Assembly: GCA_022925895.1 (NCBI GenBank) | Contig: JAKSYS010000001.1 | Location: forward strand, 620,001-684,000 | Source of the DNA: Fragilaria crotonensis | Lineage: Eukaryota > Bacillariophyta > Fragilariophyceae > Fragilariales > Fragilariaceae | Reading direction: 5' to 3' | Length of the DNA stretch: 64,000 nt | Part shown: piece by piece, positions 1 to 64,000 of the stretch | Position numbering within the stretch: position 1 is the stretch's first letter | Layout: every line of letters begins with the position of its first letter | Translations under genes and position numbers: made by a program | Notes under the pieces: generated by a model | The model's database searches: none | The model's input: only the letters and a program-made list of their open reading frames with translations | Told to the model about the DNA's origin: nothing

Positions 1-861
1 CAATACCAGTACCTTAGCCTCCAAGTTGCAACGGCTAACAGAATAAATCAAGTCTTTTGTCATAACCCTGTACTAGTTTTTGAATCAGCCTTTCTGTTTG
101 TGACAGCATGAAAGTCCTGGGGAGTCTATTGTTGGAATATTATTTGATGTTTGATTTGACAACTGGATGAGGCATGATTGGAAGTTCAGCATGCTCCCAA
201 ATCGTTGTTCCGAAATCTGCTTTGAAAAGTGTTCAAACGCGAAAATGTGCATACTTCTGAATGCCACATGACAATAAACATATGGATATTTCCAAAATAT
301 GCTTATGCATATATTTCTGTTTGGCGTGACTCTCTAGCACGCATGTATGGATATTGTCCTGTCCTGAACATGTGAAAAATTTAAAATGCTGAACTGAAAG
401 GTTGTGACTAAGCACATGACACGTGACCATGATAAAGGTTTGCTCGGAGTTCATTGGAGGTACCAGGTACAGTCGCTCAGGGCTCAGCATACGATTTACT
501 TGCACATCATCACGATATCGCCGTCGACCACAGCTCCCATGTTCACTGTAGATAACGGTGTAACGGTAATTTTGAAAATTTGGGATTTTGATTTTCCCTC
601 CACATTTTACAACGAACTCAAAATCTTCACAGCGCTTTATCTTGTGCTTGATGAATCCTGTAGCATGCGCGCACGAAACGGGAACAGTACGCGTGTAATA
701 CATGTGTAAATGCTGCCAAATACTCGTCCCACGTATGATAGTAGCTCTCGACTCCAAAGCCGGCAAGTATTGTATGCATAGAGTTTTCTGATTATATCTT
801 CATATACGAGTATTCTTAACGAAACAGGACAAAATCATCCAGCATCACCATTTGTTGCATC
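1..861. other. intergenic region, no supported gene
   Basis: AT-rich sequence before the first LRR gene. Open frames on both strands have no domain, low-complexity bias or splice pattern that supports coding. The last 60 bases before the ATG at 862 are presumably the 5' untranslated region and promoter of the LRR gene. No TATA box is clear enough to call. Confidence 0.5.
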
Positions 862-2410
862 ATGAGATTCTTCCGCAACAAGACGACGGCCCTTGCAGCG
901 CAAGAAGATAAGGACGAATACGTTGTCGAAGTGCAAGATAACAACGCCGTATACCTCGGCGATTCAGAAAAGTTACACGACACGCTGGAAGATAATCCCA
1001 CATTTGATTCTGAAGCAAATACAGATGCACTTGGAGATGCAGTCAAGGATCATGACGATCAAGTCGATCCATTTGGAATTGAAATGGATGTCCAGACCTA
1101 TAAAAGGCAAACCCGGGCTGATGTCCCCGAGAAGTCTCCACAAGAAGAGAAATTCACAGTTTCTCCTCGTTCGATTCGAGCGCTCTTGATCTGCGCCTTG
1201 CTTGTGATTGCCTTGATCATCACCCTATTTATCTCCCTGTCCGTGACACGCGGAAAGAGTTCAGCAGCTTCGACGACGACTGCCTCACCTCCAACTGCAT
1301 CGCCTCCAACTGCATCGCCTCCAACTGCATCGCCTCCAACTGCATCACCTCCGACAACCACGGGCGGGTTGACTGCTGACGAAGCATCGGCTTACATTAT
1401 GAAATCCCTCAACTTTAGCACACCACAAGAGATTGCAACCGCCTCCAATGTGGCAACTCCACAAGGGCAGGCCGTCTCTTCCCTGGCGGTTGGTGAACAG
1501 CTTGCAACCACCAGGACGGCTCCATCCCGGATCCAACAACGCTATGCGTTGGCCGTATTGTACTACAGTACTTCTGGATCGTCGAATCCATGGGTTGATG
1601 CAGAGGGGTGGAGCACCATGGCAACCGAGGAATGTCAGTGGAAGGGTATCACGTGCGGCAGCAGTGGCGACAACAACACAAAATCCACAACGGACGAGTC
1701 GGTGGCTGTGACGGATCTCAATCTTGGTAAGTACGAAATGTTCCGGTCTTTATTCGTCACAAATGCTGGCGTAGATCCATTGTCTCAACACGCAACACCA
1801 ACACTTCTGACACACGTTTTAAACCTGTTACTTTCGCTTACATCCGTCGCATCATCATCAACATCATCATCAACTACCGGTAGCCCTCAACAATTTGGTT
1901 GGCACGATTCCGACCGAACTATGTAGTTTGAGTGACAGTCTCGTGAATCTCATTCTCTCAGGAAACCGTCTTAATGGTTCGATTCCGGAATGTTTCCCAT
2001 CGTTGACCAAGCTGCAAACGTTACAACTCTTCAACAATACTTTGACTGGAAAGCTTCCACCGTTTGGTCTTGCTAGTTTACGTGAACTGGATTTGAGGTA
2101 CAATCAAATGACTGGAACACTCGATGGCATGTTCGACGCCACCTCTGTGTTGCTGGATCAACAGACACAGCCGGCCTTGTCCATTTTGCGGTTGGATCGA
2201 AATAAGTTTACCGGGTCAATCCCCAGCATGCCAGGTGCTGACATGCTCACGAAATTGACACTTTCTGGTAATAAGTTGACTGGTGATGTTCCATTTTGTA
2301 ATGACACTGACTATCCGTTGTTGGACACTGTGGAAGTGGATTGTTTGGAGGTCAACTGCACGTGTTGTTACAACTGTGATATTGTTTGGTGCTTTACGGG
2401 CGACTGTTAA
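862..2410 (+). CDS. single-pass membrane leucine-rich-repeat protein, one intron
   Basis: Model is exons 862-1726 and 1884-2410, giving about 463 residues. The intron 1727-1883 starts GTAAGT and ends TAG. Splicing is phase 1 and joins an LRR strand (TDLNL) to the next repeat (NNLVGTIPTELCSLS), which supports the junction strongly. The first ~105 residues are an acidic, presumably cytosolic tail. Residues ~106-128 are a strongly hydrophobic membrane segment, followed by a stalk with five 15-bp ASPPT repeats. An LRR N-cap-like segment (W..AEGW...ECQWKGITC) then precedes plant-like LRRs of the pattern LxLxxNxLxGxIP, and the protein ends in a Cys-rich cap. Such membrane LRR proteins are abundant in diatoms and their ligands are unknown. 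A role in surface recognition or adhesion is inference. A second LRR protein of the same architecture lies at 29651-31045. Confidence 0.85.
1266..1355 (+). repeat. 15-bp tandem repeat encoding ASPPT stalk
   Basis: About five in-frame copies of a 15-bp unit encoding Ala-Ser-Pro-Pro-Thr, directly after the membrane segment of the LRR gene. Units are nearly identical at DNA level, so copy number is probably variable between strains (inference). Confidence 0.8.
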
Positions 2411-2597
2411 GAAGGTTGACGAGAGAGTCTGTGTGGGTTATGAGTCATTAGTAGGTGGTTTCATAGTTTCCAGAATAGGTGCTTCTGAAGGAGAAGGGAG
2501 GTGTCACCCACTAGAAGATGTTAGGGACACGCCACTCTACGAAAGGAGTTTCAGATATATTCAGATGATACATACTAAGTTTAACATACTCATACCA

Positions 2598-3050
2598 CTA
2601 TTTACTTTCAGGTGTTTCGGCTTTTGTTTCACTGCTGCCTTTGTCCTCGTTCGACTCTTCTTGTTCTGACGTTGCATTGAAGAGATTCCCCCGTCGACGT
2701 CTTGTTACTTGTAGGGAGTCACAACAATCATAGTCGTCGGTAAGGATGCTGGACGTTGAAGCATCCCCTGCAAGGACGCATTCAAGTTGCAACCGAGTCA
2801 TCAGGGCCTGAATATCATCGTCATTCGCGACCTTGCGCTCTTTCAGCCACTCTTCGTAAAGTTCCGACACTTGTCTGTGATAGTTATCATTGTTGTCCAA
2901 CGTTGATTCGTCACCCCAAAAGGACAATTCGTCGTCCACGGATCCGAAACTGTTGTGAAAGGAAGCTAATGACAGTGATGAACAAGAGTCGTGGTTCATT
3001 GCTGTGATCTTGTAGTTCGTTTGCGAACGAGACGAGTCTTCAAGGTTCAT
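2598..3050 (-). CDS. small acidic protein, paralogue of 4331-4798
   Basis: A 150-residue single-exon protein with no family I recognise. It shares three collinear motifs with the protein at 4331-4798: an N-terminal NHDSC(S/A)S...F..SFGS(V/I)D(D/E)E segment, a central (Y/C)EEWLK segment, and (S)S.(L/K)T(D/E)DYD further on. This conserved order in both copies is good evidence that both are real genes and arose by local duplication. The protein has no signal peptide or membrane segment and is rich in Asp, Glu and Ser. The C-terminal ~30 residues are Glu/Ser/Lys-rich and probably disordered. Both copies lie on the same strand with 1.3 kb of gene-free DNA between them. The first Met at 3050 is taken as start; an internal Met 17 codons later (MNHDSC) lies at the beginning of the conserved part and is an alternative. 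Confidence 0.65.
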   Translation of the reverse strand: MNLEDSSRSQTNYKITAMNHDSCSSLSLASFHNSFGSVDDELSFWGDESTLDNNDNYHRQVSELYEEWLKERKVANDDDIQALMTRLQLECVLAGDASTSSILTDDYDCCDSLQVTRRRRGNLFNATSEQEESNEDKGSSETKAETPESK

Positions 3051-4330
3051 TTTACAAGTATGATGGAGAATTGTGGTGGTGCCAAGTCGCGAGTTTGCAA
3101 AATGATGACTCCGCTGCGAGACTCGTGTTCGTCAGTTCTTTTTGTTTGTAGTATGACAGAACTTTTCTACGGTGTATGTAGTCGTACTCCGAGTACACGA
3201 TTAGTGTATGGCGTTTCTCCCATGCAGGCATCACTTACATCCGGGGAAACTATTTGTACTCAAGTTTATACTCGACCATGATCACAGTTCTATGCAAAGC
3301 AGTCATTTATAGAACAAAATACAGAAGGACCTTATGTTTTGGGCTTCTTTACGACTGGTACATTCTGTTGTGGCATTCATGCCATCCGCTCAATACAGCC
3401 CTCCCTAATGTCGCGGTACTGAATTTTTGATCAAAAACCGACATCGGAGAATTCGTTACTCGAGAAGCTTTCCTGAAGCCGACGTCATATGGCGAATTCT
3501 GATGCGCATACTACGTCGACGTCATCTATCAACGACATCTGTAAGTGATGTCATCTATAACGATATTTGAGCTCCTTTCTAATCATGTTTTACGTGATCG
3601 GTGGGGATGGAGTTAACGAGTAGGAGTACATGTAGTCGTATAGAAATCCGGTACAGTACTTGTACCAGAGTTCTCAAGTACTGCCGGTACTGTAGAGTTG
3701 ATCAGTACCAGTACTACTGGATGTGAAGGACGCTATTGTAGACTACCAGCTACTTGTACTGTAGTACCAAATAGAAGCTCGCAGCTATGTAGCACGTGTC
3801 GACACGCTTGCATTCGTTGCCTTTTCAGTTTTTGGCTACAATCATTATCAACTCAATGTTATTCCACCTGATGTGCAGGGCTGTGATGCCCCTTCCATAT
3901 CCTTCGATTGCGAATCGCCACTCTTCCACGCAAATGGTGATTGCCCTCCATAGTTACTTCTGCATTTTGCATATTGGCCATTATGAGAAGGTGGGTCCAA
4001 ATTTAAGCCCATAATCCGGTCTTTAGCATACGCCAACATCGGTCCAACATCCCCAACTTTTACATGTTCTTCCAGGGGGGTCGGGTAGCAGTTCTTTAAG
4101 ATTAGCCCTACTAGTAGAGGGTGAATAGATTGTCACTATCAACCTTGGCTGGGACCAATCGTTGATGATGTGGCACATTTGAAAAGGTGCGGCGGTCTTT
4201 GCATCTGGAGGAAAGTTACAAGCTATGTAAACAGGTGAAGCGGACAGGATTACGCCAACGTAGTATTTTTTGTTTCTTATGAGTCGGATGTACATCAGTA
4301 CAATCCTTTTTTGTATTCTATTCCATCGCT
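3051..4330. other. intergenic region between the two paralogues, GTAC-rich
   Basis: No convincing gene. The segment 3601-3780 holds about ten GTAC tetranucleotides in 180 bp (chance expectation is below one), many as overlapping AGTACT, GGTACT or AGTACC words. Similar clusters recur in most other spacers of the window. Confidence 0.5.
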
Positions 4331-4798
4331 CTATACGACGTCGGTGACTTCGTCCTCATGAACACTGCCATGACAGTCTTCGGACGAACGCTGTGGGTCA
4401 AAAGTTACGGAGGTACTACATTCCTGTCCGTATTTGGTCATATATGTAGACATGGATTCGTGTCCGCCGTCGTAGTCTTCAGTCTTAATGCTGGACATGG
4501 ACACTTGTGCCAATTGATCCAAATCAAGTTTTCGCTTGGCAGTTACACGCTGAAAAAAGTCATCTGGTATGGGGCAATCCTGCTGTTTGAGCCACTCTTC
4601 ACAGAGAACCGCAAGTTGATGCTGTTGCTGCTGGTCGATGTGCATTACTGATTCACCAAAGTCAAAGGGCTCCTCATCAATGGACCCAAAACTACGATTG
4701 AATGTCGACATTGAGGCGCAAGAATCGTGGTTCCATGTCATTTTGTCATGGTTCTTCGGCGAAAGAGGTGTGTCTGTGAGGCTTGCCGTAGAGTTCAT
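4331..4798 (-). CDS. small acidic protein, paralogue of 2598-3050
   Basis: A 155-residue single-exon protein, the divergent sister of the gene at 2598-3050. Conserved blocks occur in the same order: WNHDSCASMSTFNRSFGSID, CEEWLKQQ, then SSIKTEDYD. A QQQQ run lies in the middle. Its own N-terminus (MNSTASLTDTPLSPKNHDK) is not shared. It has no signal peptide and no recognisable domain. The conserved Ser/Thr-rich N-terminal block and the EEWLK helix look like a short interaction module, but no function can be assigned. Confidence 0.65.
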   Translation of the reverse strand: MNSTASLTDTPLSPKNHDKMTWNHDSCASMSTFNRSFGSIDEEPFDFGESVMHIDQQQQHQLAVLCEEWLKQQDCPIPDDFFQRVTAKRKLDLDQLAQVSMSSIKTEDYDGGHESMSTYMTKYGQECSTSVTFDPQRSSEDCHGSVHEDEVTDVV

Positions 4799-5946
4799 GG
4801 TTTGTTTTCGATTCGGTGCTTATAATCACTTATGATGCATAATTCGAAGAGGCGAAACATCTCAGGTGCTTCGAAAATGTGAGGGGGGGGGCGTTTACCG
4901 TACTGCTGGTGGATGTCGTGGAAATGTAGACATTGGCATTGGCACTTCACGATTAAATGCATGCATATTGTGTCTCAGGTGTATGCATAAATATTTAGAG
5001 ACCAAGTCGCATTGTATCAGTATTCTACGACCACGTGCGCACACCGTCCAACTCCATACTCCATACTACGCCGAATACCCTATAAACGCCTATAACCTAT
5101 AACCTATATGTATAAGCTATAAGTATCAAGGAAGTCAGGAACATCCCCAAATCCACATGGCGTTTTCTCGCAAAAACTGCCCATGCTCTATTCATGCATG
5201 CGTCCTGGTTCCTGGTGCAATAATTAGTCAAGGGAGTAAGGCTAAGTATGGTGCATTTGCTCACGAGTATCTGGGGGCACATGTCATACGTTTTCAGTTC
5301 AACAGTCATAATTGACTTGAGCATTTGCCAAAGCCATGCAATATGCAATATATGATATTGATATTATATGATTAGTGACTCTTGTTGCGAGGTCACGGCG
5401 TTCGAACTCGAAAGATTGCTCGTCCAAGTTTTCTGAAACTAGAATCAGTAATGCTGAAAGCTCAACATGAACTTCGGAGTGTGAACGACTAGATCCAAGC
5501 GCCAAGCGGCAGCACTGAGCCATCCGGCTGGCCCAATAAATGGTATTTCTTTTTGGAAAGCTTACTGCCTGTTGCCAAACCACTCTCGGCTATCTGGGCT
5601 AGGTCTAGTACATGGCGATTATTGTTCCTGCACGCATCCTTGTTGATCAGGTGACTCCCCTCGCAAACGAGTTATCCCCCCCGAAAGGCATTAAAGTTGG
5701 ACGGCAATACAAAGAAATGAAGTCGACGAGCAAAACACAATTCTCACTGCTGTTTTCGTTTAAGCAGAAGATGAGAGAACGAGCGAGATTTTCTTCCGAT
5801 AGATCTCACTTTGCAATCAAAAATTAAAGTCAGCGAGTGACGTACATTAGCATTTTGAGCATTTATCTAAATCTTTTGAAGCATTCCAAGGGAAAGGATA
5901 AACGAACATCTATAACCAGTCTACCCCGACGAGACCTTCTTCAGTT
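4799..5946. other. intergenic region, no supported gene
   Basis: Contains an A/T-rich stretch of CTATAA-type words around 5080-5125 and short open frames without protein-like composition. Nothing else is recognised. Confidence 0.45.
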
Positions 5947-6990
5947 TTATCTATAGCCTTTGACTTTAGTCTGTAGAAGCGATAAGGTCTGTGTGTAAAT
6001 CTCGGCGACGACGGCTGGAGGAAAGGTGCAAAGGATTGGGAGAATCTTGTTCCCATCCAAACGTTTCCACTGTTGAGCAAGAAGCTTGATGCAGCGTTCC
6101 TGCAGTACGGAGGAGCTACTTGCAGTCGTGTTACTTTGGTCCATGGTGCCTGCTGTATTCTGTGACATGGCAGTGGTAGGATGCCGTTCCACCGCAGACG
6201 CCAGCAGGGATAGAGTGCAACTGTTGTCAATCACTGGAATGCATTGTTCATTTGTCATCTTGTCAAACAATTCCTTGGTAATTTTGTTTGTATTGGTTTG
6301 ACAGTGTGCTGCCACGAGCATACTAGCACGGCCAGACGTACGAAAGGAGACTGTATCGATGTCTGGGGAAGAAATGATGTCGTAGAAGAATTGCGGTTCA
6401 ACACAAGACAAAAATGGAGATGTTGGATCCATGGAATATATATCGTAGATGCAGCTTTGCTTTATTAACGATAGCAATTTTTCATCGTGAAACTCGTTCG
6501 CCGATTGATAGTAGTCATGCACGTTGGTCATTGATATATCTTGTTTGATGAACGACCTGACAAGCTGTTGGAGCCGTTTGATTCCAAAGTACTCTGCCAA
6601 ATAGCGGAGTGGTACGGCCTCTTTGGCAGAAATACTTCCAAGCTTCTGGGTGTACAAGAAATCCAACATGAGGGGAACTGCATGTGCGGCGGCATCCTCC
6701 AACGCAATGATGCTGGTATTGGATGTATTTTCTTTCATTTGTAGTCGGAATAGTGACGCAAAGTATTCACTCTTCCCGGGACCAACTGCAAGAGAAGCCT
6801 TGTGCACATGATACATCGTGTACTGAGTGTTTTGACGGATGATCATGGTCCAATCCGAGAGAGATTCTTCTGGATCCAACCTCCAAGAAGGAGTTTGTTC
6901 GATCTCATCCTCAATTTCATCGTCGTCGCTCCAATTAGCGCGGGCCACTGATGTGCGATGCCTTTTGGCCTTTTTAAGGTTATAAGCCAT
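5947..6990 (-). CDS. BTB/POZ-domain protein
   Basis: The 347-residue protein is read from the ATG at 6990, where a basic/acidic N-terminus (MAYNLKKAKRHR, then an Asp/Glu run) begins. The open frame runs back to 7119, but that part is Asn-rich and unlikely to be coding. Residues ~55-160 form a BTB/POZ fold: WTMII(R), HKASLAVGPGKSEYFASLF, LMLDFLYT and YLAEYFGIKRL are the usual strand and helix signatures. A BACK-like helical region follows (FIKQDISMTNVHDYYQSANEFHDEKLL is the visible start). BTB-BACK proteins often act as substrate adaptors for cullin-3 ubiquitin ligases or as scaffolds. No Kelch, MATH or zinc-finger domain is present, so the target-binding part is unknown. Single exon, convergent with nothing nearby. 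Confidence 0.85.
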   Translation of the reverse strand: MAYNLKKAKRHRTSVARANWSDDDEIEDEIEQTPSWRLDPEESLSDWTMIIRQNTQYTMYHVHKASLAVGPGKSEYFASLFRLQMKENTSNTSIIALEDAAAHAVPLMLDFLYTQKLGSISAKEAVPLRYLAEYFGIKRLQQLVRSFIKQDISMTNVHDYYQSANEFHDEKLLSLIKQSCIYDIYSMDPTSPFLSCVEPQFFYDIISSPDIDTVSFRTSGRASMLVAAHCQTNTNKITKELFDKMTNEQCIPVIDNSCTLSLLASAVERHPTTAMSQNTAGTMDQSNTTASSSSVLQERCIKLLAQQWKRLDGNKILPILCTFPPAVVAEIYTQTLSLLQTKVKGYR

Positions 6991-7784
6991 CCACTCGTTG
7001 TTGTTGTTGTTGCTGTGACGTCCTCTTGTTTCTGCGTTGGGTGTTCCGCGCGTTGATGCAATTGCTATGTGTATGCATACGTGAGCATACTCGTAGTGTG
7101 CATGAGATTGTGCTTCCAAGTCGGAAGTCGGAAGTCTTACTATGCTCGTATGATAGATAGCATTCCCTCAAGATATAACCACCACTTACCGAACGATCGG
7201 AGTCCGGAGTCGTACAATACTCCACTATGGCAGCTATATGCAGTAGTCCAGGTACAGTACAAATAGAGTAGTAGTACCTTGGACAGCAGGCGAGTTGTAG
7301 TACCAGAGGTACTAGTACATCATGTGTATCATGTCCTACGACGCGTGTATGTCCGTATGTCCAGATATACGGTATGCATACATATAATCTCGAGGGCGCG
7401 GCCATGATGTATTATTTATGGTATGTACAGCTGTACGTAGCCTATGGATACTACAGTACGACTACTAGCTAGTACTAGTAGTAAGGAGAAAAGCAACAGA
7501 GAACGCAATACACGTGATCATGCTTCATCATTCACTTTTTATGATGCAATCCACCTCCCGCCACAATTTATGAAGGAAAATAGTGTCAAGCCATACAGTT
7601 TAAGGATACACCAACTTGGATTTGGAGATGGGCTCATAATAATTGTAGAGTCAGTGAACCGAATACTAATGTCGACACATGTATGTTGTTGATGGTTCGA
7701 TGCTTCCGGAAGTGTTGAACCAGATACACGGTGGGTTTGAATCAGTCTGTCTTCTTGTGAATGGAAGGGGACGGTGTATGGTGG
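6991..7784. other. intergenic region, GTAC-rich
   Basis: Upstream region of the BTB gene and downstream region of the hexosaminidase gene. It contains clustered AGTACC/GGTACT words around 7240-7320 and no supported gene. Confidence 0.45.
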
Positions 7785-9449
7785 TCACTGGTTGTCATAC
7801 GTGAGGACCGGTCCAACGTCTTCCTTATCGAACGAGGCTGCATTCTTGTTGAATCGGGGTTCCTTGTCGCAAACACCGGGTCCGATGGGACCTGCATTGA
7901 TACCCCTCCGCACCATGTGACATCGAAAGGCGGTCATACGTTCTCGGATGGTAGTCTCGTCACTTGCCGTGCTGCCACTCCACAATCGTTCTGCCATGGA
8001 GGATGCCCGGGGCCATACACGGCTCATAAAGTTGGAACTATCCACTCGTTCTCCCCACATACTAGCATGTCCTCCCAGTACACGCTCGTATTGTGCATCG
8101 GTGGTTCCGCCGGTTGCGTTGAGTTTATCACGAGGATCACATTGATAGTACTGATACCAATCATTGTCGAGATGATCCAAGTACCAACAACTGGACAAGA
8201 CAACACGATGACCAGCCGCAATGGCACGATGCATGGTATCCGCATCTTGATCTTGTTTCCAAACGTCCACAATGGTGTTTGGAGAAATGTGCACGCCCAA
8301 ATCAAAAACTTCTTGCCAGACAATAGGTTGTCTGGTCTCAACAATTGCAAGCAATGCTTCTTCAAAGAGTCCAAAGAGCATGATTTCGTCCGTCACATTG
8401 TGTATTCTCATCCAGTGTTGAATGGCAGGATCATTCTTCCAACACTCCAATGGCACTTCATCACCTCCCAAATGGATCATGTCCGCAGTGGTAAACAGCG
8501 TGAAAATTTCAGCATACAAGTCTTTGATAAAGTGATGAACGTCCCTATTGGTCGGATCTAAAATGGGTAGTATTGGTGGTTCCGAGTTGTTGTCATCATG
8601 AGTACAGTGGGACATCCATTCGGGATGTGATTTGGCCAATGCTGCAGAATGGCCGGGCAAATCAAATTCGGGAATGACGCGAATACCTCGATAATATGCT
8701 TCACGAACCAAGCGTTCAATGTTCTCTTTCGAATATACCAAATCAGATCGAAAGGCACCCTTGTCCGATAACTCAGGATATTGCTGACTTTGATATGGCC
8801 ACGATTGACTGTCTGTCATGTGCCAATGCAACACATTGAGCTTATTGATTGCCATGGCGTCAAGATTAGTCAACAAGAGTTCCATGGGGAGATAATGACG
8901 TGCCGTGTCGATCAATAGGCCACGGTAGGGATAGGATGGTGCATCTTCAATGTACTGAGGTGTCGATAGAGTAAAGATGACTTGTCCAGTATTAACTTCA
9001 ATCCAACCATACTGAATAAGTTGTGCAAAGGTTTCTAATCCTCGAAGCGCACCAAAGACTGTCTTGCTTTGGAGAGTAACAGAAGAATTCGTTGGGATGG
9101 TAAGTACGTAGGACTCATCAACGCCATGTATCAAGTCAGTGCAATTGGATTCTACAAGCACATAAAGTTGACAAAGTGAAATCAATTCCTTCCCCGATGG
9201 ATTCACGGGGTAATTCATAAAGACATCTGGAAGACGAAACCAATCGGATATGCGTTTCGCGGCACCTTGAAGGATGTAGGGACTGTCTGTGACTAGTTCA
9301 AAATCACCCGTTTGAATGGTTCGCAAATAGGCTGATGATGCAGTCTGGTTCCAGACCTTGGGATGAGGTACCAGAGCATCAGCTGGTGGGAACAACAACA
9401 GAGCGATAAGGATGGCAATGCGGGCCAGGGACGCGACGATGCTCGTCAT
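7785..9449 (-). CDS. beta-N-acetylhexosaminidase, GH20 family, secretory
   Basis: The 554-residue protein is taken from the ATG at 9449, which opens directly into a signal peptide (MTSIVASLARIAILIALLLF, cleavage near ADA-L). An ATG 14 codons upstream is less likely. Residues ~50-170 are the GH20 N-terminal domain (NCTDL, DESYVL, FGALRGLETFAQL). The catalytic barrel follows from RGLLIDTARHY, through LHWHMTDSQSWPYQ and IPEFDLPGHS. HLGGDEV carries the neighbouring Asp-Glu pair (D330/E331) that performs substrate-assisted catalysis in this family, and the C-terminal SSMAERLWS motif is typical. It removes terminal GlcNAc or GalNAc from glycans. In diatoms the substrates could be N-glycans or chitin oligomers, in a lysosome/vacuole-like compartment or outside the cell (inference). 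Confidence 0.95.
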   Translation of the reverse strand: MTSIVASLARIAILIALLLFPPADALVPHPKVWNQTASSAYLRTIQTGDFELVTDSPYILQGAAKRISDWFRLPDVFMNYPVNPSGKELISLCQLYVLVESNCTDLIHGVDESYVLTIPTNSSVTLQSKTVFGALRGLETFAQLIQYGWIEVNTGQVIFTLSTPQYIEDAPSYPYRGLLIDTARHYLPMELLLTNLDAMAINKLNVLHWHMTDSQSWPYQSQQYPELSDKGAFRSDLVYSKENIERLVREAYYRGIRVIPEFDLPGHSAALAKSHPEWMSHCTHDDNNSEPPILPILDPTNRDVHHFIKDLYAEIFTLFTTADMIHLGGDEVPLECWKNDPAIQHWMRIHNVTDEIMLFGLFEEALLAIVETRQPIVWQEVFDLGVHISPNTIVDVWKQDQDADTMHRAIAAGHRVVLSSCWYLDHLDNDWYQYYQCDPRDKLNATGGTTDAQYERVLGGHASMWGERVDSSNFMSRVWPRASSMAERLWSGSTASDETTIRERMTAFRCHMVRRGINAGPIGPGVCDKEPRFNKNAASFDKEDVGPVLTYDNQ

Positions 9450-9667
9450 TTCATGTTTCGTTTGTTGTTCCTTAATCTGATCACTGATCACTGATTACAG
9501 TACCGGTACGCGAACTAAAATGCAACCTGTTTGCTACGACAGTACTCAGTGTTTACTGTACTAAAAAAAAACAGTGCACGCTACTTGTACTGGTACTGTA
9601 CCACCTGGAAATTCAACATGCTCATGTCGTTGCAAAGGACGACAAATTACCGGTAGCAGATCACAAA

Positions 9668-11230
9668 TCACATTTGATACTGAGAACTCATGAAGAAGCG
9701 ATTCAATTTTTGCATGGATGCTCGTGAGGGACTGGCCATTTCTCGATATTGTTGTACCAAATGAAGGGCAACACGAAGTGTTTCTTTCGTGGCCAAATCA
9801 TGGTCTTGGGGCAGATGGAGCTCATTCCGTAGCCATGTTAGGATGCAATCACGACCAGGTCGACCAAGAAGTGCACTAACAAGTCCTTGTGATAAACCAG
9901 AATGAAGAAAGAGTGGATCATCGTTGTCGACAGCATCCCCTAACGCCAAAGTTCTGAGACTAGCGTGTGTAAGGGCCTCGACATTGTGTACAAACTGAAT
10001 TGGATGTTTCAAATCACATAAAAGCGTTATGCATGCCATTGCAATTGCCACCGATCGATCCCTGCCTTGAGCACAATGGATAAGAATGCGACTGTTTCGA
10101 TGTAAAGTTACAAATGCAATTCCAACTGGCAACCATCGTTCCAGTTCGGAACGATCTCGCTTTCCTTCTTGCACCGGAAGTTGAAGATAATACTTTCCAT
10201 CAGGTAATGCCTCTTTCATATCGTCGTACTCCACATCTGTTACGGCGAGAACAGCATCGAAGGTGTTCCAACAATCCGGTGGGCGGCCGGCTCGCCGAGA
10301 ACCAATGCAAATTCCAGTGTCTCCAATGGCATCGTAGCACGATTCATTGCAAAGTGCATCATCATCATCATGGTGATGAGGATAATTATCGATGCTTTGA
10401 TTCTGCGCAACGATGGAATCAATGGCACCGATACAATCAGGAGCATCGAGAATGTCATCCACGTTTTTCCAAAATAAATTCGGAGTGAGCTTGCGCGCCC
10501 ACGATTCGTCGTCATCTCCAGCGCCAGGGATGTAGTCAAAATCAAGTGTTTCGGGGATTGGAGATGAAAGAGTAGAGCACGACATGCAAATGACTGCGAA
10601 ATAGGCATCATCAATGTCCAACAGTTCTTCAGTGTCCATTCCTCGATCTGGAGTGATCCAATAGGGTCTTAATGGTTTGACAAGTGTCTCGACAAGCCTT
10701 CGAGGATTGACAATGGCGCCACTGGCGTAGAGGGACTCGACTCGATCGTCCAGCAATGTGCATATTGCTACATGTTCTTCCTCGGTAACGAGCCATGATG
10801 GAGTGTAGAGCGTTGTATCCCAATCCAAGAGAGGTGGTAACTGCATGTCGTGCCGATACTTGGCAACCACACGATTCATGACACAGGTCCAAATCGGAAT
10901 GGTTCGAGAGAGACTATCAGGAAGCTCCTTTCGCACGGATGAATCCAAAATTAAACACCCACCGGCTTGTGATTTGGCAACAATATTGACAATGGGAAGA
11001 TTCAAACGTTTCAATGAAAAATTCCATGTCCCGACATGGCCATCCGTAGATTTGAAGTAGCAACTGGAAGTCGACCTGGAACGTGGTGATGTGAGAAATC
11101 TTGGAGCATACCATGTTCCACAACGCTCATTGGCAACCACAGGGTATTGTTGGAGTTTCTGCAGTACGGGCTTGACATGCTCTTCTACATCATATTGGAT
11201 TGAGAGCAATCGGTTGCGAACATCCGTCAT
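9668..11230 (-). CDS. RIT1: initiator tRNA 2'-O-ribosyl phosphate transferase (Rit1)
   Basis: A 520-residue single-exon protein. Rit1 modifies position 64 of initiator tRNA-Met by adding a 2'-O-ribosyl phosphate, which bars it from elongation in yeast and plants. The N-terminal Rit1 block is clear: CGTWYAPRF, YFKSTDGHVGTWNFSLKRLN, GGCLILDSSVRKELPDS and TIPIWTCVMNR. The C-terminal half has the DUSP-like domain with a CX5R signature in HCAQGRDRSVAIAMA (C386, R392), as in the fungal enzyme. An Asp/His-rich insertion lies at ~280-300. A divergent gene starts at 11623, so the 390-bp spacer probably carries both promoters and includes a perfect palindrome at 11337-11358. Confidence 0.9.
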   Translation of the reverse strand: MTDVRNRLLSIQYDVEEHVKPVLQKLQQYPVVANERCGTWYAPRFLTSPRSRSTSSCYFKSTDGHVGTWNFSLKRLNLPIVNIVAKSQAGGCLILDSSVRKELPDSLSRTIPIWTCVMNRVVAKYRHDMQLPPLLDWDTTLYTPSWLVTEEEHVAICTLLDDRVESLYASGAIVNPRRLVETLVKPLRPYWITPDRGMDTEELLDIDDAYFAVICMSCSTLSSPIPETLDFDYIPGAGDDDESWARKLTPNLFWKNVDDILDAPDCIGAIDSIVAQNQSIDNYPHHHDDDDALCNESCYDAIGDTGICIGSRRAGRPPDCWNTFDAVLAVTDVEYDDMKEALPDGKYYLQLPVQEGKRDRSELERWLPVGIAFVTLHRNSRILIHCAQGRDRSVAIAMACITLLCDLKHPIQFVHNVEALTHASLRTLALGDAVDNDDPLFLHSGLSQGLVSALLGRPGRDCILTWLRNELHLPQDHDLATKETLRVALHLVQQYREMASPSRASMQKLNRFFMSSQYQM

Positions 11231-11622
11231 ATGTCATCTCTATTCAACATGCAGCGGCAGAGATATTTGCGTCTGTTGTGTGTTGGGTGTTGGGTGGCCT
11301 ATGGCAGATATCATCGAGACCGGTGATGGGGTTAATGGTTAACGGAGGTCCGTTAACCCTATTAAGGTGTCTAGAATTGGGAGGTTATTCACTACCGGTA
11401 GTGGGCTACTGGTACTGAGGACTGGATGTGAAACGTACTGTGGTGGAGAGTTGAGACATGAACATCTCATCGGCGATGGTTCCAGTCAATGGGGGATGCA
11501 TTTCCATTCCAAGGGAAGCAGCAGGCAGCGGCCATACATTACATTCATACGAGGGTGATCTTAAATCCCACCCCGTCGTCGTAGAGTGGCTGTACGCTAT
11601 TCACTCTACCGATAGCAGTACC
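11231..11622. promoter_or_regulatory. divergent intergenic promoter region with 22-bp perfect palindrome
   Basis: Spacer between the starts of RIT1 (minus) and the gene at 11623 (plus). At 11337-11358 there is a perfect inverted repeat, two 10-bp arms (GGTTAACGGA) around GG, about 107 bp upstream of the RIT1 ATG. Each arm contains AACGG, the core of MYB-type recognition sites. A dimeric regulator site is inference. A GTAC/CTAC-rich segment follows it. Confidence 0.4.
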
Positions 11623-12099
11623 ATGGTCCTTCTGCTGCTATTCCTCCTATGCCTTGGTGGTTGCGTCCGTTCCAATGGTTTCCTACCGACTTGTCCGCCA
11701 TCCCCCGCAGAATATCGAGCGTCCCCACTCTCCATGGGACGACGAAGCTTTGGAACCAAACCGAAAATTCGTGTCGATGCCAAGATTGATTTTTCCAATT
11801 TTTGGTTACGATCAGTTGCAAATTTCACAGTGTGTGAACGACCATCACGTGATCCGGATTACACATCGTGGTCCGGTAGTCTCTATTGGAATCAAGGTGA
11901 TCATCTTATCCGACTGTCGGATCATTGGACTGGACAATTTGGAGTTGGTCCCATCCGGGAATGTCAATGGTATTTGCACCAGGATGAGCGGAACCTACCG
12001 AATATTAATGTGGTGGCCAAGTGTGACTACTCAGAATTCCAAATGATCAAAACGAACTCCATGAAGAAACGTAAGAAATGGTCGACGCGAAAGACTTGA
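11623..12099 (+). CDS. hypothetical secreted or plastid-targeted protein
   Basis: The 158-residue protein starts at the ATG at 11623, which begins a strong signal peptide (MVLLLLFLLCLGGCVRSNG). The open frame extends back to 11458, but that part lacks this pattern. The residue after the probable cleavage is Phe (SNG-FLPT), resembling the diatom ASAF-type presequence that directs proteins through the plastid ER to the plastid. The mature part is hydrophilic with many Trp/Tyr (SWSGSLYWNQGDHL, CQWYLHQDERN) and a basic end (MKKRKKWSTRKT). I recognise no family. An overlapping frame at 11654-12046 is a shadow. The gene is convergent with the E2 gene downstream. Confidence 0.6.
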   Translation: MVLLLLFLLCLGGCVRSNGFLPTCPPSPAEYRASPLSMGRRSFGTKPKIRVDAKIDFSNFWLRSVANFTVCERPSRDPDYTSWSGSLYWNQGDHLIRLSDHWTGQFGVGPIRECQWYLHQDERNLPNINVVAKCDYSEFQMIKTNSMKKRKKWSTRKT

Positions 12100-12434
12100 A
12101 TTACTTCTTGCAATCTTGCAAACCATGCGTGTACCTTTATGGCACGTCGGCATGTCGACTGACTCTGAGCCCAACGCTATCAACCAACCTGTAGTCCGAA
12201 GGGAACTTTTCCCTCGCTATTATATAGAGCTCATATTTTGCTCGCTTGTCGAACAGGAGTCAGAATGGACAAGTCCAACTATTTCTTTTCCACTTTCCAT
12301 TTCAAAATGTAATGTTCACAAAGCATGTGGGCTCAACTCTCTCGAAAAATACATCTCTAAAGTTAAGATAATCCTATTTGCACATCTCGGTCAATGCCAT
12401 CGCCTAAAAGTGTCGGTCCGGGTCGTAGCATCTC
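12100..12434. other. convergent intergenic spacer
   Basis: The 3' flanks of two convergent genes. No further gene or clear terminator structure is seen. Confidence 0.4.
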
Positions 12435-13400
12435 CTACAACCGACGCAATGACTTTTTCTTCGTTTTATCAACAACCTTGACGGGATTGGTGGAACTAGA
12501 AGATCGATTGACTGCCTTGAGCGATCGATCTCCGGCGGATGGGATAGTATTAGCAGGGCGGCATCCTTCGTTCTCTTCTTCCGCTGACTTGTCCCCTTTC
12601 AACGCATCCAGCAGTATGGGCCGTCCATGTATATCTGCCATGAGCCTTGCTCGCTTCGCGTACTCTTGGTACGACTCCATGAACAACTTTCCAGCTTCAT
12701 CATTCAAACTAGACTCAGGAAATGGCACAATCAGTAAGCATCTTATGACACTCAATACGTGGCTAAATGTCGTGTCGGCAGTCCAATCTTTCTTTAGTGT
12801 GTTGACACAAATGGCTCCGTTTGTCATGTCCACATTTGGGTGGTAAATTTTAGTCAGAAAGTGACCTTTGGGAGGTGCAGCAGGATAATCTGACGAAAGA
12901 ACCAACTTCAGTTGAAAGCATTTACCCTCATAAGGCGTGCCGATTGGACCTTCAATCTCAGCCTGATAAACACATGATGTGATGATGAGGAGAGGGAAAA
13001 AGTGTATGATGGCAAAAATATGAGAACGAGCGTACAGTTCGGCGAATTTTAGACAGACGTGAATACATTTTATGTTAGGACGAGTATGGAGGGATGTATA
13101 GTAAAACGCCCAACGGAATCAAACGACCGATACACATGAAAGAAATCGATCTGACCCACGATTTTCGAACCACCATGTCAAGAAATCAAATTTCAAACTC
13201 ACCATGAGCTCGCCCAACGAACCACCGCTGTCTCCATCAAAGGTAAGTTTGATTCCTTCTGGAGTATTTTTGTGCAGATCTCTAACTTCTCTCGCGATTC
13301 GTGCAAGTGTTCGAGGAGGTAAATTTTCACTGGAACTGCCACTGGAGGCACTTCGAGAGTATTGACGCTGCATGGAACCGCTGGCTGTTGCAATCGACAT
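12435..13400 (-). CDS. UBE2S: ubiquitin-conjugating enzyme E2 S-like, one intron
   Basis: Exons are 13400-13203 and 12962-12435, about 241 residues. The intron starts GTGAGT, ends TTATCAG and is phase 0, restoring the E2 core exactly (GELM then [14 protein letters not shown]). The E2 fold is complete: [12 protein letters not shown] helix 1, [13 protein letters not shown], the HPN motif in KIYHPNV, then NGAICVN with catalytic Cys ~118 and [19 protein letters not shown] matches the UBE2S subfamily. In animals UBE2S extends Lys11-linked ubiquitin chains on substrates of the anaphase-promoting complex and docks through a basic tail ending in LRRL. This protein ends [10 protein letters not shown] after a disordered linker, so the docking tail is conserved. 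The N-terminal ~28 residues are Ser-rich. It probably drives mitotic protein turnover (family knowledge). Confidence 0.9.
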
Positions 13401-14508
13401 TGTCGTGGAGTAAACGATATGGAGGAGTGATCACTATCTGGGAACGTGGTGGGATTGTTGTGTTGCCTTTGATGTGATGTGTGATGCTTCAGTGGACAAG
13501 TTTGTGTTCGATATCGTGGTGCGTTTGTTCGAAGGAAGATTATTCGCTGAAAACCGTTACTGGTAATATGTGGTTATAAGTTGTCCATTCTCATTCTACA
13601 GTGTACCAGAGTACACCGTACACCAGTGTACAGTGCGACAGTCCATGATGTTTCACCCGTTGTACAGTACTCAGTACTTGGAATATCGGTAGACCAGTTT
13701 TCATTGAACAGACTTGATTCCGACTTGAGGTTCCTCATTCCTTAGCAAAATCTTAGCTCCGGGTTTCAAACTGGAAAACCATGCGTCACGTACTTGTACC
13801 ACATTCGTAAATACGTACTCAGCCTAGACAAGGAATGGAATACGTACGAGATATCTGGTCCTCGCGCTTTGCACATCGCATGCATGGGGAAGTTTTTCCT
13901 GAAAACGTTTCACCTCGTTTCTACCAGTGCCGATAACGAAGTCATTGAAACCATTTGGACACAATAGGAGTGAGTTGATCGCGATTCGAACTGTCGCTTC
14001 AGAGTGTGAAGCATTTATCGATGCGCTCATTGCCGTTGGTTTTGAAGGTGTCGTCATTCTTCTCATTCTTGACATTGCGTCGCATTTAAGAGATCATTGG
14101 CGTCATTTTCCTGAATTGTGTGAGAAAGATTCCTGTCACGTCTGACGTCAGATAGATGTTTTGGTCCCGGGGGCAATCTGAAATTCCCCCACGTACGTTT
14201 CCTTTTTTCACATCGTCGCCACTCTATCATTAAATGCATTCCAGTTTTCATGGTAGCATATCCATGGCAAGGATTCTGACCTTCTCGTCAAATTTATAGG
14301 TTGGATCAACTCTGAAGGTTACTATAAACACTATCGAAGGATCTCGCAGATGTCGGTGGTTTGACGTTGCTTTGGTAGCGTTAGTGTGACACAGTTGTGG
14401 CCAAGGTTTCTCTTGAAGTCTGAACTAGTTGTTGGTGTAGGGAGCAAGAAACGTGATCGAGGCTGTTGTTGCGAGATTCTTGTTGTCGGACTCCAGGATT
14501 GAGCCAAT
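13401..14508. other. divergent intergenic region
   Basis: Between the divergent E2 and KH genes. It has GTAC-rich clusters near 13600-13690 and short open frames with no recognisable protein. The promoter of the KH gene presumably lies at the right end. Confidence 0.45.
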
Positions 14509-16649
14509 ATGGATGCTAGTCGAGTAAGTTATGCTTGCTTGAAGGTCTTGGTATTGATTCGAACTTCATCCGTCACCATCTTACTCAATTGTTCTTTGTC
14601 ACACTCGCTCACAGGAAGTACCCATAGGAACACAAAACAGACCCCCCTCAGCGAGCACAGAGTACACCACCTCAACATCTGTCCAAAGTCACAGAGTTCA
14701 ACAGAATCCTTATCAATTAAACCAACACTCTGAGCAGCAGAACGAATTCTCTGCGCCTCAACTGTGCGCAACAGCATCCACACCGAGTAGCACTGAAACA
14801 GGATCGAGGTACGTATAATATGCATACAAGTCACCGTGTTCATACTTTCTACATGCGACATGTCATTTCAGACTGCTTCTCTTTCAGTCCCTCCTAAACT
14901 CATATGCTCGACTCTCGTCATAGTGTTCCTTCGGACCAGTCTACCTCATGGCAGCATCACGCTTCACCGCTGGCACCAAATCAAACACAAACAGTTGGGA
15001 GTCCCTCTGGGCTTTCTGCGCCTGACCTGGTCCATGACCAAGGCGTCGCCGATTCTCAAAACTCTGCTGCAGGTTTTACAGCTGCGATCAAACTGATAGT
15101 GTCCAACAATGTGGCTGGTTCCATTATCGGACGATCTGGGCAGACTATATCAGACCTTCAAACGCAATCGGGGACTCGGATAAAGTTGAGCCAAGCCGAC
15201 GATTACTATCCCGGGACTCAAGACCGCGTGTGCTTAGTGCAAGGCCATCCAGACAACGTGAAAAGAGCACTCAATCTGTTACTGACTAGACTCTTTGCTC
15301 TACAACAGCAGCAACACTCGCATCACTTCGCATGGCAAAGACAACAACAAGAACGAGGACTTGGGCATGAAGGCATGTACAACATTTCAGATAGCATTCT
15401 GTCTACAACTGCCATTCCTGGATTCTCCTTTGTGGTCCGAATCCTCGTACCTGTCCCTTGCTGTGGAATGATCATCGGAAAGGGAGGCGCCAACATCAAA
15501 CAAATGGTGGATGCCTCTGGAGTTACAGCAGTAAGACTATCTCCCAAGGAAGGCGGAGATCCTGACAGCCCTTACACTGCTGCGCCGCCATCCCGTGCAA
15601 CCTCGGCTCTTGTCATTGCAACCGCAGAACGCATGGTCAGTGTCACTGGGCCCGATCTCAAAAGCTGCTTGAAGTGTTTGCACATCATATTGGATGGGAT
15701 GACGTCGCATCCCGATATCAGCCGATACGCAAACATGACAACCAGCTATTCAAGGGTCATGTCCTCAACTCAGAATACTTTCCCGGGACCACAAGCTGGC
15801 ATTGCCGGCACTCAAAGGCTTGATCAAGGAATGGATCCCTTTTTGGGAGGTCATGATGACTTTTTTCCTCTGCATCGATCTCCATCGTACAGCTACCTTG
15901 ATCGACAGTCACTAACACCATCTCCGCATGTGGGTATACCCCCTTCACCAACGCCATCGAACATAGATTCAATGGGACGGTATGTTGCCTTTGGAGGGCA
16001 TGCTATGCCGTTCTTGCCTCAAGAAAGTCCTTCACGACCTCCGCTCCAACAAATGCAGAACTCTATCTACATGCTGCCAACCAACAACAGGGCTTCGTTT
16101 CAGCTGAGTCCTTCCGCCAATGAATCCCTCCGAATACCGCCGAGTCATTCGGCCCCAGATCTACTGGCGATCCACATGCAAAACTCTCTCAGAGTTTCAG
16201 ATCATCCAGAAGCAAGGACAAGGACTGTCTCCTACTCAGAAGCCCCACCATCTTTTGTTCATCAGCTCCCTCAACAATCTCATTCACCCCCTGGGTTTGT
16301 GGCTCAAGTGGCAATACCCGAAAATTTGATTGGTTCCATTCTCGGTCGAGGAGGTCGCACACTGACTGAGTTGCAGGCGCTCTCCGACACTCGCATTCGC
16401 ATCACGCAACGAGGCGAGTACCTGCCGGGAACCAAGAGCCGGGTTGTAACGATACGGGGCGCGACTTCGCAAGCCGTATCGAATGCCCAATATCTAATGA
16501 ACCAACATTTGGTGTTACCGCCATCGGCTTCGTCGTATCCTGCGGCTTCTGTTGCTGCACCGACAGCGGAGCGAGCAGAGTACGGTGCTACGCCGTATCC
16601 TCATGTAGAGTTCCCAGGACCGAATGTGGATCAGCATCCACCATCATGA
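14509..16649 (+). CDS. triple KH-domain RNA-binding protein (PCBP/Nova-like), two introns proposed
   Basis: Proposed exons are 14509-14523, 14615-14808 and 14924-16649, about 644 residues. The introns begin GTAAGT and GTACGT and end ACAG and ATAG, and phases agree so that a Gln/Ser-rich N-terminal exon reads into the main frame. A shorter form starting at the ATG at 14904 (581 residues) is the alternative. Three type-I KH domains are clear from their GxxG loops. KH1 starts near AIKLIVSNNVAGSIIGRSG, KH2 near VRILVPVPCCGMIIGKGG (the loop is followed by a longer insertion), and KH3 near AQVAIPENLIGSILGRGG. A ~215-residue disordered Pro/Ser/Gln-rich spacer separates KH2 and KH3, the same layout as poly(C)-binding and Nova proteins. 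These bind single-stranded pyrimidine-rich RNA and control splicing, stability or translation. The target here is unknown. Confidence 0.85.
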
Positions 16650-16831
16650 TCATCACAAGCACACCGTCTGCCCTACTCACACGGCCGATCAATAACTAAT
16701 TAATAGACGCTATCATACCATACACACTCAAAAATATGATTGACATTATCGTGCTAATCGAGAAACATGCGTCATTGGCATGGCTTGAACTCTCTCCATT
16801 TTACTCTACTATAGTCAGACTAGAACGTCAT

Positions 16832-17443
16832 TTATAACTCCTCTTCCTCGTCGTCCTCGCGAGCATGCGCGGCTCCGTAAGTGAGCAAGAGCTGCTCTGT
16901 TTTACTACTTTTGGTCATTTCGATGCATCGATTCCCATCCCCTGCCTCCAAATCCGGGTCCACTCCAAGCTTGAGCAAATACTCGACCGCTTCTGTATGT
17001 CCGGCCGTCTTTCCCCAGCAGGCTCTATGGAAGGGATAGAATCCATCGTCATGTTCATCTGTCACAACATCAATACCATGTTCCTTGAGAATCTTGAGAA
17101 TCGCGGCATGTCCCGCAAAGGCGGCACCGTGGGCGGGTGTGTATCCGTCCTTTTCGGCAATCGTCACGTCGGCGCCGCGGTCCAATAGGAATTGTACAAT
17201 GTCGGCTTTTCCACGTAAAATGGCGGCCATGAGTGGAGTTTGGCCGGATCGGACATCGACAATGTTAATGTCCGCACCAGCATTCAAGGCAGTGCGGACC
17301 TGGTTCATGGTGTAGGGATCATTTTCACTACGTTTGGGATTCATGCAGGCTGATAGGAGACGAGCCTCGGGGACGGTTTCATCGGCATTGATGAACGTGA
17401 GAGAAAGGAGTAGTGATACGAGGGTGGGAAGGAGGTTCTTCAT
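16832..17443 (-). CDS. ankyrin-repeat protein with signal peptide
   Basis: A 203-residue single-exon protein. It begins with a signal peptide (MKNLLPTLVSLLLSLTFINA), unusual for ankyrin proteins, which are mostly cytosolic. Four to five ankyrin repeats follow: RSGQTPLMAAILRGKADIVQFLLDRG, DGYTPAHGAAFAGHAAILKILKEHG, DGFYPFHRACWGKTAGHTEAVEYLL, and a degenerate last repeat. The C-terminus is a Glu/Asp run ending EEEEL. This resembles but is not a canonical K/HDEL retention signal, so ER-lumen retention is only a possibility. Ankyrin repeats mediate protein-protein contacts and the partner is unknown. The gene is convergent with the KH gene (about 180 bp between stops). Confidence 0.85.
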   Translation of the reverse strand: MKNLLPTLVSLLLSLTFINADETVPEARLLSACMNPKRSENDPYTMNQVRTALNAGADINIVDVRSGQTPLMAAILRGKADIVQFLLDRGADVTIAEKDGYTPAHGAAFAGHAAILKILKEHGIDVVTDEHDDGFYPFHRACWGKTAGHTEAVEYLLKLGVDPDLEAGDGNRCIEMTKSSKTEQLLLTYGAAHAREDDEEEEL

Positions 17444-18396
17444 GGTGAAACGTATTGGGTGCTAAAGTGTGTGTGTGTTGCAATGTTTCGGAGTTTAAAG
17501 GAGCGTGCAAAACAACTTTATAGTGAGAGTATAGATGTGTGATGGAGGCGTTGCGTCTTGCGCTTCGTCGTATGAACAAAGACGATACCCGCAGTAATTT
17601 TCAGGTGCATGGATATCATGTGCCAAAGATGTGCGCCATCCCATGTGATTGGAGTTTTGGACCGTTGTGACGCGCCTGCCCGACACGAGAGGAGGCCTTG
17701 CATGTGGCGTTATTCTGCCAGTATCCATAAATGTCTTTTGTGCCGACCGTCCCCCGTCAGCATGCAAGAGTGCCAGAACGTGCCGAGGTCGTCGGTCGTC
17801 ACGTGACATGGAAGCGTCACGAATGCGTCTGCCCGTCAACATAAGAGACACCACTTTCATCCTGTTTGATAGGCTCCCTCCAATACGGCAGGATCCTTAC
17901 GTGACGAATGGAGGCAAGCTGACTGCTGAGTAAACGCGTGAACACTCATTCTTCACATCCTTTGCAGCATTGATTCCAGCCTTTGCAGCATTTGGCCTTC
18001 CATTGTTACTCAAACACTTTGGCCGGACTTGTCGCATTTGGAAAACGTAAGTGCACTCAATCATACACCACTTTCTCATTCCACATTACAACCTACCGGT
18101 TGCTGATCAGGAATGATGACAACTTTTAGTTGGAGATCGAAGGTTTCCTTGAACACCAAGATCCAAGGAGGGGACATTGGAATGAATCTTCTTTGTTATA
18201 ATTCAGAACTGTCCTAACTTTCCGATGTACTTCTGCTCTTGCTACTCAAACTAACCCATTTGATATGCATTCTCACCTATCTGTACAGTAGGAAACATTC
18301 ATAAACATCGAGGATAGAAATCAAACTAGGTCTAGGAGATACTGGAGACTTAACACTGGAAACGGAAGATTTGACGTTTGACACCGATCCGTTAAA
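17444..18396. other. intergenic region upstream of methionine synthase
   Basis: Divergent spacer of about 950 bp between the ankyrin gene and the methionine synthase ATG. Short open frames on both strands look non-coding. It presumably holds the promoter and leader of the methionine synthase gene. No B12-responsive element can be recognised by eye. Confidence 0.45.
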
Positions 18397-20649
18397 ATGG
18401 CACCAAAGGCACCCAAAAAGATATACCCAAGAAAGACCTTTGCCTACGACAATGTAGAGCCAAAACCAGCGACAGAGCCGCCTCTGCCAACATCAGATGC
18501 GGCTCGCAATCATGTCCCGAATCCATACGTTAACAGCAAATTGACTCATGAGAAGATCGCTGCCATCCGAGCCAAGGCTACCATCCAAAACCAGGAATTG
18601 GATTATGCACAGCCTTCAGATCTCTACCCAGAGTCATTCCCACACTTTGTTCGAGGTCGCGACTCGGCGCGGGAGTATATCACTAGCCTTTTCACCAGTC
18701 AAATCGCCATCTACGATGGCGCCATGGGCACGATGATCCAGAACTATGCCAAGAGGAACAAACTGGACGAGGAGGAGTATCGCGGCGAGCGCTTCAAGGA
18801 CTGGACATGCAACGTGAAGGGCAACAACGACATGCTGTCCATCAGCCAGCCGCACATCATCAGTGGAATCTACAAGGAATACCTCGAGGTGGGTGGATCC
18901 AACTTGATCGGAACGAACACGTTCTCGTCGACGACCATTGCCATGGCGGACTACGAGATGGAGGCGTATGCGTACGAGTTGAACTATGTTGGTGCTCGGC
19001 TGGCGCGTGAGGCGTGCGACGAGGTGACTGCTCGTGACCCCACCAAGCCGCGCTTCGTGGTGGGCGCCCTTGGCCCGACGAACCGCACGGGCAGTATCAG
19101 TCCCAGTGTGGAGGATCCCAGTGCTCGCAACGTGACGTTTGACGAGTTGGTCGATACGTACCTGGAGCAGGCAGTGGGTTTGATTGACGGTGGAGCGGAC
19201 ATCTTGATGGTGGAGACCATCTTCGACACATTGAATGCGAAGGCGGCGTTGTATGCGATTGGCGAGTTTTTGGAGTTCAGTGGTCTGGACATTCCCGTGT
19301 TTGTGAGTGGTACCTTGGTGGACCAATCTGGACGTACACTGTCTGGTCAGACGGGCGAGGCGTTCTATGCGTCGATCCGTCACGCCAAGCCGATGTGTGT
19401 TGGCCTGAACTGCGCCCTGGGTGCTCAGCACATGGTTCCGTTTGTGGAGCGTCTGGCGAACGTGGTTGAGTGTTTCCTGCATGTGTACAGTAACGCGGGT
19501 CTGCCGAACGCCATGGGCGGGTACGACGATACGCCCGAAACGATGGCGCAACACAACAAGGTGTTTTTCGAGAAGGGCTGGCTGAACATGGTGGGTGGTT
19601 GTTGTGGTTCGACACCTCCTCACATCAAGGCGATCCGCGAGATGTCTGCGAACTACAAGCCTCGCAAGCTTCCAGACGTGGGTCGTCCGAAGATGTGGCT
19701 GTCAGGTCTTGAGGATCTGGTCGTTGAGGACGTGCACAACCAGCACGGCATGCCGTTCTTGAACGTGGGTGAGCGATGCAACCTGAGCGGTTCGATTAAG
19801 TTCAAGAAGCTCATGATGGCTGGTGACTTTGGAACTGCCATGGATATTGCCAAGAAACAAGTGGAGGATGGAGCACACGTGATTGACATCAATGTCGACG
19901 ACGGTATGCTTGATGGACTCGCGGCGATGCAGAAGTTTGTGAAGATCGCCGTAACTGAGCCTGAGATCGCGAAGGTTCCGTTCATGTTGGACGCGTCGAA
20001 GTTCGACATTGTTTTGGCAGGGTTGAAGTGGTGCCAAGGGAAGTGCATCATCAATTCGATCTCGTTGAAGGTCGGCGAGGAGCTGTTCAAGGAGCAGGCG
20101 ACATTGCTGAAGAAGCATGGAGCAGCCGTCGTTGTGATGGCTTTCGACGAGGAAGGTCAGGCGGCGACAGAGGATGAAAAGCTACGCATCTGTAAGCGCA
20201 GCTATGACATTCTTGTGAACGAGGTCCGGTTTCCTCCTGAGGATATCATCTTTGACCCCAACGTGTTGACGATCGGCACTGGTTTGGAGGAGCACAACAA
20301 CTATGCGGTTGACTTTATCAATGCCACTCGACGAATTAAGGAAGAGTGTCCCTATGTGAAGATCTCTGGTGGTATCAGCAACTTGTCGTTCGGCTTCCGC
20401 GGCGTTACAAAGATTCGCGAATCGATTCACTCAGTGTTCTTGCACCATGCCATTTTGGAGGCTGGTATGGATGTGGGTATAGTGAATGCGAAAGAACTGA
20501 TGGCGATTGACGAGTTGGAGGACGACATGCGTGTATTGTGCGAGAATTTGGTATTTAATAAGACTGAAGATGCGACGGAGGACATGTTGCAACGAACTGC
20601 ATACGAACGCGCGTATGCCGATGCGAAGAAGAAGGGACTGCCGTTGCCT
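18397..20649 (+). repeat. 2,253-bp tandem unit, copy 1 (Hcy + pterin domains of metH)
   Basis: Codons 1-751. It starts with its own leader ([19 protein letters not shown]), which aligns with the PRKPRVKP...FPYD linker that opens copies 2 and 3. Synonymous variants in the homocysteine domain set it apart from copies 2 and 3. Confidence 0.95.
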
Positions 20650-23600
20650 CGTAAACCGAGAGTGAAGCCGGTTAATAGGCCGCGATTGACATTTCCGTAC
20701 GATCACATACCCCCGAAACTAGCGACAGAGCCACCTCTTCCGTCGTCGGATGCAGCTCGCAATCATGTTCCGAATCCTTATGCAAACAGCAAACTGACGC
20801 ACGAGAAGATTGCTGCCATCCGAGCCAAGGCTACCATCCAAAACCAAGAACTGGATTATGCACAGCCGTCAGACCTCTACCCAGAGTCATACCCACACTT
20901 TGTTCGCGGTCGCGACTCGGTGCGGGAGTATATCACTAGCTTGTTCACAAGTCAAATCGCCATCTACGATGGTGCCATGGGCACGATGATCCAAAACTAT
21001 GCCAAGAGGAACAAACTGGACGAGGAGGAGTATCGCGGCGAGCGCTTCAAGGACTGGACATGCAACGTGAAGGGCAACAACGACATGCTGTCCATCAGCC
21101 AGCCGCACATCATCAGTGGAATCTACAAGGAATACCTCGAGGTGGGTGGATCCAACTTGATCGGAACGAACACGTTCTCGTCGACGACCATTGCCATGGC
21201 GGACTACGAGATGGAGGCGTATGCGTACGAGTTGAACTATGTTGGTGCTCGGCTGGCGCGTGAGGCGTGCGACGAGGTGACGGCTCGTGACCCCACGAAA
21301 CCGCGCTTCGTGGTGGGTGCCCTTGGCCCGACGAACCGCACGGGCAGTATCAGTCCCAGTGTGGAGGATCCCAGTGCTCGCAACGTGACGTTTGACGAGT
21401 TGGTCGATACGTATCTGGAGCAGGCAGTGGGTTTGATTGACGGTGGAGCGGACATCTTGATGGTGGAGACCATCTTCGACACATTGAATGCGAAGGCTGC
21501 GTTGTATGCGATTGGCGAGTTTTTGGAGTTCAGCGGTCTGGACATTCCTGTGTTTGTGAGTGGTACCTTGGTGGACCAATCTGGACGTACACTTTCTGGT
21601 CAGACGGGCGAGGCGTTCTATGCGTCGATCCGTCACGCCAAGCCGATGTGTGTTGGCCTGAACTGCGCCCTGGGTGCTCAGCACATGGTTCCGTTTGTGG
21701 AGCGTCTGGCGAATGTGGTTGAGTGTTTCCTGCATGTGTACAGTAACGCGGGTCTGCCGAACGCCATGGGCGGGTACGACGATACGCCCGAAACGATGGC
21801 GCAACACAACAAGGTGTTTTTCGAGAAGGGCTGGCTGAACATGGTGGGTGGTTGTTGTGGTTCGACACCTCCTCACATCAAGGCGATCCGCGAGATGTCT
21901 GCGAACTACAAGCCTCGCAAGCTTCCAGACGTGGGTCGTCCGAAGATGTGGCTGTCGGGTCTTGAGGATCTGGTCGTTGAGGACGTGCACAACCAGCACG
22001 GTATGCCATTCTTGAACGTGGGTGAGCGATGCAACCTGAGCGGTTCGATTAAGTTCAAGAAGCTCATGATGGCTGGTGACTTTGGAACTGCCATGGATAT
22101 TGCCAAGAAACAAGTGGAGGATGGAGCACACGTGATTGACATCAACGTCGACGACGGTATGCTTGATGGACTCGCGGCGATGCAGAAGTTTGTGAAGATC
22201 GCCGTAACTGAGCCTGAGATCGCGAAGGTTCCGTTCATGTTGGACGCGTCGAAGTTCGACATTGTTTTGGCAGGGTTGAAGTGGTGCCAAGGGAAGTGCA
22301 TCATCAATTCGATCTCGTTGAAGGTCGGCGAGGAGCTGTTCAAGGAGCAGGCGACATTGCTGAAGAAGCATGGAGCTGCTGTCGTTGTGATGGCTTTCGA
22401 CGAGGAAGGTCAGGCGGCGACAGAGGATGAAAAGCTACGCATCTGTAAGCGCAGCTATGACATTCTTGTGAACGAGGTCCGGTTTCCTCCTGAGGATATC
22501 ATCTTTGACCCCAACGTGTTGACGATCGGCACCGGGATGGAAGAGCACAACAACTATGCGGTTGACTTTATCAATGCCACTCGACGAATTAAGGAAGAGT
22601 GTCCCTATGTGAAGATTTCTGGTGGTATTAGCAACTTGTCGTTCGGCTTCCGCGGTGTGACCAAGATTCGTGAATCGATTCACTCAGTGTTCTTACATCA
22701 TGCCATCTTGGAGGCTGGTATGGATGTGGGTATAGTGAATGCGAAAGAACTGATGGCGATTGACGAGTTGGAGGACGACATGCGTGTATTGTGCGAGAAT
22801 TTGGTATTTAATAAGACTGAAGATGCGACGGAGGACATGTTGCAACGAACTGCATACGAACGCGCGTATGCCGATGCCAAGAAGAAGGGACTGCCTTTGC
22901 CACGAAAACCAAGAGCCAAGCCCGTTAACATTCCGCGATTGACCTTTCCATATGATCTGGTTCCGTCTAAACCTGCAGCGGAGCCACCGCTTCCGTCATC
23001 GGATGCAGCTCGCAATCATGTTCCGAATCCATATGCGAACAGCAAATTGACGCACGAGAAGATTGCTGCCATCCGAGCCAAGGCTACCATCCAAAATCAG
23101 GAATTGGATTATGCACAGCCTTCAGACCTCTACGCAGAGTCATTCCCACACTTTGTTCGCGGTCGCGACTCGGTGCGGGAGTATATCACTAGCCTTTTCA
23201 CCAGTCAAATCGCCATCTACGATGGTGCCATGGGTACCATGATCCAGAACTATGCCAAGAGGAACAAACTGGACGAGGAGGAGTATCGCGGCGAGCGCTT
23301 CAAGGACTGGACATGCAACGTGAAGGGCAACAACGACATGCTGTCCATCAGCCAGCCGCACATCATCAGTGGAATCTACAAGGAATACCTCGAGGTGGGT
23401 GGATCCAACTTGATCGGAACGAACACGTTCTCGTCGACGACCATTGCCATGGCGGACTACGAGATGGAGGCGTATGCGTACGAGTTGAACTATGTTGGTG
23501 CTCGGCTGGCGCGTGAGGCGTGCGACGAGGTGACGGCTCGTGACCCCACGAAACCGCGCTTCGTGGTGGGTGCCCTTGGCCCGACGAACCGCACGGGCAG

Positions 23601-26600
23601 TATCAGTCCCAGTGTGGAGGATCCCAGTGCTCGCAACGTGACGTTTGACGAGTTGGTCGATACGTATCTGGAGCAGGCAGTGGGTTTGATTGATGGTGGA
23701 GCGGACATCTTGATGGTGGAGACCATCTTCGACACATTGAATGCGAAGGCTGCGTTGTATGCGATTGGCGAGTTTTTGGAGTTCAGCGGTCTGGACATTC
23801 CTGTGTTTGTGAGTGGTACCTTGGTGGACCAATCTGGACGTACACTTTCTGGTCAGACGGGCGAGGCGTTCTATGCGTCGATCCGTCACGCCAAGCCGAT
23901 GTGTGTTGGCCTGAACTGCGCCCTGGGTGCTCAGCACATGGTTCCGTTTGTGGAGCGTCTGGCGAATGTGGTTGAGTGTTTCCTGCATGTGTACAGTAAC
24001 GCGGGTCTGCCGAACGCCATGGGCGGGTACGACGATACGCCCGAAACGATGGCGCAACACAACAAGGTGTTTTTCGAGAAGGGCTGGCTGAACATGGTGG
24101 GTGGTTGTTGTGGTTCGACACCTCCTCACATCAAGGCGATCCGCGAGATGTCTGCGAACTACAAGCCTCGCAAGCTTCCAGACGTGGGTCGTCCGAAGAT
24201 GTGGCTGTCGGGTCTTGAGGATCTGGTCGTTGAGGACGTGCACAACCAGCACGGCATGCCATTCTTGAACGTGGGTGAGCGATGCAACCTGAGCGGTTCG
24301 ATCAAGTTCAAGAAGCTCATGATGGCTGGTGACTATGGATCGGCCATGGATATTGCCAAGAAACAAGTGGAGGATGGAGCACACGTGATTGACATCAACG
24401 TCGATGACGGTTTGCTGGACGGTCTCGCCGTGATGCAGAAGTTTGTGAAGATCGCCGTAACTGAGCCTGAGATCGCGAAGGTTCCGTTCATGTTGGACGC
24501 GTCGAAGTTCGACATTGTTTTGGCAGGGTTGAAGTGGTGCCAAGGGAAGTGCATCATCAATTCGATCTCGTTGAAGGTCGGCGAGGAGTTGTTCAAAGAG
24601 CAGGCGACGTTGCTGAAGAAGCATGGAGCTGCTGTCGTTGTGATGGCGTTCGACGAGGAAGGCCAGGCCGCGACAGAGGATGAGAAAGTCCGAATTTGTA
24701 AGCGCAGCTATGACATTCTTGTGAACGAGGTCCGCTTTCCTCCTGAGGATATCATCTTTGATCCCAACGTGTTGACGATCGGCACTGGTTTGGAGGAGCA
24801 CAACAACTATGGCGTTGACTTTATTAATGCTACGAAGAGAATCAAGGAAGAATGTCCCTTTGTGAAGATCTCTGGTGGTATCAGCAACTTGTCGTTCGGC
24901 TTCCGCGGTGTGACCAAGATTCGTGAATCGATTCACTCAGTGTTCTTACACCATGCCATCTTGGAGGCTGGTATGGACGTGGGTATTGTGAATGCGTTGG
25001 AGTTGCTCAGCATTGATGAGCTGGACCCTGAATTGAGAGAAGCCAGCGAGAACCTCGTGTTGAACAAAACGGATAATGCGACAGAAGTTATGTTGGATTT
25101 GACCACTCGTGAGAAGGCTGCTATTGAGCAACGCAAGAAAGGAGGTAATGTTGTCGAGGCTAAGGAGGCTTCCTGGAGAGATTTTGACGCTATCAAGCGC
25201 CTCGAGCACGCTCTGGTGAATGGCATCTCTGAATTTGTTGATCAGGATGTCGAGGAAGCCAGGGCCCAAGCTGAGAAGCCGCTTGACGTGATCGAAGGGC
25301 CCCTTATGGATGGTATGAATGTAGTCGGGGATCTCTTTGGTTCCGGTAAGATGTTCTTGCCTCAAGTCATCAAATCCGCACGAGTTATGAAAAAGGCCGT
25401 CGCGTATTTGCTCCCCTTCATGGAGAAAGAAAAGAAACTAGCCATGGTCGCCGCTGGACTTAATCCTGATGACTTTGATGAGAATGATGACTCTAACTAC
25501 GCAGGCAAGGTTCTTATGGCCACTGTGAAGGGTGATGTTCATGACATTGGCAAAAATATTGTTGCCGTCGTGTTAGGATGCAACAATTACAAGGTCTATG
25601 ACATCGGTGTTATGTGCTCGTGCGAGAAGATCTTGGAAAAGGCGAAAGAGTACAATGTTGATGTCATTGGCTTGTCAGGACTGATCACTCCATCGCTCGA
25701 TGAGATGGTAGTCGTTGCCAAGGAACTGGCCAAGGGTGGTTTCAAACAGCCGTTGCTGATTGGTGGTGCGACCACTTCCAAAATGCACACTGCTGTGAAG
25801 ATTGCTCCAAATTACTTCACCATGGAACATCCCGCAATTCACGTTCTTGATGCATCAAGATCCGTTACGGTTGTTTCATCCCTGTTGAGTCATTTGAAGG
25901 AGGAGTTTGTCACCGACATTATGGAAGAGTACGAAGAAATGCGCGAGGACTATTATGCTGGACTAGAGGATCGCTACTTCTTGACCTTTGAGAAAGCTAA
26001 GGATGCCAAGTTCAAGATCGACTTTGACGCAAGTCCACCGGCGCCAGCACCGAAGCACATGGGAGTTTCTCTGATTGACTCGGTCAAGGTTTCAGATATT
26101 ATTCCTTATATTGATTGGAATCCGTTCTTCCAGACGTGGGAACTGCGAGGGCGTTATCCTAATCGTGGTTACCCCAAAATCTTCAATGACGAGGCCGTGG
26201 GAAGTGAGGCTAAGAAGCTCTTTAACGACGCTCAAACCATGTTGAATGAGATCGCCGCGAGTGGGACCATGTGGCTGAAGGGTGTTGTTGGGCTTTTCCC
26301 AGCCAATCGCAGTGCGGACGGAGAAGATGTTAACGTCTTCGAATCCGAAAAAGATCGCGAGGAGGGCAAAATCTTGGCAACGTACTGTATGTTGCGCCAG
26401 CAAGCCGAGAAGGAAAGCGAAGATCCCTACCTGAGTCAGGCTGATTTTATCGCTCCAACTGGGTACAAGGATCACCTCGGCATGTTTGCAGTTGCTTGCT
26501 TCGGCTGCGACAAATTAGTCGAGAAGTATGAATCCGAGAATGATGACTACTCCAAGATTATGGCCCAAGCCTTGGCCGATCGTTTCGTGGAAGCTTTTGC

Positions 26601-26985
26601 CGAATACTTGCATCGCGACATTCGCACCAACCTCTGGGGCTATGCCGCAAACGAGTCGTTGACAGAAGAGGATTTGCTGAAGATCAAATACGATGGAATC
26701 CGTCCGGCGCCTGGATACCCCTCCCAACCGGATCACACGGAAAAGACCACCATGTGGAGCACTATCAAGGCGAAGGAATTGGCAGGTATGGAATTGAGTG
26801 AATCTCTCTCCATGTTGCCAGCCTCGTCAGTGTCTGCCTTGGTGTTCGCTCATCCTGAGTCTCAGTACTTTGCTGTGGGACAAATTGGGAAGGATCAAGT
26901 TCAGAGTTATGCCAACCGAAAGAAGATGGAACTTGGTGCGATCGAACGATGGCTGTCGCCAATCCTTAATTACGAACGCGACTAG
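18397..26985 (+). CDS. metH: cobalamin-dependent methionine synthase with triplicated homocysteine/pterin half
   Basis: One continuous 2,862-codon frame without stops or introns, against ~1,230-1,360 residues for normal MetH. MetH transfers a methyl group from methyltetrahydrofolate via B12 to homocysteine. The N-terminal module of homocysteine-binding and pterin-binding domains occurs three times with an exact period of 751 residues. Each copy keeps the zinc cysteines (GLNCALGA and VGGCCGS: C339/C402/C403 in copy 1, +751 and +1502 in the others) and the pterin-site motifs ([26 protein letters not shown]). Only copy 3 continues into the helical cap (~2250-2350), the B12 domain with DVHDIGKN (axial His 2382) and the AdoMet-dependent activation domain ([27 protein letters not shown]). 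Copies 1 and 2 end in a shared ~45-residue linker. All nine zinc cysteines being intact argues against decay. No plastid or mitochondrial presequence is evident. Confidence 0.93.
20650..22902 (+). repeat. 2,253-bp tandem unit, copy 2
   Basis: Codons 752-1502. It resembles copy 3 at variant sites in the homocysteine domain and copy 1 in the pterin domain and C-terminal linker ([28 protein letters not shown]), so it is a mosaic. It carries a private variant TGMEEHN where the others have TGLEEHN. Confidence 0.95.
22903..25110 (+). repeat. 2.2-kb tandem unit, copy 3 (joins the B12 half)
   Basis: Codons from 1503. The Hcy part is nearly identical to copy 2. The pterin part differs from the other two (for example DYGSAMD against DFGTAMD, and [10 protein letters not shown] against [10 protein letters not shown]). 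Its linker ([29 protein letters not shown]) diverges and leads into the single cap/B12/activation half. Copy 3 is therefore the likely ancestral position. Confidence 0.92.
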
Positions 26986-27826
26986 TGCAAGGTATTGATA
27001 GGGAAGGTGCACCGATAAAGCGTCGTAATTTCTTTTCCTGCAGCATATTCTGCCCTCTTTTGCTCACCGCCAACAGATGTAGGCAATTGTACTGGAAATA
27101 CTTGTAGTCGAGAGTCTACACGACATCAAGAATATTGATACGTGCAGAGCTCCCTGCCGCTCCTTGGGCTTCTATTCATTGAGACATGATCCATGAGAAT
27201 ACGAATTCAGGGCACTCTGTCAAACTCGGAGTTCGCATAAGGATCCATTCCAATGGTTTTGCGCGGTGTAAAGGCATGTTGTTGATGTTACTATTTTCGT
27301 CATAAGTCGAAAGGATGCCGTTCCGTACGCAAGACGGGGCGTCGATTAACATCACCAACGATACGAGTGGCGCCATGACGATCGATATACAAATCAGATG
27401 CAGACACTATGGACGTAGATGCGTTCGAGCAGAAGGCCGCCGAGGCCAAGAAAGGCACACACACCACCTCAGGTGGTTCGTGTTCGCAATCTGAACGGGG
27501 ACGATACTGTGGGCGAAGGCTGGGAATATCATAATCACCATCGACTTAGGAAGAGCTGGTTGCATTATTCGGTTCGATGCGGAGCCGTGGGCCTGTCCCA
27601 TGTAAGAGGATGCGTTAGGGGTTTCAAGGTTCACTGTGTGATGTCATTGATGGAAGGAAATGTTCCATACGCCTAACGCAGTTCTTCGCACAATGCATTC
27701 TGTAAACACACACACACACCGTTACTAATGCCCTTACTACGCGTAATAATGAATTGACAGAAGTACCCTGTTTTCGTCCAATCCATCGCAGAGACATTCT
27801 ACAACCTGTCAACAACTCCTTCTGAT
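26986..27826. other. intergenic region with (CA)n microsatellite
   Basis: The 3' flanks of methionine synthase and of the minus-strand gene ending at 27827. Two open frames overlap on opposite strands near 27180-27680, and neither can be assigned. A short (CA)n run lies at about 27702-27719. Confidence 0.4.
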
Positions 27827-28497
27827 TCAGCAGTGCCTGCGGCAGTTGTTGGATGGTTCTTCATCGTCATCGTCATCATCATCATCATCATGCCCATATC
27901 CTCTCTCTTCAGCAGTCTTCTTCGGAATGACAAATACTGGCGGACCAGTCATGGATAGAATTTCTCTCATGGCCTCGTTCGAGAGACCAGCTAAGTCAGT
28001 CATGAAGTGTGACACGTTCCTGGCATGCTCCGTCGGGATATCGAACCCAATGTAGTATGTAAGTACGAACGACAGTTTGGCCTTGGCGTTTTGCTTTTCG
28101 GTCCCCTGACTGTGCTTGTTCACATAGCTCTGCAATGTATCAATGATGAGACTCTTGCGAAGATCACAATCGATCGCATTCCATACGGCATGGAAGCAAG
28201 CTTTCTGATCATCTGCAGGTAGAACGAATGTGTGTGTGAGAGAGCAGATGCCAAACGAACTCGAAGCGACTGTGCATGTGACAGGGCAGAGGTCACACTG
28301 TTACTTACCAGTAAGAAGGGATTGATTGCGCGTCTTATGGATTACGAAACAAAAAAAATTGAGAATGGCGATGAAAGGATGAACGCAATTGTCAGTATTT
28401 GGGATCGAATCGAAATGACCATTGTGAGATTTGCAAAATAGTTGTGCTCACATACCGCATTACCATCGTGAATTGACTGCATGGCTGAAGCGTTCAT
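27827..28497 (-). CDS. small hypothetical protein with poly-Asp tail, one intron
   Basis: Proposed exons are 28497-28456 (ATG to a GTATGTGAG donor) and 28204-27827, about 139 residues. The long exon is open well upstream of any ATG (ADDQKACFHAVWNAIDCD), so an upstream exon is required. The proposed phase-0 junction joins DGNA to KACFHAVW. A second acceptor eight bases upstream would need a different donor. The protein is soluble with helical segments (CDLRKSLIIDTLQSYVNK, KAKLSFVLTYYIGFDIP, HFMTDLAGLSNEAMREIL). It ends in a run of Asp encoded by a GAT/GAC microsatellite and a Cys-containing end (NNCRRHC). No family is recognised. Confidence 0.55.
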
Positions 28498-29650
28498 AGT
28501 AATGAACAATGGAACAATGGAACAATGAACCAACTGATCAAATTGAACGATTGAAAAAGGTATGTGATAGCTCGAGCAACGGAGGAACTGGTATCAAGTG
28601 TGATTGGAACGAGGGTTCGCAATCGGAATCGTCCGGCAATCGGCACCACGATGTGTTCACATTTCACCTTCTTCCATCTCCATACCTTCATGTTTGCATG
28701 AATGAAAACGTCCGAGGCGTCTCATTTCTCAAGACACCTTTGTCATATCATTGGTCTACTTGCGACAACAAGAAATGCCGAGACGCACTTGACACATCAT
28801 CCGAAAAATCAAGAAGCTCGTCATTCACATTCAATCACATTTGCATCATCCAAGATCCAAAAGTACTCTCTTCATTCTTCATCACTTCATTCACGAGCTG
28901 GCACAATAACAACGGGCTTGAAAATCAAATCGAATACACTGAAGCAACCTTCTGTACTCTATTAGTACAGTACCTGGTACTTGCTCTACAGAACACGCTA
29001 CTACTAGTAGCGGTATCGGAAGATACTCGAAGATTGTACTGTGTACTCTACTAGTGTCTACCGTACTTGTAGTAGTGTAGCACATAGGACATACAGTACT
29101 GACATACTGTATGACATTTGAGCATAGCTGAGCAGAGGGATCAGCGAGAGACATTCATGACGTTGCAGAGACACTACAAGTACCCCGGTAGCAGTACCTA
29201 TTCTACCTGGCGAACTGGAGCTCGGAGTACCAGCACACGACTCTCGACCTCTCGACCCCTCATTCTGGTTGGCTTACTCGCTGTATGCATACGACTAGTA
29301 TGATACAGATTGCACTGTAGTACCAACGGTGCGTTGGGGGTATCCTTGTGTATGTATGAAACATGGCTCAGCGCCGTACTCAGTTTTTAGCGTTAGCGCT
29401 CTACGGTAGTTCGAACGTTTACATAGGTGCGATTAGATAATCCCATCGTCTTGGCGTCAATTTTCGGCGATAAACACGACACAAAAATGGATGTTACCCA
29501 AAGAAGCCCAGAGATTACCACCATTTGGCGACCACCAGCTAGTCGGACACCCCGTCTTCCAACTTCCATGTGGTGTATACGATTCATCCAGAGGGATTGC
29601 GAACGAAGAATCCAAAGAGGGAGAGTGGTCGTCAGACTCCGCAGGAGCCA
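28498..29650. other. intergenic region, GTAC-rich
   Basis: No supported gene. About eight GTAC tetramers occur in 28921-29100. The right part precedes the second LRR gene. Its start may lie further left through an unrecognised first exon, because the LRR frame is closed by a TAG just upstream of position 29551. Confidence 0.4.
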
Positions 29651-31045
29651 ATGCAAGTGCTCTTGGAAAGGGATGGGCATGCCGTGGAAGCACAACTGGT
29701 CCAGGAGGAAATTGCAGAAGCACAACCGATACCGGAGGAATCAATGAACGTACAGGTCCCTCCCGTTCGAATAAAGTGGTACCAACGTCCCTTGTATCGG
29801 TGGATTCTTGCGTGCGGTTTTGTTGGCATGGTGATTGTATTGGTCATTGTTCTATCTCGTCAACCAGCTGCAACAAGCAGTTCTTCTTCATTGTTGTCCT
29901 CCACTCCGGCCCCAACTACGGGGACGCCCCCCACTCCGGCTCCAATTGCTGCGCCCCCATCTCCGGCCCCAACTACGGAGTCTCCTTCTCCGGCCCCATC
30001 GTCGGCTCCCATTACGGTGGCCCCAGCAACTGGGACGCCCCCCACTCCGGCCCCAATAACAGAGCGCCCCGTGGCGCCCCCTACTCCGGCTCCAACGACG
30101 GGGGCGCCCCCCACCCGGGCCCCAACTACGGGGACGCCCCCTACTCCGGCTCCAATTACTGCGCCCCCATCTCCGGCCCCAGCTACGGAGTCTCCTTCTC
30201 CGGCCCCATCGTCGGCTCCCATTACGGTGGCCCCAGCAACTGGGACGCCCCCCACTCCAGCCCCAATAACAGAGCGCCCCGTGGCGCCCCCTACTCCGGC
30301 TCCAACGACGGGGGCGCCCCCCACCCGGGCCCCAACTACGGGGACGCTCCGTCCCACACCGAAACCTTCCTCTTCTTTGACGCCGTATCAAATCGCCTGC
30401 AGTTTTCTTTCCTTTTCCGACGTGACCAAGTGTCGATCGATAAAACACTATGAAGACGCACCGACTGGTTCCACAATTCCTAGTGAGATTGGGCTCTTGA
30501 CAGAGCTGACTGTGTTGGTGTTCCAGACCAATGCGTTGGCGGGGGCAATTCCCAGTGAGATTGGGCTCTTGACACAGCTGACTTACTTGGATATGTACTG
30601 CAATCAGTTGGCGGGGTCAATTCCCAGTGAGATTGGGCTCTTGAAGCAGCTGACTGCGTTGTATTTGACCGACAATAAGTTGTCGGGGTCAATTCCCAGT
30701 GAGATTGGGCTCTTGGCAAAGCTGAGTGTGTTGGCTTTGGAGAGCAATCAGTTGGCGGGGTCAATTCCCAGTGAGATTCGGCTCTTGACGAAGCTGATTG
30801 TTTTGTTGCTTGATGGCAATCAGTTGTCGGCACAAATTCCCAGCGAGATTGGGCTCTTGACAAAGCTGTATAGCTTGAAGTTGTACGACAATTCGTTGTC
30901 GGGGACAATTCCGTCATCCCTCTGCTCACTCTCGGACTTGATTGGTGGTATCGTGATTGACTGTGGTGAAATCACATGTCAATCAGGTTGTTGCCAATCA
31001 GGACTTTGGGATACACATGCACTTGAATGGCCCGCCTGTTCCTAA
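29651..31045 (+). CDS. single-pass membrane leucine-rich-repeat protein with Pro/Thr stalk
   Basis: The first in-frame ATG after a TAG is at 29651 (464 residues). The open frame extends about 100 bases further upstream without an ATG, so an extra 5' exon is possible. Order of parts: an acidic cytosolic segment, the basic flank RIKWYQRPLYR, a membrane helix (WILACGFVGMVIVLVIVL), a long Pro/Thr/Ala stalk built from two 70-residue repeats, then six LRRs of 24 residues with the strict pattern IPSEIGLLTxLxxLxLxxNxLxG, and a Cys-rich cap (ITCQSGCCQSGLW). The architecture matches the spliced LRR gene at 862. The LRR units are unusually uniform at DNA level (72 bp), which suggests recent unit expansion. 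A role as a surface receptor or adhesin is inference. Confidence 0.8.
   Translation: MQVLLERDGHAVEAQLVQEEIAEAQPIPEESMNVQVPPVRIKWYQRPLYRWILACGFVGMVIVLVIVLSRQPAATSSSSSLLSSTPAPTTGTPPTPAPIAAPPSPAPTTESPSPAPSSAPITVAPATGTPPTPAPITERPVAPPTPAPTTGAPPTRAPTTGTPPTPAPITAPPSPAPATESPSPAPSSAPITVAPATGTPPTPAPITERPVAPPTPAPTTGAPPTRAPTTGTLRPTPKPSSSLTPYQIACSFLSFSDVTKCRSIKHYEDAPTGSTIPSEIGLLTELTVLVFQTNALAGAIPSEIGLLTQLTYLDMYCNQLAGSIPSEIGLLKQLTALYLTDNKLSGSIPSEIGLLAKLSVLALESNQLAGSIPSEIRLLTKLIVLLLDGNQLSAQIPSEIGLLTKLYSLKLYDNSLSGTIPSSLCSLSDLIGGIVIDCGEITCQSGCCQSGLWDTHALEWPACS
29911..30344 (+). repeat. 210-bp direct repeat coding the Pro/Thr stalk
   Basis: Two nearly identical 210-bp units (29911-30120 and 30121-30330), plus the start of a third, within the LRR gene. 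Each encodes 70 residues of TPAP/SPAP/TGTPP type. GC content is far above the flanks. Internal sub-repeats of CCGGCCCC are also seen. Confidence 0.85.
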
Positions 31046-31417
31046 ATGGAGCATGGCCGATCACTGTTAGATATGATTATTACACTGGTACCAGGTAGTG
31101 CCATCATGGCCATGTATTCTCAAACTTTATTGTCAACGTTTGGGACGGAACAAATGGTGCAAGTCAGACGGAGACTATCAGAATACTTTTGGATGCGCCG
31201 TCGAGTTAACCGGCGCTCTGTCGTATGCACAAACTCCGGCGCTTTGTACACCTCAATGTGCTCGCTTTCAAACGTTAATCTAGGCGTGCCATGATCGGGT
31301 GTCAAGAGATTATATGGCGTGCCCTTGGGCTTGATTTCTACCTAACCTGGACGCGTTCAACGACCCTCGTCAATCAATATGCAATCATCATTTAATTTCT
31401 GTTTTTGCTGCTGCTCG

Positions 31418-32580
31418 TCAGTAATGTAGATTATCGTGGAAAAATTGGTCATACTCATGTTTTCCCTGTCTTGAAGCAGAGTCAAGAGCTTCATCCTTCT
31501 TGATCACGATCCCAAACTTTTGGTACTCCGCAAACATGAATTCCAATAATGACATCAATTGAGGATTCTTGTCTCTTGATACTATACAAGATTGCAATTC
31601 CAAGCGAAGCATCGAGGGAAAGTGCTGACGTGGCTCATCGTCACCGAGAATTGGTTCACACGTTGTAAATTTTCTGTAATCAGATCCTTTGCCAGTGTGG
31701 CGTCATATCCAGGGTCAGAAGCGAGATTCGCAATTTCCAAAACAATACTCTGATAAAATCTCTGAAGTTCAATTCCGCGTAGTTTTTTCAGACCTTCATT
31801 GAGGATATCCACGCGGACGTTCTTTACAGAGTAAGTTGCCAATTCCTGGAGATGCTTCCGCTTCCAATATCCGAAAATTGAATCCTTGAAAAAGACTTTT
31901 GATTGACCTGATCTGGTCATTTCCACAATACTCTGCAGAAAGCCGCCGCGGTCGCAATCATAAAAAAACCACTCTGAAATAATCTTGTTGCTCAGAAGCT
32001 GATCCAATAACGCTGCTGCATCTTGGTCTCCTCTCTTGATTAATTTATGCACGGTATCCGCTATCGCTGGTGGCAGCTTACTGTGATACTTGTAATCCCG
32101 CTTTGATCTCAAAGTATGACGACCTCGTATGAGTAGGGAGGCCACGTCATTTTGATTCGCCAAGATGAATGCCTTTTCAGGACTCTCCGGTTGATTCTCA
32201 AGCCATTTCAGGAAATCACAAGAATAATCCGCACCTTCCAAACGCCGTACGAACGGCTGAGGCATTGAAAACACCAGTTCCATTATCGCCTTGTTCTTTT
32301 CCATATAATGCCCAAAGTTTGTGTTTTTCATCAGAGCCTTGAGGTTTTCCAGTCGTAGCCGATCATCACCATGGACTCCAGCAGCATTGTCAACGTCTCT
32401 GAAGATACGGCGAATCGGTTCTTCAAAGTTGGTTTCTGCCATGAATTGATACATGCTTTTCTCCGGAATCATTAAATTCCCCTTGAAAACATCGTCATGA
32501 TTCAAATCCTCAAATGTCAAGTATTTCAATATCTCTGCCTCTACGCCACCTCGTGGAATCATGATGCCGGTGTTCGTCAT
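31418..32580 (-). CDS. hypothetical protein interrupted by a one-base frameshift
   Basis: The main frame 32580-31582 encodes 332 residues. The protein-like sequence then continues in another frame to 31418 (ending QFFHDNLHY). The switch maps to the A/T homopolymer at 31670-31673: one extra base there would make a single frame of ~387 residues and replace the weak tail MSHVSTFPRCFAWNCNLV. This is either a recent inactivation, a polymorphism or a sequencing error. The protein is soluble and charged, with segments such as DFLKWLENQPESPEKAFILANQNDVASLL and KVFFKDSIFGYWKRKHLQELA. No domain is recognised, though the helical repeats with LL/LIxRG pairs could be degenerate ankyrin-like units. Confidence that it is a gene is good; its function is unknown. 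Confidence 0.6.
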
Positions 32581-33120
32581 GGTGTATGATTAGCCAGCAG
32601 TTTCTTTCCCATCTGTGGCTGGCACCTTGGGACGTTGGGAGTTGGGAGTCGTGGGGTGATTTTGAGACATGGCAACATATTTCCTATGTATACATGGAAC
32701 AACGTGCTATGCATAGTACCAGGTATGGCAAAAATTACGCGTCGCGAGTGATAACGAACATCTGCCGCGGCCGTCTTTCTCAAAATGATTCGCACCGTTT
32801 CGTCAGAACGTTCCAGAACCACAAAAAGTGATATGTGATCAGAGTTCGACAGTCGATAGAAAAGTATCCATATATGTATATCGTGTGAATATCGAAACCA
32901 CTATTTTGCATATTCATATTTATGCTACCAGTTCTGTACCCGCGTAGTTATGCATATGCATATGACGTACTCGGAGTACATCATTTCAGTCCGATACGCA
33001 TATTTGAGGATCTATGCGTAGTCAGTGAGTATTCATAGATTCATGAATATGCGTATTTTCAAAATACGCATCGTCGCGCAAAACAGGAATCTGCATATTT
33101 CCGAAATACATGCATAGTCA
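32581..33120. other. intergenic region rich in GCATATGCATAT words
   Basis: Upstream of the hypothetical gene at 32580. It contains several ATGCATA/TATGCAT palindromic words between 32880 and 33120. No gene is supported. Confidence 0.4.
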
Positions 33121-33128
33121 CTGTAGAC

Positions 33129-33587
33129 CAGGCCTCCTAAAAAGTGGCATTTCAGCAAAATGTGCCACCAAATGCCACTTTTAATATTGACGAGATGCCA
33201 CTTTTAACGTTTTTTTGTCGTGTAGAGTTGGAGCAGGTTGGCATTGTCCAAATGTCCTGTGGTATGTGATGTGTAGAACCCCCCGTAGGGTTTGCATGTT
33301 TGTTAAATCTTTCATTTTCAATTAAAAAAACTAAAATTGAGTTGGCTCTGGAATCCTCTTGGCGTCATCTATTCATACATTCATACACGTAATTTCACTC
33401 GGCATCGATGCTCTAAGCGTGCATCTCTTGGGATTCCGTGGCGCACCCGTGGTCGTCTACTGACATCCTACGTGATTTTTGTACCATATCACTGAATGCC
33501 ACCTAATGCCACTTTTAGTGGAAGAAATATGCCACTTTTAGCTTAAAAGTGGCATCGGGTGGCATATGCCACTTTTTAGGAGGCCTG
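33129..33587. mobile_element. hAT-like non-autonomous inverted-repeat element (MITE)
   Basis: A 459-bp element bounded by 22-bp perfect terminal inverted repeats that start CAGGCCTCCTAAAAAGTGG. It is flanked by the 8-bp direct repeat CTGTAGAC (33121-33128 and 33588-33595). An 8-bp target duplication and CAGG termini point to the hAT superfamily. Subterminal AAAAGTGGCAT/ATGCCACTTTT words are repeated several times near both ends, as in hAT transposase-binding regions. The interior has no transposase frame, so mobility would depend on an element elsewhere. Confidence 0.85.
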
Positions 33588-33595
33588 CTGTAGAC

Positions 33596-34182
33596 CACCG
33601 GTAGTCACGTGCCACGGTAATAGTACGATGTACAATTGTACCCTGACAGGGAAACAGTGTATTTTGTATAATCCCCTAATCGAGCCGGCCATACCCCTTC
33701 GTGCCAATAAATGAATAAAGGCACGTTATATATCATGTATGTATGATGTAGACATATATGACGAGAATCATAATTTTATGCGGACGCTACATCGGCTCGC
33801 TTCTACAACCTGTGTGTACTGTATGATAGAGTTCAAGAGGGTAGACCTACTTGTAGAGGGGACATACACGGACTCAAGTTAAAAACACAGTACTACTACA
33901 CTTAATACAGTATACATTATACAGTACATACTACATACCCTTGTTTGACTCGAATGTCGGAAACGAAACATTGATCTGTCAGCTCAGCAAAGATGGTAAT
34001 CGGAGTATAGTTGTTATACTCCAGTTTGTTGAGAAAGGGAATGCGGTAAGACATGATCAATCCTAACAGCTTGAAGCACTTTCCATCCTTCCTGCTCTTG
34101 GCGTTGGGCAACATGACATGAGCTTTGGCAGTTAAAGTGTCCCCCAAAGTTGATGACAACAATTATGAAAATCGGCAGTTCC
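33596..34182. other. intergenic region, no supported gene
   Basis: AT-rich spacer between the inverted-repeat element and the decayed metallopeptidase. It contains ATGTATGATG-type repeats and GTAC words near 33885-33940. Confidence 0.4.
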
Positions 34183-35430
34183 GTAGAAGGCGGGTCGCTC
34201 GTTTCGCCGCGCAAGATTCAGCCGTAAAGGCGAACCCAAACCTGTGGCTGATGACGATGGAAGCAACAAGAGACGACAATCTATTGTTGACTTGAGGGAG
34301 TTGCTTCTTGACGACGATGACGATGATGTGGACGTGCAAAGAATGAGGAGTGATGAAGGCTCCCAGACATTGCGGATGCGACGAGGTGATAGGAAAGAAG
34401 ACTCTTTCGAATCTTGGTATGGGAGGGATGAAAACACTGGAAACCATCTTCCTATGGTCAAGACTACGACCCGTTGGGAGAATACAGTGACAACTGGCAC
34501 GATGCATGGAAAGAATGGAAGTGTTTATCAAATTCTTAGGTTGGAAAATGGAGATGTGGTTGCTGAAGAAATCAAGCAAGAGATGGTTGATGTGGAAGGC
34601 GATGATGATGTGGACCCAGATACCATTGACGAGATCGATGGTTTGCCTGTCGGAGGAAGGCGTGGACGTTGGAATTTGTGACGCCTGGATAGTGGATAGT
34701 GCTTGCGAACTTGATATATAATGGTGAGTCCTAACTTTCGCAACACTACATTCTGCATGCGTATGGGCAAGTTATCTTTTGTGTTGTGTTTCGCTTCATA
34801 GGTTCTCTGCACCAAAGGTGCCATGTGCTCTGCGGCTGGATCCTCCTCCGGACGCACATGTTACGCCACTCCTCGCGTTGGCCGTGGCTGAAATCAACAA
34901 AGCCTATGAACTCTCGGGTATCCCTACTAAGTTCCGTTTGGTGAAGACTCACTTCGACGCAACGTACAATGACTACGCCAATTTTTGGGACCCCACTCTT
35001 GCTAACCTTCGCGTAAACTACTTGACTACGTTCATGCCTTGCGAGTCCAATACGGTGCCGATTTCGTCAACGCGCTTGTGGACTTGGGCCCATATTTGCG
35101 GAATGGGGTATACGACAGCAATCCCGACCGCTAGAGACGCCTTCTCGCTCACGCAGTGCAGCTGTACAACGAGATACTATTCCTTTGGTCACGAGATCGG
35201 CCACAACATTGCTTGCAACGACGATATCAAGAACGCTCTTTCCACAGGCGGAGTCAGCTAGGGCAACCAGGATCCTCCGGCACGGTTTCATACCATCTTG
35301 TCTTGTGACTGCAGTCCAAGATGTTCTCGGATTCAAAACTTTTTGTCGCCGAACATCAAATTCAACGGCAATCCCTTTGAAATGCCCTACGACAATAATG
35401 TGGAAGTGATTAGAAGCAACCTTGTCGACA
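34183..35430 (+). pseudogene. decayed secreted metallopeptidase (reprolysin-like) gene
   Basis: Fragments in several frames follow the order of the diatom/bacterial reprolysin-like family. A propeptide part (SVYQILRLENGDVVAEEIK, then an acidic stretch) ends near 34723. A 78-bp GT-AG intron (34724-34801) restores MVLCTKGAMC, the usual start of the catalytic domain. Then come LALAVAEINKAYELSGI, a QYGADFV segment in another frame, GMGYTT...AFSLTQC, the zinc motif YYSFGHEIGHNIACNDD and a C-terminal RIQNFLSPNIKFNG segment in yet another frame. At least three frame changes separate these blocks. The zinc site is damaged: HEIGH is present, but the third ligand expected in HExGHxxGxxHD is missing (ACNDD instead of GCNHD). 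The gene should be inactive. The 5' end is not resolved. Confidence 0.75.
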
Positions 35431-35674
35431 TGTGTTTCTGGGAGCTGAGCCCTTCCTTTCACCATCAATATCGATGCTGGCTTTCAGGAAAGCTTATTGC
35501 GAGTTGGGATGCACCATTGATAATGTAATGACTTTACGAAGCTTATTTTTGTGGGCTTTTGGATGTACATTATATCAGTTGCCAAAAACATGATTGGGAA
35601 TTAAATAAGATGAGACAATTCATTAATGCAAAGTTGCGAAACGTAAAAGCAGACGCAACATGTGACCCACGAAT

Positions 35675-37905
35675 TCAAGAGGTCGTTGAAGGCACGCTCT
35701 CGCTATCACTGTGCATAGCACCTCGAACTTCCTTCACCACCTTCAAGTAGTTGGGGTCCGTAAGGGAAAAACCACAGAATAATAGATGAGTGGTCAACAA
35801 ATTGGCCTGGACAATGCCAGTCAACACCTTGCTTTCCGCGTAGTCTTTGCCGCTCAAAACAATATTTTTGGGGTGCGATACGCATCCATGCATTTTTAAA
35901 AGCCATTGCTTTGCTCGGGGTTCTGGATGATGAGGCAGAATAGAAAGATCGGATGATTTGTCTGAAGAGGCAACATTCTTGTTTCGATAGGCAGTCTCGA
36001 TTAATTCGTCATAGTTAGTAGTCACAATCGACTTGGAAGGAAGCGAGAGCAGCAAAGCTAGCACGAGCGAAGGGTGGCATTTCTGATTCTTAATATAGTT
36101 GGCAACTCGCGTCTTGAGGCAGTTGCCGTTTGCATCTGAACGAGCAAGGTCCTCAAGTTTGTCAGCCATCGTAAGGAGATCTCCATTGCACTCTTGTACA
36201 ATTCTGTGAACTCCAGTCGTCCCGGAGGATGCGAGCTGATCACTTATCGCTTTTAGGAGTCCTTCCCAGTTAGGCAATCCAGAAGGAATCGATGTTCCAG
36301 CGCCAAGGAAAAGCGATAACTGCCCTGATGCAGCTAGCTCTGCCAAATCCTGAGCTGCGTTGATCTTCTCTAGATTGAGAATTGATGAAGGTGCCTCTTG
36401 CCGCGCGGTCTGTGCATGAGCATACGTTGCTTCGTCGGCAGCAACTAGGACGCAATCCACCTTATGTGTGGAAACAAACTTGTTAAGGACATGCAGCAGG
36501 TTCTCAATGATTTCCCCTGTCATATATTTAGCTCCACCACCGCCAGTCCCAATGACTGGGAGAGCCAGAAGATGACGCTCACGGCGGTTCTTGGGCTTTT
36601 TATCTTTATCTGATTGTAAGCGACGTGTAAGAAATCGTTAGCTGATTTCATGAGCGCCTCGATTACAACCTCGTTGATCAATGTATCTGCATCAACTTGG
36701 AAGACTTCGGTGGGAAGAATGAGTGGTTCAGAACATTCTGGGGGCCACCTTGGGAGCACAGCGACGCGTCGATAACGACCATCTCTATGGAAATCAATGC
36801 GATCAAGCTCTCCGGTAAGCTCACGCCATAGTTCGGGATTCCTTGCTTTGGTCTGGCTCTGCCACTGTTCCCAAATTGTACCGGACAACGTTGTGCTAGC
36901 AATTGACGCCACGGGGCAAAGGAACACATCGCAGGCAAGATTGCACACCGATGAGTTGCAAACAAAAACGTGACTTGGAAGCTCAAATAGTCGCGAAAAC
37001 TCTGCAACTACGTCTGTGCGGGCGCGTTCAACAATGATATCCATTTGTGGGTCTCTATATTTGGGCCGCAAACGAGCAAGGATGCCGAAGCGGTCAAGGA
37101 AATCCTTGATCCTTTCAAAATTTCCGGAGATGTTTGTCATGGCGGCAGCTCTTTTGGTATCTGCGTCGTTCTCAATGCAATTAATGACTTCCTGTAGAAT
37201 TTCAGTTGCGTAACAGTCAGGAACCAATGCTTTTCTTTCTGATTTGGTTGACAGTGATGACATGGACCTCACTTTTCTGATACCAAAGTTTCTTTTACCT
37301 CTCATCGCAAGTGCATCGACGAGGTCCCCTAGTCCGAAATCTTCTTGCAGCAGACGCAAAAAGGCATTGTACGCTGCGCTTTCATTTTCATATGAGGGTT
37401 TGTTGCTGGCAAGCAAGTCCAGGATGCCGTCTTTGAATGTTGTTCCGTGTTCATCAAGATTCGAATGGAAACGGTCATCTAGAAAAAATCTCGTGGAGCG
37501 ACGCGAAGCGTACCATCCAGTGAGATCAAGAAAGATTTCCTGAAAGCGAGCTGCACGAGATATTGATATGCCTTTCTCTTTTTCATGCTCGTCTGCGACT
37601 TGGTCCATACAGAGAAAATTGATACTTAGTCTCTGGAGAGGGTACGCGCATTGTGAGTTATCTGGTGCTGTCCAATAGTCGAGGGACAATGCAGTTGCCA
37701 TGGCATCTTGAAGACGTTTCTCGGCCATTGATGTATCGATCGCAGCACAAAGTTCGGCTTGAATTGCGGCACAAAGCTTTTTGTGTGAATCTTTGTTTGC
37801 AAAGCATCTGCTAAATGTTGAGACGTGCTTCGTATCCCTATCCAGAGAGTGGTTGTTTGCAAGAAAAGGGAGGACAGGCGCAGCACCGTACGGATACTAT
37901 CGGTT
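35675..37905 (-). pseudogene. macro-like plus SIR2-like NADase gene, frameshifted and truncated
   Basis: Two frames overlap by four bases (ATGA at 36520-36523) but read as one protein. The first (37905 to 36520) is protein-like upstream of its first ATG (37728) without a start codon, so the 5' end is missing or in an exon elsewhere. Its C-terminal third contains a macro-like half (ACDVFLCPVASIASTTLSGTIW). The matching half (RERHLLALPVIGTGGGG) sits in the second frame upstream of its ATG at 36523. A one-base shift near 36540-36620 therefore separates them. The second frame carries a SIR2-like NAD-hydrolase domain: LSLFLGAGTSIPSGLPNW, IVTTNYDELIETAY, LLKMHGCV with the catalytic His, and LLFCGFSLTDPNY. 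It stops soon after that last motif, earlier than related proteins. Such macro-SIR2 proteins act as NAD-consuming effectors in prokaryotic antiphage systems. Any host-defence role here is inference. Confidence 0.7.
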
Positions 37906-38723
37906 GTACATATTACAATGAGACGTGTTTCGTATCCCTCTATACTCGACTACTACAGTACTACTAGTACCCAGGGTGTGAGGTGGGAATAGTGAATAGT
38001 TACTATAATACCCCATCAAGAAGTGTTATAGCATAATGCTAATCACTCTGCCCTCATCACACGTGAAGCACTTGTCACACATGACTTTGTTGACTGCCCC
38101 CAATCATCAAAAGGAGCAGGCATGTACGGTTCGTCAAAATGTAAAGAGATGAGATCCTTTGGTCTCACCATCATTAACACTTTTTACTATTTTTGTGTAC
38201 TACCATTCTATCCTTCACACAACTTAGCAACAGAGAAACAATAATACGAACTCAAAACAGCCTTCATCAACAATGACATGTGAAGTTTGAAGGTGGGGAA
38301 ACTGTTGCATCATGGTGATCCCCTTAACCCTAACCACTGTACAATTGCATGAAAAAAGTTGTCTCAAACACCTTTTTAAAACAGCGTGTTTTCAACACCA
38401 ATCAATTATATACAAACGCATCCATACTCCCACCTCCCACCTGATGGTGATTGTTGAGAGGATAGAGGATATTGTTGTTGACGAACTCAAGTACAAATAC
38501 GAGTACCTCGTACTACCTGGTATTCCAGTACTCCTGGTCTCTGCACTCCAGTACAACAGTACGGTACATGAAGTACTCCAGTTTATCTTTGAATTTCACT
38601 CAACCTGTAGACGAGTACTTGTACTACCATTAGTACTACAATTCTACAAGACATTCCGTATTCTGATACAGTAGACCTGGTCCAACGGTGCAACTAGGCA
38701 GTCTACTGGTAAGACGTACTACT
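37906..38723. other. intergenic region, GTAC-rich, left flank of the retrotransposon
   Basis: No supported gene. 38480-38720 is dense in GTAC-containing words. The last five bases (CTACT, 38719-38723) are the left target-site duplication of the LTR retrotransposon. Confidence 0.45.
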
Positions 38724-38930
38724 TGACAGACTTTTAGTACCGCTCCTACGTATTTTTACTATCTACATTATTCAGTACAACACTTCACATTAGGCTAGTA
38801 AACAGTATACGTCGTATCGTTACTGTCGTACGGGAATCATATCCCACTCCGAAATTGTAACGATCGTTTTCATGTCGTTCGTTGCATAAACGACCATTTT
38901 CTCGCCCAACGCTCGGCCTCGTACGACCTC

Positions 38931-39086
38931 TTCAGACGTACACCTTTTCAGACGTGCACTCTTCAGACGTGCACCGTTTCTTTTGTGATCCTGAGTGTTC
39001 CTGAAGAACACTCATCAAAAAGAAGTTGATCATCATTTGATGATCAACAATTTCTCACAAATTTGTCCCACTGTAAATATATTTAG
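38931..39086 (+). promoter_or_regulatory. probable LTR promoter: triple TTCAGACGT repeat, two hairpins, TATA-like box
   Basis: Three copies of TTCAGACGTRCAC lie at 38931-38975; ACGT-core sites are typical bZIP/CREB targets. They are followed by a 9-bp-stem hairpin (38992-39014) and an 11-bp-stem hairpin with a 2-base loop (39025-39048, arm GTTGATCATCA), then TAAATATATTTA at 39074-39085. The same block recurs at 49986-50140 in the 3' LTR. The promoter role is inferred from position and motif type. Confidence 0.5.
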
Positions 39087-39224
39087 TCCGGCCCCCATTT
39101 TTCCACAATGTACAATTTTCGTAGCAGCGTAACTGACCATGACGACTTTTTACCCGCCGTCGTCACGATTCAGTCCCCCTGTAGCGATAGCCAGTGTACT
39201 AGTACCCACTTGGCTACCGACGTC

Positions 39225-39500
39225 ACCGTAGGACTCCACCCACGTCCACATACTGTAGTGTCACCTACGCGCAACGTAGCACCATCTACTTGCATCGTAC
39301 CTACAGATACTAGCACAGTTGCTTCGCCTACTAGCACTGTGTCTACGTCTACATGTACTGTAGTTACGCCTAGTCATACCGTAGCTCAGTATACCCGTCC
39401 AGTAGACTTCCACGCGTATACCGTCGCGTTTGCTACTAGCACTCCCGCTTCCTCTGCCGCTAGCGTAGCATCCAGTAGTCCTGAAACCGTAGCACCGGCC
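39225..39500 (+). repeat. degenerate 21-bp repeat encoding T-V-x-x-P-T-x heptads (5' LTR)
   Basis: About a dozen degenerate 21-bp units inside the LTR. Read in one frame they give seven-residue repeats such as TVVSPTR, NVAPSTC, TVASPTS, TVSTSTC, TVVTPSH and TVAQYTR. They lie in an open frame from the ATG at 39108 that runs past the LTR end to 39818 (236 codons). The 3' LTR has the same array at about 50276-50551. Confidence 0.75.
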
Positions 39501-39873
39501 AACGTTCGTACTGTAGCGACCGATACCGTCACCGTGACGTCACCACCTGCCTGCGACCCCGGTCTGGCGTGCGCCCGATTTAACCATGGTCTGGCCTCCA
39601 CTCCGCGCTCGCACGCAGAATCTATCATGGTTCACTCGCCTAGAATCAACCGACTTAGGCAGGCGTCCTCTGCCCTTTTTAACTCTGATACCTTCAGGTT
39701 AGTTAGGCTCAGGAATTCAGTTATGCTTCCATCTAAACTGTCAGATCTGAAGCAACTGAAAATAACAGAATTTTTCAACAGAGCTCCCCCCAGATTCAAA
39801 GTGCACACAAATATTTAAGAACTTAGTTAACAGCAGCCCCAGCCCTTTCAGCAGCATTTCAGCCCCACCCACC

Positions 39874-42800
39874 ATGCCCACCATTCGCTTTAACCTCACC
39901 AAAGCCGACAAGAAGTCGAAGAAGAAGGACTCGTCCCCCTTTCTTGCCTCCGAAACGGAGCCTCCAGTCGTCATCAGCGCAGATGTCAACATTCCTGCCG
40001 CTACTCCCACCCATCCCACCCTCTATCTAACTCGCTCTAAGAGAGCCGAAACATTGGGCAACACTAACACTAACATTAAGCAGAAGCGCTACGTTAAGAC
40101 TAGCGCCAAGGGCACCACCAAATCCGACATCGATGAAGCGGCCATCCTCGCCGAGGCCATCGAACGCGCCAACTCCGAGCGCAATCCACCTTCCCGCGCC
40201 ACCAGAAACCATCCAACAGCTGCAACTTTCTCCCAGGGCATCCTTACTACTCCTATTGGACGCAATTATTCTACCAGGGCCACCGAAACCGACGACGACG
40301 ACAACGATGAAGCGGCTAGCAACGCCGAGGCCATCGATAGCGCAACTGCAGAGCGCTCAAACACTCATAAAGTCATGAGAATCAAAGAGGAATACACACC
40401 AGACATGCAGGGCACTCACCATCCTTCCCCTATTCGCAGCTACCAACCCCAGACAGACTTATTCGACGAAAGCGACGTCGACGACGACGACCAAGATGAC
40501 GACTACAGCGTTCGCAGTGACGACGACCGCAAGATTCCAGCTCCCACCCGCCCAAAATCAACCAGGAAGCGACAATTCGATGACTCAGACGTCCCTGCCT
40601 CTTCCCCTGATGCTTCCCCTGCGAAAAGGATGCGTTTTCAGACGCAAAAACAGCCCGAGATCCGTTATAAAACCCGCCAATATGTTCGTGAATGTGGAAG
40701 TCAACAAATCAATTTCGTTGGGCGTTCGGACCTTCACACGACAAAAAGTAAAGTCAGAAACTCCTCCGGCGCTCCAAGACCTGCAAAAAGAGCTCCCACT
40801 TACGAAAATCGGAGCGACCAATCCGGAGATATCGCCGCTCAAAACGACCCCATGGCGAACCCCCATTTCCCAATTTCCGACCACGACCATGATCGTGGTG
40901 ATTCGCACCATCAGCTCCCAAGAGTCCTGGACTTGGGACACATTGGACCCCCGCGCCGAACTGCCAATGACATTTCTACGACGATCGTACAGATCTCTTT
41001 CAGTACTGCAGCTGCGACATTTGGCAGCCCGTCCGTCCATATTTTTCCCCATAACGCAAACGTCATCTTGCGTCCGACCGGTTTTGAAATCCTACCCACG
41101 CCTATCCGTCCGCGCGCGCCAACACCGCCTTCTGACGTCCCCTCTCCTAATTACCAACGTCCAATTCGTGACCAACCTAACGGCCATGCTCGTGTTCCTA
41201 ATTACAACGGCGATCCCGTGGACGATGACGAAATGACTGACGCGTCTGACGACATTCCAGCGCGCTCCACGACCAACATTTATCGCGATGACGATATGGA
41301 TGACGATGACGACGACGATAGTGACGTAGTTAATGCTTCAAGTGTCTTCTCCATCTACTGCCCGTGTCCCAAACAATTATGCCTTTCCGTTCGCGACCAG
41401 ACACTGCCGCCCACCAAAGCACAAAAAGCTCCCGCCGCTGACGTTGAAGTTGAAGAACAAAGCAACGGCGACAAAAAGGAATCTCCAAAACAACTTGATG
41501 CACTCCCAATGATTCAAAACTCTACCTACTCAGTCCCAGATTCCTCAGACAATGATGACAGCACAGACACCAGCTCATTTATCCCAGATTCCTTCACAGT
41601 TAAAACTTTGGATTCCCTAACTCTCATGGACAGGATGACAACCAGAAAAGCTACCAAAAATATAAAAATGACGAAAAATATTCCAAGACCAGCAAGGCCT
41701 CTACCCCCAACCAAGTCCAAGCAATTTGCAACTCCCATCAATGTTGCCAACCCTTTTTATGTCAAGCCACCCATCAATGCTGCAATCCCATTCACCATTT
41801 CAATTGATGATGATGAAACTGAGACCCCTTCAACTCCTTCAAGCAGAAACAGAACTCAACCATGTGAGGACAATTATTTGAAAACTTTCAACACCCCTGG
41901 ACCCAGGAATCTTGATGCACCACCTTCTCCAGCAATCAGTCTCAATTCAGAACTTTTCAGTCCCTTGTTTTCCAATTTGAGCAGCAGCCATGACAGCACC
42001 TTTGATTGCCTTTCCACATCAACTGGAATCACAGCATTTCTTGACCTATCTGATGATGATGAAACTTTGGAGCTTCCATATCGCCTTGACAAACTGCACA
42101 TCCCTTGCCCTGAAGACAATGTCTTGGACCCAATCCATCATGTCCCCTTCTTGCAACACCATTCTGATTTGGATTCCAGAACCAATCCCCATGCCTCACT
42201 TCTTTTCTATGCTGATGCAACTCTTCAAGATGACATCAATGGGCCAATCACCATGTGCAACCTTCCAACATGTGTTGATTCAAGTATCACAGCTGCAAGC
42301 TTCTGCCTACGTTATATCCAGTCAAATCCAGTCACCAAACAATGCATTCGCGACTTGACGACCGAACATCTTCGCCACCTTATGTGCAACCTTTATCCCA
42401 TTCTCATTGCTGGATCTGACAAAGACCCCAATCAAGAGGAATTCATTCAATGCATCCAACACACTTTCAACAGAACTACCAATTTGGTCATGGACAATCT
42501 TTCTTCTGAGCACAGATCTCAACTCACCAATGGCACCCCATCATTATTTGTATCCCTTTTGAGTGACTATGAACCTGGATCCTTTGGACATGAATGCTCC
42601 CTATCCATCCTTTATGCCTTCAAAATGATGTATCTCATCCACCTTTATATTCAGGGACAAACATCTTCATGCCCTCATCAACCTCCTGAACTTGCTGATA
42701 TCATTCGCAATATCCCAACTTTTGCGACCGCTCTACGACTTTTCCGAACCGAAGTAACTTCAGAGATGTCCCGCGATTCATTATCAAATTCTTCCAAGAT

Positions 42801-42984
42801 CAGCAACTGTCTCCCAGTCCCTATGATATCACTTTGGACAGCACCAGGACTTCCCATATTCAAACTCCTACACATTTGGACTCTGCATCCCTCATTGCAT
42901 TCACTCATTCACCGCTTGTCAACGGTTTTGGAGAACCTACAACTGGAATATCTCCATCTGCTTCCCATGTTGCCCGTGTCTTAA
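39874..42984 (+). CDS. retrotransposon gag-region ORF, N-terminal part
   Basis: 1,036 codons from the ATG at 39874, about 250 bp after the LTR. The first third is Lys-rich then strongly acidic with several Asp runs (for example around residues 135-150 and 195-215) and looks disordered. The rest is Pro/Ser/Thr-rich with a more structured stretch near the end (VMDNLSSEHRSQLTNG, HECSLSILYAFKMMYLIHLY). No known domain is seen. It overlaps the next frame by 150 bp, and protein-like sequence switches frames around 42770-42830. The two frames probably form one very long gag-type product in the parent element. The 5' 1.6 kb is CpG-rich with CGN arginine codons; downstream the frame becomes CpG-poor with AGA arginine. 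Confidence 0.75.
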   Translation: MPTIRFNLTKADKKSKKKDSSPFLASETEPPVVISADVNIPAATPTHPTLYLTRSKRAETLGNTNTNIKQKRYVKTSAKGTTKSDIDEAAILAEAIERANSERNPPSRATRNHPTAATFSQGILTTPIGRNYSTRATETDDDDNDEAASNAEAIDSATAERSNTHKVMRIKEEYTPDMQGTHHPSPIRSYQPQTDLFDESDVDDDDQDDDYSVRSDDDRKIPAPTRPKSTRKRQFDDSDVPASSPDASPAKRMRFQTQKQPEIRYKTRQYVRECGSQQINFVGRSDLHTTKSKVRNSSGAPRPAKRAPTYENRSDQSGDIAAQNDPMANPHFPISDHDHDRGDSHHQLPRVLDLGHIGPPRRTANDISTTIVQISFSTAAATFGSPSVHIFPHNANVILRPTGFEILPTPIRPRAPTPPSDVPSPNYQRPIRDQPNGHARVPNYNGDPVDDDEMTDASDDIPARSTTNIYRDDDMDDDDDDDSDVVNASSVFSIYCPCPKQLCLSVRDQTLPPTKAQKAPAADVEVEEQSNGDKKESPKQLDALPMIQNSTYSVPDSSDNDDSTDTSSFIPDSFTVKTLDSLTLMDRMTTRKATKNIKMTKNIPRPARPLPPTKSKQFATPINVANPFYVKPPINAAIPFTISIDDDETETPSTPSSRNRTQPCEDNYLKTFNTPGPRNLDAPPSPAISLNSELFSPLFSNLSSSHDSTFDCLSTSTGITAFLDLSDDDETLELPYRLDKLHIPCPEDNVLDPIHHVPFLQHHSDLDSRTNPHASLLFYADATLQDDINGPITMCNLPTCVDSSITAASFCLRYIQSNPVTKQCIRDLTTEHLRHLMCNLYPILIAGSDKDPNQEEFIQCIQHTFNRTTNLVMDNLSSEHRSQLTNGTPSLFVSLLSDYEPGSFGHECSLSILYAFKMMYLIHLYIQGQTSSCPHQPPELADIIRNIPTFATALRLFRTEVTSEMSRDSLSNSSKISNCLPVPMISLWTAPGLPIFKLLHIWTLHPSLHSLIHRLSTVLENLQLEYLHLLPMLPVS

Positions 42985-45275
42985 TCTCAGCAACACTTCG
43001 CCAACATGCAACTTTGACTGCCAAACTCACAACTGGAGATGACTTACATTTGCAACCCTCAAACATCTGCATTGGTTCCCTCCCTCCTGTTGATCTACTC
43101 ATGAATCACAATTGCTCAGCCTTCCCAATGGCCACATTACCCACACCTGAACAGTTATCAATCATGGATTCAAAAGCCACTGCTATTGCCGTCAATTTTG
43201 TCATCTGCCGTCCGCTCACTTCCAATGATCTTCAGAACTTCACCATCCCAATTGGAAACTGTGATTATGCAACCCTTAAGTCCAACTTTGACCCCATCAA
43301 GACAGATACCATCAACCATTCCATTGATTTTCTGCCAGATCATGAGTATACCATGTTCAGAGTTGTCTCAAACATCAATGTCACTGACCCTCAATGTGTC
43401 CTACCTCAAACACCCTTGCCAACCAAAGTCCTTATCTACCAAGGCAACACCCAAGAGCATCAGTCAACTCCTTCCTACACTCCAGGATCCCCAACTGAGC
43501 TTCCTATTCCATTGCCAAGTGCTCATACTTTCCCTATTATCTACAACAAGGAGAACAAACCAATCATCTTTCACCAACACAATGGGACCATCAAACCTTA
43601 CACAACAACAACAGTCCAACAGCTTTTCAATGACCAAGCTTGCATTCCAATGAACACCTGTTATGCTGCCAATCCCTGGACTTGCCCCAACAATCCTAGC
43701 CAACTTTGGCGCCAACCAAACCCTGTTTATCATGTCATTGATGATCCCAAAACCATTCCCTTGTCTCTTGCAACTCGCCTCATCCAAGTGATTACTACAA
43801 AACGTGGATCCACCGATGTTTATGGATCCTGGGCTCTCCCACACCTTGAGAATGCCCTCAGCAACCCATTGTCTCAGATCACTCACAATCCTTTTTCATA
43901 TTATTGGCAACAACACAATCATCCTGAATATCCTTTCATCAAAGCCTCTGAACCCAATATCTTGAGCAACCCCCCTGGTGAGTCTGGTGTGAACACTAGT
44001 CTCTTTAACAACCAGGTTACTACTTGCAACTTACCTGATCCTTCTTGCCTGTACAGACACATTGGTGTAAATGCTACAAGAATGGACAGCAGTAATTGTA
44101 ATGTAGTAAGATTTCAATTGGACAAACAAGAATCATCTTTTTGTGAACACACAGCCCTTATGGTTGTCCGCACCCGTAGATCGTCTCTTCAAGAAGAAAA
44201 TCCCCCTGAAATTGAACCAGAAACTGCAGATCCAGATACTTCTGACAATTCTTCCGAAACTGACATTTCCCGACACGAAACGCCAAATATTGATGCAAAT
44301 CAGCCATCTTCTGACGTCCAAGCTCAAGAAATTGACACACCTGCCGAAAACCCTTTGAAACGCCTTTCACGAACTGTAACACAAATTCTGTCTCCAAAAT
44401 CTGTGCAACCAGACACCCAAATTGAAACATCCTCTTCACCAAAGACAGACAATCCCTCCAAACCTGCAGCAAAAGAAAAACCTGTAAAACATCCAACTTT
44501 TGCCTATCCTCCAATTCATGAAACATTCTTTACTGATGATGAAGATAATGAAGACCAACAGGATGACCCTCCTCAGATCCCTTTGCAATCCCCAGATGCA
44601 CTAACTTCTTCAACCAGAACTGACTTCACTTATCCACCCATTGAAGATTTAACTAAAACCCTTTTGAAATATGCCAAAAATGCCAATCTCCGCAAACTTT
44701 CTTATCCAACCGATCTTGTCGCCCGACGCCGACAATTCAATGCCTTCATGGATAACCTCCGCATCGTTTGTAACATCTCTCCCTGGACACGCCAAGTCTT
44801 TGATCTTTGGCCCAAACAGATTTCCTACTCCCATCCCTTCATTGGCACTGCAATTTACAACCTAATCTTTACACATGTTTGTGACCCTTGCCAGAAACAC
44901 ATTATTGATGGCCCACCAGATGCCAGAACTGCAATCTTTACTCTCCGCCGACATTGTGCCCCGCTTACTCCAGATCATGTTGAACGCACAAGAGAAGCCT
45001 TTTATTCAATCAAACAAGGCCACAATGAAGTTGCAACCTCCTATTTGAATCGCATCCGAGTTTTGACGCGCGACTGCTACCACGCCGGCATTCCCAATAC
45101 TGACGCAGATCTTATTAAAAGAGCCATTCGCGGTGGAAGCAATCACCATTTTTATGCTGCCTCTTACCAACGTTTTGATGCCGACCTCCGCAGAGCCGAA
45201 CTTAACGATGAAGAATTGCCCGCTTTCTCCGAACTTGAGAGCCATCTTTTGAATATTGACGAATCCCGCGGCTAA
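42834..45275 (+). CDS. retrotransposon gag-region ORF, capsid-like part
   Basis: 813 codons in the next frame. The N-terminal two-thirds has no recognised domain. After a disordered acidic section, the last ~220 residues look like a copia-type capsid: VARRRQFNAFMDNLRIVCN, W..QVFDLWP, DARTAIFTLRRHCAP, HVERTREAFYSIKQG..EVATSYLNRIRVLTRDCYHAGIP. It ends at a TAA at 45273 and the next frame opens at once, so gag and pol are linked by a frame change in the window 45255-45278. This could be programmed or a break. The frame is probably not started at its own first ATG. Confidence 0.75.
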   Translation: MDSTRTSHIQTPTHLDSASLIAFTHSPLVNGFGEPTTGISPSASHVARVLISATLRQHATLTAKLTTGDDLHLQPSNICIGSLPPVDLLMNHNCSAFPMATLPTPEQLSIMDSKATAIAVNFVICRPLTSNDLQNFTIPIGNCDYATLKSNFDPIKTDTINHSIDFLPDHEYTMFRVVSNINVTDPQCVLPQTPLPTKVLIYQGNTQEHQSTPSYTPGSPTELPIPLPSAHTFPIIYNKENKPIIFHQHNGTIKPYTTTTVQQLFNDQACIPMNTCYAANPWTCPNNPSQLWRQPNPVYHVIDDPKTIPLSLATRLIQVITTKRGSTDVYGSWALPHLENALSNPLSQITHNPFSYYWQQHNHPEYPFIKASEPNILSNPPGESGVNTSLFNNQVTTCNLPDPSCLYRHIGVNATRMDSSNCNVVRFQLDKQESSFCEHTALMVVRTRRSSLQEENPPEIEPETADPDTSDNSSETDISRHETPNIDANQPSSDVQAQEIDTPAENPLKRLSRTVTQILSPKSVQPDTQIETSSSPKTDNPSKPAAKEKPVKHPTFAYPPIHETFFTDDEDNEDQQDDPPQIPLQSPDALTSSTRTDFTYPPIEDLTKTLLKYAKNANLRKLSYPTDLVARRRQFNAFMDNLRIVCNISPWTRQVFDLWPKQISYSHPFIGTAIYNLIFTHVCDPCQKHIIDGPPDARTAIFTLRRHCAPLTPDHVERTREAFYSIKQGHNEVATSYLNRIRVLTRDCYHAGIPNTDADLIKRAIRGGSNHHFYAASYQRFDADLRRAELNDEELPAFSELESHLLNIDESRG

Positions 45276-45277
45276 CT

Positions 45278-46801
45278 TTGCCATCACAAAATCAACGCAA
45301 TTATAACCAACATGCCAATGCTGCCCGTCAACAATTCCATCGTCCTACCCATCGTCCGACTTTCCAGAAACAATTCACCCCGCGACAACATCAAGCTCTC
45401 AGCTCAATTTTGCGACCTTATACCCAACAAAACAGCAGCAGCAATCGGCCACCAATCAGACCCCAGAGCAACCAAAATCAGCATTCAAACCGTCCGAACA
45501 ATCACCAAAACAATCGTCGCAACGCTCCGCCACCTAGACCGACTCATGGCAACCGACCGCCCTTGCGACCAACCTCATCAAATTCCAATAACCAGCGTCG
45601 ACCGCAGAGCAATTCCACCCCATTTCGGCAAAATCCTTCACCCAATAATGCCACCAACATAGTTTGTAACAATTGTGGAAGAACTGGTCACTATGCAAGG
45701 CAATGCCCAACTGCAACTAACAGACCTCAGAACACCAATAACAGAAATGGAGGAAACCCAAGATCACCAACCAATAATGAGAACACTGCTCCTAGAAATC
45801 ACAGAGCTTATTTTGTCACTGATTCATCTTCACCTCATGCTGAAACAACTCATTACCATCAAGCCTTCCTTGCTTCATCAAACACCAACCCTGTCTTTAA
45901 CAATGGACCACCAACAATCTGGCCTGATACCAACTTGCCCCAAATGGAAATCAACCCATCACTGACTGACAATGATTTTGTACCCTCCATGTCACACTCA
46001 CCTCCCAGCACTGATGCAATTGAATATTTTCCAGATGATCCCATGTCTGCATATCAGCGCTTTGGACCACCAGATCTTGATAATTGGCTCCCTGACAGTG
46101 GTGCCACAAGTCACTACACTCCTGTCTTCAGTGATCTCCATGATGTTGAACCCTGCCATGTACCTGTTTCCCTTGCTGATGGAACCACCAAGATATCCAC
46201 TTTCAAAGGCACAACTGACTGTTTCTTTACAACCACAGAAGGACAGAAAGCTATCCTTGGTCTTGCTGATGTTTACTACATTGAAGGTCTTAGTCACCGT
46301 CTGCTTTCCCTGACTGCCATCTCTGCCACCCAAAACTTCACAGTCATCATCCAGAACAGAGCAACCACAATCCGTTTTCCCAACAACTCAACATACACAT
46401 GGCCAACCATTCTTCAAGAGCTACCCTCTGAACAAGCTTTCTCCATGACTTCCCAACCTAACACAACTTCTGATGACACTTCAAACCCTCCTGCCATCAC
46501 TTTTGAGCAACACTTGGACACTTCAACCAATCCAAACCCAGACCAACCCACTGCAACCTTGCCACTTGAGATCACATCCCGTCGCCTTGCACATCGTAAT
46601 TTCCGCAATCTTATGACTGGATCCCTTCACCATGTTTGGAATGATCACATTTTGTCACCAGCCACTGACACTCAAACTTGGCCAATCAGAATTTCAATCA
46701 GCCAAAAACGCGCCAGAAGCAAAGTCCCACTCCGCCAAGGTTCAGAACCATTCCATCAACTTCACCTTGACCTTCTGAGAAACCCATTCCGTTTGGCCTG
46801 A
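45278..46801 (+). CDS. retrotransposon nucleocapsid-protease-integrase N-terminal ORF
   Basis: 507 codons. A basic Gln/Asn/Arg-rich segment leads to one CCHC zinc knuckle (CNNCGRTGHYARQC near 45665). The aspartic protease follows with DSGA (LPDSGATSHYTPV near 46090). A pre-integrase segment (RRLAHRNFRN) and the start of the integrase core (LHLDLLRNPFR) close it. The frame ends at a TGA at 46799. Protein-like integrase sequence continues through two or more frames to 46916, so the integrase core is broken here. Confidence 0.85.
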   Translation: MPSQNQRNYNQHANAARQQFHRPTHRPTFQKQFTPRQHQALSSILRPYTQQNSSSNRPPIRPQSNQNQHSNRPNNHQNNRRNAPPPRPTHGNRPPLRPTSSNSNNQRRPQSNSTPFRQNPSPNNATNIVCNNCGRTGHYARQCPTATNRPQNTNNRNGGNPRSPTNNENTAPRNHRAYFVTDSSSPHAETTHYHQAFLASSNTNPVFNNGPPTIWPDTNLPQMEINPSLTDNDFVPSMSHSPPSTDAIEYFPDDPMSAYQRFGPPDLDNWLPDSGATSHYTPVFSDLHDVEPCHVPVSLADGTTKISTFKGTTDCFFTTTEGQKAILGLADVYYIEGLSHRLLSLTAISATQNFTVIIQNRATTIRFPNNSTYTWPTILQELPSEQAFSMTSQPNTTSDDTSNPPAITFEQHLDTSTNPNPDQPTATLPLEITSRRLAHRNFRNLMTGSLHHVWNDHILSPATDTQTWPIRISISQKRARSKVPLRQGSEPFHQLHLDLLRNPFRLA

Positions 46802-46915
46802 CAACTAACACTAACTATTCTGCCTACCTTTTCATTGTGACAACCCTGGCAAACTAACTGGTTGGATTGGACTACCCACTGAAAGCACCTTATCCATTCT
46901 CACTGCCCTGCAATC

Positions 46916-49768
46916 TTGGCTCACACAATCAGAACTTCTTGGCGCACCCAATCTGTCCGCTTTATCCGCACTGATGCTGGAACAGCATTTACTTCTGCCA
47001 AATTCATCTCAACTTGCACCAATCTTGGAATCAAAGTTGAAGCTGCAGCCCCTGAACATCAAGAAATGAATGGAATTTGTGAAGCCAAATGGAGAGAAGT
47101 CCACAACATTGCAAACACTCTGCTCAACACTGCCAGACTTGGAGGTGCCTTCTTTCACCATGCTCATGCCTATGCAGTCCAAATTGTCAATGCTTGCCCT
47201 GCAAAGAATGTTACTGATCAAGATGGAAATCCTACAACTCCCTTCCACTATAGTTATGGCCAAAAACCCAGCCTCATCAACTTCCGCGTATTCGGATGCC
47301 CAGTCTATTTCAAACGTTATGAACCGACTTTTCGAAACAAGTTAATCACTTATAAACAACAACTCCAACGCGCATCCCGTGGAACTTTTATTGGATTCCC
47401 TGAAAACTCTGCTGGCTGGCTAGTCTATTCCCCAGACCATCCTCAACGAATTATCACAACCCGTGACGCTTATTTTGATGAAGATTTCAGCTCTGCCCTT
47501 GCTTTTGACTCCAAACCCTTTGCTGGAGCCATTCCCATCCGCTCCCACATGGACCCTAATGGACTTGAAAATGTTGAGAATTCTGAACCCACCATCATTC
47601 ACCAGACTGGATCTGTTGCCAACCTTGGAATCAATCCCTCTTCCTTCATTGAAGAACCCACTAACAATGATGAGCATCCCCTTCCCATTGAGACTATTGA
47701 CAATGATGATGACACTGATGATGATGATCTACAACCTGGTCCAACACCACCTGCACCTCAATTGCTCAACCTCACTCATCACCAGAAGAGACACACACCC
47801 CTTCAGAAAGAGATGACACTTTACTTCCAAGAATGTGCTGAATCACCACCATCCATTGACCCTATCCACACTGCCATGCTTACCCTTGATGCCTCTGCTG
47901 ACACATCCACAGAAAATGATGATCCTGTTGATAAATACTTGCCAGAACCCCAATCTTTTCAAGCTGTCCTCAAACTTGATGACGACATCCGCTCTGCCTG
48001 GCTTCATGCAATCAAAATGGAAATCAAGAACCTCATTGATCATGGTACCTTCATCCTTGGCCAGAAACCCCATGTAGATGAATTGATTATCCCAGTTAAA
48101 CTTGTGCTCAAAGCAAAGCAAACAGCATCTGGCAAACTTGACAAACTCAAAGCCCGCCTTGTTGCACGCGGCGACATGGAAAAGAGAAGAATCAAGAAAA
48201 CAAAAGCAAAGTACCAGCAGCAACTACTTAAGCAAAGAGAAAAGAATACCAATAAAGTTAAGAAGTCTAACACAATCCCAATTGAGATCCCTCAACCTTT
48301 TGAAGACACATGGTCACCCTGTGCATCTTCAAGAGGGGTCAAGCTCCTCATATCCAAAACCTGTGCTTTCCGCCGCATCCTTAAAGGTGCTGACTTCATT
48401 GGAGCCTATCTTCAAGCCAAAGTTATTGGACGTCACTTTGTGATCCTGCCACTTTACCTTGCTTACCACTTCCCAGAATATGCCAAATACTTTGGAGTCC
48501 CACTTCTTCTTGACAAAGGAATCTATGGCCTTGTCTACTCAGGCAAATATTGGAACATTGAATTCTCTGAATGGCTTTACTCTCAAGGATTCATTCAATC
48601 CCAAGCAGAACCATCCTATTTTGTTTACTATGACAAACACAACCAATGGCTTCGCCTCCTATTCTTCGTTGATGACATGCTTTATGTTGGAAGCAATGAT
48701 TCCATCGAGAAATCTTTCGAAGATTCCGTCCGCAACCGCTTTGACGTGAAATTCCTTGGTCCTGCACAATGGTTCCTGCAAATGCGCATCCACCGCCACA
48801 AAGATTCCACCTACACTCTAGACCAACACCGTTATGTCTTAAACGCTCTCCAACGTTATGACCCAGATTCCGAATTCCCTGAACGCGAAACTCCCTTCCC
48901 ACCCGATTACGTCTTCACCAAAGATAACCGCCCTGTCACCGATCATGACAAGTCTATAATTGAGAAAAGACATTCCCGCCTCCCGTTTCGCTCAGCCGTA
49001 TGCACCCTACTTTATCTAGCATATAACACACGAGCCGATATCCTTTTTGCAGTCTGCAAACTTGCAAAAGCCTGCATCTGCCCCGGTGAACTTGACTTCC
49101 GCGCCCTTATCTGGTTATTTGGCTATCTCAGACGCCGACCCAGCTATGCCTTGAAATTCTATCCTGATGGCACCTCTAACCCAATCTATAGTATCTGTGC
49201 CCAACACAGCATTCCATACTCTGACCTGACTGTCTTCTCTGATGCCAGCTGGCAAGATTGCCCTGACACTGGCAGATCAACTGTTGGATACATGATCTTT
49301 CACAATGGTGCCCTCATTGAAGCTAACTCAACTATGCCTACACCAATTGCAATGTCAACCTCTGAAGCTGAATACATGGCAGCCTGCTCTGCAACTATGG
49401 CTACTGCCCACATCAGAATGCTTTTATATGACATGACATACCTTGGCACTAAACAATGGCGCGAATCATCCCAACGTTTACCTACAATCCCATCTGTCCT
49501 TATGATTGACAATGAAGCAACTGTTCAAATTGCCAAGAATGGCAAACTAACTCGCAAAACTCGCCACATTGAAAGACGCTTTCACTTTGTCCGCCAAGGC
49601 CAACAAGATGGCACTCATCAACTCTATTGGATCCCTTGTGACTCTCAACTTGCTGACATCCTAACCAAAACTCAGACATCCTCCAAGATTGATCCTCACC
49701 TTGACAAAATCTTTTGCAAACTCCCTGATCACCTACTTTCTCCATCACCAATTTCTACGGAGATCTGA
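46916..49768 (+). CDS. retrotransposon integrase C-half, reverse transcriptase, RNase H ORF
   Basis: 950 codons to the TGA at 49766, four bases before the polypurine tract (AAGAGGGG, 49772-49779). Integrase is visible as VRFIRTDAGTAFTSAKF and APEHQEMNGICEAKWR, followed by the FGCPVYFKR segment typical of copia elements. Reverse transcriptase starts near LIDHGTFILG. It shows LKARLVARGDMEK, a Lys/Gln-rich insertion, LLDKGIYGLVYSGKYWN and the catalytic LLFFVDDMLYVG. RNase H is intact at motif level: TVFSDASWQD, MSTSEAEYMAA, VLMIDNEATVQI, TRHIERRFHFVR and SQLADILTK. Since RT and RNase H are unbroken, the defect of this copy is confined to integrase and the gag/pol junctions. Confidence 0.9.
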   Translation: MAHTIRTSWRTQSVRFIRTDAGTAFTSAKFISTCTNLGIKVEAAAPEHQEMNGICEAKWREVHNIANTLLNTARLGGAFFHHAHAYAVQIVNACPAKNVTDQDGNPTTPFHYSYGQKPSLINFRVFGCPVYFKRYEPTFRNKLITYKQQLQRASRGTFIGFPENSAGWLVYSPDHPQRIITTRDAYFDEDFSSALAFDSKPFAGAIPIRSHMDPNGLENVENSEPTIIHQTGSVANLGINPSSFIEEPTNNDEHPLPIETIDNDDDTDDDDLQPGPTPPAPQLLNLTHHQKRHTPLQKEMTLYFQECAESPPSIDPIHTAMLTLDASADTSTENDDPVDKYLPEPQSFQAVLKLDDDIRSAWLHAIKMEIKNLIDHGTFILGQKPHVDELIIPVKLVLKAKQTASGKLDKLKARLVARGDMEKRRIKKTKAKYQQQLLKQREKNTNKVKKSNTIPIEIPQPFEDTWSPCASSRGVKLLISKTCAFRRILKGADFIGAYLQAKVIGRHFVILPLYLAYHFPEYAKYFGVPLLLDKGIYGLVYSGKYWNIEFSEWLYSQGFIQSQAEPSYFVYYDKHNQWLRLLFFVDDMLYVGSNDSIEKSFEDSVRNRFDVKFLGPAQWFLQMRIHRHKDSTYTLDQHRYVLNALQRYDPDSEFPERETPFPPDYVFTKDNRPVTDHDKSIIEKRHSRLPFRSAVCTLLYLAYNTRADILFAVCKLAKACICPGELDFRALIWLFGYLRRRPSYALKFYPDGTSNPIYSICAQHSIPYSDLTVFSDASWQDCPDTGRSTVGYMIFHNGALIEANSTMPTPIAMSTSEAEYMAACSATMATAHIRMLLYDMTYLGTKQWRESSQRLPTIPSVLMIDNEATVQIAKNGKLTRKTRHIERRFHFVRQGQQDGTHQLYWIPCDSQLADILTKTQTSSKIDPHLDKIFCKLPDHLLSPSPISTEI

Positions 49769-49779
49769 TTCAAGAGGGG

Positions 49780-50678
49780 TGACAGACTTTTAGTACCGCT
49801 CCTACGTATTTTTACTATCTACATTATTCAGTACAACACTTCACATTAGGCTAGTAAACAGTATACGTCGTATCGTTACTGTCGTACGGGAATCATATCC
49901 CACTCCGAAATTGTAACGATCGTTTTCATGTCGTTCGTTGCATAAACGACCATTTTCTCGCCCAACGCTCGGCCTCGTACGACCTCTTCAGACGTACACC
50001 TTTTCAGACGTGCACTCTTCAGACGTGCACCGTTTCTTTTGTGATCCTGAGTGTTCCTGAAGAACACTCATCAAAAAGAAGTTGATCATCATTTGATGAT
50101 CAACAATTTCTCACAAATTTGTCCCTGTAAATATATTTAGTCCGGCCCCATTTTTCCACAATGTACAATTTTCGTAGCAGCGTAACTGACCATGACGACT
50201 TTTACCCGCCGTCGTCACGATTCAGTCCCCTGTAGCGATAGCCAGTGTACTAGTACCCACTTGGCTACCGACGTCACCGTAGGACTCCACCCACGTCCAC
50301 ATACTGTAGTGTCACCTACGCGCAACGTAGCACCATCTACTTGCATCGTACCTACAGATACTAGCACAGTTGCTTCGCCTACTAGCACTGTGTCTACGTC
50401 TACATGTACTGTAGTTACGCCTAGTCATACCGTAGCTCAGTATACCCGTCCAGTAGACTTCCACGCGTATACCGTCGCGTTTGCTACTAGCACTCCCGGT
50501 TCCTCTGCCGCTAGCGTAGCATCCAGTAGTCCTGAAACCGTAGCACCGGCCAACGTTCGTACTGTAGCGACCGATACCGTCACCGTGACGTCACCACCTG
50601 CCTGCGACCCCGGTCTGGCGTGCGCCCGATTTAACCATGGTCTGGCCTCCACTCCGCGCTCGCACGCAGAATCTATCA
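49780..50678 (+). repeat. 3' long terminal repeat (899 bp)
   Basis: Preceded by the polypurine tract AAGAGGGG. It differs from the 5' LTR by C5/C4, T5/T4 and C5/C4 run lengths, a 2-bp indel (CCCACTG/CCCTG) and at least one C/G substitution. Followed by the CTACT target duplication. The next host gene starts only 170 bp downstream, so the LTR could influence its promoter. Confidence 0.95.
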
Positions 50679-50849
50679 CTACTACTCTGTAGATAGGTGT
50701 CATGTGTCCTGTGAGTTTAACGTTCAGAGGGCCACGTCACCCTTGTTTCTGGACACATGCTGGCATCCAACAGATCAGAACAGGATATCAACTTCAGACG
50801 CTTTTTCTTTGTGGGATATCATGCGGCACATATTCGAGTGCATTCGAAC

Positions 50850-51869
50850 ATGATACGACGACTCGTGCCGGCAGTGTCAAAGGAGTTCAGTTTGTTGTGC
50901 ATCCTCCTGACGCTCCTTCCTTCCGTCCATCATGCCTTTACAATAAGCAGCCAAGTTGCCCGACATGAACAACAGCGTTCGTACAGTACGGTGCAATACA
51001 ATTTTTGGAAAGGTCTCTTTGATTCTGCATTTGAAAATGATCCATCACTAAGTACAGTAGATCAACGCAAGGGGATGCTTGAGGGTCCCAACAGCAGTGA
51101 CAATGACAATGATGTCAATACTAGGGTTCCTCTTACAGATGTTCAACGCGCGTGGAGAGAACGACAGATGCAAACACAATCATCCTCCAATGCTCCTCTC
51201 ATTGCCAGTTTGTTACCAAATTCTCTCGTGACATTGGATTTTTATTTGGTGGGTGTCCCCTCCAAGGACCCATCCAATGATTTATATGGTTCTCGTGTCA
51301 ATATTAGTAACCGAAATAAGGAATTGGGACTCGATGTGCCATCAGAACCCAATGGTGGGTCAATCGATTTACGTTTTTTACCCGATGGACGTTGTCAATG
51401 CACATCGGTCGAATCACCCTTTGCCGATGCCACCCAAGATGGACAATGGAAATTGTCAGACGATGGAACACAATTGAGATTTAGTTTATATTCCTTGGGA
51501 TATTCACGAACGATTCAAACCAAGGGAAGTATCGAACGTGTCTTTTGGTCCGATCAACCAGAAGTAACAAGACAAACGTCATCACAATACTCCATCCCAC
51601 CCGGTTGGGTCTATGGTGATATCAAGATTAAAATTAGCACATCTCGACCTGGAACACTGGACCTCAAGAGTGGTGGGTGTGGAGTTCTGCGGGTGGAGCA
51701 AGCTGTGGGTCTCTTGGGAGCCGCCAGCAAACTTGTGGCATGTGGTACGTTTGATGCCAAAGTCAAATATGATGATAGTACTACACCATCGGCGACTGGT
51801 ACTACTACTGGCAGTCGGCAGCAACCATCACCCGGCGCGACTGGTACACCAAATGGAGGTACGTTGTAG
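50850..51869 (+). CDS. hypothetical protein, probably plastid-targeted
   Basis: 339 residues from the ATG at 50850. That start gives a bipartite-looking presequence: a basic start (MIRRLVPAVSK), a hydrophobic core (LLCILLTLL) and HHA-FTI, matching the diatom motif with Phe after the signal-peptidase site. The open frame reaches back to 50757, but those codons hide the signal peptide. The mature part has DVQRAWRERQMQ, then LVTLDFYLVGVPSKDPSNDLYGSRVNISNRNKE and beta-rich segments (DGQWKLSDDGTQLRFSLYSLGY, PGWVYGDIKIKI). The Thr/Gly/Ser-rich C-terminus is probably disordered. I recognise no enzyme family. The retrotransposon 3' LTR ends 170 bp upstream and probably displaced the original promoter. 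Confidence 0.7.
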   Translation: MIRRLVPAVSKEFSLLCILLTLLPSVHHAFTISSQVARHEQQRSYSTVQYNFWKGLFDSAFENDPSLSTVDQRKGMLEGPNSSDNDNDVNTRVPLTDVQRAWRERQMQTQSSSNAPLIASLLPNSLVTLDFYLVGVPSKDPSNDLYGSRVNISNRNKELGLDVPSEPNGGSIDLRFLPDGRCQCTSVESPFADATQDGQWKLSDDGTQLRFSLYSLGYSRTIQTKGSIERVFWSDQPEVTRQTSSQYSIPPGWVYGDIKIKISTSRPGTLDLKSGGCGVLRVEQAVGLLGAASKLVACGTFDAKVKYDDSTTPSATGTTTGSRQQPSPGATGTPNGGTL

Positions 51870-51941
51870 AAACATAGGTCGTTCACAAGAATATAAAATT
51901 AGAAAAGACTTTCCCACATTATGTACGACTACACTTACTGT

Positions 51942-53159
51942 TTAGATTTGTGCCAACAGTGACGGTTCTTGTGGAGGTTCACTCGGTGCATCCGGTCCGG
52001 CAAAGATCCAATCACGATACGCATCACTCCAAGGCGGGATGCTGGCACCTTTTCTGTAAAAGGACTCGGATCGCATCGTTTGATCATCAGATATACTCCT
52101 AACTCGTGGAAGTCGTTGCTTCTCAAATTGTCGCAGAGCGTCCACCACAGTGTTGTCATTGTCGTTACGATTTGGATGTCGACTTTTCATCGCTGCACTC
52201 TTGGCCAGTAGACGCGAGAGCACGACCGCGTCTTCGAATGCTACGGCACCTCCAAGGCCACTGTAGGGACGGACCGCATGGGCGGCATCGCCAATGAGTG
52301 TAATGCGACCACTTCCTCCCCAACCGCTCTTGAGATCAATCACGGAAAGTTCTGACGAACACGTCAAATCGATTTGGAGACTATGTCGAAAGATTTCTCT
52401 GGCAGTTTCGATTTTTCGTCTCTCGACATCATTGTCATTTACCAAATGGATGGATTCTTGCAAATACTCCTCCAAAATATCCATCGGGGTTGTGACTCCA
52501 GGTATGATACTTTTCGATTGCGTCCGAGCCGTCCACGCAATGGTTCCCGGGAGAGTATCATGAAAATTAAAGTAAAACAAGAGCAATTTGGACCCAAACA
52601 CGTCACTTGACCCAATGCGAATGTCCAATAGGTGTTGCAGTGCTGGGATGTTGGTGACATTCATCCGTCCTCGCCATGTGAAGGTTCCCGTCGGCACCGC
52701 GGGTGGCAATCCCAATATTTCAGTCCGTATCTGTGACCGGACTCCATCGGCACCAATCAAAACATCTCCTTCCAATACCAAATCCGAATGTTGAAAATTG
52801 ACCGTCACACCACCATCATGTTGTCGTACTTGATCAACTTGCATTCCCATATGAATGGCAATCCGATCTCCATGTTGACGTGCCTCATTCAGGAGTGAAT
52901 CATGGACCTCCCACCAGGGCAACATGTACCCATTGGAATTCTCCATGGGGATGCCCACGGTCTGCAAATGTCGTAACGCGTCGGGACACAATTCTCGGAG
53001 TGCCACTTGTCCATTGGGAGCCAGTCCAAAGGTCGCACCTCGTCGATCAAATTGAGAACGCTTTTCAATAATGTTGACGCAAATGTCATTCTGTTTGGAC
53101 ACAAGGCCCAAGGCAACGGCAAGACCGGCCAAGCCGGATCCAAAGACAATAATGTTCAT
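51942..53159 (-). CDS. FAD-dependent group A monooxygenase
   Basis: 405 residues from the ATG at 53159, directly before the Rossmann motif (MNIIVFGSGLAGLAVALGL). The open frame extends 21 codons further but adds no targeting signal. Flavoprotein hydroxylase marks are all present: GxGxxG at the N-terminus, the DG motif (VLIGADGVRSQIR) and the GD motif (RITLIGDAAHAVRPYSGLGGAVAFEDAVVL) that binds the FAD ribityl chain. The family includes salicylate hydroxylase-like enzymes and zeaxanthin epoxidase. This protein lacks the plastid presequence and FHA domain of zeaxanthin epoxidase, so the substrate is open. It uses NAD(P)H and O2 to hydroxylate or epoxidise a small aromatic or polyene compound. 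It is convergent with the gene at 50850 (about 70 bp between stops). Confidence 0.9.
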   Translation of the reverse strand: MNIIVFGSGLAGLAVALGLVSKQNDICVNIIEKRSQFDRRGATFGLAPNGQVALRELCPDALRHLQTVGIPMENSNGYMLPWWEVHDSLLNEARQHGDRIAIHMGMQVDQVRQHDGGVTVNFQHSDLVLEGDVLIGADGVRSQIRTEILGLPPAVPTGTFTWRGRMNVTNIPALQHLLDIRIGSSDVFGSKLLLFYFNFHDTLPGTIAWTARTQSKSIIPGVTTPMDILEEYLQESIHLVNDNDVERRKIETAREIFRHSLQIDLTCSSELSVIDLKSGWGGSGRITLIGDAAHAVRPYSGLGGAVAFEDAVVLSRLLAKSAAMKSRHPNRNDNDNTVVDALRQFEKQRLPRVRSISDDQTMRSESFYRKGASIPPWSDAYRDWIFAGPDAPSEPPQEPSLLAQI

Positions 53160-53440
53160 GTAGTATATGTAAGAATACTCCCGGGGTAGTGGATCAGTGG
53201 TGTGACAAGTAGGAATGGACAATGTTGTTCAAAAAATGAGATCAAGTTGTTGTTGTTGAGTGTAGAATAGTCTCGTGGCTTGCCAAGCAAGCAAGGAAGC
53301 AACAAAGGAAGCAAAGATATGGTATATTTGACTGTGTGTCCTTGTCCATGCAGCTCCCAATGTTGACGTCACACGTAGACAGCTCACAACATGCAAATAC
53401 AATGGCAGAAATGTACTTCAGAGAACAATTGTACTTCCAA

Positions 53441-53493
53441 TCAGCACTCAGCACTCAGCACTCAGCACTCAGCACTCAGCACTCAGCACTCAG
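53441..53493. repeat. 7-bp tandem repeat TCAGCAC, seven copies
   Basis: Seven exact copies of TCAGCAC followed by TCAG, about 280 bp upstream of the monooxygenase start. Microsatellite-like and probably length-variable. Confidence 0.9.
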
Positions 53494-54314
53494 TAATTCA
53501 CTTGGATACTCCGATTCTCAATTCTCAATGACAAGGGTTTCACGGTACAGTACTGGAGAGTGTGTGTGTTTGACTCTAGAGTTATTCCCCGTGTATCAAT
53601 GATATGACTTTGTGATCCCTACACAATGTAATGGTGAACGACAAGATCGATGCACACGCCGCACACCTTCGATACACAGCATGCGGGAGAAGCAAATTGC
53701 GGATCACAACTCACAACAAGAGAAGACTGTGTATGATATGGATTATGGATTAATTATGCGAAAATGAGGGCACGCAACGCAGAACATACTGCACACACAC
53801 ATGAGACATGAAGGTGACGACAGGTGGAAGGCATTACAAATTACAAGTACACACCTACCTGCTGGTACTATGTGAAAACGGATCGTAATCAATATACCGG
53901 TAGTTGTCGTACCAATATGCTGGAATTGGAACATCATATGCATACATGATGATTTATTATGATACGACGTACTGTGTACCAGGTACTGGAGTACTACGCG
54001 CTGTACAACACTAGTCTACGCACTGCATACTGCATACTGCACATACTGCATGGCAAGCAATGTACCGTCGAAGTCAGACTACATGCATCAGTACTCAGTA
54101 CACATTACACCAGGCCTCCTAGCTAAGAATATGGATATCCAGAAGATAACAAATAAGCATTTAATTTATGGACACAAGCCTGCATATTTTATGGATTTCC
54201 TTATTTTAAGCCCCCCCCTGCTGGGTCATTAAACGCTCTCTAGTAGACTCCAGAGGGGGGACAATGAGTGTGTGCACTGCCTTGACTGGAGAACACCCTC
54301 CACTGTGAGACTGG
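53494..54314. other. intergenic region, entry to transposon-derived DNA
   Basis: No supported gene. At 54111 the sequence CAGGCCTCCTA repeats the first 11 bases of the hAT-like element at 33129, but no matching right end was found. It may be one end of a larger relative. Confidence 0.4.
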
Positions 54315-55922
54315 TCATGGACGACCAAAACTTGTCCATTTCCTATTTAAGGACAGAGAAATCTGATTCAACGAATACTGTGTTTGAGAACAAAGATCCC
54401 AATCCTGCAACAAACTGCCTAAGATATGCAACACCCCGTTGAAGGCAACCCAGTTACATTGAATATTGTTCCATGATCCTAAAGTGCATTTTTCTTTGAA
54501 TCCAACCTTGGTATTGAACATGGCATGCACCTCTTGATGGCCCTTTTCAATCATATCAAGAATCTTGTCAATGTGCTGCCATACTGCAATGTGTGTTGTT
54601 TCATGTGGTGACAATTGTATAGTAGTTTGTTTGATCAGCAAAAGATATCCCACATCATGATGTTTGCCACTTGCTTGTTGGTGCTTCGCTGCTTGACCAC
54701 GATTGTCCTCTGTGTCAATGCCTGGCATTCCTGAGCTCCAAAATTTCAAATCCTGAAATTCAATGACTCATTTTTACTAGATTCTGAGTGGAATTGATGA
54801 GATCTTGGACTCAAAATATATGAACTATAGCTACCAGTTCTTCATTTATGTTCATGAATTTCAATTCCTGAATTTGGCATCCGAAAAGAAGAAGTTTGCT
54901 GTGTAGTGCTGTATGAAGTAATCACCACAGTAGTTATGCGCTGACATTGTTCATATAATTGATCTAATTGTTGCTCATTTTCACCAGATTAGTTTTAATG
55001 TGTCTATGGTGCGGTTTTGATGAAGCATTCTACTATTTATTACTCACCCTCTGGTCAATTCTAAACGGCTTCCTCTTTCACTTCACCATACACAAATTCA
55101 GAAGTAAGATGCCTGGAGTAGTTATCATTCTCCTCATCAGAGTCGTCATTTAATTCATCCATGCACTTGTGGGGGCATTTTTTACCCTTGTCATGAAACT
55201 GTTTCTTGACCCCCCAGCAGCCAGACTCCTTTTCCGTCTTAACAGAAACAGTTTTAGTAGTTCCTGGTTGAATGTTGGGGCTGATTTCTTTCTAACATTC
55301 TTGATGGCCATGTATAATTCATCGTATTTCCGCATTCCAGCCTGTTCCAAGAGAAGGTGTAAAGCGGTGGCTGTGGAACATGGCACTGCAAAGATTGCTT
55401 TGAATCTAGGATGTGGTTTTTTCATTTCATTCAACCACAGCCTCCCCCATTATCATGAGCACCCTTGTTCCTAGAGAATGTGTGAAGTGGTGGCTGCGGA
55501 ACATGGTATTGCAAAGATTGGTTAGAATCTAGGATGTGTTTTTTCACTTCATTTATCATAGCTTAGCTACCGGTAGGTTTTTGTTGTCCTCATCTGCTGT
55601 CCATGTACCAATTTGCTGTGTTCAACAAGTGATAACAAAACAAGTCAGTTCCTTGATGTTTGTCCTGGACAAACCATTTGGATCTTCTTTCCATTTTCTC
55701 TGCCTTAACTAGTTCCGCAAACCACCTCTTCCCGTAGTTGATCAGGCACAGCAAAATGAATGCTTCATCACTTATGGACAGGATTTTCTTGCTCCATACT
55801 TTCTTGTCAGTTGTTGCACAGTGGGTCTCCATGTTGACAATGTTATTCCACTTGCTGCTGCCGACAATGCATGGGGCATAGGTGTCTATGATTTGGGCAT
55901 AGTAGCAGATATTATCCCTCAT
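54315..55922 (-). pseudogene. degenerate transposon-derived coding remnants
   Basis: Three open fragments on the minus strand (55922-55590, 55434-55150, 54749-54315) read like parts of one long decayed gene. The first (ISDEAFILLCLINYGKRWFAEL...WFVQDKHQG) and second (RKYDELYMAIKNVRKKSAPTFNQELLK) resemble a repetitive family widespread in diatom genomes that accompanies mobile DNA. I cannot name a domain. A duplicated ~95-bp segment (near 55347-55436 and 55470-55562) interrupts them. The third fragment is the least certain. Treat as transposon debris. Confidence 0.45.
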
Positions 55923-56073
55923 CTTGTGGAGGTAAGTGATTTCATCCTCACATCCACTGTATAGACTGTGTCAATATGTTCCTATATAAGAACTGAATCC
56001 ATCTGGATGCAAAGTGTTTGATGTTGAAAGCAAGTAGTTGTGAGTATGCTTGGGACTTTGCAAAGTACACTCA

Positions 56074-57053
56074 CTTCAATTCCTTACCGTTGAACATGCC
56101 CCATGTGTGACGATGCTGAAGACTTCCAACACTTTCTTACGTGTTGCTCCCCACGTGCTCTTCGTATCCGTTATGACGCTACGTCCGTTCTTCGGAAACA
56201 ACTGGGGAAGACTCCAGGCACAACGGCCCTCTACCGTGCTATCCAAGCATGGACAGCTGAGCCGGATGAACCTGTTCATATTAATCCTGGGGCTCGAACC
56301 TATGCGACCTCGGAACACGATGCAATCAAAAGTCAAACAATGATTGGATGGACGCATCTGTTCCGCGGATTTGTTAGTACTGCGTGGGGAGCTGTCTATT
56401 CGCACTCTGATACAACTCCGCTGGAAGTTAGGCACACCGTGGCCATTCCTCGTCTGGCTACGATCATCGGAGCACTGCAGGACTACTCTCTTGCCCTATA
56501 GATTGGACGGAATACGATTCTTCATGAACAGAGTCTGCACAGCACGGGCATTGTCCATGCTCAGTTGAACCATGATATCACTCAGATGTACAATCTCAGC
56601 CCGAGTCTCTCAGATCACCTTCGGAGTTACTTCAGTCAACCTTTGGAAGCTCGCTTGCTCCAATCTCCTCGCCAACGCCTACGCTGTTTACGCCTTGTTC
56701 GGTTAGCGACATCCCATGCATCTTCCACGGGCTCGAGTCAACAGCTGATATCTTTATACTTTCCGTTTGTGGAGGCTGACAGCGCACATCAGCACACTCC
56801 AACGCATCCTCTTCTCGCCAAGGGATCGGAAGGGACAGCCAATGCCTACTCCTCAACTACATCTCCGATCAGACAACAATCCACGATACTGTCTTACTTC
56901 ATCAGTACTACCGGCCACAAAGCGTCAAGTACTATCTGTGCGTCTCCGCTACTTACACCATCTCCAGTACGTACTGTACCACCTTCACGGCTTCCTACAG
57001 ATGGCTCCCGCAAACCCACTTCCGACATGAGGACTGCTCCAATTCAAGTATGA
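56074..57053 (+). pseudogene. C-terminal remnant of a retroelement protein with CCHC-like zinc motif
   Basis: One frame from about 56092 (TCPMCDDAEDFQHFLTCC, a CX2CX8HX3C motif) to 57053, interrupted only by TAG at 56499-56501 in LAL-stop-IGRN. The family has Trp there (TGG to TAG). The zinc motif followed by a helical domain ending ...LQDYSLAL(W).GRN..LH is the typical C-terminus of non-LTR retroelement proteins in diatoms. No RT domain precedes it, so only the 3' part survives, which fits 5' truncation of a LINE-like copy. Confidence 0.6.
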
Positions 57054-57214
57054 GTAGCCATCTTTTGATAAACCGGTCTCCGGTTTCACAATGTTTCCTT
57101 AGTCCCTAACCAATTCGCCCGCCAAAACTGGCCAGCACCATGAAATGCCGCCGCCTAGAGATAGACGTCTGATAAACATGGCTAGAAGAGATTAGTATTT
57201 ATACCTATTCTGTG

Positions 57215-57580
57215 GTTCTCAAAATGCCAGAACACCATTGAGTCATCCAGTTTCGGCAGTGAATCTGTGGCTCTTAGTATCGCAAAGGAAATGATCGTCG
57301 CACTTCGATACCCCCCAAATTACGGATGTTCGGAGTACCCATTATTGGTCCGGCAAATGTCTTCTGTGACATAAAATGGAGTGGTGAAAATACGAGTATG
57401 CCACAATCGACCCTCATGAAAAAGCACAACGCAATCAATTATCATGCCATCCGTGAAGCAGTGGCTGCTAAGATACTTCGAGTTGGCAAAGAGGATGGAA
57501 TGACAAACCTAGCAGACCTCTTTGCGAAGATCTTGACCGCTGATAGACGACGTGCTCTTTGTCGCCATATCATTTACTGA
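57215..57580 (+). pseudogene. copia-type RNase H C-terminal fragment
   Basis: Encodes SSFGSESVALSIAKEMIVALRY, then, after a frame change at the C6 run near 57310, FGVPIIGPANVFCD and KKHNAINYHAIREAVAAKILRV...NLADLFAKIL, ending at a TGA. These are the last RNase H motifs of copia pol. It is a different lineage from the full-length element (which has TRHIERRFHFVR there). No LTR is recognised nearby. Confidence 0.75.
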
Positions 57581-58220
57581 ATCGCACGAACCCAAGGTTA
57601 TTGGTGGGTAGCATGGGCACTCCCTCTTACCTCCTGGGCGGCCACCGAGCCGTGGGTACATACACCAGGTATTAGTTAAACTAATTTCTCGGAGATTTGT
57701 ACTGTACCCCTCACATTCCTGTACCCACCACTCCCAAAATTATGTACATTTTCGAACCACTCGACTCAAAAATGAATGCCGATTTTTTATCCTTTGGCAG
57801 AAAAATCCTGGCATTTCATTGAAACGTCAGGTCATTTGAATTCCACTCGCTGAAAGCTAGCTATTCATGTATAACTCTAATAATCAGAAGACAAGCTTAA
57901 ATGTTCACTTTCCGTCTTTTCATTCGCCAGCGCGACATTATTTTTCCTCGGATTCCCTTTATCCATCTGACATTTTTGATGATGATTTGGTGGGATTCCG
58001 GCACCCCTCGATGTACATTTGGTGGGTACAAATCTAGGATAGTCTTGATGGATCGTTTACGACTTACGGGGACCGCGAGAATCCGAAAGCTCTGGTCACG
58101 GTACTGGCACGGGTGCCCGTATACTACGCTACGAGAGTAACTAGGAAATATAATAACGCAGGATGTTACCGTAGGGACCGGTACAGAATGCACGTAAGCG
58201 ACAATCTACTCCAAGACTTC
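57581..58220. other. intergenic, no supported gene
   Basis: Spacer between retroelement debris and the 178-bp tandem repeat. The short open frames on both strands have no recognisable content. Confidence 0.4.
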
Positions 58221-58970
58221 GTAATTCGTAAGTCTCTTGTCTCATGTCATGTGTTCCAAGTGCCCAACTCGACAGATACTATTCCATCATCACAAATTGG
58301 ACCGCAACTTCTTCAATTCTTGTCTGTTTCAAGAATTTCGAATTGATCCAAGGCAAGAAAAACATTTTAAAGCTTTCTGTCTACTCAGATTGTTCCCATG
58401 GTGGTGGCTTCAAATTAAAATGTACCTCTTGCACCATCACAACAGGGCATTCGGACTCTTTAATATACCACATATTGGACCGTAACTGGATCAATTCTTG
58501 TCTGTTTTGAGATTTCCGAGTTGATCCGAGTCCACAAAAGCATGCTCCGACTGATGGTCAACTCAGATTGTTCGAAAGTTGGTGGCTTAAAATTCCATTT
58601 TCCTCTCGCATCATCACAACTTTGCATTCGGACTCTATTTCTCTTCCACATATTGGACCATAACATAATCAATTCTCATCTGTTACAAGAATTTCGAGTT
58701 GATCTGAGTCCAAAAAAGCATGCTCAAACTGATGGTCAACTCAGATTGTGCGCAAGTTGCTGGCTCAAAATTCCATTTTCCTCTCGCATCATCACAATTT
58801 CGCATTCGGACGGTATTTCCCTTCCACATATCGGACCATTACTCGACCAATTCTCGTCTGTTTCAAGAATTTCAAGTTGATCCAAGTCCACAAGAGTATG
58901 CTCCAACTGACGGTCAAACCAGATTGTTCGCGGGTTGGTGGCTTAAAATTCCATTTTCCCGAAACGATAA
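58221..58970. repeat. 178-bp tandem repeat, about four degenerate copies
   Basis: The marker GGACC(G/A)TAAC...CAATTCT recurs at 58299, 58477, 58655 and 58833, an exact 178-bp spacing each time. The units are roughly 75-85% similar by eye. The fourth unit ends at ATTTTCCCG near 58965. The period is not a multiple of three, so the open frames across it are accidental. The unit length is like a nucleosomal satellite. Confidence 0.9.
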
Positions 58971-59467
58971 TTTTGAATACCTCTCGCAACATCCATGTGT
59001 CAGAAGTACACCGAATACTAAAATGCCGCGAAGGTAAGGACATGACATCTGGAGGTAGTTTTCCAGATGTGGTGGCAACTCAGGTATCAAGCAGTGTTGC
59101 CAAGCTTCAAAACCGAAACCGACGAGGAACTTGTTTCCGAAGATTCAACATTCATGATCCTCGGGTGTCGAATGTTTTTCTTGCCACTGATGTTGCAGGT
59201 GACATCCGGGATACCACCAAGAGAGTGTCTTTCAAGTAACGTTCTACTTATGGCACAAGTAACATCTCGGTACCATTTTTGAGTACCCACAGTGTTACCG
59301 AAACATCTAAAATACCCTTCAACTGGGTAGGAATTCCACGTAGGAATACTGCTGTGTTCCGAGGGGTATTTTAGATTTATGTAGACTGTCTCGTTGCTCT
59401 TGGTATCGGCCATCGAAAATCTACCAGCGTAACGTTACTTTAGTAACATTTATGATCTAATACCGTA
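58971..59467. other. intergenic with short inverted repeat
   Basis: No gene. A 72-bp inverted repeat at 59305-59376 has 13-bp perfect arms (ATCTAAAATACCC and its complement), possibly a tiny MITE or a hairpin. Confidence 0.45.
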
Positions 59468-62400
59468 TGGCTGGGTGCATCGCAATGCTCGGAATAGTAG
59501 GATGACATAGAACTCGGTATAGAAAAAATTATGTCTACACATTTTCAAAGTATGACATCAGCAAATCTTTGTGAACAAAGAACGATTGCCAGATGTGCGT
59601 ATGCATATGCCACAAAAAAAAATCTTTCCATTGTTCTTGTTGCTTTGCTCTTTGCAATGGTTGCTTCTCCTTTGCTTCTATCCTTCGTTCGTTAAGTCTA
59701 TGAACGTTGCCTTGCAGAAGCTGTGGTCGAAATCGAGGGCACAACGATGTGTTTTGAAGCGTTTGACAAGCTTCTCCGTCTTGATGGGATCTGTCGTGAG
59801 CGCACTTTCGTTTGTTCTGGCACTTTCTCTCCCCTGTCGTTCGCACCAAATCATGTAGTAAGCACAGATGTATGCCCGTGCTCGTCTTGCAAAAAGTCTG
59901 ATTCGCTCCGTCACTAACACCCCGCCCTTCTCCCTCGACAGACACTCTCTGACAACGGATTTAAAGTTGTCTTTGCCTCGCTTCTGTTTCAAGGACACAC
60001 GGCGGTAACTGTTTTTGGCACACCCCCAGGAATACTCGATTCCCTCTCCTGCAAGCTCGCAGTGGCATTTGGGTGTCCGATCAACAAGAACACCCATCTC
60101 CCTTCCCATTGACTGAAGAAGTGTCTCCTCCTCCTCGAAATCAAGGCAGCTGGCCATCAAAGACTTCAAGGCAAAGGTTTTGTCAACAACGCCGTATCCA
60201 TTTTGCCTTCCATTGATCGTGTACTCTGAAAGTCTTGTTTCATCGACAATTCCGCGTTCCCAAAGAACCTGTAGGAGGCCTTTTGGTTTTCCCTCCCACC
60301 CCTCAACAACTATCTGTGATGTCTCCCGAATCGGTAAGCCATGCTCTTGTGCAATGGCTTGTATTGCTGCTTTCTTGCCTTTGGCACTGACTCCTCGTTC
60401 CTTCTTCAGTACTTTAAGCAGCTCGTCCTTCGTGAACTCTCGCGTTTTTTCCTCCTCAAGAATTCGATCATGGCGAGTTTCTTCCCGTTGCGCCTCTGTC
60501 ATCCAAAAAGGACCGGCTTCCAATGGACTGAACACCATTGATTGTGTGTCTCCAACTTGCAGTTTTGGTGAGTGTGGACCGAGATATCCTTGACTTTGCT
60601 TTATCGTTGTCTCGCGCATTTTTCTCTGCGCTCGTCCTCCGAAGCTTCTCGACATCTTCTCCACATTCAACCCGTCCTCCCGTTGTCGATCGTGACCACA
60701 GGAGTGGTCGAATAAGAATAGGAAGTCGTACTGTGGATACTTGACATTGAGGATGTCCACGCAATCCTCAAGCTGCAGCACCATGTGCTGATATGTCCAG
60801 TAGCCGTCAGCATTTTGTCCGTACTCGAATTCCCGAATGAAAGGAGAAGTCGTAAGTGGTTCCTTGTATTCCGTTTTTCTTGTGTCCATTGCTGCTTGTG
60901 TGTCACGATACTTAACCCCTTGTCGACGTCTGTTCACTTCTGATAGGTCCGACTCCGTCGTATCAAGACCAAAACCAAACTCCCTGGATTGAAAAGCCGA
61001 AATCATTATCCCAAGACCATCATCCTTCGGACGAATGAAAGTTTCTCTGTTGGGGCCATACCATTGCTTGGACGGCATCAGGAACTGTTTGAATATACAT
61101 TCGTCATGCCCGAAGATTATTAATGGCTTCAACGATGAATCGAAGCGGACGGAGAGGTTACCACCGAAGTCAGTTGTCACTAGTTGCTGTAAGAGGGCCT
61201 TACTCTTTTCGGGTTCGAAGCTGTCGACATGGTATTCTCTCATTCGATCCCCGCTGCTGTTAAGGTAAGAGTAGCCGCTTCCTTTTGGTAGCATTTCGTC
61301 TGTCTCAAGTTGTGCCGCCACAGGTTCTGTTATTTGCACCCAGCGATGCATCCTTCTCTCGTATGATAAGTAGCGTTGACAAAAATCCCATCTATATTGT
61401 ACCGTGGCAGGTCGTTCGTGACCATCGACATAATATCCTTTGCGAGTTGGCTCATAGCGGAAGCCAAGGCGGACCATCCAACGGTAGACAGTTGAGGGAC
61501 TTATGCAGGTAAGACCGTATCGCTTGAGGATAATCCTCAATTGCTTGTTGTATTGCTCTTTGTTGTTTGCCATCATCGCTCTCACACTTTTCTCGGTCGC
61601 ATCAAAAAGGTCCATCACTAGGATTGGTAAGACTTTGTCGTGGATAAAGTCACTCAGCATTTCGATGCTGAGTGTGTCGAGGTGTCCCCTTGCGTATTCT
61701 TTTATATTCGTACAGATGTCTGGATTTTGATGGAGAAATGGCGGAAGGTTCTTCTTTGCTGGTTGCGGAATGACGAAGGTACGAGTCTCGCGGAAGCTAC
61801 GGTACCACTTGGATACGGTCTCATGGCGAGTGGCAAGTGTCAATCCTTGCCTTTGTAATTCACCAATCGTTTTCTCACAACATTTTTGCCACGTCCACCC
61901 GTTCATGTTCTCCCTCGCCAGGTGGAGTGCAAGGGCGAGATATTGTGCTTTTTGTTGTATAACCCATTTTTGATGTTCCGTGACGTCGTCTTCGTTAAGC
62001 TCGTCAAGATTTCCGGCGACGGTGAGGAAAGCATTTGAACTTTTGTTGACGTCGCGAAGGGCTTTGATCTGGTTTTCAATGGCATCAAGAGCAGTCGACT
62101 CTGAGGCGAGCGGTCGGAAAAGTAATTTGGCTTCGGGAGAGTCCCAATACGTTTCGAGAAAGGACGACGTGGAGATGCCAGCGATGAAGCAGTGTCTTCG
62201 CTACTTTCTATCATGGTGGCGACCTCATTTGTCATACATTCTGAGGCTTCTTCTCCTCCTCGTTCTTCAGATGATGCCAAAACGGCATCATCGGGCGATG
62301 AAGTGGCGTCATCACTTGAGGATGATGATGATGGCGCCATGGAGCTCCCCCCATTCAACAATCTTCCGTGTTGGTTGCAACGTCGTGTCCTCTTTGCTGC

Positions 62401-63177
62401 TATGCTGCTGCTGAAAGTGCTAGGAGGACTGGTACTACGGCAAGGAGAGGATGGCGATAGTTGTCGTTTTCTACTATCGTGCTGGTGAGGATTGCTGTCT
62501 AGTTCTACTATGTCGACAAGTTCAGCAGACCGTTGTCGGGTTGCGGGAGGGAGCAGCCGATTGACAGCAATCGCTGCTTCCCAAGCTGATGTATTGCCTG
62601 CCGTAGGAAGAGCTGGCGCCGTTGCTCCAGTCTTAGTTATGTAAAAGTAGTAGGACGTCTTTGTCTCGCCTTGTCGTCGTTGATGCTGGATGTACATGTC
62701 TAGCTTTGCTCCGTTGCAAACCTCAATGTAGTTGGCATTGTAGGAGCTGTTCTGGTATGCCTTGTTTATGCATCTCATCATGGCAACCAGGGTAAATTGA
62801 AGTCCATTGGAGCAGTACCGTTGATGTATGTATTCATGCAAAACGACGGCATTCAACCATTTCTTGTGGAGCGAGGTTTCGCTGATGGCTGCATGAAAGG
62901 AAGTGAGAATAAAATGACTCATTCCTCGCCTCTCGATGTACTTAGGCAATATCTCGCTCATACTGTTGATTGATGAGCTATAACCGGTCGAGGTACGTCG
63001 AGCTGCATCAATCCTGTGGAGATATGGATGATCATCGTCGGACCATCAAGGCACGAGAAAGTGCGCCATTTTTTTGATCTCATACATGAATTAAAAGATA
63101 AGGTTGAGGTTTTTGATGACGTTTTGTACCAGATCTACGTATTTTTACTATAAAGTTTTGGCCCGCGCACCCAGCCA
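59468..63177 (-). mobile_element. DNA transposon with TA-flanked terminal inverted repeats and DDE transposase
   Basis: A 3,710-bp unit around a transposase gene. The ends are TGGCTGGGTGC (59468-59478) and its exact complement (63167-63177), each flanked by TA (59466-59467 and 63178-63179), as expected for a TA target duplication. The subterminal word ATAGTA sits at the same distance from both ends. TA targets and a DDE enzyme point to a Tc1/mariner/IS630-like group, but the transposase is much longer than usual. Confidence 0.75.
59678..62961 (-). CDS. DDE-superfamily transposase, split by a frameshift
   Basis: Two frames, 62961-61903 (352 codons) and 61906-59678 (742 codons from its first ATG), overlap. 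The downstream frame is protein-like back to about 62200 (ETYWDSPEAKLLF, LDELNEDDVTEHQKWVIQQKA). The parent was therefore one protein of ~1,090 residues with a one-base shift near 62165-62200. The N-terminal part has a possible DNA-binding region and a Ser-rich acidic spacer. The C-terminal part contains the DDE-like core: IIFGHDECIFKQFLMPSKQWYGPNRE, PKDDGLGIMISAF, FLFLFDHSCGHDRQREDGLNVEKM, and GKPKGLLQVLWERGI. The same motif series occurs in a little-characterised DDE transposase family of fungi and algae. The third acidic residue is not certain. It cuts and pastes the element ends if functional. Confidence 0.75.
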
Positions 63178-63546
63178 TAGTACAAGGATTCGAGATCCCG
63201 AAGGAAAGAATGCAACGCGAAGCCCTAATCTAATGCGACGACATCGCTTATATACAGCGCTTATATTATTTGCAACGCGAAGCCCTAATCTAATGCGAAG
63301 ACAGCGCTTATATTATTTGCAACGCGAAGCCCTAATCTAATGCGACGACAGCGCTTATATAATTACACTAAATCGTTTTAGCATCAACAGATCTTATTAT
63401 CTCCCTTATTACCTTTATCTATCCATTTCAGGTAAGATTTGTCACTCAGATCCAGTTTACACGCAAGAAATCACAATCTGACAGCAATAATCTGAAGTAG
63501 TTGTTGCTTGGGTTGTTTGCTTTATTGAGCGTTAAGTGAGGACAAG
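62962..63546. other. transposon right end and promoter of the protease gene
   Basis: Contains the right terminal repeat of the transposon (to 63177), a tandem repeat (63211-63360) and the upstream region of the protease gene. The leader ATAAT-rich stretch near 63355-63420 precedes the ATG at 63547. Confidence 0.45.
63211..63360. repeat. tandem repeat, three copies of 47-60 bp
   Basis: TGCAACGCGAAGCCCTAATC begins copies at 63211, 63271 and 63318. Spacings are 60 and 47 bp because copy 1 holds an extra 13-bp internal duplication (CATCGCTTATATA). It lies 190-340 bp upstream of the protease ATG. Confidence 0.9.
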
Positions 63547-64000
63547 ATGAAGCTCTCATTTGCATCGTTGCTCCTGTTCGCCCTCTTGGGGCTCAAGACA
63601 GTCGTACCCGCCAATGGTCAGCCGGTGCAGCCCTTCGACGACGGCGGACAGCCATTCCACGACGGCGTCGGCATATTCGACGCTGCCGAAGAAGTTGAAC
63701 AGGACAAGTACATTATAGGGTACCATAACCAAATGGGGCTTGATAAGGCTAGGTCCCGCGCCAAAGCCGTCCGCCACAACTTCCCCAACTACAAGGCAAT
63801 CGCAACAACAATGAAGCCGAACGAAGTCGAGGCCCTCAAACTTGACCCGAACATCGCATATGTTGAGCGCGACTACAAGCGCCATTTCATCGGTCTTCGC
63901 GGTGGCGGTACGAACTCCGTCCCATCGTCGCCAAACCACAGGAGGCTCGCCGAGGTCAAACCGTACGGCATTGGGATGGTCCAAGCTGACGAGGTATCCT
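63547..64000 (+). CDS. secreted subtilisin-family serine protease, 5' part
   Basis: Starts at the ATG at 63547 and runs off the window after ~151 codons. A signal peptide (MKLSFASLLLFALLGLKTVVPA) is followed by an inhibitor-I9 type propeptide (KYIIGYHNQMGLDKARSRAKAV, ending IAYVERDYKRH). The first residues of the S8 catalytic domain come next (PYGIGMVQADEV, just before the expected helix leading to the catalytic Asp). Codon use is more GC-rich than in neighbouring genes. The enzyme would be exported as a zymogen and self-process. The catalytic triad lies beyond the window and cannot be checked. Confidence 0.85.
   Translation, partial: MKLSFASLLLFALLGLKTVVPANGQPVQPFDDGGQPFHDGVGIFDAAEEVEQDKYIIGYHNQMGLDKARSRAKAVRHNFPNYKAIATTMKPNEVEALKLDPNIAYVERDYKRHFIGLRGGGTNSVPSSPNHRRLAEVKPYGIGMVQADEVS

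Follow-up and report, generated by a model that had tools for sequence, protein, structure and literature searches.

A triple-module cobalamin-dependent methionine synthase in the diatom Fragilaria crotonensis and its multi-module relatives among algae

The metH locus and its genome

The window of this study is the whole stretch of 64,000 nucleotides of Fragilaria crotonensis DNA that was analysed, with a GC content of 47.2%. On its forward strand, positions 18397-26985 were found to form a single open reading frame (ORF) coding for 2,862 amino acids with no internal stop, in which a 300-nt repeat family recurs at successive spacings of 2,253 and 2,253 nt. The Pfam analysis of this protein has shown three S-methyl_trans and three Pterin_bind domains along with one B12 cap, one B12-binding and one activation domain. 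The ORF, the repeat and the Pfam domains all agree with the first-pass annotation, which had placed three 751-residue modules and one cap/B12/activation half in one frame. The features of the gene are as follows.

18397..26985, + strand: whole metH ORF, 2,862 codons (ORF, Pfam)
18397..20649, + strand: module 1, 751 codons, with N-terminal head, homocysteine domain, pterin domain and internal-type tail
18709..19644, + strand: module 1 homocysteine (Zn) domain
19768..20487, + strand: module 1 pterin (methylfolate) domain
20488..20961, + strand: 158-residue link from the module 1 pterin domain to the module 2 homocysteine domain (internal-type tail and head)
20650..22902, + strand: module 2, 751 codons
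20962..21897, + strand: module 2 homocysteine (Zn) domain
22021..22740, + strand: module 2 pterin domain
22741..23214, + strand: 158-residue link from the module 2 pterin domain to the module 3 homocysteine domain
22903..25155, + strand: module 3, 751 codons, with terminal-type tail
23215..24150, + strand: module 3 homocysteine (Zn) domain
24274..24993, + strand: module 3 pterin domain
24994..25188, + strand: terminal-type tail running to the cap
25189..25416, + strand: B12 cap domain
25492..25806, + strand: B12 (cobalamin) binding domain, the sole one in the protein
26089..26931, + strand: activation (AdoMet) domain, the sole Met_synt_B12 match found in the genome

The homocysteine S-methyltransferase domain with its three zinc cysteines and the pterin-binding barrel with its conserved folate-site residues are each present three times, and the B12 cap with the B12 domain and the C-terminal activation domain are each present once. 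The motif NCALG lies at residues 338, 1089 and 1840 and GGCCG at residues 400, 1151 and 1902; all nine zinc cysteines and the pterin-site motifs of the three modules are intact, as had been described earlier. The single GDVHDIGKN contains DxHxxG, which we take to be the cobalt-ligand motif. The protein departs from the canonical layout of one homocysteine and one pterin domain per B12 domain in having three modules, and it carries the tandem modules, internal-type tails and mutually similar cores of the multi-module algal enzymes. Hence, the gene is practically certain to encode a cobalamin-dependent methionine synthase (MetH) with three substrate modules and one B12/activation half, the product being about 310 kDa as roughly estimated from its length. 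An AlphaFold2 model of the region of the link between modules 2 and 3 (710 amino acids, 17 sequences) had a mean pLDDT of 66.8 and a pTM of 0.50, and stretches within residues 301-336 fell below pLDDT 50; such stretches would fit a flexible tether, but the overall quality is too low for the model to be used.

Three long antisense ORFs (329, 494 and 598 aa) on the - strand at window 18634-24936 mirror the coding strand of the modules with the same repeats, and are most likely not genes. In the neighbourhood (window 7785-17443), Pfam has identified a family 20 glycosidase, a Rit1-like initiator-tRNA phosphoribosyl transferase, a three-KH-domain protein and an ankyrin-repeat protein. No B12-related domain was found in any of the 10 window ORFs scanned, four of which had no Pfam match at all. 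At window 39874-49768 four large + strand ORFs lie in a row; two were scanned, the last carrying RVT_2 and SH3_retrovirus and the first no domain, and the run is probably a Copia-like retrotransposon split into several frames.

A six-frame search of the genome (62,107,879 bases in 881 contigs) has detected one methionine-synthase activation domain, that of the window gene, which is therefore the only MetH with a B12 half found in this genome. The N-terminal domain of METE, the only METE domain searched, gave two matches above the cut-off on contig C76 and one weak match. F. crotonensis is thus likely to possess a B12-free METE-type enzyme as well, and therefore B12 may not be strictly required in this diatom.

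Decayed pieces of the MetH homocysteine/pterin region were also observed at seven places in the genome: C534:25341-27329, C619:1997-3905, C259:36117-37847, C246/C498 (99% alike over 9 kb and counted as one place), C9:102515-109239, C193:48629-55353 and C183:53731-60493. Their end sequences are common to one another and to a 0.54-kb copy (C380:10275-10815) that is absent among the MetH matches. The ends are inverted repeats starting GTACAGCTG, and the elements are 0.54 to 6.8 kb long; no 5' end was found in C246/C498. No match to the B12 half of MetH was seen in the decayed elements, and two element ORFs gave no Pfam family above the cut-off (a weak HTH_33, E 0.087). The pieces seem to belong to a family of DNA transposons that has picked up part of MetH. 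In the C259 copy (L009:4044-5183) a pterin domain is followed by an internal-type tail and the head of a further module, so that the donor gene probably had tandem modules by then.

Module divergence, conservation and occurrence in algae

In a gap-free register of 2,253 nt, the DNA identity of the window modules is 95.6% between modules 1 and 2, 92.6% between 2 and 3 and 90.9% between 1 and 3. Over codons 101-697 the synonymous to nonsynonymous differences are 30:1 (modules 1-2), 55.5:8.5 (1-3) and 41.5:9.5 (2-3). The value of dS is low over codons 101-450 (0.057, 0.066 and 0.017 for modules 1-2, 1-3 and 2-3, respectively), higher over codons 561-697 (0.17, 0.47 and 0.43) and reaches 2.0, 2.2 and 0.84 over codons 1-50; in the tail, module 3 is synonymously saturated relative to modules 1 and 2. 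Protein divergence was likewise observed at the module ends, with dN of 0.08-0.31 over codons 1-50 and 0.52 in the module 3 tail. Near-identical centres within diverged edges are the pattern left by repeated gene conversion. Moreover, the third copy is not brand new, because the heads of modules 2 and 3 have diverged (dS 0.84) while their codons 101-450 are alike (0.017). The earlier description of the divergence as overwhelmingly synonymous therefore holds for the core but fails at the module ends. Similarly, the suggestion that all three modules are under selection finds a purifying signal in the core, but low nonsynonymous divergence by itself is no proof that each module is selected, because gene conversion appears to homogenise the cores.

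Relatives were collected with three queries. The full protein matched 264 relatives, of which the best 120 were used, and the best 120 matches were taken from each of two further queries, namely module 3 with the B12 half and the Mesostigma protein P0105. The resulting 244 proteins and the window do not form a random sample, as the queries and length limits favoured long proteins. Multi-module MetHs with two, three or four modules were found in diatoms, other stramenopiles, green algae and dinoflagellates. In this non-random sample, 200 records (window included) have a B12 and activation end: 102 are HPHPCBA, 66 HPCBA and 14 HPHPHPCBA, two have four modules (Haematococcus lacustris P0034 and Bryopsis P0031) and the remainder are partial or odd. 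Three modules were found in Chrysophaeum taylorii, Chlorella sorokiniana, Volvox carteri, Chlamydomonas incerta, Botryococcus (by its identifier prefix Botrbrau), Myrmecia, Trebouxia and the dinoflagellate Polarella glacialis. Two modules were found in Nitzschia inconspicua, Epithemia clementina, the labyrinthulid Hondaea, Chlorella vulgaris, Pedinophyceae sp. and, with names read from identifier prefixes, Mesostigma and Chlorokybus, and two-module ORFs are also recorded among MMETSP transcripts (P0023, P0035).

Two or more full cores are present in 80/121 stramenopile-like and 63/102 green-like records, against one in 41/121 and 39/102, the shares for two or more being biased upward. The recorded copy number varies within Volvox (carteri 3, africanus 3, reticuliferus 2) and Chlorella (sorokiniana 3, vulgaris 2, variabilis 1), where some gene models may be collapsed. 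One-module records exist, including four of Closterium, and not every B12 user is therefore likely to need more than one module. Core identity within one protein is mostly 98-100%, with the exception of module 1 of several green algae, which is 80-95% identical to modules 2 and 3; in short-read or metagenome assemblies such identity may be inflated by consensus across copies.

A bacterial origin of the layout was considered and rejected: the 80 best-matching of 346 bacterial relatives, which their record titles show to be mostly gammaproteobacteria, with other phyla hardly covered, were all one-module (78 HPCBA and two with the H domain on a separate ORF). A scan of IMG/VR gave three pattern matches, none of them a relative.

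The active sites were compared at 21 positions, comprising the zinc cysteines and pterin motifs, the pterin-site positions being chosen partly on our own assumption of which residues matter. All 21 were intact in 169/178 internal, 145/150 terminal, 76/83 single and 9/9 other modules. Zinc cysteines are missing in three of the 178 internal modules, two of them (P0030_m1 and P0091_m1) of 545 and 559 residues compared to 593 in their partners and the third (P0135_m1) of 592 residues with an altered site; gaps in gene models or assemblies are therefore likely. Among the 150 terminal modules, one (P0045_m2) has one zinc cysteine changed to serine. The internal modules are thus as intact at these sites as the terminal ones, which is consistent with use of every module but is no independent proof of it, because conversion alone would keep them intact.

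For the history of the duplication, each module was split into a core and the tail following it. The 150 proteins with an internal and a terminal module were reduced to 131 below 95% core identity, comprising 72 stramenopile-like and 53 green-like proteins (eight of the latter hand-added at 70-72% identity to Mesostigma) and six dinoflagellate-like or unplaced ones, which were left out; a protein's clade was assigned from the identity of its core to the window or to Mesostigma. A pairwise test of 103 proteins of all clades together, later split by clade, gave 99/103 for the core and 79/103 for the tail, with an internal tail as the best foreign tail in 86/103. In the stramenopile-like set, the first core is closest to the last core of the same protein, above all others, in 69/72, whereas the best foreign match of the first tail is an internal tail of another species in 72/72 and beats the protein's own terminal tail in 68/72. 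Trees were built with FastTree, those of the tails being weak at 55 residues or fewer (40 in greens). The stramenopile-like core tree (144 rows) needs 71 position changes and has own pairs as exclusive sisters in 70/72; the tail tree of the same 144 rows needs three changes, compared to a mean of 49.3 and a minimum of 41 in 30 shuffles, and has own sisters in 2/72. In the green-like set the core is closer to its own partner in 52/53 and the tree pairs the cores as sisters in all 53 proteins; an internal tail is the best foreign match in 37/53, and the tails need 22 changes (shuffled minimum 31) with own sisters in 17/53. The trend is the same and weaker, the green tails being partly homogenised too.

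In the stramenopile-like set, tails therefore group by position across species and cores by protein, from which the duplication looks old and the cores look to have been kept alike within each gene. Judged from these sequences, the internal and terminal tails very probably parted once or a very few times, before the sampled stramenopile-like lineages, and there is strong reason to believe that gene conversion (the simplest account) or unequal crossing-over has kept the cores of each gene homogeneous while copy number drifted. A shared linker role could in part make internal tails alike, but it is an unlikely source of so few changes. We hold an old duplication with concerted cores to be highly probable.

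As judged by eye, 23 of the 41 one-core records in the stramenopile-like set show remnants of a further module: either an internal tail or part of a module precedes the core, or the cap follows a tail of the internal type. The N-terminus is clean in 17, and one could not be judged. Nine apparent single-module diatom-like records (P0124, P0125, P0129, P0131, P0134, P0138, P0141, P0147 and P0158) begin with an internal-type tail or linker and are probably truncated multi-module genes, which inflates the database counts of single-module MetH. The Phaeodactylum tricornutum database protein (P0159) has 1,245 amino acids. In the accessible text of a 2015 paper (PMC4523565), the metH of this diatom is noted to contain an in-frame 'intron' of 2,280 nt that codes for another MetH and pterin-binding domain; ESTs are reported for it, and the two-domain form is 'to be verified experimentally'. 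In a literature search covering few subscription papers, repeated MetH modules were found described only in PMC4523565, and the accessible parts of PMC11439496, PMC6451014, PMC10828217, PMC6557843 and PMC12803021 make no mention of them. The earlier remark that no described MetH of this layout was known thus needs correction, since many two- to four-module MetHs are in the databases and the P. tricornutum doubling, going by the available text of PMC4523565, is in print. The layout is not unique to the window, and multi-module MetH records are common among the algae searched. Hence, the finding is real and of wider reach than was first known, and less unique than was claimed.

Possible working of the enzyme and rival explanations

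In an ordinary MetH, the single B12 domain moves successively to the homocysteine, folate and activation domains. In the triple-module enzyme each module could bind homocysteine and methylfolate, and the single B12 domain, on a tether of long links, would take the methyl group from whichever module is loaded, acting in cis across the 158-residue links or on a neighbouring chain. With three modules per B12, binding and release would proceed in parallel and a loaded site would be reached sooner. Such sharing would allow more turnovers per molecule of a vitamin that the alga cannot make, and would pay when B12, rather than protein, is limiting. As far as the sequences can tell, the chance that several working modules share one B12 domain falls slightly short of even.

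The main rival is a neutral tandem array, in which unequal crossing-over and conversion regenerate in-frame units and the extra modules are tolerated but do no extra work. That unequal crossing-over can maintain such arrays without benefit is the strongest counter-argument to a functional role; copy number does vary between congeners (Volvox 3/3/2, Chlorella 3/2/1, some models perhaps being collapsed), homogenisation is a known by-product of tandem repeats, and, since the window units are in frame, gaining or losing one there would do no harm. However, near-identical 2.25-kb units should be lost easily, and the cost of about 750 residues per module would be reasoned to favour loss. Persistence is the strongest argument for function, because a one-step deletion gives the normal enzyme and yet 80/121 stramenopile-like and 63/102 green-like records, in a sample biased upward, keep two or more full cores. 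We consider the neutral array unlikely, although it deserves serious attention. It is improbable that the internal modules are non-catalytic and serve as a substrate store or channel, a folate sensor or an oligomer scaffold. In favour of such a role, there is only one B12 domain, the links are of 158 residues and the B12 domain may fail to reach module 1; against it, the zinc and pterin residues are kept in the internal modules as in the terminal ones, though conversion confounds this comparison.

A similarly slim chance is given to several products, that is, an ordinary single-module MetH and free substrate modules released by splicing or proteolysis. The P. tricornutum gene model does treat one unit as a 2,280-nt intron in the part of PMC4523565 available, and in some one-core records, such as P0145 from a transcriptome and P0159 from P. 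tricornutum, the cap follows a tail of the internal type. On the other hand, the same text reports ESTs of that 'intron', and collapse of near-perfect repeats by assemblers or gene callers would explain such records; traces of another module are carried, as classified by eye, by 23/41 of the stramenopile-like one-core records. In the window, six AG|GT sites are common to all three modules in register, three with GT-purine donors, and no pyrimidine tract was found in the 15 bases before these three sites; among in-register sites of this kind, no evidence was found for the release of modules by splicing that had been proposed for this gene. An assembly artefact is still harder to credit. Tandem repeats are prone to assembly error, but the copies and the flanks of each copy differ in sequence, and multi-module MetHs of other species sit on contigs of 1.2 to 16 Mb (P0084, P0001, P0013, P0031, P0034). 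The published F. crotonensis SAG 28.96 assembly (61.85 Mb, 879 nuclear contigs, 47.40% GC), presumably that of the window, is stated in the accessible portion of PMC9476933 to be built from Nanopore reads of N50 17.8 kb with Illumina polishing, so single reads are long enough to span the 8.6-kb metH gene. Because copies and flanks differ and long reads were presumably used, an artefact is very remote.

A triple-module MetH of old duplication, with concerted cores and a B12 domain shared by the modules, may be taken as the best explanation overall and is, on balance, somewhat favoured. We suggest more tentatively, and with the balance leaning against it, that a B12-sparing MetH exists in much of the algal world, with one scarce cobalamin and two to four identical modules. 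It would have arisen by a duplication before the sampled stramenopile split, and possibly a separate early green one, its modules being kept identical by selection and intragenic conversion and its layout hidden by repeat collapse in gene callers and short-read assemblers.

The availability of B12 influences both the growth of algae and the dependence between algae and bacteria, and MetH is among the main causes of the algal need for this vitamin. If module number sets the turnover per B12, it would be a simple genetic dial for B12 economy which can be read from genomes. The gene is also a clear example of an enzyme with internal concerted evolution, and it gives a warning that a good part of the recorded diatom MetH gene models and transcripts is truncated or collapsed.

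Comparison with known systems

The canonical MetH of structure 9ssp ('Methionine synthase', 1,265 residues), which we take to be the human enzyme, has the same domains in the same order as the window MetH, and its alignment to module 3 with the B12 half covers query residues 89 to 1360 (alignment seen in part). It has one substrate module, whereas the window MetH has three. The metH of P. tricornutum (Phatr2 23399) shares the extra in-frame 2,280-nt unit with homocysteine-type and pterin domains; it differs in having two modules and an intron-bearing gene model, and the breadth of the layout and its mode of evolution are absent from the accessible text (PMC4523565).

Dinoflagellate luciferase, as described in the available part of PMC5029497, similarly has three tandem catalytic domains in one chain, conserved at the centre and more variable towards the ends. 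Each luciferase domain is a complete catalyst, whereas the MetH modules must share one cofactor domain. In PUFA synthase, with its tandem acyl carrier proteins, carrier and catalytic units likewise differ in number within one chain, and the accessible text of PMC5067506 reports that output rises with more carrier domains and that carrier structure matters besides number. PUFA synthase is the mirror image of the enzyme studied here: it has many carriers and one catalytic set, whereas MetH has one carrier and many substrate modules.
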